A stretch of 64,000 nucleotides of DNA from Paramacrobiotus metropolitanus (lineage: Eukaryota > Tardigrada > Eutardigrada > Parachela > Macrobiotidae). Under the pieces are notes generated by a model. It made no database searches. It saw only the letters and a program-made list of their open reading frames with translations, and was not told the origin of the DNA. Location of the stretch: assembly GCF_019649055.1 (NCBI RefSeq), contig NW_026570296.1, positions 124,001 through 188,000 of the forward strand, given 5' to 3'. The translations under genes and the position numbers were made by a program. Shown here one piece after another: positions 1 to 64,000 of the stretch. Position 1 is the first letter of the stretch. Each line of letters begins with the position of its first letter.

Positions 1-3000
1 GAACGACGTGGAACGAAGAGGAAGGAACATAGGGACATAGGAAAAAGTAACATCTGCTCCATCCGCATAGTGCGTGCAACATCTAGCACTATCGCCAAAT
101 TCCATCCCGACTATCCGGTGCCATCAAAAGTAAGTAACATCGCTCGGTCCGGTAAGTTGTTAGTGAGTTTGAGTGTTATAAGACATCGGATCCTGGAGCG
201 TAACTGGCAATCCGGAAGTCCAAGGAAGTGGAAAGGCGGAGAGCATGAACGTCCATGAGATCCAGGGTGTTATCGTATTTAGAAAGATGTTGAAAAAGAT
301 GTTGTTTATAGCATTAAGTGCTTTAAGACTGAACATTTAGATGTTATTCCGTATTATCCGACTGGCAACAGCACGAAAGTATTCGTCTACTAAAACCACT
401 GCACTACGAACAACTAATAAAAATTAAAGGATTAAAAGACTGGCTGCAACAAGGAAAGTTATATCTGTACTAAGTCATGAAACGTGGTAGGAAGCGAACC
501 ATCAGACATTATACTACGAAAGCTAGTTAAAAAGGAAAAAGCTAGAAATCCTACTGCACTGATAAGAAAGACTAAGTTCAGACGATACGCAATGCAAAAC
601 GCTTAGACTGACAACACACTACAGGAATTAACAAAAACTGAAAACTCTAAAGTTGCTGACTCTGATAAAATGTAAGATCTGTGCATCATTCTATTCTACA
701 AAGCACTCAACTGCAGTACTGCGTAAATGGACTACGAGACACTACACTACGAGTGTTGACAAAAATACAAATTCTACTGTACATACTGCAAAAGCTTATC
801 TGCAAATTCAATGCTGTCTGTACGTGAAAGCAGAGCTGATTGATGGACTGAAAGTCATAACACTACGGAAATTAACAAAAACTGAAACCGACTGCTATAC
901 TGCCACTGAAAATGAAGAGTAAATCTGCACTTAAGATGCAATGATAAAAGATCTACAAGCGATTAAAGCCGAAACACTACGATAAGCCACAAAGTTAGAA
1001 CTATTTAAAATCATACTGCAAAGGCAATATCAACTAACAAGGCAAAAAGTTCAAAATTTAAACACAACAAGGTTATTACTGAGATATAGACGATATAGAC
1101 GCTGCCTGGACTTGCTGGATCTTAAGCCGTCTAACTACGAGTATTCAACGAAAAAGAAGTTCTAGTGCTACATGCACCAATAATCGAAATCCTGTAAGCT
1201 TATAACTGGATGATGAGAAACACACACTAAAGCCGAAATCCTACGCTGATTCACAAAAATAAAGTACTACCGCAACATACTGCAAATGCACTGATTTTGA
1301 ACAACTAGAGAAGATTAAGAAGACATCGATATGGATATAAAGACCGCTAGCCTACGACATTCGACAAAAAGACAGAAATTTGACTACATACCGCACCGAC
1401 TGAATTTGAGAGAATCATTAATTAATCCTGCAACATTGCCGTCATAAAGCTCTACACTACGAATTCTCGACAAAAAGATAATTTCTATGAAACTGAACAT
1501 CTGCATTAGTTCTAACATACTGTTGATTAAAGAAAACCGTAAACCGTCGCGCTGACTCAACATGCCGATAAACTACGAGAATTACTAAAAATACTACCGA
1601 GACTCTAAATACCGCAAGGAAGGATTTATATAAGACTTTACACACATCCATCTGTATAGACAACACAAAGCCGACCAACTACAAACTACCGATTCCGAAA
1701 ATATTAACCATACACATACCGCATAAATAATTATCTGAAGGTGTTAAAAGTTTTAAGGGCCACGGGGGGCGCCAAGACTTATTGTGGTTTTAAGATGTTG
1801 TTAAGATATATAAGATGTTATTATGATGTTACAAAAAGGAAATTTCAACTACTGCATATTGACTTTTAAGGAATCTTGCTCAATGCTCAATTTTATCTAC
1901 ACCAACAAGCCGAACTACTACGAACTGCTGCAAAAAGTAAAACCGAAATTCTCATACCGCATAAAGTTATTAGGAAAGGTTCTGGTACGATTTCCTTGCA
2001 TATACGAACATTACTCTACGATATTCCGATACTGCTAAAAATTACTACTAACATGCCGCAAAAGGTAAAAAGTACTGAAAATTCTGCATTCATGAATATT
2101 AAATGCGAATATCATATATGCTGGAGTAAGCTTTTAATGACCGCCGATACGGTGATATAAAACCATTACACTACGAAGTTCAACAAAAATTAATACCGAA
2201 AATCACATGCTGCACTGCTAATAACGCTTCTATGATCAAACTGGTTGATATTCCATTCGAAACACTGGACTACGAGTTACCTATACTGAGATAAAAATTA
2301 CTGCATATTCTGCGAATTACTGCTAAGTTACACTGATTAATAATTGGGTTATTGGGATGCAACTAAATAGTGTGGAATGGTGACACCGATAAGCGCTAAC
2401 ACTATTACCGCATATCGTTGATGTTGTTGTCGTTATGAGAGGAAAAATACTGAGCTATTTACCACAAAAAGTTATTTCAAAATTCTAATGACAAAATTCT
2501 GCTTTTCCGAATATTTAGCAACAAACGCGTAATACTGGAAACAACTGTTGATTTAAACCGCTACAACCGGAGGAGCACCGTTCTCATAGAGCCACTCTAC
2601 TACAAACAATCGCGAAAAATACTACTACCAATTTCATGCTGCATCCATAATTATTTCTGAAACGGGATTGGGAGGGTGGGAACGCACAAAAATACTACAC
2701 CGCTATCAATTTTCGAGAAAAAAGGAAAATTCAACTGCTTACTGATATTATTCACAAAGCTGGAACAAATTCATTGGTCAAAATCACCTACGTTCAGGCC
2801 GTACATCACACTACGAATTCCTACACTGACAAAGTTAACACTGCTCATACTGCAAAAATAATACTAAAAACTGAAGTTTTACCGAATATTCTGCAACCAA
2901 TACTATTGCTGCTCAATACACTCAAAATGACCACTTGTGTGTTATAAGCTATCGCTCACACTACGATACCACCGCACAAATACAAGTTCAAAATTCCACA

Positions 3001-3860
3001 CCGCAAACCGATACTGCGTAAGCTCATAATGCAAAAAGGTTAATTCTGAAACAATGATCACTAACTGCATTTTATCTGACAGATTACACTGAATATCCAT
3101 ACTGCCATAATACTACATAATTTAACAAAAATTTAATTTCAAAACCGCATATCGCATATTATTGTTAAGTAATCTCTTAGCTAGAGTGAGTCAATTGATG
3201 AACTACAGAGCTAGAACGCCGCTACTGCATCTGCCGAAAATACTACAAGGCCTTCACACTACGAAATTCCACGAAAAATAAAACTCAAATTCTCACACCG
3301 CGATGTTAATAAATCTATAGCACACCCGAAATTGACAGAAGAGTGTGAACGCCGACCGCTACCGAAACATTCTTAGTCTTACTAGCCGTAATTCTACGAA
3401 AATCCACAAAAAATTAAAGTCCAAAGGACATACCGCAAAATCATATTTCTGAACAACAGTACTGTAATACTTCAACACGCTGACGTATTTACACTGCTAG
3501 GCTATACCGAACTCATACGATTACTCAACTGCCCATTTACTACGAAGTTCTACGAAAAATAAAATCTCAAATTACATACTGCAACATCATATTTCACAAA
3601 CTACAGTAATACTGAGCAATAGCACCCGTTAATACCGCTAACATTGTCCATAAACTGTGATCACTGAGCCAATGCACTACGAAATTCTACATTACCTAGA
3701 TCTTACCGCATCATACTGCACAGCTAGAATACGATGGTATGTCATGTGTGCAATATAATGATGTCCTATATTTCCAAAATTACTGCTCCAATTACTTCCG
3801 CTTCTTCCATGTTTCCATACTTCATCCATACACCGAACGTTTATTCACCACACGACTGAA
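1..3860 (-). repeat. Degenerate tandem repeat zone, decayed tRNA-like units
   Basis: No convincing gene is present. The motif CACTACGAA or CTACGAA recurs roughly every 100-200 bases (for example near 402, 746, 1452, 2172, 2815, 3255, 3540 and 3675), usually followed by an A-rich tract such as ACGAAAAATAAAA. The same CTACG motif lies just 5' of box A (minus strand) in the better preserved units at 8.7-12.6 and 51.6-53.4 kb, so this zone looks like an older, decayed array of the same repeat. Box B matches are mostly lost here. A primer-site-like GGGGGGCGCCA lies at about 1765-1775, and a weaker relative near 2390. Short ORFs across the zone are AT-rich accidents. Confidence 0.45.
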
Positions 3861-3992
3861 CTGAGAACTTAAACTGACTTCCGCTAACGTATATACAGCA
3901 AAAATTGAGAACATAGAAACGCGAAAAGAAATTCACAATACACCGCAAAATCATGACAGAAATGCCAACGGACAAAGTTACAAACCGTGACA

Positions 3993-4916
3993 TCACTGAG
4001 GTTTACAGGCTGGCTGCAAAGAATTATCAACAGAATTATTACGACGATGAGCTCTAGGATCAGGAGCGACAAGGTTATCTGAAGACTGAACACGAAGACG
4101 ACTGCGCTGCACATCGGGATATGAGGAACGAGACTGCAAACCGGACAAATCATTACGTTTAGCATCCGCCGCCATACGAGCTCGCTCTGCTGACTGTTTA
4201 CGACGTTCTTCGTCTGCATTACGCTGAAAAATATCCGAAGGATTGATTGAAGGATATTGAGGTCTTCCATCACCATTCATAGAAACATACGCAATACCAG
4301 GAGCCACAACTGAAGGTTCATTCACCACAGCATTCTGAGAAGGTTCTGCCGCAACATTTCCGCCATTCATCGCATTCTGGACGTTGTTCGCAACTTGAGC
4401 CACAGCTTCTGGATTCACCACATTGCCAACCGCCACAGGATTCTGATCGTTCACACCAACAACACCATTAGCATTACCGACATTCTGACCTTGCTGCTGA
4501 GGAATAATGTTCTCTTCGTTAATATCCATTTCCTCGTTCGCCACAGGCTGATTCAACTGCAAAGCTGCCATGTTCTGCTGGACAACTTCCGCATTCTGAG
4601 CTTGCCAACCAGGATTATTCACAACAGGCATAACCGCTCCAACAATAGGTACATTCTCCGGAACAACCAACTGAACACCGTTAACACCGTTTCCGCCGTT
4701 ATTTGCCAAAGGATACTGAGGATTGCGCTGCCACTGCTGAGCATTATTCTGATATCCGTTATAACCTCTTCCACGATAACCACCACGAGAATAAGGACGA
4801 TAATAATTCATACGCCGATTATTGCCACGAACACGATAATTTCCGCGATTACCATACTGATGACCGTTACTACACAAAGCATCTACCATATAATTAAAAG
4901 CTGCGTTAAGATCCAT
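3993..4916 (-). CDS. RGG-box, Asn/Gln-rich accessory protein of element A
   Basis: The ORF encodes about 307 residues starting at ATG 4916. The reading frame is open further 5', but that extension is hydrophobic AT-rich sequence and is probably untranslated. After a short N-terminal helix the protein has an Arg/Gly/Tyr/Asn-rich stretch at about residues 25-60 with RGG and RG repeats typical of RNA-binding low-complexity regions. A long Asn/Val/Gln-rich linker follows, then a charged C-terminus with an Arg-rich helix ending in TGA. It matches the B protein at 46338-47126 in N-terminus ('AF..(L/M)VDA'), RG-rich block and charged tail. It is the last ORF before the 3' end of the element. A nucleocapsid-like RNA role is inference. 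Confidence 0.7.
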   Translation of the reverse strand: MDLNAAFNYMVDALCSNGHQYGNRGNYRVRGNNRRMNYYRPYSRGGYRGRGYNGYQNNAQQWQRNPQYPLANNGGNGVNGVQLVVPENVPIVGAVMPVVNNPGWQAQNAEVVQQNMAALQLNQPVANEEMDINEENIIPQQQGQNVGNANGVVGVNDQNPVAVGNVVNPEAVAQVANNVQNAMNGGNVAAEPSQNAVVNEPSVVAPGIAYVSMNGDGRPQYPSINPSDIFQRNADEERRKQSAERARMAADAKRNDLSGLQSRSSYPDVQRSRLRVQSSDNLVAPDPRAHRRNNSVDNSLQPACKPQ

Positions 4917-5377
4917 AATACCAAGCAAAAATGACCAGGAAATAAAAGTAAAAGGTCGCAATAAAATCTCCGAATAAAAATGAAAAGTGAATTCAAAGTT
5001 CTCAAACCACACACTGAATTCTGACTGCGAAACTTTAACCGTATTAGCGCTAACACGCTCACGAGTTTTAATGACTGAACAACCGCACATCCGCAATTCG
5101 TACTGTACAACAAGACTGATCACACCGATCGACGAATAAAAAGTGAAATACGTCACTGTACCGAAATACCACAACAATACCGATCTGTACAACGAAGGTA
5201 AAAACTAGAAAAAAAAAATACCGCGAAAAATACTGCCACAAAAATACTACCATTCCGTACGACGACTGCCAGCAACAAAAGACAATATCCGCGAAGGTAT
5301 CGTAATACTACACACCATTTCAAGTAAAAACACAACAACACTGACTGACAACAAAAGATCAAAAAGTTCGTTGCTTC
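4917..5377. other. Gap between RGG ORF and upstream accessory ORF
   Basis: This AT-rich stretch separates two sense-strand accessory ORFs. Overlapping short minus-strand frames are hydrophobic and lack composition like the neighbouring genes. It could hold a leader or intron of the RGG gene. I see no RNA gene or repeat in it. Confidence 0.4.
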
Positions 5378-6400
5378 TTACGAGACTGAACAGGGGTCAG
5401 GAGAAGATTCACGCGACAACATAACTGAAGGAATTTCAACGATTTCAGGACTCACTTCCCGCTGCCTCTTCCGCACTGCTGCTGGGGAAGGTTTATCAAC
5501 ATGCTGCAAATGCAATAAGCCGCCATTGAACATCATCCGCGTAGGAAAATCGACAACGCTGTCATTCTTCCGATGCAACTGCGCAATCAAGTTCAAACTC
5601 TCAATCGAATCAGGATGAGCAAATAAATACTGGGTTTTAAAATATCGATTCCGTTCTTTGGACATATTACGCACAAAATGGTTAAACTTCTTCACACTGA
5701 TAAGTTTTCCGGCATGGTACAACTTGCCATTCAAAAACAAACGAGTTCCAGGATGAAGGACTATGTTACCTTTATCGTCACGTTTAGGAGGAGTTTTCTC
5801 GTGATACACCATAGGTTGCTCTTCAAATTCCGAACTGCGATCTGACTCAACTTCAACATTCACATCCGCCAAATTAGCTAATCTCTCCGCTGTATTAGGT
5901 AAAGGACCAGTTGAACACGACGCACATTCATCTTCGTCATCATACGTTTCGCTGGGAGTAGACATCAAGGTCGTAAAACTCTCAGTATCTGTCCTAGATA
6001 TCACTTTATAACGTTTCCCGTCTTCTTGATAACAATCGAACATTTCCGCTGATTTTCCAAGACCTGCACTGGAGTTGCCGCTGTGCACACTCTCACCATC
6101 TGCTACGTCACTGCGATTACCAATTTCAGGATCAGGTTCTCTCACAATGTAATCAACTGCGAAAGGATCAACCTATGCCAAAAATCTCTGAGTTTCCGTC
6201 ACGTCTGACTCATTCGAAGGAATACTGGAGACCGAGATGAAAGATACTTCCGATTCATCAGCAAAGTTAACATTACTACTCGAACTGCTACTACTGAAAG
6301 AAGAAGAAGAAGAAGAACTCTCTTCCCGTTTACGTTTAATCGCTTTAGGAGTGATTACCGAAAATATCAAAAATCGAAAAACCACAACAAAAGAGTTCAC
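5378..6400 (-). CDS. Ser-rich nuclear-looking accessory protein with 'GKLYH' domain, split by one UAG
   Basis: The frame is continuous from 6400 to TAA at 5378 except for a single TAG at 6175-6173. The N-terminal part has a KRKR cluster (possible nuclear localisation signal) and two poly-Ser runs. The acidic middle is followed by a domain at about 5580-5770 with 'LHPGTRLFLNGKLYH' and downstream helices. The same domain appears in B at 56115-56963 ('LHPETRLRFRGKIYH') and, more weakly, in the B gene at 47675-49227. No ATG opens the frame near 6400 (the first codon is GTG), so an upstream exon is likely, as in B. It lies head-to-head with the antisense gene at 6978. Function unknown; low-complexity composition plus basic clusters suggest a nuclear or nucleic-acid role. 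Confidence 0.6.
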
Positions 6401-6977
6401 TGCTCTGACGGAATCACAACACTGTCGGTATCTCTTGAAGTTAGAGACCGCAACAAATCTGCACTGTCATCGCTCTCAACACACTGCCATACGTAACTGC
6501 CAAACCACGAAGGTTAATCATACACTACTGATTTACACTGAAAATTTAACACGAAATTGACTTTTCCACAAACTGAAGGTTATTTCCGCATATTTGAACC
6601 ACGTTTGGGCGCAAGTCGTGCGATAAGGAAAAAGATATCCTACTATTTAAAATCTGATAATCTGAAAATCTGACCGCAAAAACTAACAATTCCATAATTC
6701 TTAGAAGTAAAACTGTACATCTGCACCGAAATACGCGCTAAAGTACTGAGGCGTACAATACATGAGAAGAACACACGTACTACGGGTTGCACTGACACAC
6801 TGCCATACAAGGGCGATACACACGTACACACATACGACTGGAGAATTTCCTGCTACAAGCCTATAAAAGTCATCACCGCTTCTGAAAAATTTTCAGTTCT
6901 GTTTCCTCATATGTTTTCCTACCGAGATTATTACTGAGACGTTATATTTCCTTAAAGCGTGACCTATAGTTACTGAA
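6401..6977. promoter_or_regulatory. Head-to-head intergenic region between sense and antisense accessory genes
   Basis: The minus-strand gene ending its open frame at 6400 and the plus-strand gene starting at 6978 diverge here. Element B has the same arrangement at 49228-49829. Such a conserved divergent gap is a candidate bidirectional promoter and may also contain a 5' exon of the minus-strand gene. No clear TATA pair was identified. Confidence 0.35.
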
Positions 6978-8268
6978 ATGTCCGCTATGCTAAACGCTAT
7001 TACTTCCTTATCTACTGCTCCTGCTGGACTGCATGTTGGTATCGAACAGATTTTCGATCGTGACACTACGAGTTTTTACACACGAAGAATGCGACTGTAT
7101 GAGGCTTTCCAGTTCGCCGTCCGAACTATCATTGGACATCACGCCGATTCTGGATTTTACGTGGATGTTGAATATCTGAAGGCTACACTGCACAACGCAC
7201 ATCATGAATTTACCATGCTGAACATCGACAAGTACATCGAGACTGCTGTAACTTCTGGGTTCCTACGCAAAAGAGTGAAAGAAGGACGTTGTTTCCTGGA
7301 AGTATCGTCACGAATTCAGCGAGATCGCAACGAGGAAATTACCACGCGACTGCAACTGCGAAACGCTATTCTGACTGTGCTGGAGGAAGGAGGATACACA
7401 ATGACGAAATTCGAAATTCAACGCGTCATCCGAACAACATACACTGTCTGCCTGCACAACTGGATCAAGTACTACCACAAGGAAAGAAACTTCTTACTGG
7501 AGATTGGATGCCTAACGTCTATCGGAGGAGACAAGTTCGTGAGTGCGATCGTATACCGCGAAATGACTGATCGACGAACTCAAGGACTATCGGACGAATT
7601 AGCACGAGGAGTCGGTAAGATCAAACACAGCTAATTTCACCGCTTACTAAATCTCTTATTTCCGCATAACTATTACTGCATAATTTCCTATAATTTACTG
7701 CGAGTATTTCCCTACTAATTACCACAACAAATCTGCATACTTTTCATTTCCGCCTAAATATTTACAAAATTAATTCCTATATATTTCCGCTAATTATCTG
7801 CAGTTTCTGAATTATTTCCTGAATTTTACAACTACCATTTCTGTATAAATTTCTTTACTGATTTACTATCATTACAGGAATGCTGGTTCAAGAGCATAAC
7901 CGTGGCTGTGATCGCTGTGCTCGCGAAGGAACTACTATCGAAGTACGAATTCCCTATCTCGGAACCGATGCACAAAGTATTCTGCGTCAAACTGCCATGA
8001 AAATCGATGCTGCTGCGATGCACGGACCGATGCCTCTGTGTGGACTCTTGGCCGCAAATCCTATTCCGCTACTGCCGAAACTGAGACTGCTGAGGACACA
8101 CTATTTCTGCTACGCGATCCAACTACTGTGATTGCTGAGCGTCCTAACGCACCTGGAACTGAAACACGTGGAGACATGCCTAAATCGGTTGCTATGGTTT
8201 TCTCACGCAAACCAGATGGATCTCTGCATCTGAAAACTCCTGCTGCCAAGCGTTTCAAGAAGAACTAA
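6978..8268 (+). CDS. Antisense two-exon accessory gene, tandem winged-helix-like protein
   Basis: This gene is coded opposite to gag-pol. Exon 1 (6978-7614) opens with ATG; a GTAAGA donor follows at 7615, and an acceptor ending TTACAG lies at 7877. Joining G at 7614 to exon 2 at 7878 keeps the frame (phase 1). Exon 1 has two predicted helix-turn-helix/winged modules, with 'FYVDVEYLK' and 'RCFLEVS' in the first and 'YTMTKFEIQRVI' in the second. The B gene at 49830-51203 has matching blocks and an intron at the same place and phase. Exon 2 changes frame near 8030 before a basic C-terminus ending RFKKN and TAA, so an indel or another intron is likely. A DNA-binding or linker-histone-like role is inference from the fold guess. 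Confidence 0.65.
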
Positions 8269-8735
8269 GTTACGAAGAATTTTACCGTGTCTGCTGTATT
8301 GATTTTATTTCTTTTATCTTTTCTCTTACGTCTTGTATATTTACGTTCAATTTTATTCCGATCGCCTTTTGCGATTTTATTCTGTATATTCTGCCCAAAT
8401 TACCGAGTGAATACTGTTCAACTGCGATGAACACTGGTGATAATTTTCTATTTTGATTTTATTTTTCTGGCGTACTCTGAAACTGCCGCAATGTTCAATA
8501 CGAAGTACAATTTCTGTGTTTTACGAAATCAATTAAAAATACGAAGTAAAACTACTGACAATATTGCTACTGCTAAAGCCGCTAATAATTCACTGAGTAA
8601 CACGAAGTATAAAAAGGTTATCCGCTTAATTACCACAAATATAAGATTCATAATTTCTCAAGTGATTTTACCGTAAATACTAATGCAAAATAATTACTGA
8701 ATACTGACAACACAAAAACCGAACCAAAGTTTTAC
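8269..8735. other. AT-rich spacer after the antisense gene
   Basis: The stretch holds the 3' flank of the plus-strand gene and AT-rich sequence up to the first well-preserved Pol III-type unit. The short plus ORF at 8437-8676 has no recognisable features and is probably chance. Confidence 0.4.
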
Positions 8736-8845
8736 AAAAAGATCGCCCTTAAGGGGAATCGAACAAGTGCTACGGAAGTAAAGCCGTTTAAAATCTGACT
8801 TAGCTTAACATATGCTAATCAATGGACCCGCTGCACTACTACGAA
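8736..8845 (-). ncRNA. tRNA-like Pol III unit A1
   Basis: Minus-strand box A TAGTGCAGCGG (8838-8828) fits TRGYNNARNNG exactly. Box B GTTCGATTCCC (8764-8754) fits GWTCRANNC. An oligo-T terminator (AAAAA on plus, 8736-8740) follows. The predicted transcript is about 100 nt. The T-stem does not pair in my check, so this is a tRNA-derived Pol III unit rather than a working tRNA. Confidence 0.5.
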
Positions 8846-9044
8846 TTTCCACGAAAAATGCCGTAAAAGATTACGCCCTAAACTGCTACTGTATAACTGC
8901 CTATAACAATTCCGGTAAGTATTACCACAACAGTTCTCAATATTTACAAATCTAATTTCCGCTCATTTCATAATTCATAATACTATTCCTACGATTTACT
9001 AAAAATAAAAAGTCATTCGTTTGCTCAAAACTGAATGTAAAAAG

Positions 9045-9146
9045 AAAATTCTACTGCTAGCACGGGTTGAACTCGAAACCTGCTTGTCCTACTATTTGAC
9101 AGAAACTACTATGATCTGTAAAGCATGTACCCTGCGCCACTACGCA
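9045..9146 (-). ncRNA. tRNA-like Pol III unit A2
   Basis: A box A-like TGGCGCAGGGT (near 9139-9130) lies upstream of box B-like GTTTCGAGTTCAACC (9078-9064). A TTTT terminator follows (plus AAAA at 9045-9048). Box A deviates at its last base. Position and spacing match the neighbouring units. Confidence 0.42.
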
Positions 9147-9280
9147 GATTACTAAAATTACAACACTACAACACCGCTAATACTAAAAAATTACAGTTAC
9201 TAATACCATTCTAAATTTTACTGCAATACTTCTTGAATTTCCAAAAACATAATTCTGCAAAAATACATACTCCGAAATAC

Positions 9281-9382
9281 AAAAATTACCACTTGCTCGG
9301 GTTTCGAACTATGGCTATACTGCTACCGATGACAATATCCAGATCTGTAGCGCCACTTCATAACCACTCGACTACTACGAAA
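9281..9382 (-). ncRNA. tRNA-like Pol III unit A3
   Basis: Box A TAGTCGAGTGG (9374-9364) is a perfect consensus match. Box B AGTTCGAAACCC (9310-9299) is strong. A TTTTT run (plus 9281-9285) follows about 13 nt later. The CGTAG motif directly precedes box A, as in the other units. Confidence 0.55.
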
Positions 9383-9419
9383 TTCGATAATTCCATTAGA
9401 AATAAACACACTTCGAAGC

Positions 9420-9515
9420 AAAAATTTACAAGTCAGGAATTGAATTCTAATCACGCTGCGACTATTCGTGTTAAATAATTACTGCGAGATCTCTCAGCCA
9501 CTAGGCCACTACGAA
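9420..9515 (-). ncRNA. tRNA-like Pol III unit A4
   Basis: Box A TGGCCTAGTGG (9508-9498) is a perfect match and resembles Ser/Leu-type tRNA starts. Box B GAATTCAATTCC (9447-9436) and a TTTTT terminator (plus 9420-9424) follow. CGTAG precedes box A. Confidence 0.52.
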
Positions 9516-10174
9516 CTTCACGAAGATAAAAATACTACTGCACACTGCAAAAGTTAAAGTTTCAGAATTCATAATGCTTAATGGCTTTTTAGTTTTCAAA
9601 GCAAACTTCAGACGGTGCATGGATATAGTTCCTTATGCCACTACACTACGAGTTTCAATACTACAACATTTCTGTGTCGTCATACTGCAATACACATTTC
9701 CTACATCCAAATTTACTAGGAACAAATGGTTACGCGCCATTGTCGTGCAATGTACCTGTCGTGTCATTTTCTACTACCTATTTACGCCTTATTTCCTAAA
9801 TGTGAGTTTACACACAGCAAGTGAATGGTGAGGAGTGATGGTACCGGGGGGCGCCAACACCACTACTGCCGCTGTTATTATGGTGACACACTGCTATACA
9901 CAGACAAATAAAGTCACTGCAAAATCACCGCTTTAATCCGCCAACAAAAAATACGAGACCCGAAATAGAGCTTTAATAAATCCTCTGAATAAATCTACAA
10001 CTAAATACTGAAGAAAAACGTCGATACATCCGCAAATAAAATATATGAAATGCTGCTGAAATACTGCTCCACAAACACAAGGAAATCTCTCTAAAATCTC
10101 TGAATAAGAGCTATTATCACCGATAAATCAAGGTACTAAGTGAGAACAATTCCATAGAATCGAAAACATGTCCA
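9516..10174. other. Spacer with primer-site-like repeat
   Basis: The stretch contains one further decayed tRNA-like zone and, at about 9845-9859, the sequence GGGGGGCGCCAACACC. Its reverse complement contains TGGCGCC, the core of the element's primer-binding site at 26664. A near-identical block recurs at about 11158-11172. No coding feature is supported. Confidence 0.45.
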
Positions 10175-10561
10175 TTACCAACCATGAGGAAAATGAGGGT
10201 CAACTCTCGGCTGCGGAAGATTATAGGGACGATAATACTTGCGAAAGAACTCTTTGTCCGCTTCTTCCTTACTCATAGCTGACTGCTGAGACCCGCTGGT
10301 CATCGTCTTCTCTGCTTCTTTCGGAACTTCACGAGACTGCATTGGAGTCTCAACATTCGCTTTCTCCACCACTTTCGCCGCATTAGGTTCGTTCTTCAGG
10401 TCGTCTTTCACATGCCAATCGAGAACCTTGGAAGAGAGATCTTCCATCACACGCTCTCTCACACTGTCTGCCATTTTCACGCGATCATCAAATGCATTCT
10501 CAGAAAACAAAAGAGCTCGAGCACCGCTGTGCTGCTTAATAATTTCACCACGTTTAGACAT
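10175..10561 (-). CDS. Small accessory protein of element A, 128 residues
   Basis: The ORF starts at ATG 10561 and ends with TAA. It is highly charged, with a predicted helical middle (residues 30-60) and a C-terminal aromatic/Pro-rich patch 'FFRKYYRPYNLPQP'. No known family is recognised. By position between the antisense gene and the next sense ORF it corresponds to the small B ORF at 53936-54118. Only a short helical stretch looks alike, so homology is uncertain. Flanking units on both sides are Pol III-type repeats. Confidence 0.55.
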   Translation of the reverse strand: MSKRGEIIKQHSGARALLFSENAFDDRVKMADSVRERVMEDLSSKVLDWHVKDDLKNEPNAAKVVEKANVETPMQSREVPKEAEKTMTSGSQQSAMSKEEADKEFFRKYYRPYNLPQPRVDPHFPHGW

Positions 10562-11514
10562 GACAACGCGAAATTCTCAACAAATAAGAGTAATTCTAAT
10601 AAAATATCTGCCACTGAAATTCTCGGACTGAAACACTGAAGAATTCTACCGCTCAAAACACGCAATACTGACTCACGTACTGGATTCATCATACTGACTC
10701 AAACTGCTGACCATACTGAAGCACATAAACGTCATAACTACCGCTACTTAATTGCACATAACTTTGATAAATTCTGAAATCCGCATTTTCATCCCAAAAA
10801 TAGTTTCCTACTGATTTTTCAATAAAAGGAATTTCCAAATCATACTGCATAGTTTTTTACACTTGAACATACATTATAACGCTGCTGTACAGATTTATCA
10901 TATAGCCACTGAGCTACTACTTTTGCCTAAAATAATTACTAGAATTTACATATTCCGCCATCAGTAAGATAAATCTCTTGCACTCATAATTAATTATACT
11001 GGTTCACAGACAACTGATTGAAATAATTCGACAAATCAGAACACTGCCGCTCAAATTTCTGACACAGATTTTCATATTCACGGGCAAATATGTTCTGCCA
11101 CACGCGTTCTGAAGTATAATCGGATTAGCTAATAACTGATGTGGAAAAATGACACCGAGGGGGCGCCAACACCAGTACTGCTAAGTTTTGATGTTATGTG
11201 ATTATCCAACACAAACTGCTATCCGCAAAAAATATTACAAAACGCTCATTGCTGCTTCATAAGGGAAAAAGAAATTTCTACTACAATTTCCGCTCTGCTA
11301 TACATAAGATTTCTCGTCATAACCCCTGATGCGCTCGTTCAATAGAGCCACTGCTCTACGACTTTTACATACCGCTAATATCGAAGTTTGCATACACCGC
11401 CAAAACAAAAACTGATTCCCTATAAATTACTAATATTACAGCTAAATAATAACATTCTGACTTTTCAGCGACTTAATAATTGCAAGGTTCATCCACGGAA
11501 AAATAATACACGCC
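10562..11514. other. AT-rich spacer with a second primer-site-like repeat
   Basis: No gene is supported. At about 11154-11172 GAGGGGGCGCCAACACCAG repeats the block seen near 9845, including the downstream ACACCASTACTGC. Scattered CTACG motifs suggest decayed tRNA-like units. Confidence 0.4.
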
Positions 11515-11602
11515 AAAAATTATTCTGAAGAATTGATACCAGTTTCTCTTGGTATGCAATGCGAGAATATCACGTAGGCCGCACTCACTGCGCCAGCTAC
11601 GA
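11515..11602 (-). ncRNA. tRNA-like Pol III unit A5
   Basis: Box A-like TGGCGCAGTGAG (11595-11584) has the TGGCGCAG start common in real tRNA genes. Box B GGTATCAATTC (11540-11530) and a TTTTT run (plus 11515-11519) follow. Confidence 0.45.
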
Positions 11603-12230
11603 AGTTACTAAAATTACAATTCTAAACACCGCTGATAATTGACGATAAATACTGCCGTATATTTACAAATACAAATCCTACTGAAATTCTCATAAAGTTT
11701 ACCAAAAATTATGACTGTGCTGAGTATCGAACTCTAGAACACCTGAAACAAATGCTGCTTTTGAAGGTTTCTCATGCCTGATGCTATATGGTTACTACCC
11801 ATAAGACACTACCAATTGCGCTAAAAATACGGATAAAAAGTTGCCTACAAGCGCTATCTTGGTTTTCTGAAGGATCAACCTTTGTATGCCGACAGGGTAT
11901 CAACTACTCAAAAGGACTAAACTTAATGTTGTCCGTGGCTTCAACCACTACGCTACTGAGGCTTAACTAAAAATTACAGAGATTCATACTGCTTAAAGTG
12001 AAAAATACATATACCTACATGAATTTGCAAAAAGTGAAGTTTTTTCTATAATTTACTAACTGTTTTTACGTCTGTTATTTTTCTTCTGTTTTAGTGGCTA
12101 ATCAGCTTTGCGGTACTTCGGGTCGTTGCGAAATTGTCTGTCAAAACACTACACTACGATTTTCGATGTTATTTGTAATTTCTATTAGCGTGCTGCATCA
12201 TACTGCTACTTTCGAATAAATACTAAAAAT
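11603..12230. other. Spacer with weak tRNA-like remnants
   Basis: A box B-like GAGTTCGATACTC lies at 11732-11720 on the minus strand without a good box A. The rest is AT-rich with CACTACG motifs. No gene is seen. Confidence 0.35.
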
Positions 12231-12317
12231 AAAATTTCAGCAGGGACTCGATCCCAGTTACACAGAGTTTTACTGATTACGGCGTCACCATGGATCTTTG
12301 CACTAAACTACCGATAA
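12231..12317 (-). ncRNA. tRNA-like Pol III unit A6
   Basis: Box A TAGTTTAGTGC (12310-12300) misses one consensus base. Box B GGGATCGAGTCCC (12255-12243) keeps a short GGG/CCC pairing of a T-stem. A TTTT terminator is at plus 12231-12234. Confidence 0.5.
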
Positions 12318-12334
12318 TTCACAAAATAAACTGC

Positions 12335-12425
12335 AAAAAATAATCATTTGGGATTGATACCCGTGACTGTGGTTTTAAACACTCGACTTCACTGAAGATC
12401 GTAACCACCACGCTATCTACCAATT
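12335..12425 (-). ncRNA. tRNA-like Pol III unit A7
   Basis: Box A TAGCGTGGTGG (12416-12406) misses one consensus base. Box B GGGTATCAATCCC (12362-12350) has GGG/CCC pairing. TTTTTT follows (plus 12335-12340). Confidence 0.5.
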
Positions 12426-12511
12426 CCTATAATTTCTTGTTTTCCTATACAGCTAATATATTTTACTCGACTCCACTACCTTATACATCAATTCTGGCAA
12501 AAATTTCCGCC

Positions 12512-12614
12512 AAAAATTTAGACCTATACTGGTTTTGAACTCATAGCTTTGAATTACCAAGTATATTACGAGATTCATCCGGACGCATTCGCTAACCACT
12601 CGGCCACAAGTTAC
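12512..12614 (-). ncRNA. tRNA-like Pol III unit A8, Ser/Leu-type start
   Basis: Box A TGGCCGAGTGG (12606-12596), continued as TTA, is identical to the start of many Ser/Leu tRNAs. Box B GAGTTCAAAACC (12542-12531) and TTTTT (plus 12512-12516) follow. Acceptor, D and T stems do not pair well by hand, so a decayed or repurposed tRNA is more likely than a functional one. Confidence 0.55.
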
Positions 12615-12937
12615 AACGAATTTCCTATAAATTTGATTTATTTTACCGCATTTAACTAATAATTAAATGCTGTGTTTACACACTGGCTCTACCTACAGCC
12701 GCATCGATAATTTGACCACAAATTTATTAACACGCTGTACAATTTCCACCGACTATTTATTCAAAGTAATGCCGCGTCGACACACATAACAAAAGAGATC
12801 ACTATACAAATTTAACAAAATAAGACAATCATACCGTAATCATACCGGAATCATTATCGTACACATCAAAATGCTCATTTCTCAGACGGCTTTTTCCAAA
12901 AACAAACACCATAATCCACTACAGTTACAAAACTGTT
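12615..12937. other. Spacer, nothing recognised
   Basis: AT-rich 3' flank of the next minus-strand ORF. I see no gene, repeat or RNA signal. Confidence 0.4.
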
Positions 12938-13504
12938 TTATTGACGATTTTTAGGAAACGTATACCACCGAAAGTGCTGCATCGGACGATTTCTCACTTT
13001 CGCCGACCATCGCCACGGAACCGTGTAAGTGGGACCCAAAATCCGCACAATCCGACCATTCTGCCAAACGCGACGAATCCTCAATCTGTGCTCGTTTAGT
13101 TTCCGCACCAGCTCGTTCACCAGGGCTGTTTCTCCTTTCAAATGCATGGTCGTATTCTCGATCGCGACTTCGGTTCGTCGGAATACCATAAATCCCGAAC
13201 GTTTCACACCAAACTTAACTGAAATTCCAGTGACTGCTTCGCGCTTCTTCGCTGCTTTCTTTTCCTCGTTGAGATCGAGCTTTTCCAACGCTCTCTCCAG
13301 ACCACTAATATCAGGTCGTCGTTTCAAATCACACGGGCGACATGCCACAGGTCGCTGCGAATCAACAGGTTCGCCATCCGCTCGCAAAACCACAACGTTC
13401 TCCGCATCAGAACTCTCTACTGGCTCAACACGTCTGACACGACGAGTAACAGGAACAATCAACTCCTGTCCACTCTTATCCGCACGAAAAGCTGCTGCCA
13501 TCAT
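12938..13504 (-). CDS. Basic accessory protein of element A, 188 residues
   Basis: The ORF starts with two ATGs (13504, 13501) and ends with TAA. Composition is strongly basic, with Arg clusters at residues 20-26, 100-110 and 140-150. The second half (about 95-165) looks like a compact alpha/beta domain ending in an aromatic, Trp-rich tail. No family is recognised. The plus-strand frame over the same bases (13029-13598) is a shadow. It may be the positional partner of B's 54759-55622 protein, but I see no convincing sequence match. Confidence 0.6.
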   Translation of the reverse strand: MMAAAFRADKSGQELIVPVTRRVRRVEPVESSDAENVVVLRADGEPVDSQRPVACRPCDLKRRPDISGLERALEKLDLNEEKKAAKKREAVTGISVKFGVKRSGFMVFRRTEVAIENTTMHLKGETALVNELVRKLNEHRLRIRRVWQNGRIVRILGPTYTVPWRWSAKVRNRPMQHFRWYTFPKNRQ

Positions 13505-14475
13505 TGAAAATCACTACCAATGCACTCCTAAGGTGCGAAATTTCGAAGATCAGACGAGCAAACTGCTCAAGACACGACGAAAATCACGAAAGAGATAAAA
13601 ATATAAAATTTCAAAATTTGACAAGTCCAAAAACCACAACATTGTGATTGAGCAATCATTACACAGCTGATTTCAAGAGCCTCAGCTCGCTACCCCACTG
13701 ACTTCTGCAAAACAACTCCTTTTCCCTTAAAAACCTCCAATCTCTCCTTCCTTTTTATTTAGAATGATAGAGAATTAAGTTCTCTACCTTACATTTATAA
13801 CTGACAGATGAAAACACCCGTCTGGAATTTCCAAAATGTATCCCCAACTGCTGGGTTCTTCACAGTACATTTACACCCTACAATACTCTTCGTTACGCTA
13901 CAATACAGGATTCTGTATTTTGCTGTGTCATACTACACAATAGTGCTCGGAAGTCCTTTTTTCTTACCAAAAACCATACATCTACATTTTGGGAGTGTAC
14001 ACATTTATTCTTCACACTGATTTGCATTTTACGGGGCATTTCCATACACTTAAACTCTTCCTACAAGTTTTGTCAGCAATATCCCCACTGGGATACATTC
14101 AGTACGTTATACTGTATAACAACCGGAAATGCGCCGTGGACGTCCAGTTTTATTGACAATTACCGAACACTTTCAACTCGGAAGTATTGAGAACTGAAGA
14201 AGAACAAATCTCTGACTAAATCCATAAATTCACAACCGATCAACACAATAGGTAATTTGTACTAACAATTACCGCAAAACCACATTCAATCCGCTGTTTT
14301 CACCGCACTTACACCATTGAGTTCTCCCAACCGCGTTGTATCGCAAAATTAAAGCTTAAAATCCATAAAACTCACAAAAATAAAGATTTCGAAATTAGAC
14401 AGGCTTTTACCGAAAGCTCAAAAAAAAGAATACCGAAAAGACAATTCCACGCACTTCCTCCATACGTTTCACTGG
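13505..14475. other. AT-rich spacer, nothing recognised
   Basis: Short frames are present on both strands but none has gene-like composition. No Pol III boxes were noted. Confidence 0.4.
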
Positions 14476-14778
14476 TCAGTTCTGACTCGCATTCTCTTGC
14501 TGCGCAGTTTTCTGCAACTGCTCGTCCACCAGACTGTGAACTTTTACCCAAAACTCCGAATTCACCGCCTCCGGTCCGTCTTCGACCGTAGTCACAAACA
14601 CGCTCTTTTCGCCATTTTCACGATTTTACTGTCGGACGAAGATCGTCTTCGTACCGCTGCGAATCAAACCTTCGGCATCAGGTTTGATCAACGCTGGCAT
14701 TTCGACAGACTTCTCAAAACTAAACTTATCAAAGTGCTGAGCTAGAATATCCAGTCTTCCAATACGATAGGGATTCAT
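14476..14778 (-). CDS. Small accessory ORF of about 100 codons with one internal stop
   Basis: A minus-strand frame starts at ATG 14778, runs 50 codons, meets TAA at codon 51, then continues for 49 codons to TGA at 14478-14476. Both halves have balanced, gene-like composition (charged, few low-complexity tracts), unlike the AT-rich flanks. The N-terminal half contains 'EKSVEMPALIKPDAEG'; the C-terminal half contains 'SEFWVKVHSLVDEQL'. No family is recognised. Either a nonsense mutation, a very short intron (the stop overlaps a GTAAAA donor-like site) or recoding explains the break. Confidence 0.45.
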
Positions 14779-17168
14779 AATTCACCATCAAAATTAATGG
14801 ACAAGTTCTACACCGCGCAAAACTACACTGTTTGAACACGAAACTCCGCGACCCACAAAGCACGCTACTGCTGACCGCTCATCTGGCACGTGCTGAGCAT
14901 TACGTCATCAAAACTGCTTTTGCGTGTCTCGCAACCCGTTTTTCGTCAAAAAATACACATACTCCATAAGTATTTCGATTTTCTTACATTATCTGCATTT
15001 TTTACGAAAAACTTAATCTTCTCTTATTATTATCTCAAAAATAAATACGAACTTTTCCCTTTATTTTACTAGCTGCTTATTGACAACAATAGCATAGAAG
15101 AACTGCAGCTGTCATTACACTACACTTTTCCACATTTGCTAATACCAATTTTCACATACTGCATTGGCTTGAGACGGCCACTCCGTGCTCTGCCGCAATT
15201 CTACGAACTCGCGATAAAAATAAATTTCAATAATCGTTTGCTCGAATTTCAAAGTGAAGAATGCGTACCGTTTCGAGACCAGCAGATACTGAACCATAAC
15301 GCCAGTATTCTACGAAATTTCATATTTACAACAAATAAACTACGCATGCCGCAATATACAGTTTTCATAACCGCATCCAAATTATTCCCACACAGTCTCA
15401 TTCATTGATTTTCGAATTCATAACACTCTTCTTATGCAAAAACATGATCTCCAAGCAAAAAGTTTGAGTTCTAGCATTTGATTTTTATTAGTGAGGATTA
15501 CACACTGACTCGTACTTTTAAAGACTTAGCACCGTGGATGGCTTGCTGCTCTCCAAGCCTTAATACTACGTAAATCCGCAAAAACTTAAATTTCAAGCCA
15601 CCTTAGCGCCGGCTAAATCCGCTACTATACTAACTGATCTGGTTCTTTAAACGGATATCGGTCTGGGTTTCACCCCTTTACTACGATTCGCTAATGTTTC
15701 TAACTTTACTCGAAATCATGTTGCAATACACTATATCCGCTAACATCTAACTTAATTCATAATTCCTAATTGTCCACCCCAAAAATTTATATACCTCCTG
15801 TCTTCAAGGATTATTCACTTCTATGTCAATTAATTTCACCAAAAACTAAAATTCTTAGACGCATTGCGTCGGTTAGATCCGTATCTTAAGCCAATGGCTG
15901 ATTCGAACCACTATATACGGAATCTCCTGCGTTTTAGCCATAACACTACGGCTAACCACACCTGTACTCGAAAATTTAAACATGCCGCAATATCATTTCA
16001 TTTTGCCTCGTACAAAGTTACCCATTCCGATTTTCTTTTAATTGCTTAATTTATTAAGTTTGAATTTCCTACGCTTGAAATGCCGTGGAACCAAACCATT
16101 GAACTACAATCTGCTATATTTACATCCAGTGATTACAATCATGCCGCGAAATAGCATGTTCACTTTTTATGGAAAAACCATTCCGGTATTTCACAAAAAA
16201 GAAAGGATAAAACCTAAATTTTCATTTATTATTATTTTCCTTGTTAAGCCAACGCTATGTTCAACGGAAATCTGCCACACACTCATTTCACTACGTTTAT
16301 ACGCAAAAATAAAATTTTTAAGTCGCCGAAACGCCGACTCAATCTGTCATTCAAGTTTACTTGAGCTGTGAGAACATTACTCGAATGGATTTGAAATGCT
16401 TATAACCATTTCACTACAACTTACATTTTTACTCCTATTATTTAAAATCATACTACAACCCAGTTATGCTGTAACGATTTCATAAAAACTATGCCATAAT
16501 TTTAAAAATTTGTTTAAATTTGTAAATTCATACGCAAACAACCAGGATATTCTTTGTCCGTACTTTGCATCTATCACCGTCCACACCGGACCAATATACT
16601 ACGAAATTCTAATAAAAGAAAACTCTCTTAGCCAGCCTGCTGCTGACCACTACCGTTCTTATGTTGCCTATAATGAGCACTCTGAACGACATGCAGTACT
16701 TCGTTAGCCTTTACGCTACAATTTTTCCACAACACCAAACTCTGATTTCTACAAACCGCAAAACAATAATAACTCGTCCGACTTTGGTTTCTTACATTCC
16801 GACTAAAAATATTACTCATATTCAAACTCAAAATATTATACTACAATATTCGACAAAAATTAATTTCCCAAATCTGTACTGTTCAGACCTTCATACAGCT
16901 ATATTAATCTTTTAATAGAACACGATGCTGACGGCATTTATGGAAGTGCACTTAAGCCAATACACTACATGCGATTGCTGATTTCCACAATAAAAAATTT
17001 TACACCGCTAATTTCAACACGAATTCTCACTATTAAGCACTGCCTACTGATTATGTAACTATAGGCGCTTAAAACAGGCGAATTGCAGCTCCTACGTACA
17101 CGCCGCTTCACTACGTCATTTCCTATCTACTGAAATTAACAACACTTATACTGCAATGTACAGTTTCC
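14779..17168 (-). repeat. Degenerate tRNA-like repeat zone between pol remnant and accessory genes
   Basis: CTACGAA motifs recur. One unit still has a strong box B (minus TGGTTCGAATCAGCC, 15910-15896) with a box A-like TAGTGTTATGG (15948-15938). Other B-box-like remnants occur near 15480 and 15650. Protein-coding potential is poor throughout. Function, if any, is unknown. Confidence 0.4.
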
Positions 17169-18302
17169 TCAACTCGTACCCCATTTCTGCCTAAAAATAT
17201 GCCCGGGAAGTTTGCTTTCAAACTTTTCAATTTCCTCTCTCATATTTGGCCAATAATATCTCTTAACTTCATATAAACATTTAGATATCGTCATATCTGG
17301 ACCGAATTCTTTCTCATAATTGACCCGTTTATTCGTAGCTAACATAAGCTTCTCGCGCCACTGAAAAGGAATGAAAATATGCGAATTATGCCGCTCACTA
17401 CCTGGCGTTTTATGACGTACAAGTTCATTATTTTCCACTAACAGCGAATTAATTTCCGCACGTACTGCCTCAGAATCTACATTCTTCGGGTTCTTATAAA
17501 AATTACGCCATGACTGAATATCTACAAACCTTTGTTGTTGCTCCAACCAAAAAGCTTTACTGTCCCATTCCGCATTAGACGGAAAATAAAATTCATCGCC
17601 ATCATTCGTTTTTGGTCTAGTCCATTTAGGCAAACTATTAGATTTTCCTGACCGCTTGCTTTTCACTTTAGATTCGTCATTTTTAACAACTTCTATACAC
17701 TGAGCTTCCGCTTTCTTAGATTCCTCCTGCGGTGGTACGTATTTACCACGCAACTCTACCGGTACTTCCGCATAACCCGATACATTTACTGGTACTACAG
17801 ACTCTTGAACAACGTTGTGTTGCACTGCCATGAGATTGACTTCCGATTCAACCTGCTTATGTACTACCGCCGGCTTCTCAACTGTACAAGCATCCACAAG
17901 CTGCACTTGACTACCGCTACTAACTACACCGTCAAAAATAATTTCTGGACTCGCATTAACTGCAACTGCTTGCTTCGGCAAATAACAATAAAAATCCTCA
18001 TTAGTTAATTTCCTAATGTCATCCGCTACTTTATGTATTCCCTTACTATCTCTAACAATACAAACTGACTTCCCATTATTACAAAAAGCATTTGACGTTT
18101 TAATGCAAATACTATTAGCACCATTTTTCTCGTTAAAAATATTAACCGCGTTACATTCGCATGCCTGTAACTTTTTACAAATAACATCGTGGAAATCATC
18201 TTCATAATAATTTTCGCCCTCTGAGTAAATTTCTTCAACAGGAACAACATTTCCCAAATAAAAATTTTCAGATAAATCTACTGATTCGTCCGAATTATTC
18301 AC
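17169..18302 (-). CDS. C-terminal part of element A polyprotein: linker copy 2, RT remnant 2, degenerate H2C2 module
   Basis: This 377-codon frame is in the same frame as the preceding ORF and is separated from it only by two TAG codons (18389-18387 and one near 18338). Residues 1-50 complete the second linker domain ('NFYLGNVVPVEEIYS'). Residues 76-110 ('SVCIVRDSKGIHKVADDIRKL') match the N-terminal RT motif of B ('PICIVKKKDKSRRLTVDFRKL'). After a Lys/Pro-rich spacer, residues 245-375 repeat the FW..QQ...W plus 'IPFQWREKLM...YYWPNM' module found before integrase zinc fingers. The His and Cys ligands of that module are replaced, so zinc binding is probably lost. The frame ends with TGA. No RT catalytic core, RNase H or integrase follows. 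Confidence 0.65.
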   Translation of the reverse strand: MNNSDESVDLSENFYLGNVVPVEEIYSEGENYYEDDFHDVICKKLQACECNAVNIFNEKNGANSICIKTSNAFCNNGKSVCIVRDSKGIHKVADDIRKLTNEDFYCYLPKQAVAVNASPEIIFDGVVSSGSQVQLVDACTVEKPAVVHKQVESEVNLMAVQHNVVQESVVPVNVSGYAEVPVELRGKYVPPQEESKKAEAQCIEVVKNDESKVKSKRSGKSNSLPKWTRPKTNDGDEFYFPSNAEWDSKAFWLEQQQRFVDIQSWRNFYKNPKNVDSEAVRAEINSLLVENNELVRHKTPGSERHNSHIFIPFQWREKLMLATNKRVNYEKEFGPDMTISKCLYEVKRYYWPNMREEIEKFESKLPGHIFRQKWGTS

Positions 18303-18386
18303 AACAATTATACCGCAAAAACCATTTTCAACAAACTAAACAATACCGTCACAGAACAATAATAGACCGCAATTTTTACCTTCATA

Positions 18387-20438
18387 CTAGAAATTCTGCT
18401 CTAATAATCCGCCCTTAGTTAATTCTGCTAATTCACTACCGAATTTGTTAATACGCGCACGTATAACTCCCCTATTTCTCGGCCGAATTTCGATCGGATA
18501 TTGAGGTACTAACCCTAATTTACTAAAATCTGCTGACCGCTTCATCGTTGCCGTATTAATTTCTACTGATTTCTGACTTTGTATTGCCGGTACTGAAACA
18601 ACTTCCTTAGCTGTCTGCACTGCCGAGATCGGCACAGTTTCCACGACCTTTTGCTTTCCTAAAACTAGTATATTTAGTTCAGACTCGGGCACACTCTCGA
18701 ACATGCCTTCAATACTAATATCGATTTCCTGCATACTGCTCTGAATCTGCGGTCTACTACTAACCTTTACTGTTTCAGTACTAACGACCTTCTTTGTTTC
18801 TATAGTGGCTACCTGACACTCTCGCCTCGGTAAATCCTTTATTCCATGCGATAATTTCCGCCAATCGTCAGTTAAACTTACTGACCCGTTACTCCTCTGA
18901 ATAATAACCGCTGGAGTTCCAAAAGTAGAATCCGACACCAAATGCTTAGACTCGAGTTTACTGACCATTTCCTCCGTATCTCGGTCAATATTATCGACAC
19001 CTACTTTCCTATTAACGAGTTTTTTCGCCCAACACTCGCAATTTTTGGCAATAGTACAAACTGCATCATGAAAATTATTGTTGAATTTATCCGAACCAAC
19101 CGCATAAATTTCGTCAATTGGATCTAATTCACCCAGAAATAGATTACTGCCAATTTGCACAGTTTTATCCGACAGATTCATCACAGGAATACGCAAACAC
19201 CCATTTTCATTAACATCAATCACACCGTCAAACAGAAGCAAATTGCCAAACCGTTTACCTTCATACTCAAAATTTTGCTCAACCAGACCATTTCTCACCA
19301 ATTCAGCAATTTCAGATTCAGACTTATTTATACGAGCACGAATCACACCTTTGGGCCGAGGTTTAATATCAACCGCAAATTGAGGAAAAACTTCCATAGC
19401 ACAAAAATCAACTGCCGGTTTATTCTGCTTCGTTGCCGCTTCATTCACAAGACGTGCCGTTTCACTGCTCACCGCAGGTACCGTTTTGTTCAAGTCAAAG
19501 ATAGGCTCATTCCGAAAAGCAGACTCATTCCGAGGAACAGACCCATTCCGAAGATTTCTCTTCTCAACATTCGACTGTCTAACGTTTTGCTTAACATTCG
19601 ACTGAACAGGTGGAACTGACCACTCATCATCATCTGCCGGTGCTAATCCTGCAAATGTCACTTTCTTACCTTTTTTCTTAATCTTCGTCGGCTTATCACT
19701 CTTCTTATACGCCGCATCTACTCTATTCCGCTGAATCGTATCCGTAAAACTACTCGGTAACGGATCTCGTATTACTCCTGGTTTGTTTACCTGAATTGGA
19801 CCGTCAAAATCCACTCGAGAAATAGCTCTCGCCATAGCACGCTGGTCTTCCGCTGAGACAGGTGCCTTACCAAGGTCAACATCGTAATTGCCTTCAGCCG
19901 GTACAAATTTTCCATTGACAAAATCTCCAGTTTCTCCTTGCAATACCGCGAACTTATTCGTATATTTCGGATTAACCCAAGTCGCCACTTCATCTTTCGA
20001 CATATCTGACTGCAAGTACTCATTACTTGCCGGATCTGGATGTCTCGGAGGACGTGTATCCCGATGCTCAGGATAACAGAACTTGCAATTAGCTTCGACA
20101 TGATCAATCTCAACTAACATATTCGGCCAATAAAATTTTTCAACCAAAAGACGATAAGTCGTAGTATCTTTCAAAATTTTCTCATGCTTAACTGCCGCAT
20201 GTACTGCCAAAATTAGTTTAACACGCCAATGATACGGTACAAAAATACGTGGTTTAGCGCCTCGCGCCTCATTCTTATGACATAGAACTCCATCATAAAT
20301 CGTAAACCAGTTAATTTCTTCCTTAATGAAATTTGTATCTGCCATCTGAGGATTTAAATGCAAATGATACCAACACTTAGCGTCACCCTGCGCTCGCTGC
20401 TGAGCTCGCCAAAAACGTAACCTTATTAAAATCCGCAA
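18387..20438 (-). CDS. Element A polyprotein: H2C2 module, linker copy 1, RT remnant 1
   Basis: The real frame enters from 5' by a +1 shift at a T5 run near 20402; the apparent start at 20438 is not used. Residues 63-121 form an integrase-type H2C2 zinc module (H80, H85, C118, C121, 'PRIFVPYHWR', 'FYWPNM'). A basic spacer follows, then a linker domain at 345-460 ('VDIKPRPKGVIRARI', 'LLLFDGVID'). An RT N-terminal remnant lies at 503-536 ('FGTPAVIIQRSNGSVSLTDDWRKL'). Instead of the rest of RT, a second linker copy starts at 640. Element B has the same H2C2, spacer, linker and RT order but with complete RT. Confidence 0.7.
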   Translation of the reverse strand: MRILIRLRFWRAQQRAQGDAKCWYHLHLNPQMADTNFIKEEINWFTIYDGVLCHKNEARGAKPRIFVPYHWRVKLILAVHAAVKHEKILKDTTTYRLLVEKFYWPNMLVEIDHVEANCKFCYPEHRDTRPPRHPDPASNEYLQSDMSKDEVATWVNPKYTNKFAVLQGETGDFVNGKFVPAEGNYDVDLGKAPVSAEDQRAMARAISRVDFDGPIQVNKPGVIRDPLPSSFTDTIQRNRVDAAYKKSDKPTKIKKKGKKVTFAGLAPADDDEWSVPPVQSNVKQNVRQSNVEKRNLRNGSVPRNESAFRNEPIFDLNKTVPAVSSETARLVNEAATKQNKPAVDFCAMEVFPQFAVDIKPRPKGVIRARINKSESEIAELVRNGLVEQNFEYEGKRFGNLLLFDGVIDVNENGCLRIPVMNLSDKTVQIGSNLFLGELDPIDEIYAVGSDKFNNNFHDAVCTIAKNCECWAKKLVNRKVGVDNIDRDTEEMVSKLESKHLVSDSTFGTPAVIIQRSNGSVSLTDDWRKLSHGIKDLPRRECQVATIETKKVVSTETVKVSSRPQIQSSMQEIDISIEGMFESVPESELNILVLGKQKVVETVPISAVQTAKEVVSVPAIQSQKSVEINTATMKRSADFSKLGLVPQYPIEIRPRNRGVIRARINKFGSELAELTKGGLLEQNF

Positions 20439-20900
20439 GACTCGGTTTCATCTCACGTGTTTCTGGATCAAGTCTCGGTATCATCCAACGTTTCCAATCC
20501 GAATCAACTTTATACAGTGCACTTTTAACAGGCACTCTCTTACCGTTATTCTGTTCGACTGGCACTACGTTCAATTTCCTACCCGCAATCGTCAAAGATT
20601 TACCGTTATTAACCGCTTTATCGCCACTAACCGCTGGCTGAATAATACCTTTCTCCATCAAATGCTGATTACGTTTAATCATATTCGAATCAGGAAAAGT
20701 ACGTCGCTGCACAATACTCTTATTCTGTGAATTATTCTGAAGGGTTTGGGCGGGTGGGACCGCATAACTACGCACATTCTCAACATTACCGCGTATATTC
20801 TCACGCTTATTTTCACCCCTGCAAACTTGCTTAGCACTGCTATCGACTGGGAAAGAATTACCCCCGCAAACTTGCTGTGACACACCCCCCGCAAACTTGC
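20383..20900 (-). CDS. Element A polyprotein: spacer downstream of protease
   Basis: This frame continues the gag-protease frame after a +1 shift at a G6 run (20884-20891 on plus). It contains three QV/CGG or QVC repeats encoded by polypurine-tract-like sequence, then a polar spacer that matches B's region before its H2C2 module ('KRWMIPRLDPETREMKPSLADFNK' versus 'KKWMTPMDRPQDKQLF'). It leaves this frame at the T5 run near 20402. Confidence 0.55.
20814..20899 (-). repeat. Three internal polypurine-tract-like copies
   Basis: On the minus strand CAAGTTTGCGGGGG occurs at 20899-20883 (with six G) and 20874-20858. CAAGTTTGCAGGGGTG occurs at 20829-20814. They encode QVCGG or QVCRG. The same core occurs at 21133-21118 and 23707-23691. 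It resembles B's 3' polypurine tract at 45684-45694. Confidence 0.6.
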
Positions 20901-23158
20901 TGTTCACCTGAATTCGTAATACTGAAAACTTCTTCCTCAAAAATTCTGCCGTTATTTTGTCCGCGAAAATTCTGATTATTCGCAATTACCGGTTCATCAA
21001 CGTGACCAAGTAATTTATCATACCGCTTACGTACATCCGCTAATTCTGCATCCCTTACACTACGATTTACTGCCGAATTATCCGTAACTTCTCTCTGCTG
21101 GGCGGTGGACTGAGATACACCCCCGCAAACTTGCTTACCGCCACCTGCTGGCTGACTATTATTCGGCTGATTTTCTGAACTACTTACGTCTGCATAACAG
21201 ATCGAATCTGACACTCTCGGCCATTTTCTCACCGCATAATCCATTTCCGTCTGACAAATATCGACTGGTGCACCGATGTACACATTATGCGCTGTCTTAT
21301 ACGGAAGAAATTCCGCATACGGGGCAAAACCCAACATATTCGCTTGCATTAAAGCCGGGATCGACTTACCATAATACGTATGCACTGGAGCTAACTCAAC
21401 GAAATTATGCTCTCTGACAATCTCATCCATGTCGCAAGTCTTCCTTAACGCATTCTCATGTAATTTGGCTAACGAATTCTGACGAATCATACGCCAAGTC
21501 ATCGAACTGAAGTCCAAAATGAAAGGTTTCGTGACGAAAAAGTCCATTCCCGAAATAATATGATCACGATCGCAATTTGTGCTTACCAAACACGTATGTT
21601 CAAATGCCGTACCGAATTCATGGATAGTAATTAAAGTCGACAGAGGTTCAACTGCATGCTGACCGTTATATGCCGTATTTACCAACATACCCTTGACATG
21701 AGTCGGACATTGAAAAATGTACAAATCTAACTTCTTCGCTAACCGAAAAGGAATTATCGAAATACTCGAACCTGTATCGATCATGACCTTAACCTGTTTG
21801 TAATTAACGTCAATCGTACAATACCACGCCTGCGCGTCTAACGTCGGCTTATGAATTACCAATTCTGACGCTGGATACTTCGACATGTCAATTACTTCCG
21901 TCGTATTACACTGCGCTGGTTTCTTCTGCCATACATACTCGAATTCATTCACATTTACCTGCGCACCGTAACGTCGCAACATTTCCATAGTCGGTTCGAT
22001 GAGACGAGGATACGCTAAAGGTCGCTGACATGCTAACGCTGCATGCAAATCATGACACTTATAGCAAGTTTCCCTACCATTCGACAATCTCCACTTGTCT
22101 CTCTGAATTTGACTCTCATTAAACTGACCATTATTCTGCTGCTGATCATTTCGAATATCATTCGAAAAATTTCCGCCGTTATTTCCAAAATTATTACCGC
22201 CATTTCCGAAATTATTATTACCGTTAAACCGAGGACGAAAATTTCCATTACTATTATTTCCATTAAAACCGCCGCGATTACCATTCTGAAATCTCGGTCT
22301 GAAATTATTCTGTCCGCAAAAATTATTCATAGGCGCACTTTGCCTAAAATTACCCTGATTCTGAAAATTCTGCGAATTCATCATATTCTGATTATTCTGC
22401 AAAGGCTGAAAATTCTGAATTGGCTGACCGCTATTTACCGGAGCCATCGCCATATTAGGCTGCTGTGCCACCTGAACAAAAGACTGCTGATCTGGCATCT
22501 GCACTGGATTCGACATCTGAACTGGGTTCGACAACTGAACTGGAGCATACACTGGTTGCTGTACTGAAGACAACACAGGCTGCTGCAAAACTACCGGATT
22601 CTGATAAACTGGTGGGACCATCTGAACAGGCTGACCACTCCAGTTACCGCCGTTATTATTACCGAAATTACCATACTGACGTGTATAATTTCCACGCCCT
22701 GAATACTGACCACGGAATGAATTACCTCGCGCTGCATAATTACCGCGACTTCCATAGTTACCACGGCCACCTCTGAAAGTGCCGCTAAATCCGCTGAAAC
22801 TATTGTTACCGCCTGAACTTACACGCTGAGTTTCAGGAGACTTTTTCTCACCACCGAGAATATTCTGTAGTTTTTCCAACTCTCTCATGTGCTTAATTAA
22901 TTTGTACGGATCAGTAATATTCATGATAAATAAATGCCTATACCAATCTGGCTTATTACTTTTCAATCCTTCAAGCAAAATGCTAGTTTTCTCAATATCG
23001 CCTAATTCCAAATCGTTAAACCACTTAATGAAACTATCCGCATAATTATCGACTGTATCTTCGTCACGAAAAATTCTTGCCGTCATTTCTCTACGAATAT
23101 CTGCTGGAGACGTCGCAATATTAAAATGTTCAAGAATTTCTTTCTTATAAAAATTTTC
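20858..23158 (-). CDS. Element A Gag C-terminus, zinc knuckle and aspartic protease
   Basis: This frame is the direct continuation of the Gag frame after one TAG at 23161-23159. It completes the capsid C-terminal helices, then has an RG/Asn/Gly-rich region at residues 100-320 (numbered from ATG 23086), a CX2CX3HX4C zinc knuckle at 341-353 and a retropepsin-type protease with DTGSS at 437-441 and a downstream 'IISGMDF' motif. The following region matches B ('PFILD..(T/S)MTWR'). The frame breaks at a run of six G where sister copies of the repeat have five. Confidence 0.8.
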   Translation of the reverse strand, partial: ENFYKKEILEHFNIATSPADIRREMTARIFRDEDTVDNYADSFIKWFNDLELGDIEKTSILLEGLKSNKPDWYRHLFIMNITDPYKLIKHMRELEKLQNILGGEKKSPETQRVSSGGNNSFSGFSGTFRGGRGNYGSRGNYAARGNSFRGQYSGRGNYTRQYGNFGNNNGGNWSGQPVQMVPPVYQNPVVLQQPVLSSVQQPVYAPVQLSNPVQMSNPVQMPDQQSFVQVAQQPNMAMAPVNSGQPIQNFQPLQNNQNMMNSQNFQNQGNFRQSAPMNNFCGQNNFRPRFQNGNRGGFNGNNSNGNFRPRFNGNNNFGNGGNNFGNNGGNFSNDIRNDQQQNNGQFNESQIQRDKWRLSNGRETCYKCHDLHAALACQRPLAYPRLIEPTMEMLRRYGAQVNVNEFEYVWQKKPAQCNTTEVIDMSKYPASELVIHKPTLDAQAWYCTIDVNYKQVKVMIDTGSSISIIPFRLAKKLDLYIFQCPTHVKGMLVNTAYNGQHAVEPLSTLITIHEFGTAFEHTCLVSTNCDRDHIISGMDFFVTKPFILDFSSMTWRMIRQNSLAKLHENALRKTCDMDEIVREHNFVELAPVHTYYGKSIPALMQANMLGFAPYAEFLPYKTAHNVYIGAPVDICQTEMDYAVRKWPRVSDSICYADVSSSENQPNNSQPAGGGKQVCGGVSQSTAQQREVTDNSAVNRSVRDAELADVRKRYDKLLGHVDEPVIANNQNFRGQNNGRIFEEEVFSITNSGEQQVCGGCVTASLRG
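21118..21133 (-). repeat. Internal polypurine-tract-like copy
   Basis: Minus-strand CAAGTTTGCGGGGGTG, encoding QVCGG. Same core as the copies at 20814-20899 and 23691-23707. Confidence 0.6.
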
Positions 23159-25669
23159 CTAATCGCGATTTAGTTTATCGCGAAGTAAACCTTGGAACCA
23201 TAATACTGCGTTACCTTTCAGTGCACCAACAACTTGTCTGCACGTATCATTGTCACTCCATCCATTCGACAATCGACACTGATCAACTTGCGTGAGCCAA
23301 TGTTCAATCGAACCTGACTTCCGCTTACCTTCGTACGGTTGTAATTTCATCACATTACTCGGCTTGCTGGAGTTTGCATTCTTCATCGCCTCCGCCATAA
23401 TTTTGATCACACCAAGCCAATCTGGATTCGCATTCTGCTGTGCAGCCAAACCACCGACCGGCGCTGCATTCACGTCTTCCATGTCGACATTACCGTCCTC
23501 ATCGATACCGTTATTTACCGGTATTTCAACATTAATCAAGGGAACATGCCCTACGTTAACCGCCTGCGTATGCCGCCTATCTTGCGACTGATGCCTAACA
23601 CGAGATGCTGCCGAACGAGGCTGATCTGATCTCGGTTCGTTTAACTGACCACTGTCATTACGCGAAGCTAAGGGAACTCGGAGAGAGTTTTCACCCCCGC
23701 AAACTTGATTGCTGCTGCTACCGACTGAATTACCCGCGTTAAACTGACTGCTTCTGCTACCATGATTATTCAGAGTACCACTCGGTACAAAACCCTGAGA
23801 CTGACCTGACATCTGCGCAATATTACTGTAAGCCGGTGGCTGATTAAAGGCCAAGTTACCCGTGCCTACACGAACTTCAGGTTCAAAATTCCACTCTCTT
23901 TCATGCGAAATCTGATTACCTTTCAATTCTTCTGCTTCAACTCGCAATTTTTCCATACGCTGCATTAGATCGAGAATTTCGGAATCTTTACCGTCAATTC
24001 TGACACCAACTGAATGAATTAATTTCTCTTTCTCTTCAAGCGTTGCATTAAGCTTGCGTTCCCTACTCAAAGCCGATTTCAAATCTTTTTCCGCAACAAT
24101 TTTCGCATTACATTCCAATTTACAATTAACTTTTAACTGCTCAATTTCCAGAAGCAATTTCTTCTCAATTTCTTTGAAAACAGCTAAAGCCTGCAAATTA
24201 CTCGAACCAAGTGATTTCGATGCTTCTGCCTTAACTTTCTGCAAATGTTCATTTGCTGACCGCAACTGAGCACTAAGCTCCTGATTTTCCAAAATTAATT
24301 TCGACGACTGAGAATCTTCCTCCTCAAGATCGCGAATACGTTTTTCATTCACCTGACACTTACTCGAAAGTGCACGAACATTTTTCTCATGTTCTGCATT
24401 ACTTGCCTGAACTGCCGTTAACTGCTGCCTTAGAGCCGAAATATCACCGTGTAATTTATTTTTCAATTCATCGTCTTTAGTCAAAATTTTGTTCAACCGA
24501 TCAATTTCACTGCTATTTTGCAACTGCCTAAGACACAATGCAACATAATTTTTTGTACACCGAATCATAGTACCCAATGAATCACGAGTGACTGCTAATG
24601 CCTCTTGCTCCGATTTTGAAGCTTTCAACTTAGCGTCCACCTCACTTACTTCTTGCGCAAATTCCTGATTTAAGGGATCAAAATCATTTTCAAAAATAAA
24701 ATGCCGCAAATCTGACTGAAGAGGATGCAAAAGATTATTCACATTTTCATCAAAAGGAATATCTTCATCCAACAATGACTTTTCACAATTAAACGCTGTA
24801 TTATTTTCATCATCTGAATTTTCAGAAAAAGGAGTTCCTTCTCTCATCGTAATATTACCAAGGAAATTACTGCCAACCGTATTATTATTCTGATCATTGC
24901 TCATAGCGATCACGCGTTCATCGCTTACTTGAGCCGCTGCACTACGTTCTCTCGCCATATTGGACGGAGTTACAAAATTCCCTACCGCTACCGAATTCAA
25001 ATTTTCAACTGCATTTCCAACTACTTCTGCATTCTGCACATTTACTGACTGCCCTACTGAGTGTGGAATTACCAGTTGCGACATCACCGATCTCCTCGGA
25101 TCCACCACTTGATCTGGATTTACCACTGACGGAGTTACCTGTTCCCCAGGATTAACCGTACCAACTGACTGACTTGAAATCAACTGCATATTGGACAGAG
25201 TCATGCCATTTTTCTGTGCACTCGAAGCCGAACTATCTTCCAAGTCCAACAACGACTCACTTACCGCATTCCCAGAATTCTCAATAATTGCCGAGGCGTT
25301 TAACGGCCCATCTGACATAACTATGGTATCCCGAGATTTCTTACCAGTACCTGACTCCTTTCTTTGCTGAACTTCTGCCTCGTACGCAGTGACATTCAAG
25401 GTCGCCCATTCTTTCGCTGCTTTAAACTCTGCTTCTGACATATTCAAATAAGCTGACGGGATAGACCGTTCGTGCGAGAACCAAGTGCTATAGTAACTCG
25501 GAGCTAACCCTACTGCCCTATACATTAAGCCAAGGGGAACTTTCTTCGGAAACTGAAAACGAGTATCGAACTCGCTTTCAACCGCTTTCGACTGCAATCT
25601 ATCTGATTCGATTTTTCTCAATGGCCAAACGCCATCTCGTTTCACAGTTAAATCTGCTGATTCTGACAT
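23159..25669 (-). CDS. Element A Gag with long coiled coil and N-terminal capsid part
   Basis: The ORF is 836 codons from ATG 25669; the open frame extends 43 codons further 5', but this start precedes the conserved-looking part. The order is polar N-terminus, low-complexity Ser/Asn/Val region, a long heptad-rich coiled coil at about residues 345-585, a QVCGG repeat at 655, an acidic patch, and the start of a retrotransposon capsid domain from about 773 ('SIEHWLTQVDQC', 'LKGNAVLWFQGLL'). It is interrupted by TAG at 23161-23159 in the middle of capsid, with the same frame continuing. A coiled coil of this length ahead of capsid is unusual in Ty3/Gypsy Gag. Confidence 0.8.
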   Translation of the reverse strand: MSESADLTVKRDGVWPLRKIESDRLQSKAVESEFDTRFQFPKKVPLGLMYRAVGLAPSYYSTWFSHERSIPSAYLNMSEAEFKAAKEWATLNVTAYEAEVQQRKESGTGKKSRDTIVMSDGPLNASAIIENSGNAVSESLLDLEDSSASSAQKNGMTLSNMQLISSQSVGTVNPGEQVTPSVVNPDQVVDPRRSVMSQLVIPHSVGQSVNVQNAEVVGNAVENLNSVAVGNFVTPSNMARERSAAAQVSDERVIAMSNDQNNNTVGSNFLGNITMREGTPFSENSDDENNTAFNCEKSLLDEDIPFDENVNNLLHPLQSDLRHFIFENDFDPLNQEFAQEVSEVDAKLKASKSEQEALAVTRDSLGTMIRCTKNYVALCLRQLQNSSEIDRLNKILTKDDELKNKLHGDISALRQQLTAVQASNAEHEKNVRALSSKCQVNEKRIRDLEEEDSQSSKLILENQELSAQLRSANEHLQKVKAEASKSLGSSNLQALAVFKEIEKKLLLEIEQLKVNCKLECNAKIVAEKDLKSALSRERKLNATLEEKEKLIHSVGVRIDGKDSEILDLMQRMEKLRVEAEELKGNQISHEREWNFEPEVRVGTGNLAFNQPPAYSNIAQMSGQSQGFVPSGTLNNHGSRSSQFNAGNSVGSSSNQVCGGENSLRVPLASRNDSGQLNEPRSDQPRSAASRVRHQSQDRRHTQAVNVGHVPLINVEIPVNNGIDEDGNVDMEDVNAAPVGGLAAQQNANPDWLGVIKIMAEAMKNANSSKPSNVMKLQPYEGKRKSGSIEHWLTQVDQCRLSNGWSDNDTCRQVVGALKGNAVLWFQGLLRDKLNRD
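23691..23707 (-). repeat. Internal polypurine-tract-like copy in gag
   Basis: Minus-strand CAAGTTTGCGGGGGTGA, encoding QVCGGE inside Gag. It shares its core with the copies near 20.8-21.1 kb. Confidence 0.55.
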
Positions 25670-26646
25670 TTTGTTTGCACTGCAACCGCGACTAACCTTA
25701 CCAATTACAACTGGATTCAGAAAGTGAAAGTTACACTGTTCCCGTTGATTGACGAATCGACCAACTCGTATGACCCACGGCTCTTGACAGAGATACACGT
25801 GCGCTACTCAAAGCTGTGACTCCTGACAACACCGTTTCGTTAGGACGACGCTGACTCAATACCAACTTCCGCGGTACCGAAACAACACGTCCGAAAATCT
25901 CGTTGCTACAACACGCACTCAAGCATGTGTAAACAACTCGTATTTACAGCTGACCTTTAAGGTTTCAACTGCTATTTCGTATTTTACCCGCTAGTTACGA
26001 CACTGTGACTGATTTCCAGTTAACAGTGACACTGCGTTACACAACAAGAGACAGCTATATCTGCTCTGTTGATTACCGAAAATTTTCCAAAATCGTAGTA
26101 CGATGGCTACTCCGCTAGCTCGGATACGCCATATTTACCAAAATTCGACATTTTACGAAGATTCAGTATTAGAGAACGGCTAAAAGTACACTGCGAATTT
26201 TCGCACGTTTGACTTACAATTCCACTCAGCTAATCCTGTTGGTTCTGCCGTTCAAATTCACGTAGTCTTTCTGGCTTGCCCGGTTCAGAAAAGAAAAATA
26301 AAATGAAAGGAAATTTTGACCTCGAATGGTCTTACGGTGCTTTTTCAATCATAGACACGTAAAGTGCCGCATACACGAACAGTTTTCAAGTGCCTATACT
26401 GTTCTCAGTCCGTATTGTCACCCAAAATATATATCGCTAAGTGCGAATCAATCTATACATCAATCAACCGGGGGACTCGGTTACCCTAGGTCAGTACTGG
26501 AACGCAGACCTCCTGCACCACACTAGTGGCTCCTAACGGACTTTCTTAAATGTGGGCTCTCTCGAGTTGACCACCAACCATCCTGCACCATCAATTTAAT
26601 TGTACTATCAAATTAAATTAAACTTTCTGCTCCATCGGGAAAGTTT
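25670..26646 (-). other. 5' leader of element A
   Basis: This is about 1 kb of untranslated leader between the primer-binding site and the Gag start. Packaging or dimerisation signals would be expected here, but none can be named from sequence. Short ORFs on both strands look incidental. Confidence 0.5.
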
Positions 26647-26664
26647 GAACCACGGAGGGCGCCA
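26647..26664 (-). promoter_or_regulatory. Primer-binding site of element A
   Basis: Immediately inside the 5' LTR the minus strand reads TGGCGCCCTCCGTGGTTC. TGG complements a tRNA CCA end, and TGGCGCCC is a frequent start of Ty3/Gypsy primer sites. The primer tRNA cannot be assigned without the host tRNA set. Confidence 0.7.
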
Positions 26665-27458
26665 TGTTGTGCAATAGGGAAAATGAAAGACGTTGTATGG
26701 TGTCTGACGTTATCGATACCACTTCCCGGACCACGACCAGTCGGGGGAATAGAGCGACTCTTAATCTCAACTTCTTATGTATTTCATGGAGCGAAAGTTC
26801 AAGGATGTTGATGTACAAGTATGAGATGATATGCAAGGATGAAGAAGAGGATCCGGAACCCGAAAGCCTGCTGAAAGAGAAGACACGAAAGGAAAACACA
26901 AGAGGGATGCGTGAAGTGATACGTTACCTGTCCGACGCTAGATGGTAGCTGAAGCGTATGAGAAATCCATCAACCTGGCGCTACAGGGCATGAAGATCGA
27001 AGGGACCGAAAGGTCAAGGCAAACAAGTGGGATCAAGTGGGTAACCTGTAACGTCACGAGACTATCCGAAGATGATAATGCACGTCGACGAAGTAGAGGA
27101 ATGACCCCTGACGATAGGTGAAAGGTCACCCAGAGGTCAGTTTGAACAGCCTCACTTGGAAAGAGAAGACCAGAGCAAAAGCCTGAAGTTAATCAGATCG
27201 AGTAACAAGACTACTTTTGTTGGGATTACAACTCTTGACATTTGTGTGGGCGACGAGCGCCTTATATAGCCGTTGGCACCGCAAGTGCTGGCTCTTCGTA
27301 CGCGCAGGTACGGGTCTGAGAACAATAGGGATTTAGAATCTAACCAATAAGAGACATCTAAGGACACGTGGACTAATCACACCGCTGCACAACTACACGT
27401 GGACTAATGAGAACATCAGGTCAACTAATACACTAGAACAATAGGTTGAGCTACGTCA
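26665..27458 (-). repeat. 5' LTR of element A
   Basis: On plus it starts TGTTGTGCAATAG at the primer site and ends ...CTACGTCA, giving TG...CA termini on both strands. A TATA box (minus GCTATATAAG) lies at 27270-27261. Blocks at 26718-26775 (CCACTTCCCGGACC..., GACTCTTAA) match the solo LTR at 36424-36991, and the outer end CTACGTCA matches CATACGTCA of the solo LTR and of B's 3' LTR. The length of about 794 bp is tentative because the partner LTR is not in the window. Confidence 0.65.
27261..27270 (-). promoter_or_regulatory. LTR TATA box, element A
   Basis: GCTATATAAG on the minus strand inside the 5' LTR, in the correct orientation to transcribe gag-pol. The other LTRs have equivalents near 45534-45524 and 36840-36832. 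Confidence 0.55.
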
Positions 27459-28618
27459 TCGAAGCGCGGTCACGTCGAAATGGCAAGTCGCGGTCAAAGT
27501 TCTCTGCTGGGGATTTCTAAGAAGTCGATACTCGGAGTCGCGGTCATGACTCGCGTAGAAGTTGTAGTAAAGCCTAGGCCTTAGTAGTAGGAGTAGAAGT
27601 AGTAAAGTAGTACCGATGTGTACTAAGGGACGCCAGTACACGTCAGTAGACATCAGCTGCATGATCATCTGCGTAAAGCGCATCATCACCGGAACGCCGT
27701 AACCGATTCTCGTGAAACCCCGACAAAGTTGTTATTTATTTTGCAACATATATACTGAACACTCGCATTATTTCACGTTGGTTTACATGGCAAAATTATG
27801 TTTGTGCTACACCGCTTTTATAAACGCTTAAATAGTACCGCGTTTACAGCCGCGGAAGCGATCGATAAATCTACGGACGAGAGGATAGGATGCAACCATG
27901 CACAGCATTATGCGGGACCGGCAGCTCTTTCTGATAAACGGCGAGTGAGTTATGCTGTTCTGCCGATATATGCTACCAGTACGGTGTAGGATATTTTACC
28001 CTTCGCGTAAATCGTTGCTGCAGCAGGCTCGCGTGGTTCGGGAAAAACTTTCATCAGTCGACGTAAGTCAGTGATTGACTGGATGATATCTTTATCGAAA
28101 GCGAAAGCCAGCTCGTCGTTCCCATATTCCTGCAGGTTGAATTCCGTCCGTAAACACGTGGGAACGCTGGTTTGAATGGCGTGCCAGGATCAACACACGC
28201 TTCGGCAGTTAACTTGGTCCCGAAATTCCAGGAAGAAAAATATACACCGAAAGACGTCTACTGGTAGATCATCGTTTATACACGGTTGGTAGTGGTACCG
28301 TGTTGTGGGTGATCTGGAAGCCTAAAAAAGCGATCGGTTTTTAAATTGCTGCAGGAGAGGGGCGCATAATAAGTGTCTTACTGATAGTTACGTTTTATGC
28401 TTTGGCCATTTAGTCAAAGGTAAGTACAATGTTTTCTGCTACCTTATACCAGGCGCAGAATTTGGAAAAGAAGTCCTTCCTACTTCCTTTTTCTCCAGCT
28501 GTCCTGCCATTTTTTAATCGATCGGCAGCTTGCCGTGCAGCCATGGCCCGAAATACTTCGATCTTCGAAAACAAAATTAATTTAAGCACCAGTAGTTTTA
28601 TCATACTCACATGAAAAA
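27459..28618. other. Host flank with duplicated non-coding block
   Basis: No gene is supported. GTCGCGGTCA-like repeats occur near 27468, 27487 and 27537. Bases about 27860-28000 (TATGCGGGACCGGCA..., GGTGTAGGATAT) match about 34790-34930, just upstream of the DVQD gene at 35053, so this may be a duplicated promoter or 5' UTR of that family left behind after gene loss. Confidence 0.45.
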
Positions 28619-29872
28619 AAGAATGCGGCATAGAATGCCGTTTCTATGCAGTATGCTATGCCGCTGAGCGAAATCGAAGCGCAGTCAGAGACTACGTTAC
28701 TATGCGTTCGCTATGCCGCAGGAGTCGTGTTAGCGCGATTCCGATTGGCTAGTACACGCCAGCCATCCCATCGGTAATCTGACAATTATGATTGGCTGAG
28801 CGAAGGTAACGCTCATTGGACAGTGCAGCGGCTCCTATTGGTCGAATTAACCAAAATGCTGTTTGCATGCCCGTTTGTATTGGTTTAATAAGGCTGTTTT
28901 CAGCCCGCTGATAAACAGTCGTGACGTTTTATTCGAGGCGGCAGCGATATCTTGGTCAAAGGAATTTTTATTGAAAATTTATGATAGCACATCCGTTATA
29001 AACAAAACATTAAATCAAATAAGTAGCCAGGAATTCCAGAAAAATAATAAGTACATAACTGAGATCAGCAAAGCGCGTATTTCACCACCGCTGAAACAGA
29101 AACACAGACTTTGAGTCTTGCACAACCACTTGCTATTAAGAAAACATTTCACTGGGTTTCATGGAGGTTCTTCAAAAACAGGAACTCCCGTGTCTTCTGC
29201 AGTAAATCCACGCGCTCCGCTCTTCGGGGATTGCTTCTGCACAAATTAGAAGCTGTATAAACATTGGGAGTATGATTAACAACGTAACGTTCGAAAATTT
29301 CTGAGATCAAAATACGCGCTGCCTGCAATAGTACAGTATCACAGACTGCAGATGTTTTCTGGGGAATAACACCTTTTTACAGAAAAGATTCCTTACCCGT
29401 TGAAAATCGAACGGCGACGTTGCAGGTTACATCATAACAGGATAAAGCGATGGATACGAGTTCCACACTTGTTAGCAAATGAAGTCCCAAAGCAGAATTG
29501 CAATGATTCTCGTAAAGCATTGCAAACTGACAGGAATTCCCGATGGTCGTACAAAACCATGTAATTTTAACATTGACAGCAGATATAAAGGGAAATCCAC
29601 TACTCCTGTGTGTCTAATTTGTTTATAGGAAAACTCAAAAAGTTTCTAAGTTTTAGCAGACGTTGCAGTTGCCACGGGCATTGCAGACTGGAGTAGCTGG
29701 TGCACGCAGCGCGCTGTAGATCTGTACGTACGAAAGTTTAAGTGGGCAGTGCATGGCAGGCGCACTTGTGAGAGAGCCAATCGGAATTGATAAAATATTT
29801 CGCTAAGCGGCATAGTAAGCCGCGTAGTGTGCCGGATACTTTGCGGCACACTATGCGGCATAGTGGGCTCTT
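28619..29872. mobile_element. Putative 1.25-kb non-autonomous TIR element
   Basis: The left end (28621-28674) and right end (29797-29870) are imperfect inverted repeats rich in GCGGCATAG. CTATGCCGCTGAGCGAAAT at 28656-28674 matches the reverse complement of 29797-29815. No transposase ORF lies between. Target-site duplications are not clear, so the boundaries are approximate. Confidence 0.4.
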
Positions 29873-30232
29873 ATCGAAAATACTGCCTTGGACCGATTTT
29901 CGTGTGAGATAGATCGGCACAATAATATGCCAAAGCTACGCTAATTATATACAGAGAGTTAAATAAAGGTTTTCAAACCGCAAGTCATTATGAAGTAAAG
30001 GTAACGGGAACTGCTCAGGTTAAGCTCATTTAAGCCGTAAGAATGCGTTTTTACGATTTAATGTTCTGTAACTTCCTTGCTTACAGGAGAAATTTGCATT
30101 GAGGATTAAAGATGATAGTGACGCTCATGCAATTACAATACTACGAATACTACGAAATTGTCGGCTTTCGCATTGATTTTGTACGTACCGTTTGCCTCGG
30201 GAACCATTCGTAACGGTCATAGCAGTTAATAT
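29873..30232. other. Host spacer, nothing recognised
   Basis: This AT-rich spacer lies between two mobile elements. No gene or repeat was identified. Confidence 0.35.
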
Positions 30233-30585
30233 TGTGAAGGGCTCAGAGTGGTCAGGGGAAGTGCTGTACTGTCTGTCTAAACTACTGCACGTAAACGAAG
30301 CGTCTGCGTCTGACTGGATACCGGTATCTTTACTCATCTTGATCTTCTGATACATAGATCTAAACTCATGCAACTCCCAAGGTCTAACAGCAGCCTTGAA
30401 CTGCTTATATACTTTCTTACTGCACATCAGAATGTTCTAGAACAGCGTGCATGCGTCAGCATGCACCGGAAATAGACAATGCCAAATATGTAGATCGCAG
30501 AGCGCGACTCTACAAGCGTGCATGCGTCAGCATGCACCGGAAATAGACAATGCCAAATATGTAGATCGCAGAGCGCGACTCTACA
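30233..30585 (-). repeat. 3' LTR of mini-element
   Basis: 353 bp, with an internal tandem duplication of a unit of about 70 bp (GCGTGCATGCGTCAGCATGC...CGCGACTCTACA) from about 30444. An ORF inside it (Met-Cys-Ser-Lys...) is part of the LTR and is probably not a gene. Confidence 0.7.
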
Positions 30586-31526
30586 TTGCTCTCCTTTCAA
30601 AAGAAGATCGTCCTCGATCTTGATTAGTTTTCAATATTTTGTTATTAATACTTTGTAAAGTTAGTAAAAAAAATTAATCAATTCCATTCCGAATCGACAG
30701 TCCAATTCGTGAGTAAAACCAGGAAAACCTCCCGAACAGGAAAACTGATCCGCAAGGGAATTTCAGTTAAAATTGCAACTGGTGTAGACTCCAAATCTGT
30801 TGTACCGCGACGTGGCTAAATTTCCTTGAGGAGATGAGATGAGGCGAGGGTATGAGCACCTCGTAGAAAGGTCATCCAAGTTTGGTGCACAGAATTAAGT
30901 CTCTGTTGAGAAAAAAAATTTCAAGAATTTGCCGAGCTGCTTGTGAGAAATTTGTAGAGACGATTTCGATGAAGTTGATGACAGAAGTAAAGAGAGACTC
31001 TGCTGGCTGCAAAGAGATGGTAGGTATTGTTAATCGCGAAGAGTTCATGGGTTGATTCGGATAACTAAGACGCCAGATCAGACTTAGATATAAATCTGAG
31101 ACGCATGCAGTGACAAAAAAAATTTAGCTTTGACTTTCTGCTAGTAATAACAGATCAGTAAAAAATGCCATTTAACCTTGACATTACCAATGATAACACC
31201 CGTACCGCCAAGACATAACTGGGCAATAATCGCACTCAGTATTCTGAGGTTTAACACAACGACCAGCATTGGCCAACAAAACTCAAGAAACATTTTCGGC
31301 AAAATTGGCCGATAAAAATAAAATCAACGGAGCAATCAACCTCATTAAAACTTAATGAGACAATCCACAATTATGAGGGTAATCAGTGGTACGGAATGCG
31401 TATCTTTGAATGCGTAGCTCAGCCTGAGCAAAACAGAAAAAGAAGAAGACGAAGAAAGAAAAAAAAATATTACTCATCGATTTTTCTTACTGACCAGATG
31501 TTCTATCCTCCGGAGGGGGCTACAGA

Positions 31527-31879
31527 TGTGAAGGGCTCAGAGTGGTCAGGGGAAGTGCTGTACTGTCTGTCTAAACTACTGCACGTAAACGAAGCGTCTG
31601 CGTCTGACTGGATACCGGTATCTTTACTCATCTTGATCTTCTGATACATAGATCTAAACTCATGCAACTCCCAAGGTCTAACAGCAGCCTTGAACTGCTT
31701 ATATACTTTCTTACTGCACATCAGAATGTTCTAGAACAGCGTGCATGCGTCAGCATGCACCGGAAATAGACAATGCCAAATATGTAGATCGCAGAGCGCG
31801 ACTCTACAAGCGTGCATGCGTCAGCATGCACCGGAAATAGACAATGCCAAATATGTAGATCGCAGAGCGCGACTCTACA
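31527..31879 (-). repeat. 5' LTR of mini-element
   Basis: The same 353 bp as 30233-30585, with the same internal duplication. A C-rich block (minus TGTAGCCCCCTCCGG) lies two bases inside and may be the primer site, although it lacks the canonical TGG. Confidence 0.7.
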
Positions 31880-32016
31880 ATATAGATCATTTTCCTCTCT
31901 CAACCTTCACGAGTATATCTTCCTTCCCATGCTCACGATTCCACCACAGAAAGTCTTCCTTATTTCGCTCCCGTGCGAGGACTGAAACTTTCCGAGAAGC
32001 AGACGAAGTGTGACGG

Positions 32017-32406
32017 TTATATCATTTTAACCTCAAAGGATGTCGTTCGCCTGGTAGCATGATCCGACAGCGGCTCATCACTTCCCTCACGATTTCGCCG
32101 TGTCTCGACGAAAGCGAATGTGTAAGTCGATCCCGCGACAACTCTGGCCGGGTACCACCGAAAGACCTCGTTGTCTGAACCCCGCCACAACATTTCTACC
32201 ATGTCTCCTGTGGCGAAAGGACGGCGTAAAATTACCCCGAAACATCGGTGTAATGGGATTAGATCGGCACTATGGTTGGGGTACCCGAAATTAATGATAA
32301 AGCCTCTCGCGACGTCGATGTCGATGATCCGACCGTGGCAGAATGATCCATCTTCGTCCTGTACGTCAACAGCGCCGTAAAACCATACACGGTCGATCCT
32401 GAACAT
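32017..32406 (-). CDS. DVQD-domain protein, short copy
   Basis: The ORF is 129 residues from ATG 32406, ending with TAA. It contains 'WFYGAVDVQDEDGSF', 'GFIINFGYPNHSADLIP' and 'WRGSDNEVFRWYPARVV', a beta-rich domain that looks like a Tudor/SH3-type barrel. It is a clear paralogue of 35053-35730, in inverted orientation. It may be a truncated duplicate, because no F-box exon lies downstream on its own strand. The resemblance to an expanded tardigrade family is from memory only. Confidence 0.55.
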   Translation of the reverse strand: MFRIDRVWFYGAVDVQDEDGSFCHGRIIDIDVARGFIINFGYPNHSADLIPLHRCFGVILRRPFATGDMVEMLWRGSDNEVFRWYPARVVAGSTYTFAFVETRRNREGSDEPLSDHATRRTTSFEVKMI

Positions 32407-32733
32407 ATTACATGAAAGCTTGCAGGGTAATTAAGGCATTAATTAATATTTAAAAAAACGATTTCCGGCGTAGCGTGTTTTTATTTAACTGCGGACGGAA
32501 CAAAATGCCTTTCTCTTATATGCAGGAGGAAAGAAACATTAGACATCTATCTTCACATCGCTATTTCAGATGACATTATTATCGACACATTAAGAACAGT
32601 TGCAATGAAACTGACTAATGTCCAATAGATTTGGTAGTGTTTCGAAACAACTAGTCGAATAAAGCGGTCGCAAAGCACGGCACTGTTTTTTACCGACCAG
32701 ACACATAATATTAACGGGTAATGGCCAACAAGC

Positions 32734-33712
32734 TTCCCGCTCCACCGATCCCATCGCTATTCTGACTGGATTACTGAAAGCGAAAAACATCAAGCTACAG
32801 ACAATCACTATTTGTAACTGGGACGTCTGGGCGCCGGATATCTTGAGCTGGTCCAGCTCGTTGACCTTGCAATTTCGATCGGAGTGGAGAGACATTTGTC
32901 ACAAATTGGTCTTGAAAAACGTGTATATACCTGTAAAAGGACTGATGTTCGTGGATGGTGAATCGTGAAACTTTAACTGGGAAGCTGTAAGTTATGAGAA
33001 GAGATTTTGGGCAGAATGTCCGGAGTCGAATGTCGCGATTAACGTAGCCACAAGTGACAGCGGGGAAATACAAGCTGCAAGGCAGTGGCTGGAGGAGATC
33101 TGCCTACCGATGAGCGATGGAGTTCTGCAAATGCTACAATGCCGAGTAGGAACGCATTCTGTACCCAGAAAAATCTTGTCACGGGTAATCCGATGCTTAA
33201 ATTAATAATAGATTTTGTACAAATACGTACATACTGCAAAACCGTTCGGTAAACGTTTAGCTGCTTAGGTTGAGAAAGCATGCAACATGAATGAGTATAA
33301 CTACGATTACACAAATCGAGAAAAACCCTATCACTATGCGGCTGCAGACCACAGGCCTCATTAATTACGTAAGAAATAAAAACGGTAACGAGAAATCAGT
33401 TAAAGAAACAGAATGAACAGCTTCCGATAGGTCTGCACTCTGCACAGCTATGCCACGCTCATATTAAGCTGGTCAGTAACGACAGTTAACAGGTTATCGC
33501 AGTTTTAAAACTTTTTACAGTTGTTAAGGCAGTGGCAGTCAGGAGATGCACGTTTAACTGACAACAAGGACGATCCGTTGGCTAATTTACCGGTCCATAC
33601 CTTGCGAAAGTTAACCTTGTTGACGCTGCGCTGGTTTCTGGACTGCGGAGATGACGGAAAACGTTATTTCATCAGCAGACAAGAAATTCACAGAAATCTT
33701 GGTACCGTGTAA
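32734..33712 (+). pseudogene. F-box family pseudogene fragments
   Basis: Bases 32734-32970 translate to a close match of the F-box exon ('AILTGLLKAKNIKLQTITI', 'WAPDILSWSSSLTLQFRSEW') but hit TGA. A further block at 33060-33184 matches the exon's end, followed by a donor-like GTAATC. Bases 33521-33712 match the C-terminal exon ('LLRQWQSGDARLTDN') behind a TTTTTACAG acceptor. The F-box itself is missing. This is a broken duplicate of 37141-39009. Confidence 0.6.
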
Positions 33713-35052
33713 AACGACGCATGTAAGTAAAATTAGTTGGTTTTGTCCAAATTGAAGGTAGTTTTGCTTTCGGGGTACGTGTATCGGTGTATCATATCTT
33801 TACTCACAGCTCCACAATATAGAATAAGTTTGGGCAGTTATTTGGTATGCACGGCTTCTGAGACGCCATTTGTTTTTAGTCTTCGTCCTTCGGTATCGTT
33901 TTGCCAACAAAGCGACGCTTATTAACAACGCTTTATCCACAACCGATCGGACGGATCTCTCCATGTCGATCGCTGGGAACATGGTCGACTGCACACTGCT
34001 CGAGAAATTATCCTTTCGACTGGCATCATTCTTATGGAGTGCCATGATGGTCATCCCGTCCATTCGGCCGTTCAGAAAACAGAGTTCGGCCGTCGCTGTT
34101 GTCCCTGCTGGTGCCAGGATCTAACCAGAGGTTCAGCGCATGACCTTTCTCTTGGCGTTGCCAGCAGTGCCCATTTTGTCCGTTGTATTCCTATTAACAC
34201 TCGCACAATTGTGTGTCTTTACGTCACGTTACATTTTTCTGAACGTTGTAGCAGCAGCGTGGGCTGGATTTGCATCGTCTACAGTATTTTAAAAAGAATA
34301 CACGCATTCACCACGGAAATTGGCTTTCGCGTCTAAAGTTTTCATTTTCCGATCAAAATTTTGCTGAAGATGTGACTTTTCGCAACAAACTATAAAGAAC
34401 AAAAGGATGAAACTTTCGCAAACTTCTAAACACGCCCCGAAAAACAGGGCGGTTTTATTGCTGCACGCACCGGAAACGCTCAGTTTTGGTCGTTTGTAAT
34501 GTTCATCTCCGCAGTTTCGTAAAAGTGCCTTGTAACTTTCGAACGGTACGGGTGTGTAGAATTAGATCGAGGGATCGCGATTGCCGGGATTTTACCGAGC
34601 TTCTGACTGTCTTCCGAGAACGATGGTCTCGAAGCTGCTTAAGTACACTAAATGGGATTACCGATTATGTGCCGCATGCGGAAATGCACTTCTGCGGACG
34701 TAGGCAGTGCCAGTGATTGAATGCGCTGTATATTGCATTTGACCACTTGATACAACGCGTAAGCGTGCGCAGCTAAAGAAGCGATCGATATTCTATGGAG
34801 AAGAGAGCACTATGCGGGACCGGCAACAGTGCAACTCATGCTTGATAAACGCAGAGTGTGTCACGCCGAGTTTGCCGATATTTGCTACGGCGTAGGATAT
34901 CCGGGAAAAGCCTTCGTTATTCTTAACTTATCTCAGCCAGCGCGTTGATATTATTAGGTGAATTTCTTGTGCCTTCTTCAACTGAATTTTTGAAATATGC
35001 CGCAACATTTTTGTTTACTACGTCATAAGGAGCACATAGCAATACACACAGT
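33713..35052. other. Intergenic region with duplicated 5' block
   Basis: Several short ORFs exist, but none is convincing. The minus frame 33800-34063 has moderate composition and could be an exon. Bases about 34790-34930 repeat the block near 27860-28000 and may be the 5' region of the gene at 35053. Confidence 0.35.
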
Positions 35053-35730
35053 ATGTTGGAATACGGCTCGTTTTACGTGAACCCTGTATGGCATTACGGC
35101 GCGGTGGATGCGCAGGATAAGGATGGATCATTCCGTCATGGTTTCATCGTTGATATGGACCCTGCGGAAGGCTTTATCATTGATTTCGGATATCCCGGCC
35201 ACCATGCTGAGCTAATCCCGTTTTCCCGATGTTTTGGGAAGATTCCTCAGTATCTCTTCGCCTCTGGGGATGCTGTACAGGTTTTGTGGCGGAGCTCCGA
35301 CAACGAGGCACTTTGTTGGTATCCGGCCAAAGTAATCGCGGGATCGTATTACACCTTCGCTTTTGTCGAGACCGAACGGCACGGCAAAAGCGTAAGGGAA
35401 GTGGTGAGAAAGCATTGCATTATGCCTTTAGGAGAACGACCAGCTTTGACGCGAAAGAATTATAAACGGCACCGTTTGCCTTTAAATTGGATAATTCTAA
35501 TTCTTGCCAAGGCGCGAAGTCAACAAGATTTTCAGTGGTGGAATCGTCAGCATGGACACCGGAGCGACACCATACTCGTAAAGGTTGAGAGAGGAAAACT
35601 GATCTTCATTGCCCACAGCAGTAGTGCTGTTACTAGTAGCGAATTTGTTACGTATACTACTAAAGACTCCCGATGGCCGAGGTCTTGGAGTCTGGTACGT
35701 TGTAAAGTGTTAATGCGGACAACTGAGTAG
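35053..35730 (+). CDS. DVQD-domain protein, N-terminal exon
   Basis: The frame starts at ATG 35053. Residues 10-110 carry the 'WHYGAVDAQDKDGSF', 'GFIIDFGYPGHHAELIPFSRCF' and 'WRSSDNEALCWYPAKVIAG' pattern, a Tudor-like barrel by appearance. 'GERPALTRKNYKRHRLPLN' follows, and composition then weakens, so the coding exon probably ends around 35470-35590. The F-box exon at 37141 lacks an initiator ATG and begins after an acceptor, so both may belong to one gene with an intron that now holds a solo LTR. That linkage is inference. Confidence 0.6.
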   Translation: MLEYGSFYVNPVWHYGAVDAQDKDGSFRHGFIVDMDPAEGFIIDFGYPGHHAELIPFSRCFGKIPQYLFASGDAVQVLWRSSDNEALCWYPAKVIAGSYYTFAFVETERHGKSVREVVRKHCIMPLGERPALTRKNYKRHRLPLNWIILILAKARSQQDFQWWNRQHGHRSDTILVKVERGKLIFIAHSSSAVTSSEFVTYTTKDSRWPRSWSLVRCKVLMRTTE

Positions 35731-36423
35731 TGTTATATGCATTAGTAACTGCATAACGCAGGAGGCGGTATCATTTTCGAGCCTTAAGTTTACCCAGTCA
35801 AAAGAATAACGCTCAAACGTGGCAAAGTGCTCTTGTTTTATACACTTTTGTTGGTGTTAAAATATTTCAAAAAAGTTTATTTTACCCAAAACGCCGCAGG
35901 GAAACGTTGCGCACACTAACGATTGCATACCGATGTTTAGATCTGGCTAAAGAATGACGTAAAGAAATGTACAAAATGTTTAGAACTGCTGGAACGAACC
36001 TGACTCCCGTGCATGTATCGTACACGAGTTTGGTAGTGGCGGTGCCATCTACCTACCATCATATTTCCATCTACGCTTTGACTGTGTGTTATTATAACCT
36101 TTTCCTTTAGTGTTAGTTTTGGCCTGTCTTGCTGTTTGTCGATATGCTATACAAAGATGCTTTAAGATTGCTTGTTTTCGCAGACCGAAGTATTTCGGAT
36201 AATGGCTAACCGGGTTACGTTCTGCGAATTGTCGATTTGGAGGAGAGCTGGAAGTAAACGACGTGGGCGGCGTCTTTCTTCCAAATCCGGCGTGGTAAGG
36301 TCAACATTGCAACTTTAAAAGCTCGTTTGGGATTAGATTAATGCACTTCCGCGTACTGCAAATACCCTAACACTCCGAAAGAATTAAAACGCGGTTTGGT
36401 CGAGACGTGGTTTTTAATGTGCC
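35731..36423. other. Intron or intergenic spacer
   Basis: No coding or RNA feature is recognised. It may be intronic between the DVQD and F-box exons. Confidence 0.35.
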
Positions 36424-36991
36424 TGCTGTACAGTAGTGCCAGCAAGTTACGGGTGTCATGTAGAAAGACTCGATACGGTTTAATGTACGAGGTTAACCAC
36501 TTCCCAGCCACGACCCAGTCGGTAGAGCAGACTCTTAAATCAACTGTTGCAGTAATAACGGACGGAAACTGATCAGGAACACGAACCTTCAGGAATCCCT
36601 AAGCCATTATACTGAATACTCCTAACTTCCGGTTGTTACACATGAGGGTCCACGAAGCACGAGCATACCGTGATTACCACGCGATAATTCGTATTTAATT
36701 ATGAACGTCGATAACACAGAAGATGCTTTACTTCGCTTACTCACAATCACATGCACAACACTAGAAAGTTTTAAGCAAGTTGCCAGTCTTAAGTGATCAA
36801 GACCGATCGTGTTAAACTCAGGAAGCACGATCTTATATAGACTTCTAGGAGCACGAGATACATCGCTATCAAGATGAGAACGGACGAATCACAGATAGCG
36901 ATAATGAACAACCGCAGTGACGTAGGAGAAAGGCGTACAGTAATTACAGTAATTAGGAGTACGTACGGATGTGTGTAGCTCCCATACGTCA
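36424..36991 (-). repeat. Solo LTR of the giant-element family
   Basis: The sequence starts TGCTGTACAGTAG and ends CCCATACGTCA. It shares CCACTTCCC...GACTCTTAAAT with the A LTR, and shares GATCAGGAACACG, AACTTCCGGT, CTTATATAGACTTC and TACATCGCTA blocks with B's LTR. A TATA lies at 36840-36832 (minus). No internal element sequence flanks it. A target duplication is not evident. Confidence 0.6.
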
Positions 36992-37140
36992 CGTGCGCAT
37001 TCCGTTTTTACATCAGCGTTACAGCGTATACAGATACAAATGATCTTGTAGTACGCTGCAGTAGCATGCGCACTATCGCTACTATAGGATCGCGTTATAC
37101 GTTGTACCAATTAATCTGATAAATTGGTTGTTTTTATTAG

Positions 37141-39009
37141 GCTTCCAAATTCAGACCACGGTACCGCTATCGGCCATGTCCAAACAATTATTTACCTGTC
37201 GAAATCTTTCGTCGAATATTTTCCTTTCTGGAATTTCGAGAACAAGTGAAGTGCTGCTCAGTGTGCAAATTCTGGCATACTATTTTGACAACGTGCTCGC
37301 GACTGGAATTTGATCTGCAGACATACGGGCATGACGACCTGGCTTTAGCTTTCGATAAGAATATCAGTGAGTTTACTAGAAAAATCATTTTATCAGGCAA
37401 TATATTCATCGTTAATTGCAAGCCAAATGCCTGGTATTATTCCCGCCTCTTCAATCCCGTCGCTATTCTAACTGGTCTACTGAAAGCAAAAAGCATTAAA
37501 CTGCAAACAATCACTATTTCGGATTGGCACGTTTGGGCACCGGACGTTCTGAGCTGGTCCCGATCACTGACTCTGCAGTTTCGTTCGGATTGGAAAGACT
37601 TATGTGACAAATTAGTCCTGGATAATGTATACATGAACGGACTCGTGTATGTGGATGCGGAATCGTGTGGCTGCAACGGGAAAGCTTTTGTGGGACCTTA
37701 TAATAACAGGTTTCGATATATGGATTTCGATACCATGGTTTATTCTAGATCAGTTCGCGTTATGGGCAGTTCGCCCATCGAACGCATGGGCAAGTACATC
37801 ATCAATACTAATCAAAACGAACAAATGCAAAGTGCAAGGACAATATTGGAAGATAATTGTCTGCCGATGAGAGACGAAGTCCTCCGAATGCTGGAAAGCC
37901 GACTAGACAAGCAATCTGTCCCGAAGAAAGTCTTGTTGCAGGTAACCAACTTTTGCAGCTTCAGGGAATCTTTGTACAAGCTTCTCCCGTAATTTCCATC
38001 GCATCAGAACAGCGAACATTACAAATTTACGTGTTGCGCGTAAATCCGTACTACGGCGCGCCACGCCACACTGTTTAAACACGTAACATGCATTTGGCTG
38101 GCTGGTGGCTTGGTACACGCCATATAATTCAATGAGAATAACAGTAACTGCCTGGCGTAAGTTGGCCAAGAAGCTGTCGGTGTGGTAATGGACAATCTAA
38201 CTATTGTCCATTACCACACCGAGCGGGAGCGGATTTAGGCAATCAGATAAGCGTAGTGACGTGGCCATCGTTTCAAGCGCAAATTTCGCGCTAGCTGTAC
38301 CTTTACGATCGAAATTACGGGACAAGCTTGTACAGCTTCATACTATGTATCATCGTATTGGAGAATCGTTAGTGGGCGGCACCCGCAAGCTGACACAGAA
38401 GAAGACAGAAGTGTAAGAATATTTGCACATGTGTGGTAGAAACGAACGGCGGGAAATACTACTCCAGTTAAAGCGTTCAAAAATAATTTTAACGATCATC
38501 CTTTACTTTTTGTTCTCTTTAGTTTTCGTTGCTTTCATCTTCTTTGATAAGTATCGGAAATAACCAGTAACGTATTGGAAGATCTGAGAAAGGCAGTTTG
38601 GTACAGTTGTTAGAGTATTCGTAATGGGTAGCACTTATACAAGTGCAGTACATGTTTGTAGCGAAGCGCAGTTCCTTGTTTGACCATGTCTGCAGTATTC
38701 TCTGACATTGTTTGTCTTGCTGTATTTGCTGTTGTACGCACTGCGTAGTATTTCATCTTGCAAGTTCTTTAGTAATTTTGACCAGCAAGAGCATTAGATA
38801 AGCATTCTGCGCCGTCCGACGCACTGGATCCTTGTGAATATTTGCAGTTGTTGAGGCAATGGCAAGCAGGAGATTCACGTTTTACCGACAACATGGACGA
38901 TCCCTTGGCCTATGTACCGCTGCAATCCTTGCGGAAGTTAACTTTGTTCGCATTGCGCTGGTACCTGGACAGCAACACTTCTGAAAAAGCTCTTTGTCAT
39001 CAGCTGTGA
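37141..39009 (+). CDS. F-box protein, two exons
   Basis: Exon 37141-37941 starts after a TTTTTATTAG acceptor and is open for 267 codons in phase 0. Residues about 18-50 form a canonical F-box ('LPVEIFRRIFSFLEFREQV', 'CCSVCKFWHTIL'). A leucine-rich-repeat-like region follows. A CAG/GTAACC donor at 37942 joins in phase to exon 38848-39009 (after TTTGCAG), which adds 'LLRQWQAGDSRFTDN...' and ends in TGA. F-box proteins act as substrate receptors of SCF ubiquitin ligases; substrate unknown. The first exon is uncertain and may be 35053-35730. A degraded paralogue lies at 32734-33712. Confidence 0.7.
38177..38222. repeat. Perfect 20-bp inverted repeat with 6-nt loop
   Basis: TCGGTGTGGTAATGGACAAT (38177-38196), then CTAACT, then the exact reverse complement (38203-38222). 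It lies in the putative intron of the F-box gene. It could be a hairpin RNA or the relic of a fold-back element. Confidence 0.65.
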
Positions 39010-39932
39010 GGAAAGGCACGGAAAATTGAGGATATCGTACGATGCGGCATTTATGCCAAAGATTGCTTAATTATGAAGCTTTTCTTTGCGTGGCTATTTG
39101 ATACTTACTGATATAGCTGCTATTTGATGTAGCTGCTTTTATTTCCGGAGACGTAATAGGTCTGCTCATAAGAAATTAATACTATTTCGTTGCAGTCATG
39201 TAAACATTTCACAGCAGTGGAAACGTTTCCATAATAATAGTTCCATATCTGTTCCGGTGATGCATAACAATTACTAAATTTTCATAGCTTCTACCTTATT
39301 ATAGTGGAAAACGGGCAGCGGTCGTCTGCGGAAAACAATAGCTAGTAAGTGGCGTTGACAAGTGACAAGTAAGTACAACTGTACAACACATCGCACACGG
39401 CAAACACAGGCGAAATTGGCGCACTTCAGGGCAAAAATAGGAAACTCACTTCCGCGTTTTATATCATATATATTAGCCAAACCTTTATTTGTACAGTAAT
39501 GCCATCCATATTCCATACTCGTACTAAAATATAAGCAATAAACGTAGTTTACTGCTTATACGGTTTACGGAACAAGCGAATACTAAGCCATATCGGCAAA
39601 ATTACAAGAATAACTGTTATAACTTTGTTCATTTTTATAGCACTTTCCGCATGCGAAACAGATGCTTCCAATCAGACCAGTTCGGATTTGCAACTGGAGA
39701 GTGGAGGAGCGGCGAATAACAGCGCTTCCAATAATACCCGTATCCCGCCGGTGCAAACCAGGTTTGGACTGATACATGACAGTAGTGGCATATACAAAGG
39801 AGCGGGAGCTATCCATCCGACGCCGGCTCCCAAACCAGCCCAAAGGCTAACCAGTGTTCGGCATTGTTACGGATGCTGATTATATGAATGATGTATCCTG
39901 GTGCAAAAGTTCTCGAGTCGCCAGCAGCGAGG
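39010..39932. other. Intergenic region with one doubtful secreted ORF
   Basis: A plus-strand frame ending at 39879 has a hydrophobic stretch 'ITVITLFIFIALSAC' followed by a polar, Asn/Ser/Pro-rich tail. That resembles a signal peptide, but no ATG opens it. Nothing else is recognised. Confidence 0.3.
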
Positions 39933-42720
39933 TTATGACAATGAGGATTTGCTATTTATCTGCGTTTGGTTGTTAAAGCTGTGCTGCATGTCTTGCATCA
40001 CCGCATCATCTTTTACTCTATTGATTTCATCATACGCCAGCCCCCAAATGGTCAAGATGACAAGAAAAAGCTGAAATAAAAAAGATGCACGAGTTAACTG
40101 GACAGATGTACAGTGCCATAGAACAACATTATTGTTATTTACGTGTAAATACTCGGGTAGCACAAACCTCAAATTATAAACATTCGCACAAGCCTCATGC
40201 GCGTCTTGTCATATTACACTGGGACTGGAACGCCGCGCAATGGTTTAAATATATTAAACATGTAAGGACTACTACCTCATCAATTTTTTATAGTCCCAAA
40301 GCTTGGATTATTTACTTGGTCTAAAGTTTTTCTTACCTTTATTACCAAAGAAACTTCGGGTCTTATCGCTATGAATCGAAAGTCTTCCCTTTCTGCCGCT
40401 TCCGCTGCGCTACGTATTGCATCGTATAAACCTTCGTTGACGCCATCCTGTAAAATGGTAATCTTCCACTTGATTATTAAAGTTAATGTAATGCCAGTAT
40501 CAGGAATGCAGACAACCAAAGTGTAGTGATAAAAAGAGTCAATTTGCTGCTTTGACGTTATTTTTTTGTTATTTTTGAAGAAGTACGAAAACTAGGGAGT
40601 TTTGGAACGTAGCAATGCAAGTGGCAGCCACAGATTTGCCAGACAATCTGCGTTCCTGCATCGTATGCTTTACGTTTGCTAGCCATGAAAATATTACTGA
40701 CAATCTTTTAAATGCGTTATGAATTACTGTGAAATTTAGATACTCGAAAACACGGAGCATATCTGTACAGTATAACAGAAATCGAGAGGTTCGTATATCT
40801 TTGGTTCATCACGGTAACGAAATGTTTCAAAACCGGTCGATATATCCGATGACAAAAACTGAAACGGGATGGTTGCAGAAGAATATAATCGGCAAAAACA
40901 CAACTTTTATTCACAAGTTACTTTTTGGACTTGTACTACGCTGCCAAGAATCATTTTACGATATTTCTTCTCTGTCAATCAATTTTGGAAACATTAAATC
41001 AATCAATTCAATGCTGTGTGTCATTCTTGAAGAATTATTCCACTGATTGAAACATTTCCTTCCTAGGTATTTCCCTAGCAACGACAATGATAATTTTGTA
41101 ACTGCTGCGTTAGTGCCATTGTCGCCGCCTGCTCCCGTCTCGTAATGAGTGACTACTAAAATTTATGAAAAGTATTACTTTACAACTTACTGTATCATTT
41201 GCCCTGCGAACGGCGATGATCTCTTCTAATTTGCGCGTAGATGCGGTAATACCTTCGGCCTGGAACGCAAAATATTAGCAGCAAGCAGGTTACAAACTAC
41301 AAAGTATTTCCACGAATGTATAGCTATTAGAAATTCTTTAAGGTTTGATAAAAATATTCAGTAGAAGAAATTCACAATTATGACAGTATTAACCAGACAC
41401 TACTGCTACAAAATTAGGTATTCAGTAGAAGTATTTGTTTGAAGTTAAATTAAGTGGAGTCCATGTAGTAATCATACTCGTAAAAAAGTTGATACCTTTG
41501 GCCTGGAATGCAAAATATTAGCAGCAAGCAGGTTACAAACTACAAAGTATTTCCACGAATGTATAGCTATTAGAAATTCTTTAAGGTTTAATAAAAATAT
41601 TCAGTAGAAGTATTTGTTTGAAGTTAAATTAAGTGCAGTCCATGTACTGTAGTAATCATACTCGTAAAAAAGTTGATACCTTTGGCCTGGAATGCAAAAT
41701 ATTAGCAGCAAGCCGGTTACAAAATATTATACGAATGCATAGTTTTTACAAGTTTTTAAGGTTTAACAAAAATAATCAGTATTTTTTTGAAGTTAAAGTG
41801 GAGCTCATGTACAAAATCATACTCGTAAGAAAGTTCGATATAGTGCAGAGACTGCCTAAAAATTTCGGTAGCGCCTACCTGGTTTTGAACTCGCAACATC
41901 AAGACTAAAGGCCCGCTGAAAGCAAATACGAAGGAAGCCGGTGCCAGGATGAAGGTTACCTGATCTCGAGTGGTTGCAAAGTCAGCTAGAAAATATTTGG
42001 CGACTTGGCTGTTGAGAACGAAGAAAATGGTGATAACCCATAAAACGATTTTCTTGCGGAAACATTCCTGAAGGCCATCGAACAGTTGGTTCCTCGTATC
42101 CTTCTTGCTTTTGATGAACGGTATGGACTGAGCGAGCCCGCCTGTTGCGTACAAATCGGTGTCGACTTTGTTTTTAGTTCCAGCATAAAAGTTAAATGTT
42201 CTTCTGTGACTCGCAGGAACAAAGTCAGCATATGGGAAAACAGGCCGATCTCGCAAAACATGAACATGCCAATTAAATATGTCAAGGTCACGTAGGAGAT
42301 CATGATCGGTTTTGTGCGAAACACATGGGTGATAACCGTGATAAGTTCTTCATCACTTCCGATGGTCTGTGTGTACAGCATACTGCAATAATACACGGTA
42401 AACGTCAGCATTCCCATAAAGCAGCATCCAAGACTGACCCGACGATGACGACATGGAACGTTTTGCTTGCCCGCATACTGGTCGAAATCTCGGATGAGGT
42501 TTCCAACGTTATCGTAATACAGCAAGTAACTCGTGATAAAGCAAGTGAGCGTGGCGTAAATCATATAAAACGTGGTTTCCGCCGCTTCCAGAAGATATGC
42601 GATGGGACCGGCTATTCGATTTGCAGGCATATACTGTATCGTCGACTCAAGTTGGTACCATTTTTTACACTGCGCCAATTCCATGCTATACAGCACCATG
42701 CGCAGTGCAAGCGTGCATGG
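39933..42720 (-). CDS. Multi-exon seven-transmembrane chemoreceptor-like protein
   Basis: Exons recognised on minus: about 42720-41890 (several membrane segments, e.g. 'MLTFTVYYCSMLY', 'SYVTLTYLIGMFMFCEIG', 'IVLWVITIFFVLN', 'VTFILAPASFVFAF'), 41260-41191 ('AEGITASTRKLEEIIAV', acceptor TTCCAG, donor GTAAGT), 40447-40337 (acceptor TTACAG, donor GTAAGA, 37 codons) and 40070-39933 (acceptor TTTCAG, stop TAA). The overall look is that of an invertebrate gustatory-receptor-like protein at the plasma membrane; this is inference from topology. The frame changes within the first exon region near 42190, so an indel or unrecognised intron exists. The 5' exon is not identified. Confidence 0.5.
41250..41850 (-). 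repeat. Tandem duplication of intron sequence plus exon start in the receptor gene
   Basis: The block TTGGCCTGGAATGCAAAATATTAGCAGCAAGC (shown on plus in part as GGCCTGGAATGCAAAATATT) occurs near 41257, 41500 and 41684, followed by shared AT-rich sequence. Each copy carries the TTCCAG acceptor and the first codons of the 41260 exon. Only the 41260 copy continues into a coding exon, so the other two are pseudo-exons. Confidence 0.55.
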
Positions 42721-43169
42721 ACTGCTGGAACAGCATCATACAATCATCCCGGGCGGTTGATAGCGACTGTTGCCAAAATACGGCCTACTATCAAGAACCC
42801 CGTTAAATTTTCAAAAGTGACTTCCTCCTGAAGTTTTTTTCAGATAATTCTTTGAATACACCGTTGTATTTGGTCGTAAAATTCTGAACAAAACGGTTAA
42901 GGCCGATTTTTGAAATTCGCGTCCCCAAGATCCACGACCACGAGCGGTTGCCCAAACGACACTTAAAATTCTGAGGCATTCCCCCTTGAGCACGGGAGAA
43001 CTGGGCTGATTTGAAGGAATCCCCCAAAATCTCGGGTGTCATAATTTTGACAAAAATTATGCAAACTCACCAATAATTTAAAATTATGAAAACAATACAG
43101 TCAGTCGTTTTTTTGACGAAATTCGCTTTCAACCGCTCGGGTTGATTGTGCGATATTGTTCAAGCAGTT
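42721..43169. other. Upstream flank of the receptor gene
   Basis: It should contain the 5' exon of the receptor gene. A minus frame near 42810-42770 ('LTGFLIVGRILATVAIN') is a candidate, but junctions are not clear. Confidence 0.3.
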
Positions 43170-43265
43170 CAGTGCAACCCTGCACGGTGCGCGGTGCTGT
43201 ATAGCATGGATTTGGCACACTGTAAAAAATAGTGCCAACCTGAGTCGACGACACAGTACCCAACA
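43170..43265 (+). pseudogene. Inverted partial copy of receptor exon
   Basis: Plus 43170-43265 closely matches minus 42720-42625, including GGTGCTGTATAGCATGG and the downstream GAGTCGACGA block, with an in-frame TAG. It is a head-to-head fragmentary duplicate. Confidence 0.55.
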
Positions 43266-43745
43266 GTGGACAGCTGTGCAATTTCGATCGCTACGAAGCA
43301 GGCAAAGATTGCCGCCATCAGGCCGAATATTGCACTGATAAGTACCGTACTACCGACAACATGGCTATCTTCGACTTGGCTATCCGCTTACTACGAACGC
43401 AAATAAATCAGCGTGGAAGACTGGATGAAACCAGTGCTGTAGGAACAAACAGAACTACTACTTTTAGCAGGACAACGCTAATCCACCTCCACGGCGTAAG
43501 AGTTTTGTAGTCACAGCATAGAAAAATAACGGTCCATGCTGCAACGCCATATATAGCTCCGCGACAGACCGGGATGATTACGCCACAGCTAAACAGAAAC
43601 CTGGAATCTGGATTAGTCGAAATTTGTCACAAGGAAGATAAATTCCAATGTCAACAAGAAGCAACAACAAAGGGAGGTTTATTCCTACTGTTCCGCTTCC
43701 GCCACTTCGCAGACAAAGCTTTTGCTAGTTGGTTTTGGGAATTGG
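43266..43745. other. Spacer, nothing recognised
   Basis: No gene or repeat was identified between the receptor fragment and the long inverted repeat. Confidence 0.35.
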
Positions 43746-44087
43746 GTACGAGGCAAGCGACAACTCTTTCCCATCGCTTTAGTAAATTTTATCACTTTCC
43801 CTGCTGCATCTTACCCGTGTGCAGGCGCTCACGTGATACCTGATTTTAGCCGTTTCACGTCGGTTGCAGCTATAGTTGATTGTGCAAACTGATAAAGAAT
43901 ATAGAGAAGAGCACGGCAGGCGAGATTTTATCGCCGGCTCAGTAAGCGCTGATTACGGGAAAGAGCTGGATACGATATGAGTATCACGTGAGCGCCTGCA
44001 CAGTGTGCAGTGCACACGGGTAAGATGCAGCAGGAAAGTGATAAAATTTACTAAAGCGATGGAAAAGAGTTGTCGCTTGCCTCGTAC
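43746..44087. repeat. Long inverted repeat, arms about 95-105 bp
   Basis: Arm 43746-43839 and arm 43981-44087 are reverse complements apart from few mismatches and a 13-nt insertion (AGTGTGCAGTGCA) in the right arm. The loop is about 140 bp. It could be a fold-back transposon or a source of long hairpin RNA. Confidence 0.6.
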
Positions 44088-45100
44088 TTCAAAAATGCAA
44101 ATATGGGATTGGTTATTCAGCGCGGATCCCGGGGAAAACATTTTATCTTTGTGTTCTTCCACACTGTTGCTTGCTTTGGTGACTCGCAAAACGGAACTGA
44201 GCATTAAAAGTAACGGTATCCCTAATCCTTACTTACCACAGCTTATTGAAATACTATATTATTCCTAAAAACTTTTCCCAGTTGCTTGCTGACTGTTAAT
44301 CTTCGGATCGTTTGCCGGAAGTGCGAGCCTGCGTGACCAGCTAGCAAAACGCTGTGCTGTGCAATCATAGCAGTTCCAAGCATAACACAGCGTGTCTCGT
44401 TTCGTTAGTCAAAGTGGAAGGTAAACCATGTAAAAAGGGCTGACAGATATCAGTCAACCCGATACGTCGCCCTTGCTGTCGTCACCCGGCTGGAGCGAGA
44501 CATTAGGGCTGGATACGGCGCTCAAATACCGCGCCGGACATTACCATTGGTCGGGTTGCAAGCATCACACTCCAGTCGAGTGATGGGAACAAGCACAGGT
44601 ATTACTTAGTCAGGCTAACATCAGGCCCGTTTTTCTGTAACCGGATATCCGGCTTGAAGCGTTTTCCGGTTGAATTCCGTAAACTGGCTATTATTCGTAT
44701 TGTACTAGCTGAGAGTTCGTACTAAAGATATATTGGCCACTAGATACGCTACAGCTTCCATTTGTATATAACATCAACGTCCACCGTACGTACCTATGCG
44801 TTGGCCTTTTTTACAAACCTTTAATGTGCAGCATCTTGAGGTAATACACGAAAACTTTCTGCTGAAGCTATCTGTTATACACTTAATATTGAATAGCGGT
44901 AGTAACTTAGTCATAATTATTATGGCAAAAACATTAACCTGTAAGTGACTATAACATATACATTAACTTCATGCGTCGCTTTCAGCTTCCGAATTATTAA
45001 TTTCTCAGTTCCGCGCTTAAAGAAAGTGACCCGGTACATGGGGAAAAATTCGCATATATTCACGAAATCTTTCGCTTCTGCGCGCTCCGAAACACTTTTT
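44088..45100. other. Intergenic, nothing recognised
   Basis: Local GC-richer sequence at 44440-44590 has no clear ORF. No tRNA or repeat was recognised. Confidence 0.35.
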
Positions 45101-45683
45101 TGCTTTGGTGTCGTGTATAAGCGTTCACGCCGGTTAAGGCTCCATGAACAATCTTTACTCTTCCACGCCTGTAAATGTCAGTCGGTAGGCACTCGTACTC
45201 TCAAACTATAACTGAAGAACTATGGTGGAAATAAAACGAGCGAATCAGGAACACAGGAACTCAGGAATCCCTCAGGAACACGCTAACCACAACTTCCGGT
45301 CGTAAGTCCTGTGAGGATCGGCAAGAGCTAGGACGATTGTGTCACGAGCAAACCTGTATACTAAGCGATAATCCGGGAGCAACTATGCACTTCAGTAGGA
45401 ACAAGTATTGCTGTCTCTTTATCCAATTCACATCACAGTTCACAACGCTAGGAAATCGTAATTAGAAACAGTCTCAGAAGTAAATCTCAGACTACTCATT
45501 CCCGATATTAGCGGCGACATGAACTTATATAGACTTCGCGTTATGACATCATATACATCGCTAGTAAAAGAGAACAGCAAATCACAGTAGAGATTGACTA
45601 GATTATCCGTTATGTTGCAGGTGGAAGGCGGACAGTCAGCATCCGTACGTACATCCGGCGTATGATCCTACTCCCATACGTCA
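45101..45683 (-). repeat. 3' LTR of element B
   Basis: The LTR shares blocks with the solo LTR (GTCGGTAG, AATCAGGAACACAG, AACTTCCGGTCG, CTTATATAGACTTC, TACATCGCTAG) and ends CCCATACGTCA at 45683. A TATA on minus lies at 45534-45524. The low-coordinate end is approximate (45101-45114). The high-coordinate end abuts a G-rich polypurine tract, as expected for a 3' LTR of a minus-oriented element. Confidence 0.65.
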
Positions 45684-45694
45684 CCCCCACGAAC
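45684..45694 (-). promoter_or_regulatory. 3' polypurine tract of element B
   Basis: The minus strand reads GTTCGTGGGGG directly before the LTR start TGACGTATGG. The 16-mer GTTCGTGGGGGTGACG spanning the junction occurs again exactly at 63061-63046 inside the coding region. Confidence 0.65.
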
Positions 45695-46337
45695 GATGCT
45701 TGGCCGTGCCAAAATAAACAATCCATCCCGCAACATCCCAGTGCGATTGTGCACTTCCACCCATCCTGATCCCGATCCACCGCACAATCCACGTGTCCAT
45801 CCGATGCCCAATGTGACTGTACGCCGCGATTCCAGAGAGTTAGTGTGTGGAATCCTTTGGCGAAGAGGCATCCGGAAGTCCACGGGTTTGGCAGGGCGGA
45901 GGTCCAGGGATCCAGGAAGGCAAACTATGAATTACTACTAATGTGCCGTTTACTAGATGGTGTTTTGTATGTACATTCGACGGCATAAAGCTTTATTAGA
46001 TGTGAATGTAAAATCTGAAAATGTGTTTATGTACGATTCTGTGTAGAACTATGGATTAAAGGAGCAGAAGCAGCAAATCAACCAACCAGTAGTATTTTTA
46101 CGAATTCTCGAGTACTACATCATCCAGTAACAACTGTCAACAACAACAAACAAGCAAAAATATCCGCAGAAAAAGCATGAGTACAAATTACTGGTAGATG
46201 AGACCAATTTAAACCAGCAAAAGGAATGACAGAAAAATCAACACGGCTTTGGTAAAGCAAAATCATTAGACAACACAAAGCCAGTAAGAAGGCAAGATCA
46301 AAGAAAGCAACAAGGTCAGTGCCAAGGTGAGTCAAGG
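45695..46337. other. 3' untranslated region of element B
   Basis: The part at 45780-45940 resembles bases 1-260 of element A (shared ATCCGGAAGTCC, GGCGGAG and GATCCAGG blocks), which supports homology of the two 3' ends. No gene is seen. Confidence 0.45.
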
Positions 46338-47126
46338 TTACTTGCCAGCACTGGGAGCCAATGAAAACAAACCAGTAATACCAGAGCCAGATGCAGCGGC
46401 ATCCAAACGGCGAGAAACTTCCGCAGCCATCTGACGTCGACGATCAGCATCCAATTCACGTTGCTGCTGCTGAGCCAAATAACCAGGCACAAAATTATGC
46501 TCGGCTGATCCAACAGGACCGGAAGGCGCAGACGGCGCACGTGGGCGATCAGCCGGAGAACGGTCGCGGGCATCGCGGACAATCGGCACTTCGGGAAGGG
46601 GCAACACGTTTGGTGGCAAACCGGGAAATTCAGCGTTCGGCGGGGCTTGCTGCTGCGCAGGTGGAATGACAGCCGGAGGAACAGCATTCAAGGCTGGTGG
46701 GCCATGTAGATTGACAGCAGGGTTGACACCATTCGGCTCACCTGCAGCCACATTTCCGTTGCCTTGGACCGGATTCGGTGCATTCGCTGCTTGGTTGCCC
46801 GGGTCGTCAACCTCCATGTTTGCGGCGGCAGCTTCCACTGGAGCAACTGGGTGATCGACTCCATCAGGTACTTCAATAACTTCCGGTGCGCCCAGAGGTC
46901 GGCCATTACGACGCCAATGATCGTTTCCACGACGCAAGTTATTGTCTCCAAAATTCCTATGATTTCCTCGGCCGTACGGACGAAAGTTGCCACGGTAAGA
47001 ACCACGGGCTCCACCCCTTCCTCGGTGATTATAACCGGCATTATACTGTTGTTGCTGGTTGGAGGATGAATGAAAAATAGCGTCAACCAGCTTATCGAAA
47101 GCTCGGTTAGGATCAATAGGCGGCAT
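46338..47126 (-). CDS. RGG-box, Pro/Ala/Asn-rich accessory protein of element B
   Basis: The ORF is 262 residues from ATG 47126, ending in TAA (the codon at 47132 is TTG and is not used). After 'MPPIDPNRAFDKLVDAIF' comes a Gln and RG/RGG-rich stretch, then a Pro/Ala/Asn-rich linker and a charged 'QQQQRELDADRRRQMAAEVSRRLD' helix. It matches A's 3993-4916 protein in the N-terminal helix, RG block and C-terminal Arg-rich helix. Both are the last gene before the 3' LTR. RNA binding is inferred from RGG content. Confidence 0.7.
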   Translation of the reverse strand: MPPIDPNRAFDKLVDAIFHSSSNQQQQYNAGYNHRGRGGARGSYRGNFRPYGRGNHRNFGDNNLRRGNDHWRRNGRPLGAPEVIEVPDGVDHPVAPVEAAAANMEVDDPGNQAANAPNPVQGNGNVAAGEPNGVNPAVNLHGPPALNAVPPAVIPPAQQQAPPNAEFPGLPPNVLPLPEVPIVRDARDRSPADRPRAPSAPSGPVGSAEHNFVPGYLAQQQQRELDADRRRQMAAEVSRRLDAAASGSGITGLFSLAPSAGK

Positions 47127-47674
47127 GCCCAAATTAAAGAAAACGAGTGACCTTTAACGTTAAGTATGTAAAGAGAAAAGCGTCAAAATCACACTCAGAA
47201 AAAGCGAAGAATCTGCTACAGCTCTAGTGCCGAAACGAAAAATCCACAATGCCGATTTCTGCACGCCACTCGCAAGTGATTTTATACCTGTCTACGGGAG
47301 CGAAATTTAAACTGCGGCAGATTCCATACAAGTGAGAGAAGCAACCAATCAGCGCTTCGCGCTATATCCTTTTAATTCAACGTAATCGAAGATCAGATCT
47401 ATCCAGGTATAATTAAAGATTCGCCACAGATAGCTACAGTGCATATACAGCACACGAAGACCAGTTCATTGACTCAAAGCGCGTAAAACTAGAAAAATAG
47501 AAATTGTGCAAGATAAACGCAAAATTCCTCAGGTTGCACAGTAAGGGCTACCAAATAAAAACAAATCGCAATATATGGGCAGCTAAATTCGAATTAAGAT
47601 CAAAACGGAAGGACAGATGATCAGATTCTAGGTGAAATATACGGCACGGATAACGAAAACTAGCAACAGCAAAT
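47127..47674. other. Spacer between two sense accessory genes
   Basis: No gene is seen. It probably holds the 3' UTR of the upstream gene and the leader of the RGG gene. Confidence 0.4.
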
Positions 47675-49227
47675 TCAGAATTCATCCGAGTGCGGCTGCG
47701 GATTACCATAGACTACTGGTTCCGCAAATTCAGGTGAATCCTCGCGGGCAACTACTGGAACAACCGGCTGCAGAGACGGCAACGGATCTACATCCATCTT
47801 TTCCAAGTCAGATCCATCCTCGCCATCACAATCAATTTCCATATCCACGTTCTCATCAGCTTCGACATCGGCGCTCTGATCAGGGGATAATACAGCCGAA
47901 GGATCCTCACGATCCTCCCCATCATCCGAAACGGAAACTTCACTTGGCGCAGAAGACGAGGACGGCGAGACCTCCTTGTACTTGCGCTTTTCCCCACGAG
48001 TACGAAAATTATACGGGCGTGCAGCAGAAGTTGAAGCCTGCGGTTCAGCATTTTCCACGACACCAGCATCAGCAACCGCCTGACGCGCGACCGCATCCTT
48101 CTCCTGTCGTTTCCCAAATTCTTCAAATAAACGAATAAAAGTAGGGTGAAGATAAAGGAATTGGCGTCGTAATTCAAACGCGAGCTCGGTTGGTAATTTC
48201 ATAGTGATCGAGGACAAATCATAACGATTAATCAATTGGCCATTACAGAACAGAAAACGAGACAAATAAAGCCGAGGATAATAACGATGGAAGCGATTTA
48301 GGCCAGGAAAATAAGCTGAAGAAATAACCATCTCACCGCGCTTATCCGCAACAGCCATTCTTGGAAAGACTCCGGAATGCGCTCGTTTGCGAGCCGTCTG
48401 CTTGGTCTTGAAGACCGGCCGCGGTGCATCCGGGTTATACGGCACATAAAGAATTCCGCCTCTGCGCAGATGTTCCTCGTCTGATATAAACAAGAAGCAA
48501 CAATTAACACCAGCGAGGCAAAGAATTATCCCCGCGAAACTGTATCACGGATATGCAACGAGAACACAGACCAAATATCCGTTAATTGAAGTAGGCACAC
48601 CAAACAGATTCACAACAAGACAATTGGAATTTAGGCTGATAAATGCGCGCAGAAGTAAGCAAAAGTGAATACTAACATTATCATTAAACTAAGAGAACCA
48701 AAACAACATGGTGTTGTGGAGATACCTCGCTTTGCTCGCACAGACGGAGTTTCAGAAGATGATGGCTCCTCTTCAGTCAAATCAGGAGTGCCCAACTGTC
48801 TCTCCGCCTGCGTCTGTAATTTCTTGGGTGACGGCTGACGAATCTCAACGTCAGGACTAGTGGGAAACGATCCTCGGCGAGCACGGCGGCGAACCACAGC
48901 AGCATTGCGTCGTAGAATTGTGCGTCGCCGTTGTGCGTCATATCGGCGCTGTAAAGCATGCAATATCGCATCTGTCCGATTCATTGAAGGGTGCTGGACC
49001 ACTGCTGCACTTACACTTCTAGATGGTGCAGGGGATTGTGCAGCAAACACTGGCTGGGCGGCGGTACGGCGAGAGACTCGAGATCGAGTGACACGCGATG
49101 AAGAACGGGCTTCATCGCTGTCCGGGGAATAACCAAAGTTCAGCCCCGCTGTAGCACGACTCGGGCGCGGTGTTCGCGATGCAGTCTTGCGCGCAGTTGG
49201 CTTCTTAGCAGGAGGCGACATTTTCAA
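47675..49227 (-). CDS. Two-exon basic/acidic accessory protein of element B
   Basis: Exon 1 (49227-48726) starts at ATG and encodes a Lys/Arg/Ser/Pro-rich segment with an Arg-rich patch ('RRRTILRRNAAVVRRRARRG'). A GTATCT donor follows. Exon 2 (48480-47675) starts after TATATCAG; joining keeps the frame in phase 1, and exon 2 has no ATG of its own at its start. Exon 2 has a globular part with 'FLFCNGQLINRYDL', related to the GKLYH domain of 56115-56963 and A's 5378-6400, then KRKYKE and long acidic, Ser-rich tails, ending in TAA. The composition suggests a nuclear protein. Intron length is 245 bp. It is divergently placed from the antisense gene at 49830. Confidence 0.65.
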
Positions 49228-49829
49228 AACATAAAAGTGACAAATGAATCGTAAAAAGAAGGGAAAAGGAGAATAACAGGAATGCCAGCAGGTTCAGAAA
49301 ATTGAGAAACTGAAGTGCAGAGAAAAGCACAACAGACAATCTACACTGGCACCGACACCGAAAACTCAAAATTCACTGAGTATACCACCAGGCGGTTGAC
49401 AGGCGACAAGAGGATTTTGTGAATTTTTCCCCACTTTCATCATTTGCCATAGATCACACAGAATACCGCTTGTTTCGTTGAAGATTTGCAAATTGCAGCC
49501 ACAAAAACCAAATTTTAATACAAAAAACAAATCATAATGATAAAAAGAACTCAAAGGAGGAAAGTCAACAGCAAAACACGCGGCTGGGAAATATTCAGAA
49601 CACAGACCGGAAACTGCGCAGTTTCCGACAGCATTGCCATATCAGGGCGGCTGGCAAGTGACAGAATGCCGCATCGCAAGCACAGAAAATATCAGCTGTT
49701 CATTCATAAAAAGCGAAGAACCTAACAATGTTTATCCTTTCCCGGTGACGGGTTTTCTGTTTCGTTTTATTACTAGCTTGTTTCTCTTCGCCACATTTTA
49801 TCTTAATCACTTCTAATCATCCAAGCATC
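49228..49829. promoter_or_regulatory. Divergent intergenic region, element B
   Basis: It separates the minus gene starting at 49227 and the plus gene starting at 49830, mirroring 6401-6977 in element A. It is a candidate bidirectional promoter; no motif is certain. Confidence 0.35.
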
Positions 49830-51203
49830 ATGTCCACACAGCCTGTAGGACCAGCTGGAGAGCCGTTACCTTCGCCCGAAACGGATGCGATTGCCCACTA
49901 TGAATACTGGAAGGGACGAACTCGCGAATCAGTTCAGTTTGCCATGGCAGAGCCTCTACAGCCAAACGAAACCATCCGAAACCGTCGACAATTGGTGATG
50001 CATACGGCAGCCCACGCGTGCATTCTTGAGGCTGACATTACGGGATATTATGTGGACATGTCATCTATCAAGAAGTTCATTGTGGAAATGCACGATGATT
50101 TCACGGAAGAACGAGTGGATTTCTTCCTCGGCGACGCTATTAACGCTGGGATCTTGCTCAAGAAGATGAGCCGCGACGGGCGCTTCGTCCTAGAAGTCGC
50201 CGAAGAAGTCAAGAATAACCGCGATCCAGAGACGAAAGTAATCGACACAACTAGCAAATTTCGTCGGATGATTCGCGTAATTCTTTACCACGACCGTTAT
50301 GCCATGTCACGCACCGAAATCCAGCACTGGATCTGTACGTTCGACGTACATCTGCAGGACGTAGACTACTGGCTGGAGCGCGGGCTGCGCCAACTGGTTA
50401 AAAAAGAAAGATATCGTCGTCGTCTACGGAAATCTTTTCGTGGACAGTTGCATCGACCTGTGGCTACGAAGCATTCGCGGCTGCTGTCTCTGCACCACTC
50501 TAGCCCAGACCATCAGTAAGTGTTTGTGTTTTTCAAAACGGCATTCTCGATATTTACGTTTTAAAATAGCATAACAACGCTGTATACTGCAAATCATCTT
50601 GCCTTGCTTAATTTAACCAACATGATTTAAATTGTAGATATCAAAATGGGCACAATGAAGGTTACGGTCAACGGAAAAGAAACAAAGCAGGACATCGCTG
50701 ATTGTAGCTTCGGTTTTGTGGGGGAGGATAGCAATCTGGTAGTCGATGGTGTCATGGAACGCCTGGAGGCAATCGAGCCAGGGAAGAACAACACCACCAA
50801 CGTAAGTCTGGTAATCCGGGCTAGCAAAGACGGACGAATCGAGAGAGAGCCAATCATAACTCTCACCCAGCTAAAAGCTATGGGCGGCCGTCCGAAATAC
50901 GTTGCCCCATCGAAAAATGCGGATAGTGAAAAGAAAAATCAGAAGACCAAGGAAAAGGCCGAAAAGCCTGGCGCTGAAATGAACGCTGCTAAGCCGGACA
51001 CCATTGGTAAACCGGACGCAATCGACAAGTTACTGGAACAGGTTGAACGCGAAAAGGATATCATGGATAACTGCAAGGCGCTGGTAAATACGCTGAAGGC
51101 TCGAGCGACCACGGATGCTAAACATATCGCGTATATCCGTGAGGCTTTGGAACAGCGTCTTGCCAACTTGAAAACTGCGAAGGAGAATTTGGATCTGGAT
51201 TAA
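49830..51203 (+). CDS. Antisense two-exon accessory gene of element B, winged-helix-like and coiled coil
   Basis: Exon 1 starts at ATG 49830. It carries 'GYYVDMSSIKKFI', 'RFVLEVAEEV' and 'YAMSRTEIQHWI', matching A's 6978 gene block for block. A GTAAGT donor lies at 50516 and a TTGTAG acceptor ends at 50637; the intron is 122 bp and matches A's intron position and phase 1. The frame that fits the splice is reached only by a +1 shift at the A6 run near 50399-50405, where the uncorrected frame becomes Arg-rich noise. Exon 2 (from 50638) encodes a beta-rich part, a Lys-rich linker and a coiled coil ('IDKLLEQVEREKDIMDN'), ending in TAA. Transcription is opposite to gag-pol. The role is unknown; DNA binding is inferred. 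Confidence 0.65.
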
Positions 51204-51627
51204 ACAGCAGTTGTAACATATCTGATAATTTCCCGCGGCTGTCTAATAATTTTGTTCTAAAATTCGGCCGACTGTTATTTCTTCCGTTTAATCTCACTTC
51301 TGTTCTGGTTTTATAATTCTCATCTTACAGATTCTCACATAGTCGTTAATTTTGCTGGTCGAACAGATCTTAATTAGAGATTAATTTTGGATTTATGTAA
51401 GGCTTTTAATAACCGGAATAAAATCAGTGTAGGAGAATACGCAGTCGCAGCTGGAGTCAATTCCAATATAGAATGGCCAATTAACAAAGTAAAATCAAAT
51501 ATCACACCCGTAAGCGTGAATCGTGAATCAAACGCTAAAAACAATTTTAATATTCCATCCTGGGAATAAAGTTACAGAAAGCACCAAGGAAAAGTAAAAA
51601 GAATGGAGGGAAATTCGTAAAGCTTGC
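51204..51627. other. Spacer between antisense gene and Pol III array
   Basis: It holds the 3' flank of the plus-strand gene. The small plus ORF at 51387-51569 has no supporting feature. Confidence 0.35.
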
Positions 51628-51721
51628 AAAATCTGTATTCACGCAGGATTGAACCTTGCATCTAGGTGGACAACTAAATCCTGCTCTTGCCCATACGCTA
51701 GCATGGCTATACTACATTATG
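51628..51721 (-). ncRNA. tRNA-like Pol III unit B1
   Basis: Box A TAGTATAGCCA (51714-51704) misses the last base. Box B AAGGTTCAATCCTGC (51658-51644) is strong. A TTTT terminator is at plus 51628-51631. Confidence 0.45.
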
Positions 51722-51909
51722 CTTTTAATTTGGCAATCACTAAAGGCGCTGTACTACGAAAATTCACAATATAGTAAAAATGCACCAGTGAAACAGCTGA
51801 TAAGTTTTAAGATTTCAGCACGATCATGATCGTAAAATTCGTGCCGACAACGGGAATATTTCCACAAGAGTGCAAATAAAAATATAAACACGAAAAAGTA
51901 GGATTTTAG

Positions 51910-52004
51910 AAAATGCAATTTAATTTCAAGGGGTTTCGAACCCACAACCTTCATTGCACCCGTTGTTGTGGTTCAATAGTTCAGTGCACTACGCCACTAC
52001 GATC
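51910..52004 (-). ncRNA. tRNA-like Pol III unit B2
   Basis: Box A TGGCGTAGTGC (51996-51986), box B GGGTTCGAAACCC (51943-51931) and TTTT (plus 51910-51913). GGG/CCC T-stem pairing is kept. A conserved ATATAAACACGAAAAAG block lies further 3' on minus. Confidence 0.55.
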
Positions 52005-52104
52005 TACGAAGCTAAACTTTTAATCCGCTCCTCGGAAATGATCATAGAATTACCAATCTCGAAATCATCATAATGCTGCATATAGACTTAAAAATATAAA
52101 ACCG

Positions 52105-52214
52105 AAAAAGAGGGTTTTAAATTAAACGGATTAACTTTTAGGATTTCGAACTCTAGACTTTGTAAGAAGCGGGTCGGTATGGATTGTCAGTCTAGCCACT
52201 ACGCCACAAGGTGC
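52105..52214 (-). ncRNA. tRNA-like Pol III unit B3
   Basis: Box A TGGCGTAGTGG (52206-52196) is a perfect match. Box B GAGTTCGAAATCC (52153-52141). The first strong T run is TTTTT at plus 52105-52109. A primer-site-like AGCGCCA lies upstream near 52250. Confidence 0.5.
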
Positions 52215-52337
52215 TCTACGTTGAAGCCGAGTTAGGTTGAACACCGGAAGCGCCATGTCGTGTATATTAAACCTGATTGCAATAAGGCACCAAACGATTA
52301 ACTCTTCATCCCACAAAGGTACAAAAATATAAGGCAG

Positions 52338-52437
52338 AAAAATGTAGCTTTTAAACATGCAGCATGCAACCCTGAGATTCGAAGAGGTAGTAATTGTAAT
52401 GAATGGCCAACATACACAGCCACTGAACTACGAAGTC
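52338..52437 (-). ncRNA. tRNA-like Pol III unit B4
   Basis: Box A TAGTTCAGTGG (52430-52420) is a perfect match. Box B is weaker (CTTCGAATCTC, 52384-52374). TTTTT is at plus 52338-52342. Confidence 0.45.
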
Positions 52438-52602
52438 ATTCGAATGCAGACAACAGACGGCCAGGTGCAATGTCAACCATTGAGTGTGCATGCAATTTTG
52501 CGCCCAGCTCTTTGAGTTTAATTCTAATATTCTGTGAACTATTGTCAATACTTCTCCAAAGACGACAACAAGAATATAAAACGAAAAAAAAGTTAGGTTC
52601 TC

Positions 52603-52697
52603 AAAATTGCAAATTAGCTGTAAGGGACTTGAACCCGCAACCGTATCATTTCCCCGTTGCTGTAGTTCAACGGTGCAAAGCACCATACTACGCTGTT
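52603..52697 (-). ncRNA. tRNA-like Pol III unit B5
   Basis: Box B GGGTTCAAGTCCC (52636-52624) is strong. Box A TAGTATGGTGC (52690-52680) has two deviations. TTTT is at plus 52603-52606. Confidence 0.45.
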
Positions 52698-52813
52698 CTA
52701 CGACAGTAACTTTGAATTTGCTCAACGAAAACGATCGTAAAATTACAACGGTCAACGGCAATGCATGCTCGATGATACTGTAACAATATAAAACGCAAAA
52801 AAGAAGGCTTACG

Positions 52814-52908
52814 AAAATGTGCATTACTTGTAAGGGTTTCGAACCCAAGGCCCTAAATTGACCGAGTCGTAGCGGAGACAAGGCGGACAACCACTACACT
52901 ACGACGTC
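52814..52908 (-). ncRNA. tRNA-like Pol III unit B6
   Basis: Box A TAGTGTAGTGG (52901-52891) is perfect and reads like a Val/Asp/Glu-type tRNA start. Box B GGGTTCGAAACCC (52846-52834) and TTTT (plus 52814-52817) follow. The acceptor stem does not pair by hand. Confidence 0.58.
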
Positions 52909-53036
52909 TCACGAAGAAGGAAGAAAATCTGAACGGTAAGGGTTGTACAACTGTGTGCCGCTCGTTGAAAACTAATAGGAAATTAACGGTATCACACCGA
53001 ATGTGTAAGTACAACCAAATGCAAAAGTTTAGACAC

Positions 53037-53157
53037 GAAAAAGAAGGTTTTTAAGTTAACGCTTTTAACTTTTTAGGGATTGGAACCCAGGACCAGCAAC
53101 AGGTAAACGGATTCGCCTGGTATTGTCCTCTTTACTGGACCACTCGACTCGACTCGA
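53037..53157 (-). ncRNA. tRNA-like Pol III unit B7
   Basis: Box B GGGTTCCAATCCC (53088-53076). Box A-like GAGTCGAGTGG (53150-53140) misses the first base, next to a short GACTC repeat. TTTTT is at plus 53038-53042. Confidence 0.42.
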
Positions 53158-53307
53158 GTCATCAACAAAAATAAAAGTGATAACACGGCTTGCAGTGTTC
53201 ATTTTGACATCTTTCAACAACGATTCCCCCAATATTCCCCATATTAAGTCCCACGAATAAAAATAGAACGATTCATGAAATAAAAACCAAAAAAGAAGGA
53301 TATTTAC

Positions 53308-53386
53308 AAAATCGCGTTTTTATGTAGACTAGAACCTCCGACCTCCAATGACGAAGCAACGGAAGGCACTACTATACTAGCGGGGT
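53308..53386 (-). ncRNA. tRNA-like Pol III unit B8
   Basis: Box A TAGTATAGTAG (53379-53369) fits consensus. Box B GGAGGTTCTAGTC (53339-53327) is weaker. TTTT is at plus 53308-53311. Confidence 0.42.
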
Positions 53387-53451
53387 CGCTCTACGCCAAA
53401 TCCTATTTAATGGAAGCGCCAAAGGCGTACATTGACAGCAATCCATAGTGA

Positions 53452-53712
53452 ATGTGCCTGTGGCCTACCCACCGAAGCGACCAGCTACATGAAAACCAGT
53501 ACAACATCCCAACGGAAGTGTCGTCTCGTGCGGTTGTGCGTTACACTGTTCAGAATTTACCAACAAACGGCACAGACGGTGACTACTTAGACTTTATTGA
53601 ACTCGCAACTCGCACAGTAACTAGACAACAAGAACGCCTTGCGGGACGAAACGCAAAAACCATAATGTACCAGCTAAAGAGTGTACAACCTGTATGGCAA
53701 AACACAATCTAA
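53452..53712 (+). CDS. Doubtful antisense ORF, 86 residues
   Basis: The frame runs from ATG 53452 to TAA. The middle ('YLDFIELATRTVTRQQERLAG') looks protein-like and helical, but there is no matching ORF in element A and the opposite frame is also open. It could be chance. Confidence 0.3.
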   Translation: MCLWPTHRSDQLHENQYNIPTEVSSRAVVRYTVQNLPTNGTDGDYLDFIELATRTVTRQQERLAGRNAKTIMYQLKSVQPVWQNTI

Positions 53713-53935
53713 ATAAAGGAGAAAACTGACCGTAAAACAATAAAAATACAAGATAAAACGATTCACTAAATCTACAACATGAGATCTCAGAAGAGGCATG
53801 AGCGTACACATAAAAGAATGAAGGCAAGGAGATCATAGACGTGAAGCGATGTTTCAGGCATTCCGTACAAAATACCAAACATTCTAACGGTAGTGGGCAA
53901 AATTCACCTCCAGAAGTCCACCAGATGATACCACA

Positions 53936-54118
53936 TTAAGGAATTTTAGGAGGGAGCTTGGAGACGGCCTCCTTGACAGCAATTCTGCCACGCTCAAAAC
54001 GCTGCTGAGCTTCAGTGCGTTCGGCCATCTTCTGCGCCACTATCTCCGTCCATGCCGAGACACGGTTCTCCAGCGCCTGCTTGGCCGCTTTCTTCCTCTC
54101 CGAAGCTGGAGGAGTCAT
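53936..54118 (-). CDS. Small helical basic protein of element B, 60 residues
   Basis: The ORF starts at ATG 54118. It is a Lys/Arg/Ala/Glu-rich, probably fully alpha-helical peptide ('ENRVSAWTEIVAQKMAERTEAQQ') with a Pro-rich end. It occupies the position of A's 10175-10561 between the Pol III array and the next sense ORF. Sequence similarity is weak. Confidence 0.45.
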   Translation of the reverse strand: MTPPASERKKAAKQALENRVSAWTEIVAQKMAERTEAQQRFERGRIAVKEAVSKLPPKIP

Positions 54119-54758
54119 CGTGATTTAACAGATAACCACAGTATCACAGATTGCACAAATAAACTTAAAGCAGCGGGATCAGGAGAATAAGATCACAGTA
54201 ATTGTAACCGATTAAATTAAAATAAAGGTTCATACTGGGATACATTCAGGATAGGACTCTGCCAGCTGCCCACGCTGGCGACCGCATACTTCGTAACCAG
54301 CGAAGTCCATTAACACATTGCCTACGGCAGAGCGTGTGTATTACAACAACACTTCTTAGCACCGTCAACAATTTCGCTAGAGTGTGTATATTAAACGAAT
54401 ATACGCTCGACAATTTACCGCTTTCCACACGCAAAATCGTAACTTCCACAGGCTTTTAATTCCTTTTTACAAAATACAGGCCTATAAAATTACGGATCAT
54501 TCCATCAGTACAAACTTCATGGAAACAGAGCCATAACAATAGGCTCAATCACAACTGGGAGGAGAGCAAAACAACACTCATTTTAGATGCTAAAAGGCAG
54601 CAGCTATAAAATTATACATGATTAAGCATGTTGGGCTCAGCATCCTCAAAACACACATAAAAGGCAGAAAACAGCGAGAGATTTAAAGAAAAAGGCCCAT
54701 ACAGTTTAAATCATCGAGCTGTAATTTAAACACACAAACGGCCGATCAACAAAAGTCC
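54119..54758. other. Spacer, nothing recognised
   Basis: No gene or Pol III unit is recognised. Weak short frames exist on both strands. Confidence 0.35.
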
Positions 54759-55622
54759 TCACTTCCAGTAGGTGTGGGGAGTGCCACGGAGAACATGGCG
54801 CTGCACTACGATGTGCTTGCGCTTCTTCTTCGGTTTCTGAGCAGTGCCGAAGTCATCATCCACCGACAGCATGTCCACAGGCAAAAATTCAATCGGATCC
54901 TTAAAATCCAGCTTGTGCTCTGCCCACCAGTCATCCACGTCTAAGTCTGGCTCTTCCCAGTCCTCGAGATTGCCAGATCCCCACAGTTTTGGAATAGGCT
55001 CATCGTCCAGAGTATACAGCATCCGACCACACGAGCCTGGGCCATTATTCTCACACTCCACACAACAAAGCTCTTCTTCCATCACACGCTTGTTGTGTTC
55101 CAGCATGCGCTGATGACGCTCACGCGGAGTTTCCGGCGGGTTAAATAGGGATGGCAAACCATATTCCTTGCGCAGGCGTTCGGATGCTTCACGAAGGATA
55201 GGAGTGTCGGGATACAGAATGAAACCGATCTTCAAGTAATACATTTGCATTTCCGACGCACGAACTTTCTCGATCTCTAAAGCCACCTGAGCCTCAAAAT
55301 CCAATGGCTCGGGTTCTGTAAAATTCAAGGCCATAATTTCGGAATTAGAAAGTTTACAAAGCTCCGAAATAGAAATATATGGGCCGCCCAAAGAACGCCA
55401 AAAGTACACAAACTCGGAGATGTGTTCCTGGTTCGCCAGAACATACGCAACAGAATCAGAAAATCTGACGAACTTACGGCGCTTCTTCTCATCTTGCTCA
55501 GCACAAATCATACGCCCGCGCTCAGATTTATAAAATTCCATCTCCATTTTAAAAGAATAGTAGGGATTCAAACGGAAAAGAATGTAAATGAGAAAAGACG
55601 AGAGAGCTGCAGATCCAAACAT
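54759..55622 (-). CDS. Acidic accessory protein of element B with C-terminal nuclear signal
   Basis: ATG candidates are at 55622, 55547 and 55541; the one at 55547 starts the hydrophilic protein, and the longer version adds a hydrophobic stretch that could be a membrane anchor or untranslated sequence. The body has charged helices ('EAQVALEIEKVRASEMQMYYLK'), a Cys pair/Cys group ('CCVECENNGPGSC') and an acidic Trp-rich region. The C-terminus has 'KPKKKRKH', an SV40-like nuclear localisation signal. No family is recognised. It could be the positional partner of A's 12938-13504. Confidence 0.55.
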   Translation of the reverse strand: MFGSAALSSFLIYILFRLNPYYSFKMEMEFYKSERGRMICAEQDEKKRRKFVRFSDSVAYVLANQEHISEFVYFWRSLGGPYISISELCKLSNSEIMALNFTEPEPLDFEAQVALEIEKVRASEMQMYYLKIGFILYPDTPILREASERLRKEYGLPSLFNPPETPRERHQRMLEHNKRVMEEELCCVECENNGPGSCGRMLYTLDDEPIPKLWGSGNLEDWEEPDLDVDDWWAEHKLDFKDPIEFLPVDMLSVDDDFGTAQKPKKKRKHIVVQRHVLRGTPHTYWK

Positions 55623-56114
55623 GAAAACTGCTGACACACTGCAGCAGTGCAGACCGGAAACAGCTGGGCAGACTGAAACTGCTACTGCCCTAACATTTGG
55701 CTACACATGGGTGGTTGGTACAGTGACATAATTGTTTACATGTTCAAACGTGAAGACTTCGCATTTTTAGACTGTCATTTGTGTGTTAAAATCGTTTTCC
55801 GTCGGGTTATCTGCCAAATTCTGATTTTAAACAACCAGAGAAGTCCAATTTAACCCGATTTATTTCTGAACGGCCAAATCTGCGCTCCAGAGAATGAATG
55901 GTAAGCCACTTCATAGAAAAGCTGTACATAGCACAGGCTGTAACAATAACGCTAAAGCGCTAATTGTAAACGGAAAACAGGTTCTGTACAAGATTCTATG
56001 AATTTGGAGTAAAATGCCCAACACCAAGGATAATGCTCCTCCGTAAAACGAAAAATACAGAAGCTAAAATAAGAGAGCACTAAAACAGGGCTGTGATTGC
56101 AGGGGAAATCCTCA
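55623..56114. other. Spacer, nothing recognised
   Basis: This AT-rich gap lies between two sense accessory ORFs. No RNA gene or repeat was identified. Confidence 0.35.
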
Positions 56115-56963
56115 TTACACCGCAGCGCCCATATTGTCATCATCGTCATCACGGCGTGGGCGATGGCGTTTGGCGATCGAAGCATCCAATTTACCCGGGC
56201 CGCGTTTCTCCTGTCCTTCATGTAACAGCCAACGAGTTTGTTGCAATTGCCGTTGTTGTTGGGATGAGGAGCGCGGATCTGCTGCATTCAGACGATCGAA
56301 ATAGCGCTGCTCTGCTTCCAAGCGGTGATCCTCGTCAATATTGGAAACCAATTCCTCGATATGCTGATTATACGCGTCCACGAGCGTAACAACGGCACCA
56401 TGGTCTTCCGTTTCCCCCGGGACATAATCCAACGCAGTGAGAAACTCGACAGGATTACGCACAACATTAATGCCGAAGTTCCGACGAAGTTCGCAGACGA
56501 TTTGCCCGATGAGCCATCCTTGTCGGAAATCCACTCGCAGGTAACGCAGTAATGCATAGTGTGCGTCCTTTGACAGATCCAGCGTGTGGACATAGCGATT
56601 GTACTTGTCCAGCGTCATTTCCGATCCGTTGTGATAAATCTTGCCACGAAAGCGCAATCGAGTCTCTGGATGCAGTTCCACATAATCAGCATCTGGATTA
56701 TGGGCACAATGAATCAAACCAGACGGAGGAATGTAACTCTTTCCTCCACGAGCATAGTCGTATGGAGATGGTCGAAGACCACAATCCACCATGCGATGGG
56801 ACCATTCAAATGTTGGTTCAGGCCATCCAACATGAGGATCGGGATACATTGGCGGCTGAACGTCGGCCAAGACATCTGCCAAAACCTGCACCGAATCCTC
56901 GGAGGAAGATGTAGTATCCTCATGCATGAAGGAATGATGTGCTGGCACTTTCGGGCGATACAT
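56115..56963 (-). CDS. Accessory protein of element B with 'GKIYH' domain
   Basis: The ORF is 282 residues from ATG 56963. The polar N-terminus is followed by a domain at about residues 90-160 ('LHPETRLRFRGKIYH', 'MTLDKYNRYV') that matches A's 5378-6400 protein ('LHPGTRLFLNGKLYH', 'ISVKKFNHFV'). Helices and a Gln-rich stretch follow, then a basic-acidic end ('AKRHRPRRDDDDDN'). In B it lies on the 5' side of the Pol III array, whereas its A relative lies on the 3' side, so the domain has been duplicated or moved within the elements. Function unknown. Confidence 0.6.
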   Translation of the reverse strand: MYRPKVPAHHSFMHEDTTSSSEDSVQVLADVLADVQPPMYPDPHVGWPEPTFEWSHRMVDCGLRPSPYDYARGGKSYIPPSGLIHCAHNPDADYVELHPETRLRFRGKIYHNGSEMTLDKYNRYVHTLDLSKDAHYALLRYLRVDFRQGWLIGQIVCELRRNFGINVVRNPVEFLTALDYVPGETEDHGAVVTLVDAYNQHIEELVSNIDEDHRLEAEQRYFDRLNAADPRSSSQQQRQLQQTRWLLHEGQEKRGPGKLDASIAKRHRPRRDDDDDNMGAAV

Positions 56964-57295
56964 TATAGCGGTATGGAGTAATTTCAGCCGTAAAATCAGT
57001 GTAGAGAAGGAGCAAATTCACGCAAGATTGAGAGTGAATTAATGAATGCCACTGATCTTTACAGGTGTAAACTCATTTGCGGCCAGCTGAAAGTAGCTTC
57101 CTACACAGCTGACGTTCAAGAAGGAGCAACGAACGCTACTACGTCACTGCGACTGTCCAATGGCGATCATACACAGCACATCTGTACGTACACACCAGTT
57201 TTTGGGAATTTTCCAGATAGTTTAGAATTTAAAAGCATAAAATTTGGAATTTGAAAATGAAAGAAATATACATATTTACACGGCCGCTCGGCTAT
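56964..57295. other. Spacer between H2C2 ORF and GKIYH gene
   Basis: No feature is recognised. A small plus ORF (57042-57254) is unsupported. Confidence 0.35.
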
Positions 57296-57934
57296 TTAGC
57301 CGTTATTGCATAGAGTGCAGATTTTTATGAAATTATCACAGTCGCGCCTCATTTCCGGCCAGAAGAGACGAAGACTTCTATACAAGTAATCATACGGCGT
57401 AATATTACTGTTATACTTATGCAATAACCGCCGATGTACAGACTCAACTAAGATCTTACGCCACTGATAAGGAATGAGAATTTTTGGTACCCTTTTGGCA
57501 ATGTCCTGTTTCTCTCCATAATGGCAAATAATGCCGTTTATTTTCAGAACAAGTGGAAGATGCCAGGCCGCATATGCAGATTCCTCAAGAGTGCAATCTC
57601 CATCAACAACGGCGTCCCACAACATCAAGTCACTGCACTCCATTTGGCGATACTTCCAGAATTCTTGCTTGTCTAAAGCATCATCGGATATTACGCCCTG
57701 CGGCCAGAACTGCTCAATTGGACGCGCCCAAGCTGGAGCTGGTAAGATTCTGTCCTCTACTGTAGCCGGAGATGACTTCGATGATTGCGCTGGCGCAATC
57801 TCCATTGCATTACAGATGATTGGCATAGTACCACTGGCCACTGGCTCAACTGGTTCAGGTTGGCCCCCTCCCGGCTGGGATACATTCAGAATAGCCGGAT
57901 CTCTATTGTTTGTGGCCATACGCTTTTTTAACAT
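57296..57934 (-). CDS. Separate ORF with third H2C2 module, element B
   Basis: The ORF has ATGs at 57934 and 57919 and overlaps the end of the integrase frame by 32 nt in the +1 frame, next to an A6 run. The N-terminal half is polar. Residues about 95-210 repeat the FW...W plus H2C2 pattern ('ILIPYQWRKILVESVHRRLLH', 'LRLFWPEMRR', 'CTLC') with HX4H and CX2C intact. It corresponds to the C-terminal module of A at 17169-18302, which has lost its ligands. It may be expressed by reinitiation or a +1 frameshift. Its role could be nucleic-acid binding; inference. Confidence 0.6.
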   Translation of the reverse strand: MLKKRMATNNRDPAILNVSQPGGGQPEPVEPVASGTMPIICNAMEIAPAQSSKSSPATVEDRILPAPAWARPIEQFWPQGVISDDALDKQEFWKYRQMECSDLMLWDAVVDGDCTLEESAYAAWHLPLVLKINGIICHYGEKQDIAKRVPKILIPYQWRKILVESVHRRLLHKYNSNITPYDYLYRSLRLFWPEMRRDCDNFIKICTLCNNG

Positions 57935-60014
57935 CGACCGACGGGTCTCTTTTGCGCTTTTTATCGTTACTTTGATTTATAAGTCTCTCTACAGGTTTCA
58001 CCACACGCCCAGAGCGGGTCTTCAGAAGCGGTACTTCCTCCATCTGTTTATCCAGATATTCGGCGTACTCAGCATTAAGACGCGACGACGCTGAGTCAAC
58101 GGACGGGATCACCGGCGGCGGCGCGGGCGCCTCAACCAATTCATCAGGGCATTCCTTCTCCACACAGTCAAGCAACTTTGGTAAGTGTTCGTCTTGTAGA
58201 ATAATGTCAACGTCGCGGAAATTATACGGCTTTAAGCGGCTGACATGTACAGTGTCAATTTTGACGTTCCCACGCCTATTACTCTTTACTACATAGTGCA
58301 CCGGCCCGGACTGACGAACAATTTCCCATCCAGCAGTCCAACGAGGCATAAGGGATGGATTTTTCCCTACTTTCCGATGTAATACGTACACCAAAACCTG
58401 ATCACCGGCTTTATACGAGGTATGGGATATGTTGGCGTCATAACGGATTTTGTCCTTTAATTTATGGCGAAATTCCTCTGCGTTAACTAAATCCAGGGCC
58501 TCACCAAGGCCACGTTGCATCTGCTGCACATAAACATGAGCGGGAATCACGAAGTCCTCTTCAAATGGCAGGAAGTTATTTACCGGTAAGCGCATCTCGG
58601 TGCCATGCATCATGAAGAATGGTGAACGGCCCGTACGCTCCACAACCTTGCTGTTAAATGCGGCACAAAGTGCTGGGAGGAAAATGTCCCAGTCACTTTG
58701 TTGCTCATTTACATACTTCGCTAGCGCCTTTTTGATTTCCCCTACACGCTTTTCAACAAGTCCATTGCCCTGCTGGTGTCCTGACGCCGTCGGTGCGTGA
58801 GCAACACCAGCGAGAGCGAGAAGCTCTCGAAACATTTCTGACATAAAATTACTGACGCGGTCTGAGGTAATGTGCACGGGCATGCCAAAGACTGTCAGGA
58901 TACGACGATAAAAGAACAACGCCAATGTGGCGGCGTCATTTCTCTCAACTGCCTCCGCAACTATATATTTGCTTCCGTAATCAACTGCAATAATAATGTT
59001 TTTGTTTCCGGATTCCGTCGTTGGGAGGGCCGGAGCAACGTCGATTGCCCAAACTAACCGAGGAGGGACGGTCGGGTTTGACTGCAGAGCGCCGGCCGGT
59101 GCCGTAGCGAGAGGATTTTGTGCAAGGCACGCCGGGCAAGAGGCACAATAACTTTTAACAGACTCGAACATACGGGGCCAATAAAAATATTTATACATCC
59201 TCTTATAGGTGGCCAGGACGCCCAAGTGTGCCGCTAACGGGGAATCATGGTTATCCTGAAGGAACTGAAGCCGCCAGTGAACAGGTACATACATGCAATA
59301 ATAGATCTTCCGGTTTAATTCGAACTTATAATAAACAACGCCCTGTTTCACAACAAATTTGTTTAGGTGTAACTTCTCATGGTCTGACATCTTTTCCTTT
59401 TTGTTTTCTAGGAGCAGCCGCCATCGGACAATTCGCGCATCGCGAGACTGCTCTTCAGCCCAGTATGAAGCTTTATCATCAGTAATCAGCTTCTGCACTT
59501 TGTCTGCATCGAAGGCCTTCATATCTTCCTCAGAAATGGCTTTGACTTCGGCCGACATCATCTCGAAACGGATATCCACGTAGTCTCGTTCCAGGATAGC
59601 GAAACAACACTCGATCATCGCGGCATCACCGGCGAAAGGGTAAGTTTGCCGATAATCGAATTCAATATCAGAATCATCCGAGTCAGGTTCCGGTTGTTCT
59701 CCTGGATTTCTACTTAACGCGTCAGCAATTCCGTTCTCTTTGCCAGGTATGTGAACAGGTTTAGTGTTAAACTGCTGGATATATAACGCCCAGCGCCCAA
59801 GGCGGCCAGCTGCATCGCGCATATTATTTAGAAAAACCAACGCTTGATGATCAGTCTGTACTTCAAACTGATAATCAGACAAATAATGCTTCCATTTCTT
59901 TAAGGCGCAAATAACTGCATAAGCTTCAAGTTCCGTAGGAAAGTAGAGCCTTTTCTGTGTTTCAGTCAGCTTGCGGCTTAAGTACGCAATAGCGCCAATT
60001 CGTGGGCACGCCAA
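57903..60014 (-). CDS. RNase H C-terminal part and integrase of element B
   Basis: Residue numbers are from 60014, where the codon is TTG and not a true start. RNase H motifs: 'TELEAYAV' (about 27-34) and 'VQTDHQAL' (D55). An integrase H2C2 zinc module lies at about 240-297 ('VPVHWRLQFLQDNHDSPLAAH', 'YFYWPRM', 'CPAC'). The catalytic core has D325, D385 and E421, a DD35E arrangement. A C-terminal domain around 535-600 resembles the Ty3/Gypsy GPY/F-type module. Integrase looks intact. The frame enters from the RT ORF through a break at about 59994-60025. Confidence 0.85.
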   Translation of the reverse strand: MACPRIGAIAYLSRKLTETQKRLYFPTELEAYAVICALKKWKHYLSDYQFEVQTDHQALVFLNNMRDAAGRLGRWALYIQQFNTKPVHIPGKENGIADALSRNPGEQPEPDSDDSDIEFDYRQTYPFAGDAAMIECCFAILERDYVDIRFEMMSAEVKAISEEDMKAFDADKVQKLITDDKASYWAEEQSRDARIVRWRLLLENKKEKMSDHEKLHLNKFVVKQGVVYYKFELNRKIYYCMYVPVHWRLQFLQDNHDSPLAAHLGVLATYKRMYKYFYWPRMFESVKSYCASCPACLAQNPLATAPAGALQSNPTVPPRLVWAIDVAPALPTTESGNKNIIIAVDYGSKYIVAEAVERNDAATLALFFYRRILTVFGMPVHITSDRVSNFMSEMFRELLALAGVAHAPTASGHQQGNGLVEKRVGEIKKALAKYVNEQQSDWDIFLPALCAAFNSKVVERTGRSPFFMMHGTEMRLPVNNFLPFEEDFVIPAHVYVQQMQRGLGEALDLVNAEEFRHKLKDKIRYDANISHTSYKAGDQVLVYVLHRKVGKNPSLMPRWTAGWEIVRQSGPVHYVVKSNRRGNVKIDTVHVSRLKPYNFRDVDIILQDEHLPKLLDCVEKECPDELVEAPAPPPVIPSVDSASSRLNAEYAEYLDKQMEEVPLLKTRSGRVVKPVERLINQSNDKKRKRDPSVDVKKAYGHKQ

Positions 60015-63000
60015 TTCGTGGGCACCTCCGTCGGCTTATCCCGCGGGCACTGCATAAGCACTGCACCGACTGCGATAGTGCTGGCGTCGACAACCACTCT
60101 CGACAAGGCCTCTGGATCGTAACGGGCCAAGACGGGCGCCGTCACCAAGGCCTCCTTTAATTGTTCCACAGACCTGCACTGATCCGTTCCCCATTCGAAG
60201 GTAACTTTTTTGGGAATTAATTTTTGAAGCGGCTCAGCGATTTCTTGGAAGTTCTTAATAAATTGACGATAATATCCTACCATACCTAAAAATCTGAGGA
60301 TATCTTTCTTATCTTTTATAGGGCCGAATTCCTTAACGGCCTGAATTTTCTCTGGATCTGTGCTTATACCAAACTGGTCAACAGTATGACCCAAAAAGGT
60401 AATCGAATTAACAAATAATTCTGTTTTTTCAGGGTTAATGGTCCAGCCGCATTCCTGGAGCCTCAGAAAAAGCTCCTGTAAGTCCCGCATATGATCTGCC
60501 AGGTTTTTACTGAAGACAATAATGTCATCAATAAAAACCAACACGTTCCTCCACTTCATGTTCGCAAGCGTCAAATCCATGGCGCGCTGGAATGCAAATA
60601 GCGCGTCCTTCATCCCGAAAGGTAAGACTTTATACTGGAACGTAAATTCTTCTCCCACCATCGTTGTTTTACATCGGTCTGCTGGTTTGATTTTTATTTG
60701 CCAAAAGCCACTTTTAAGGTCAATTTTGCTGAATACAGTAGCTTTATCCAACGCATTCAAAATGTCATCGACTCTGGGAAGCGGGTAACTGCTGCCCATT
60801 AATCGTTCGTTCAGCTTGCGGAAATCCACGGTTAAGCGCCGGGATTTATCTTTCTTTTTTACGATACATATAGGACTTCCCCATGCTGAATTTGTTGGCT
60901 CGATTATACCGTCTTTAATCATTTCCTGTGTTTTAGCTTGGAGCCATTTACGATCTTCAAACGATGTACGGTACGGAGGAGTTCTAACCGGCAAACTCGT
61001 GCCTGTGTCAACGGAATGCTCATAGATAGTACAGCATCCCACCGGACGCGCCTTAGTCGGTAAAACTGACTTCGCCTGATAGAAAATAGCCTTTAATTCT
61101 TCCTTGCTGGGACAGATATCACCAACTTTAATTTTTGCGAAGGTTTCCTCTGTTTCAGGATCAACGGCGACAGGGGGAGACGGCTGTGACTGCATCGCCA
61201 CACATTCATTAATTTTCTCCGGCACTGGAATGCCCTTGTCGTCGCTGGGAACACCACTAATCGCTTCTTGACAACTCTCCTGAAACTCTGGAGAGTCCAT
61301 CTGGTAGACCGCGTCCACGAGTGCCACTTCACCGAGGTTAGTTTCTTCATTTAAAACGAGCGGTTTGTCAGAGACATTTACAACGCATACTCTACAATTA
61401 CCGTACTCATTAAGCGTTAGGACACCATCCAATAATACCGCATTTTTATTCGAGTCAGGAATTTTTCCTTCGTAGAGAAAGGGCTGCGTATACAGATACT
61501 CATCCTGGAACTCCATGAATTGCTCATCGGACATAGACGTCGTTGCGCGGATAATTCCCTGCGAATGGGGCTGAATTATGACCGGTGAAGCTGGAAATAA
61601 CTCCATTTTAAAGCAGTCAATAGGACCAGGTTCAGGCTCGAACCGGTAAATGTCCTGCTCAACCGAATTAACCTCGACCTGTGCTTGAGCCTGTTTCAGA
61701 TGGGCGTCCCTGTACGCCAACTCAATGGCATCCTTCGTGTAGACACAAGCCGGGATCTCTGTGGATTCACGGACGTCCTGCGACCGTTTGGGCAAGTTTT
61801 TAGCCGTCGGTTGTTGTAATACCGGCGCCGGCTGCACTGTCTCAGCAGACATTTGACTTGCCGCCTCGCGCTCTGCGTATTCCCGCCGAATTCTACGGCT
61901 GTAACTGGACTTTTTACGCCTGGGAGAACTCCTTCCCGAACCCTCCGGTGATGGTTCGTAATTTCCCACGGTGGGTTGCGCTGGATTAACAGCTGCAGAC
62001 TCACTCAACGCTTTCTGTTTCTGAATTTCATTCCAGATTTCCCACTGTTCGTTGATGTCGACATCTACAGGAGAGTCGTAAGATGCCCTGACTGCCGGAG
62101 GAAGCAAATCCGACATTTGGTCACTGATCAACTTATGCTCCTGCGGTGAGTTACCAGTTAATTGGGAGTTTATTTCTCTTTGCTTCTCCGCCTGTTTATC
62201 TTCGTAGGAGGTCGGACACGGGCCGATATTGATAGGCTTCATGCCGTCAGCTGGAATAAAGCTACCGTTTTCAAATTCACCTGCTGGCGCCGGGTTATCC
62301 ACGGAAAAGGTAACCTTACGTTTTCCTATAGCTTTCTGTGCGGCCAACTGTTCATTTCTTTTAATCGTTTCAAAATGCCGACGGTCATTAATCGAGTTTC
62401 GACATACGTCACAGTTTTTCTCATACCGTTCGATTTCAATTATACAATCCGGCCAGTAAAATAACTTCACTAAGTACGGATATAATTTTTCATGCCGGCC
62501 ATACGCCTGTTTATGAATTAGTATTTCGTGAAAGCAGGCTATCAACTTTTGTCGCCATTGGTGCGGCACATAAATTCGTGGGCAAGCGCCGGAGTGATCA
62601 GGCACTCTACATAATATTCCTTCGCAAATTATAAACCGATTTATTTCATACTTGGTAAAATTAGTATTAGCATGCGACGGCTTCTTGTACATTTTGTACC
62701 ACATCCGGCTATCAACACACTGCTGTTGGGTTTCACGCCAAAACTGTGGATCTCTGAAACGTTGTTCCGATGGAAACAACTGTTTATCTTGTGGCCTATC
62801 CATCGGCGTCATCCACTTCTTCAACTCTGGATTGCGTGCCATATAAGACGGATAATCGTGGACTTCATCAACGTCTCTGCGGTCACGCTCAACAGGTATG
62901 ACATTCAACAGCTTATTGTCCATGCTTAAACATTCGACAACCTTCGCTGATTTCTCCAATACGCCCATGTAGAGGTACTTTGCTGCAGGATGCTGTTTCA

Positions 63001-64000
63001 ATACTGCGTCAACTGAAGAAATTTGAATGGGAAGCTGCAAGGGATCGTCACCCCCACGAACTTGACTGGAGCCGGAAGTAGACACGGGACTGACCGATGT
63101 CGAAGGCGAGGTACTTGGGCTGCTTGCCGGCGACGGCTGTACAACTTTTTCCTTTTTAATTGGCGGCTGGGAAGACGCCTGTTCTCTCCCCCGCGAACTT
63201 GACTGCATACTATTTACAATTGTTTCACCGCCTCCCCCACGAACTTGACTTGGTTCTGGGTTTTTCTCCGTCTTAATCTCTTGCTTAATTGCAGGACGAA
63301 CGGGTTCATCAACAACGGAAGCTGCTCTCGGGAGATATTGACGAATCATCTCCTGTACTACGCTTCGCACAAACTCCTCATCACGCTGATCAGATCCCCT
63401 TTTAATCTGTACAGACTGCGCGGGTGCTGTTTCCTTAACTTCCGTTTTCACTGAGGCATCAACCACTTTTATCGCTGGTGGCGACGGGACTGGACGCGGC
63501 CACTCCTGCTTGGCCTTTTGTAGGTGTAAGATACAAATTTCTGGATCAGCTTTTGCTAGAATTAAATGTGCAGACTCATATGGCACAAATTTTGCCTCTT
63601 TAGCGACACCGATACGCTCTGTTAACATCAACGCAGGAATTGCGGGTGAGGGCTTAACTCCCGCAGGAATTAACGGGTCAAAATCGTGTGAGCGGATGAC
63701 ATCCGACATCAGGTGAGTTTCGCGACGTAAAAATGCCGGTGCATTAGGCTGTCTACGCGAGAGACGCCACGTCATAGTATTCATATCTAAAATAAAAGGC
63801 TTTGTAGCTAAAAAGTCCAAACCTAAAACAACGTGGTCCCTATCAAAAGTGGAACTCACAAGCATAGCGTGCTCAAAGGCCATACCAAATTCGTGGATTG
63901 TAACCACTACAGACAACGGCTCGATCAACTGTCTTCCTTGATACGCTGTATGTACAACCCTGCCTTTAATGTGATCAGGACAGCGATGAATATTTAATTT
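59978..64000 (-). CDS. Protease (partial), H2C2 module, linker and reverse transcriptase of element B
   Basis: The frame is open to the window edge at 64000; the ATG-less start at 63928 is not real. Residue numbers are from 63928. Post-DTG protease sequence comes first (1-60), then QVRGG repeats at 228 and 289, an H2C2 module (H467, H472, C506, C509), a basic spacer, a linker domain (about 770-890) and RT at about 985-1180. RT shows 'WGSPICIVKKKDKSRRLTVD', 'FSKIDLKSGF' (D1070), 'VLPFGMKDAL' and FIDD at 1132-1135, with the connection region and the first RNase H aspartate ('VVDAS') at the end. It then breaks frame within RNase H. Domain order PR-RT-RH-IN places it in Ty3/Gypsy (Metaviridae). 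Confidence 0.88.
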   Translation of the reverse strand, partial: KLNIHRCPDHIKGRVVHTAYQGRQLIEPLSVVVTIHEFGMAFEHAMLVSSTFDRDHVVLGLDFLATKPFILDMNTMTWRLSRRQPNAPAFLRRETHLMSDVIRSHDFDPLIPAGVKPSPAIPALMLTERIGVAKEAKFVPYESAHLILAKADPEICILHLQKAKQEWPRPVPSPPAIKVVDASVKTEVKETAPAQSVQIKRGSDQRDEEFVRSVVQEMIRQYLPRAASVVDEPVRPAIKQEIKTEKNPEPSQVRGGGGETIVNSMQSSSRGREQASSQPPIKKEKVVQPSPASSPSTSPSTSVSPVSTSGSSQVRGGDDPLQLPIQISSVDAVLKQHPAAKYLYMGVLEKSAKVVECLSMDNKLLNVIPVERDRRDVDEVHDYPSYMARNPELKKWMTPMDRPQDKQLFPSEQRFRDPQFWRETQQQCVDSRMWYKMYKKPSHANTNFTKYEINRFIICEGILCRVPDHSGACPRIYVPHQWRQKLIACFHEILIHKQAYGRHEKLYPYLVKLFYWPDCIIEIERYEKNCDVCRNSINDRRHFETIKRNEQLAAQKAIGKRKVTFSVDNPAPAGEFENGSFIPADGMKPINIGPCPTSYEDKQAEKQREINSQLTGNSPQEHKLISDQMSDLLPPAVRASYDSPVDVDINEQWEIWNEIQKQKALSESAAVNPAQPTVGNYEPSPEGSGRSSPRRKKSSYSRRIRREYAEREAASQMSAETVQPAPVLQQPTAKNLPKRSQDVRESTEIPACVYTKDAIELAYRDAHLKQAQAQVEVNSVEQDIYRFEPEPGPIDCFKMELFPASPVIIQPHSQGIIRATTSMSDEQFMEFQDEYLYTQPFLYEGKIPDSNKNAVLLDGVLTLNEYGNCRVCVVNVSDKPLVLNEETNLGEVALVDAVYQMDSPEFQESCQEAISGVPSDDKGIPVPEKINECVAMQSQPSPPVAVDPETEETFAKIKVGDICPSKEELKAIFYQAKSVLPTKARPVGCCTIYEHSVDTGTSLPVRTPPYRTSFEDRKWLQAKTQEMIKDGIIEPTNSAWGSPICIVKKKDKSRRLTVDFRKLNERLMGSSYPLPRVDDILNALDKATVFSKIDLKSGFWQIKIKPADRCKTTMVGEEFTFQYKVLPFGMKDALFAFQRAMDLTLANMKWRNVLVFIDDIIVFSKNLADHMRDLQELFLRLQECGWTINPEKTELFVNSITFLGHTVDQFGISTDPEKIQAVKEFGPIKDKKDILRFLGMVGYYRQFIKNFQEIAEPLQKLIPKKVTFEWGTDQCRSVEQLKEALVTAPVLARYDPEALSRVVVDASTIAVGAVLMQCPRDKPTEVPTNWRAHELALLRT
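59994..60025. repeat. 16-bp tandem duplication at the RNase H frame break
   Basis: GCCAATTCGTGGGCAC occurs twice in tandem (59994-60009 and 60010-60025), exactly where the RT frame and the RNase H/integrase frame part. By hand count removal of one copy alone does not rejoin the frames; a further 1-nt difference is needed. Confidence 0.7.
63046..63065 (-). repeat. Internal polypurine-tract copy B-i
   Basis: Minus CAAGTTCGTGGGGGTGACG shares a 16-base identity with the 3' polypurine tract/LTR junction at 45694-45679. It encodes QVRGGD. Confidence 0.65.
63186..63203 (-). repeat. Internal polypurine-tract copy B-ii
   Basis: Minus GTCAAGTTCGCGGGGGAG inside the spacer after protease, same core as 63046-63065. 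It encodes SSRGRE in a different frame from the other two copies, so the DNA rather than the peptide is conserved. Confidence 0.6.
63231..63249 (-). repeat. Internal polypurine-tract copy B-iii
   Basis: Minus GTCAAGTTCGTGGGGGAGG, encoding SQVRGGG. Third copy within about 200 bp. Confidence 0.6.

Follow-up and report, generated by a model that had tools for sequence, protein, structure and literature searches.

A cluster of predicted type-2 Pol III units in the interval from pol to the 3' LTR in a giant LTR element of a tardigrade

Results

The carrier element

The window (the whole stretch of DNA analysed, 64 kb of Paramacrobiotus metropolitanus) contains most of an LTR element of approximately 28.7 kb, element A, which is recognized as an LTR retrotransposon by its paired LTRs (99% identical), primer-binding site and gag/pol region. 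Its features in the window, other than the array described below, are the following.

26665 to 27645, minus strand: 5' LTR, also repeated in other copies; its second copy, 99% identical, lies just left of the window (C76:122962-123946)
26650 to 26664, minus strand: primer-binding site TGGCGCCCTCCGTGG, the first 12 bases of which are, by eye, complementary to the 3' end of host tRNA-Lys(TTT) plus CCA
17169 to 25807, minus strand: gag, protease and pol-remnant open reading frames (ORFs), from the ORF listing
15100 to 17150, minus strand: 13 modules resembling box A (YGTAG...GG); box B is exact in one of them
10175 to 10561, minus strand: 128-aa ORF, between units U8 and U9 of the array
400 to 3720, minus strand: 24 modules resembling box A; box B is exact in none of them, and a good part have GCRGYRTG 38-39 nt upstream

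The scanned ORFs between 17169 and 25807 contain no reverse transcriptase (RT) domain, and neither RT nor RNase H nor integrase was found in this copy; all three are present in copy C80 (locus L043), which the gag/pol region of element A matches only down to 19053. An aspartyl protease match at 20858-23086 (E 1e-4) falls under Pfam's cut-off. The 128-aa ORF is free of internal stops in 13 of 17 copies (pN/pS 0.29 over 136 pairs), and a Pfam search with it returned no match.

Units of the array

Between 8736 and 12614, each of nine minus-strand units carries a box A and a box B that depart from the consensus at no more than one position, followed by a run of four or more Ts (T4+). A tenth, weaker unit, U4, has two mismatches in box B. 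Unit extents are predicted, and one-mismatch boxes are marked.

12513 to 12615, minus strand: U1, box A TGGCCGAGTGG at 12606, box B GTTCAAAAC at 12540, T5 at 12516
12337 to 12424, minus strand: U2, box A TAGCGTGGTGG at 12415 (one mismatch), box B TATCAATCC at 12359 (one mismatch), T6 at 12340
12231 to 12319, minus strand: U3, box A TAGTTTAGTGC at 12310 (one mismatch), box B GATCGAGTC at 12253, T4 at 12234
11836 to 11964, minus strand: U4 (weaker), box A TAGCGTAGTGG at 11955, box B at 11880 (two mismatches), T5 at 11839
11705 to 11832, minus strand: U5, box A TAGCGCAATTG at 11823, box B GTTCGATAC at 11732, T5 at 11708
11516 to 11604, minus strand: U6, box A TGGCGCAGTGA at 11595 (one mismatch), box B TATCAATTC at 11538 (one mismatch), T5 at 11519
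10848 to 11362, minus strand: U7 (from 11362) and U8 (from 10920), weak, with box A but no convincing combination of box B and terminator
9580 to 9653, minus strand: U9, weak, box A TAGTGTAGTGG only
9421 to 9517, minus strand: U10, box A TGGCCTAGTGG at 9508, box B ATTCAATTC at 9445 (one mismatch), T5 at 9424
9282 to 9383, minus strand: U11, box A TAGTCGAGTGG at 9374, box B GTTCGAAAC at 9309, T5 at 9285
9045 to 9148, minus strand: U12, box A near 9142 (one mismatch), box B GTTCAACCC at 9072, T4 at 9048
8737 to 8847, minus strand: U13, box A TAGTGCAGCGG at 8838, box B GTTCGATTC at 8764, T5 at 8740

An earlier, sequence-only reading had counted at least eight units. The count holds, at nine, when one mismatch in box B is allowed and drops to six when the printed box B consensus is taken literally (box B is exact in six of the ten scored units). 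The units have the geometry of tRNA genes: in the nine with at most one mismatch per box, out of 13, the boxes are separated by 45-80 nt, a tRNA-like spacing for a type-2 Pol III promoter, and the distance from box B to the terminator resembles that in host tRNA genes. This distance is 15, 10, 10, 32, 15, 10, 12, 15, 15 and 15 nt for U1-U6 and U10-U13; thus nine units (10-15 nt) have the oligo-T terminator within the 20 nt or so originally proposed, and U4 (32 nt) is the exception. As also noted from the sequence, all units point in the direction of gag-pol.

Excess over chance and strand bias

An excess of box A, box B and T-run triplets over simulated sequence is present in strict scans, not in the loosest one. 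With up to one mismatch in box A, an exact box B and T4+ within 30 nt, the array has six matches (mean 0.13, largest 2 in 300 Markov simulations). Four matches remain with both boxes exact (simulated mean 0.03, largest 2), and seven are found with an exact box A and up to one mismatch in box B (mean 0.39, largest 4). Allowing one mismatch in both boxes gives 12 (mean 3.4, largest 12). A strict scan of both strands of the 64-kb window (box A with at most one mismatch, exact box B, T4+ within 29 nt) returned ten matches, six in this array and four in a second one (51654-52844), and none outside the two arrays, the LTR at 26665-27645 included.

As a control, 43,144 bases of host flanks yielded 13 exact matches, every one at a listed tRNA gene; they represent 11 distinct tRNA genes, because L038 and L039 overlap. 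Beside the tRNA genes, the host flanks encode a nuclear-receptor domain and a calcineurin-B homologue, which mark the host as an animal; Chitin_bind_4 and Col_cuticle_N gave no match, nor did they in any control genome. False matches in loci L031, L032 and L043 (21 kb) numbered one exact and three with at most one mismatch in box A, all in L032 and outside any array. L031 and L032 were considered as further arrays and rejected, the former having no strict match and the latter only matches that form no array. Across 17 array copies, 56 exact matches are in the sense and 0 in the antisense orientation; with up to one mismatch in box A, the counts are 94 and 8.

Boxes and terminators are selectively conserved

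Comparison of the 17 copies revealed that, within the units, the terminator T-runs vary least (mean pairwise diversity 0.018), followed by box A (0.049) and box B (0.052), the sequence between the boxes (0.105) and the spacers (0.135). Circular shifts gave P values of 0.001 for box A, 0.005 for box B and <0.0002 for the terminators; inter-box diversity was indistinguishable from shifted positions (P 0.12). Columns present in fewer than 8 of the 17 sequences, stretches whose local identity was below 62%, and the ORF (10576-10175) were left out of these values, as were the array fragments C100 and C17:554555-555445 from the copy set; in the unit alignments, a copy that fell under 45% or 40% identity for a given unit was scored as absent there. 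Terminator T-runs were kept in 119 of 120 cells, compared with 441 of 613 for other T-runs; cells below 50% local identity were dropped, and U11, with 0 cells, lies outside the 120. Diversity is also lower in the T-runs that follow box B (0.016) than in the 44 other T4+ runs (0.090; Mann-Whitney P 0.0007).

Inter-box sequence does differ from unit to unit, as first described, yet its variation between copies does not exceed that of spacers. Diversifying selection between the boxes is therefore unsupported, the spacers being more variable. Alternative inter-box blocks distinguish copies at U1, U4, U9 and U13.

Structure of the predicted RNAs

Acceptor and T stems had been described as mostly unpaired, and the nine units are indeed near the random level. 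They average 3.1 of 7 acceptor, 3.2 of 4 D and 2.4 of 5 T pairs; the means are 2.9, 2.9 and 2.0 at random places and 7, 4 and 5 in ten host tRNAs. The units of elements A and B do not form a tRNA cloverleaf, and neither ARAGORN nor Rfam searches detected a tRNA in the units. Folding energies match those of shuffled sequences (mean z 0.005 over 13 units of element A, -0.13 over 7 units of element B and 0.49 over 22 modules). We therefore rejected pre-miRNA hairpins, since the units have no excess stability. Per unit, covariation amounts to 0-1 pairs in which both sides change. Two units, U4 and U10, are more stable than their column shuffles (z -3.7 and -3.3), which suggests that some of the RNAs may be structured; the other 11 are within 2 standard deviations. 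Together, the 16 other copies, the stems and the folding energies support the proposal that Pol III promoters, and not tRNA function, are kept.

A genome search with the array retrieved fragments of copies of the element, plus three matches of 46 nt to a motif distinct from the units. Apart from these three, every match lay within a copy of the element, and wherever pol and the array were both placed, the array followed pol. No free dispersed copies of units, as expected of a tRNA-derived SINE, were seen in this search, which short matches would escape. Were the units decaying relics of tRNA genes or of tRNA-derived SINEs caught in the element, tRNA-like boxes and broken stems would be expected, as observed. 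However, decay would make the boxes as variable as the sequence around them, and the constraint on boxes and terminators, along with the lack of free copies in the genome search, makes this origin very improbable.

A guide function was considered as well and rejected: when 13 inter-box segments were compared in both senses with the remainder of the window, their longest matches ran to 10-12 nt, the same as for shuffled segments.

A second array in a gypsy-like element

Another family in the window, the gypsy-like element B, carries an array of its own.

51590 to 53400, minus strand: second array, 8 units, downstream of the element B pol

Stem pairing in its eight units averages 2.5 of 7 (acceptor), 2.6 of 4 (D) and 3.0 of 5 (T). 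In 8 other copies, taken from at least 38 other places (40 of 60 candidates scored), conservation is significant for box A (P 0.018 by shifts) and for the T-runs (P 0.0005) but not for box B (P 0.175). These 8 copies have 25 strict matches in the sense and 0 in the antisense orientation. Inter-box diversity is about half of that in spacers (0.083 vs 0.161).

Box-A-like modules outside the array

Element A has 37 further box-A-like modules, 13 at 17.1-15.1 kb and 24 at 3.7-0.4 kb. Among the 41 modules and weak units beyond the ten scored, box B is not enriched relative to simulation (exact in 1 of 13, 0 of 4 and 0 of 24). This absence fits an explanation that we consider unlikely, namely that the boxes are TFIIIC/TFIIIB binding sites for open chromatin or a boundary and any RNA is a by-product. 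Such sites could also account for boxes that are more conserved than an RNA body no more stable than shuffles, and tRNA genes and extra-TFIIIC sites have been reported to act in insulation. Binding alone, however, does not need the terminators, the least variable part, and would leave the halved inter-box diversity of element B unaccounted for.

In 14 of 32 modules, GCRGYRTG precedes YGTAG by 38 or 39 nt. The combined pattern has 63 matches in the genome (6 for the reversed control), 60 of which fall in copies of the element A family. A type-2 promoter does not explain this spacing, and the pattern is peculiar to the family, as it might be if the repeats were a motif bound by a protein of the host or of the element and the box B-like words and T-runs were bystanders. 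We regard this as quite improbable: it accounts neither for the way box B and terminator are placed in the units nor for the element B array, and conservation of GCRGYRTG between copies does not exceed that of its surroundings. Two other readings were rejected. GTATG...TTTTT...CGTAG is not taken as a pair of splice sites because GT reads GC in the five other copies of module 867, and an upstream element like that of the host U6 promoter is rejected because the four U6 genes have no GCRGYRTG.

Discussion

Judging from its sequence, we consider it moderately likely that the array is a cluster of compact type-2 Pol III small-RNA genes lying downstream of pol and ahead of the 3' LTR. The units retain their start and stop signals but have lost the tRNA fold, so that element A probably makes small RNAs of its own. 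We infer transcription by Pol III: the host enzyme would read each unit separately from the LTR-driven Pol II transcript and produce an oligo-U-ended RNA roughly 90-130 nt long, expected to be neither a tRNA nor a long hairpin. T-runs do not stop Pol II, and the terminators should therefore leave the genomic RNA unharmed. By analogy with viral Pol III RNAs, one may guess at a trans-acting role, in which these RNAs would serve as decoys or regulators toward the host.

Among viruses, a few retroviruses and herpesviruses are known to have clusters of Pol III small RNAs. If our reading is true, retrotransposons too carry multi-gene small-RNA programmes, as a constrained array in a giant LTR element and in a related gypsy-like family, and the role of such RNAs for a transposon becomes testable by small-RNA sequencing of a single species. 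Bovine leukemia virus (PMC4267658) has a Pol III pre-miRNA cluster of five Dicer-processed hairpins; the likeness lies in several compact type-2 genes clustered in a retroelement, each with an A-like box, a B-like box (with one exception) and a terminator, whereas the units described here number 9-13, reside in an LTR retrotransposon and have no excess hairpin stability. The TMERs of Gammaherpesvirus 68 are likewise several Pol III genes with tRNA promoters on a virus genome, but are described as a tRNA-like structure followed by miRNA hairpins (PMC8223928), neither of which is seen in our units. TRIMp3 elements (Helenus, Ajax, Cassandra) share a small-RNA-derived Pol III promoter in an LTR element; there, this is tRNA- or 5S-like sequence (PMC10886601) in the LTRs of miniature non-autonomous elements, whereas element A has many internal units, a length of about 28.7 kb and an LTR without a strict match. 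In size and extra ORFs, element A resembles the giant elements Burro and Ogre (20-30 kb); in the available text of a review on these (PMC6431247), the word tRNA occurs 0 times.

A more speculative possibility, and a doubtful one, is that giant LTR elements of this animal carry interchangeable small-RNA cassettes: within a fixed Pol III frame of box A, box B and terminator, distinct allelic blocks would reassort between copies, and the family would keep diverse decoy or guide RNAs. An RT-less subfamily would have further modules and units in the stretch that replaces reverse transcriptase, bringing the box-A-like units and modules to a total of about 50.

The two arrays may share one ancestor, as the pol DNA of element B is 71% identical to the pol of an RT-bearing copy of element A; neither array retrieves the other by DNA search. 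The integrase part of element B has 20 homologous proteins, the best 31% identical over half of the query and most of them from metagenome contigs.

Conserved units of the array in element A

The array in element A, a giant LTR element on the minus strand, occupies 8736-12614 and holds predicted Pol III units U1-U13. The sequence-only reading had counted at least eight units with box A, box B and an oligo-T run; nine have at most one mismatch in each box and a run of four or more T (T4+) 10-15 nt past box B. U4 is weaker than these nine, and U7-U9 lack a good box B. Judged by eye, box B and T-run show the same order and distance in host tRNA genes. A strict scan of the window gave 10 matches, every one inside either this array or a second one in the gypsy-like element B. 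The same scan gave 13 exact matches in 43 kb of host flanks, all at known tRNA genes (11 distinct), and a single exact stray match in other sequence from elements (21 kb). Genes with a nuclear-receptor domain and for a calcineurin-B homologue adjoin the host tRNA genes, which identifies the host as an animal.

Searching the 170-Mb genome with 8400-12900 provided the 17 element copies analysed, the window's own included; their matching pieces have 76-95% identity. Units outside element copies did not turn up in this search. Diversity was computed over these 17 sequences, with P values from shifting the annotation along the array.

Diversity in the array of element A
Terminator T-runs: 0.018 (shift P < 0.0002)
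Box A: 0.049 (shift P 0.001)
Box B: 0.052 (shift P 0.005)
Box B to T-run: 0.079
Between boxes: 0.105 (shift P 0.12)
Spacers: 0.135

In the comparison proposed by that reading, boxes against the sequence between them, the boxes are less diverse (0.049 and 0.052 vs 0.105). As a homopolymer control, which we judged fair, the other 44 T4+ runs of the array vary more than terminator T-runs (0.090 vs 0.016, P 0.0007), and the T-run is kept in 441 of 613 cells vs 119 of 120 at terminators. Whole blocks can differ between copies at U1, U4, U9 and U13 with the boxes retained; despite these striking differences, inter-box diversity is no higher than that of spacers over the 17 sequences. The 128-aa ORF between U8 and U9 (10175-10561, minus strand) is constrained too (pN/pS 0.29).

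Promoter boxes had been described as kept while acceptor and T stems mostly do not pair, and this holds: the boxes have low diversity and tRNA stems pair near the random level. Folding free energies of the 13 units equal those of dinucleotide shuffles (mean z 0.005), and consensus folds are nearly without compensatory change; for U4 and U10, folding is better than in column shuffles. Complementarity of units to the remainder of the window is at chance level only. The simplest account of these sequence patterns is that the array is a set of predicted Pol III small-RNA genes, which would be kept through selection on promoter and terminator.

On this account the array would work like the BLV miRNA cluster (PMC4267658) or the TMERs (PMC8223928). 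Membership in either class was tested by hairpin and cloverleaf; neither structure was found, so the array belongs to neither. A literature search found no account of an internal Pol III unit array in an LTR retrotransposon; since most subscription journals lay outside its coverage, this is weak evidence that such an array is new.

The carrier element and its copies

Features of element A (minus strand)
27645-26665: 5' LTR
26657-26664: core of the true primer-binding site (PBS)
25807-17169: ORFs, including a weak aspartyl protease match
Contig C76, 122962-123946: 3' LTR, directly left of the window (C76, 124001-188000), 99% identical to the 5' LTR

The LTR positions give a length of ~28.7 kb. 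The first 12 bases of the PBS match host tRNA-Lys(TTT); its core, TGGCGCCC, has three internal copies (1767-1774, 9849-9856 and 11161-11168, minus strand). TGTTGGCGCCCC is present twice in nine contigs that carry array copies; C55, C34 and C98 share a 46-nt stretch surrounding one of these occurrences.

The ORFs scanned in the window's copy gave no match to an RT domain. The C80 copy is 92-93% identical to it down to 19053, and a 1227-codon open frame starting in the matching stretch reaches RT, RNase H and integrase domains; C292 and C347 have RT matches at the corresponding place. Divergence from these three copies, in 19053-12900 (minus strand), sets in before RT. Because 12 other array-bearing copies match the window past 19053 (C101, C46, a second on C76, C192, C17, C91, two on C86, C93, C2, C68 and C50), 13 of the 17, the window's own included, likely form an RT-less subfamily, C491 being unassignable.

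A second array in element B

53.4-51.6 kb, minus strand: eight units downstream of pol of element B

The query region of this array has 39 genome places, including the window's. Comparison of eight fetched copies shows conservation of box A (shift P 0.018) and of T-runs (P 0.0005); for box B it is not significant (P 0.175). Diversity between the boxes, 0.083, compares with 0.161 in spacers. Neither array retrieves the other in DNA searches. In pol, element B and the C80 copy of element A share 71% DNA identity, so the two arrays may have a common ancestor. A further T5 run, with a shared CCTTC-like motif ahead of it, lies 33-35 nt past box B in several units of element B.

Box-A-like modules outside the array

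On both sides of the array in element A we listed 37 sense-strand modules (YGTAG with downstream GG), which show no box B enrichment. A motif matrix trained on element A matches the window 75 times on the minus and 8 times on the plus strand, against a baseline of 3-9 in five shuffles of a 17-kb element part. Within 17.2 kb there are 32 sense-strand and no antisense occurrences of GCRGYRTG, and 14 of these 32 lie 38 or 39 nt ahead of YGTAG (17100-15100 and 3720-400, minus strand); the combined pattern has 63 genome matches vs 6 for a reversed control. Among 18 modules compared over six copies, T-run, CGTAG and GG parts vary least, and GCRGYRTG shows no distinct conservation.

Other features

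A direct repeat of 300 identical nt, which contains a 71-nt tandem unit, lies at 30233-30586 and 31527-31880 (spacing 1294). Three of four host U6 snRNA genes (loci L052-L055) start with GAGGTGTTTCCACCTC, the fourth being one base off, and TATATAAG lies about 25 nt upstream of two of them.
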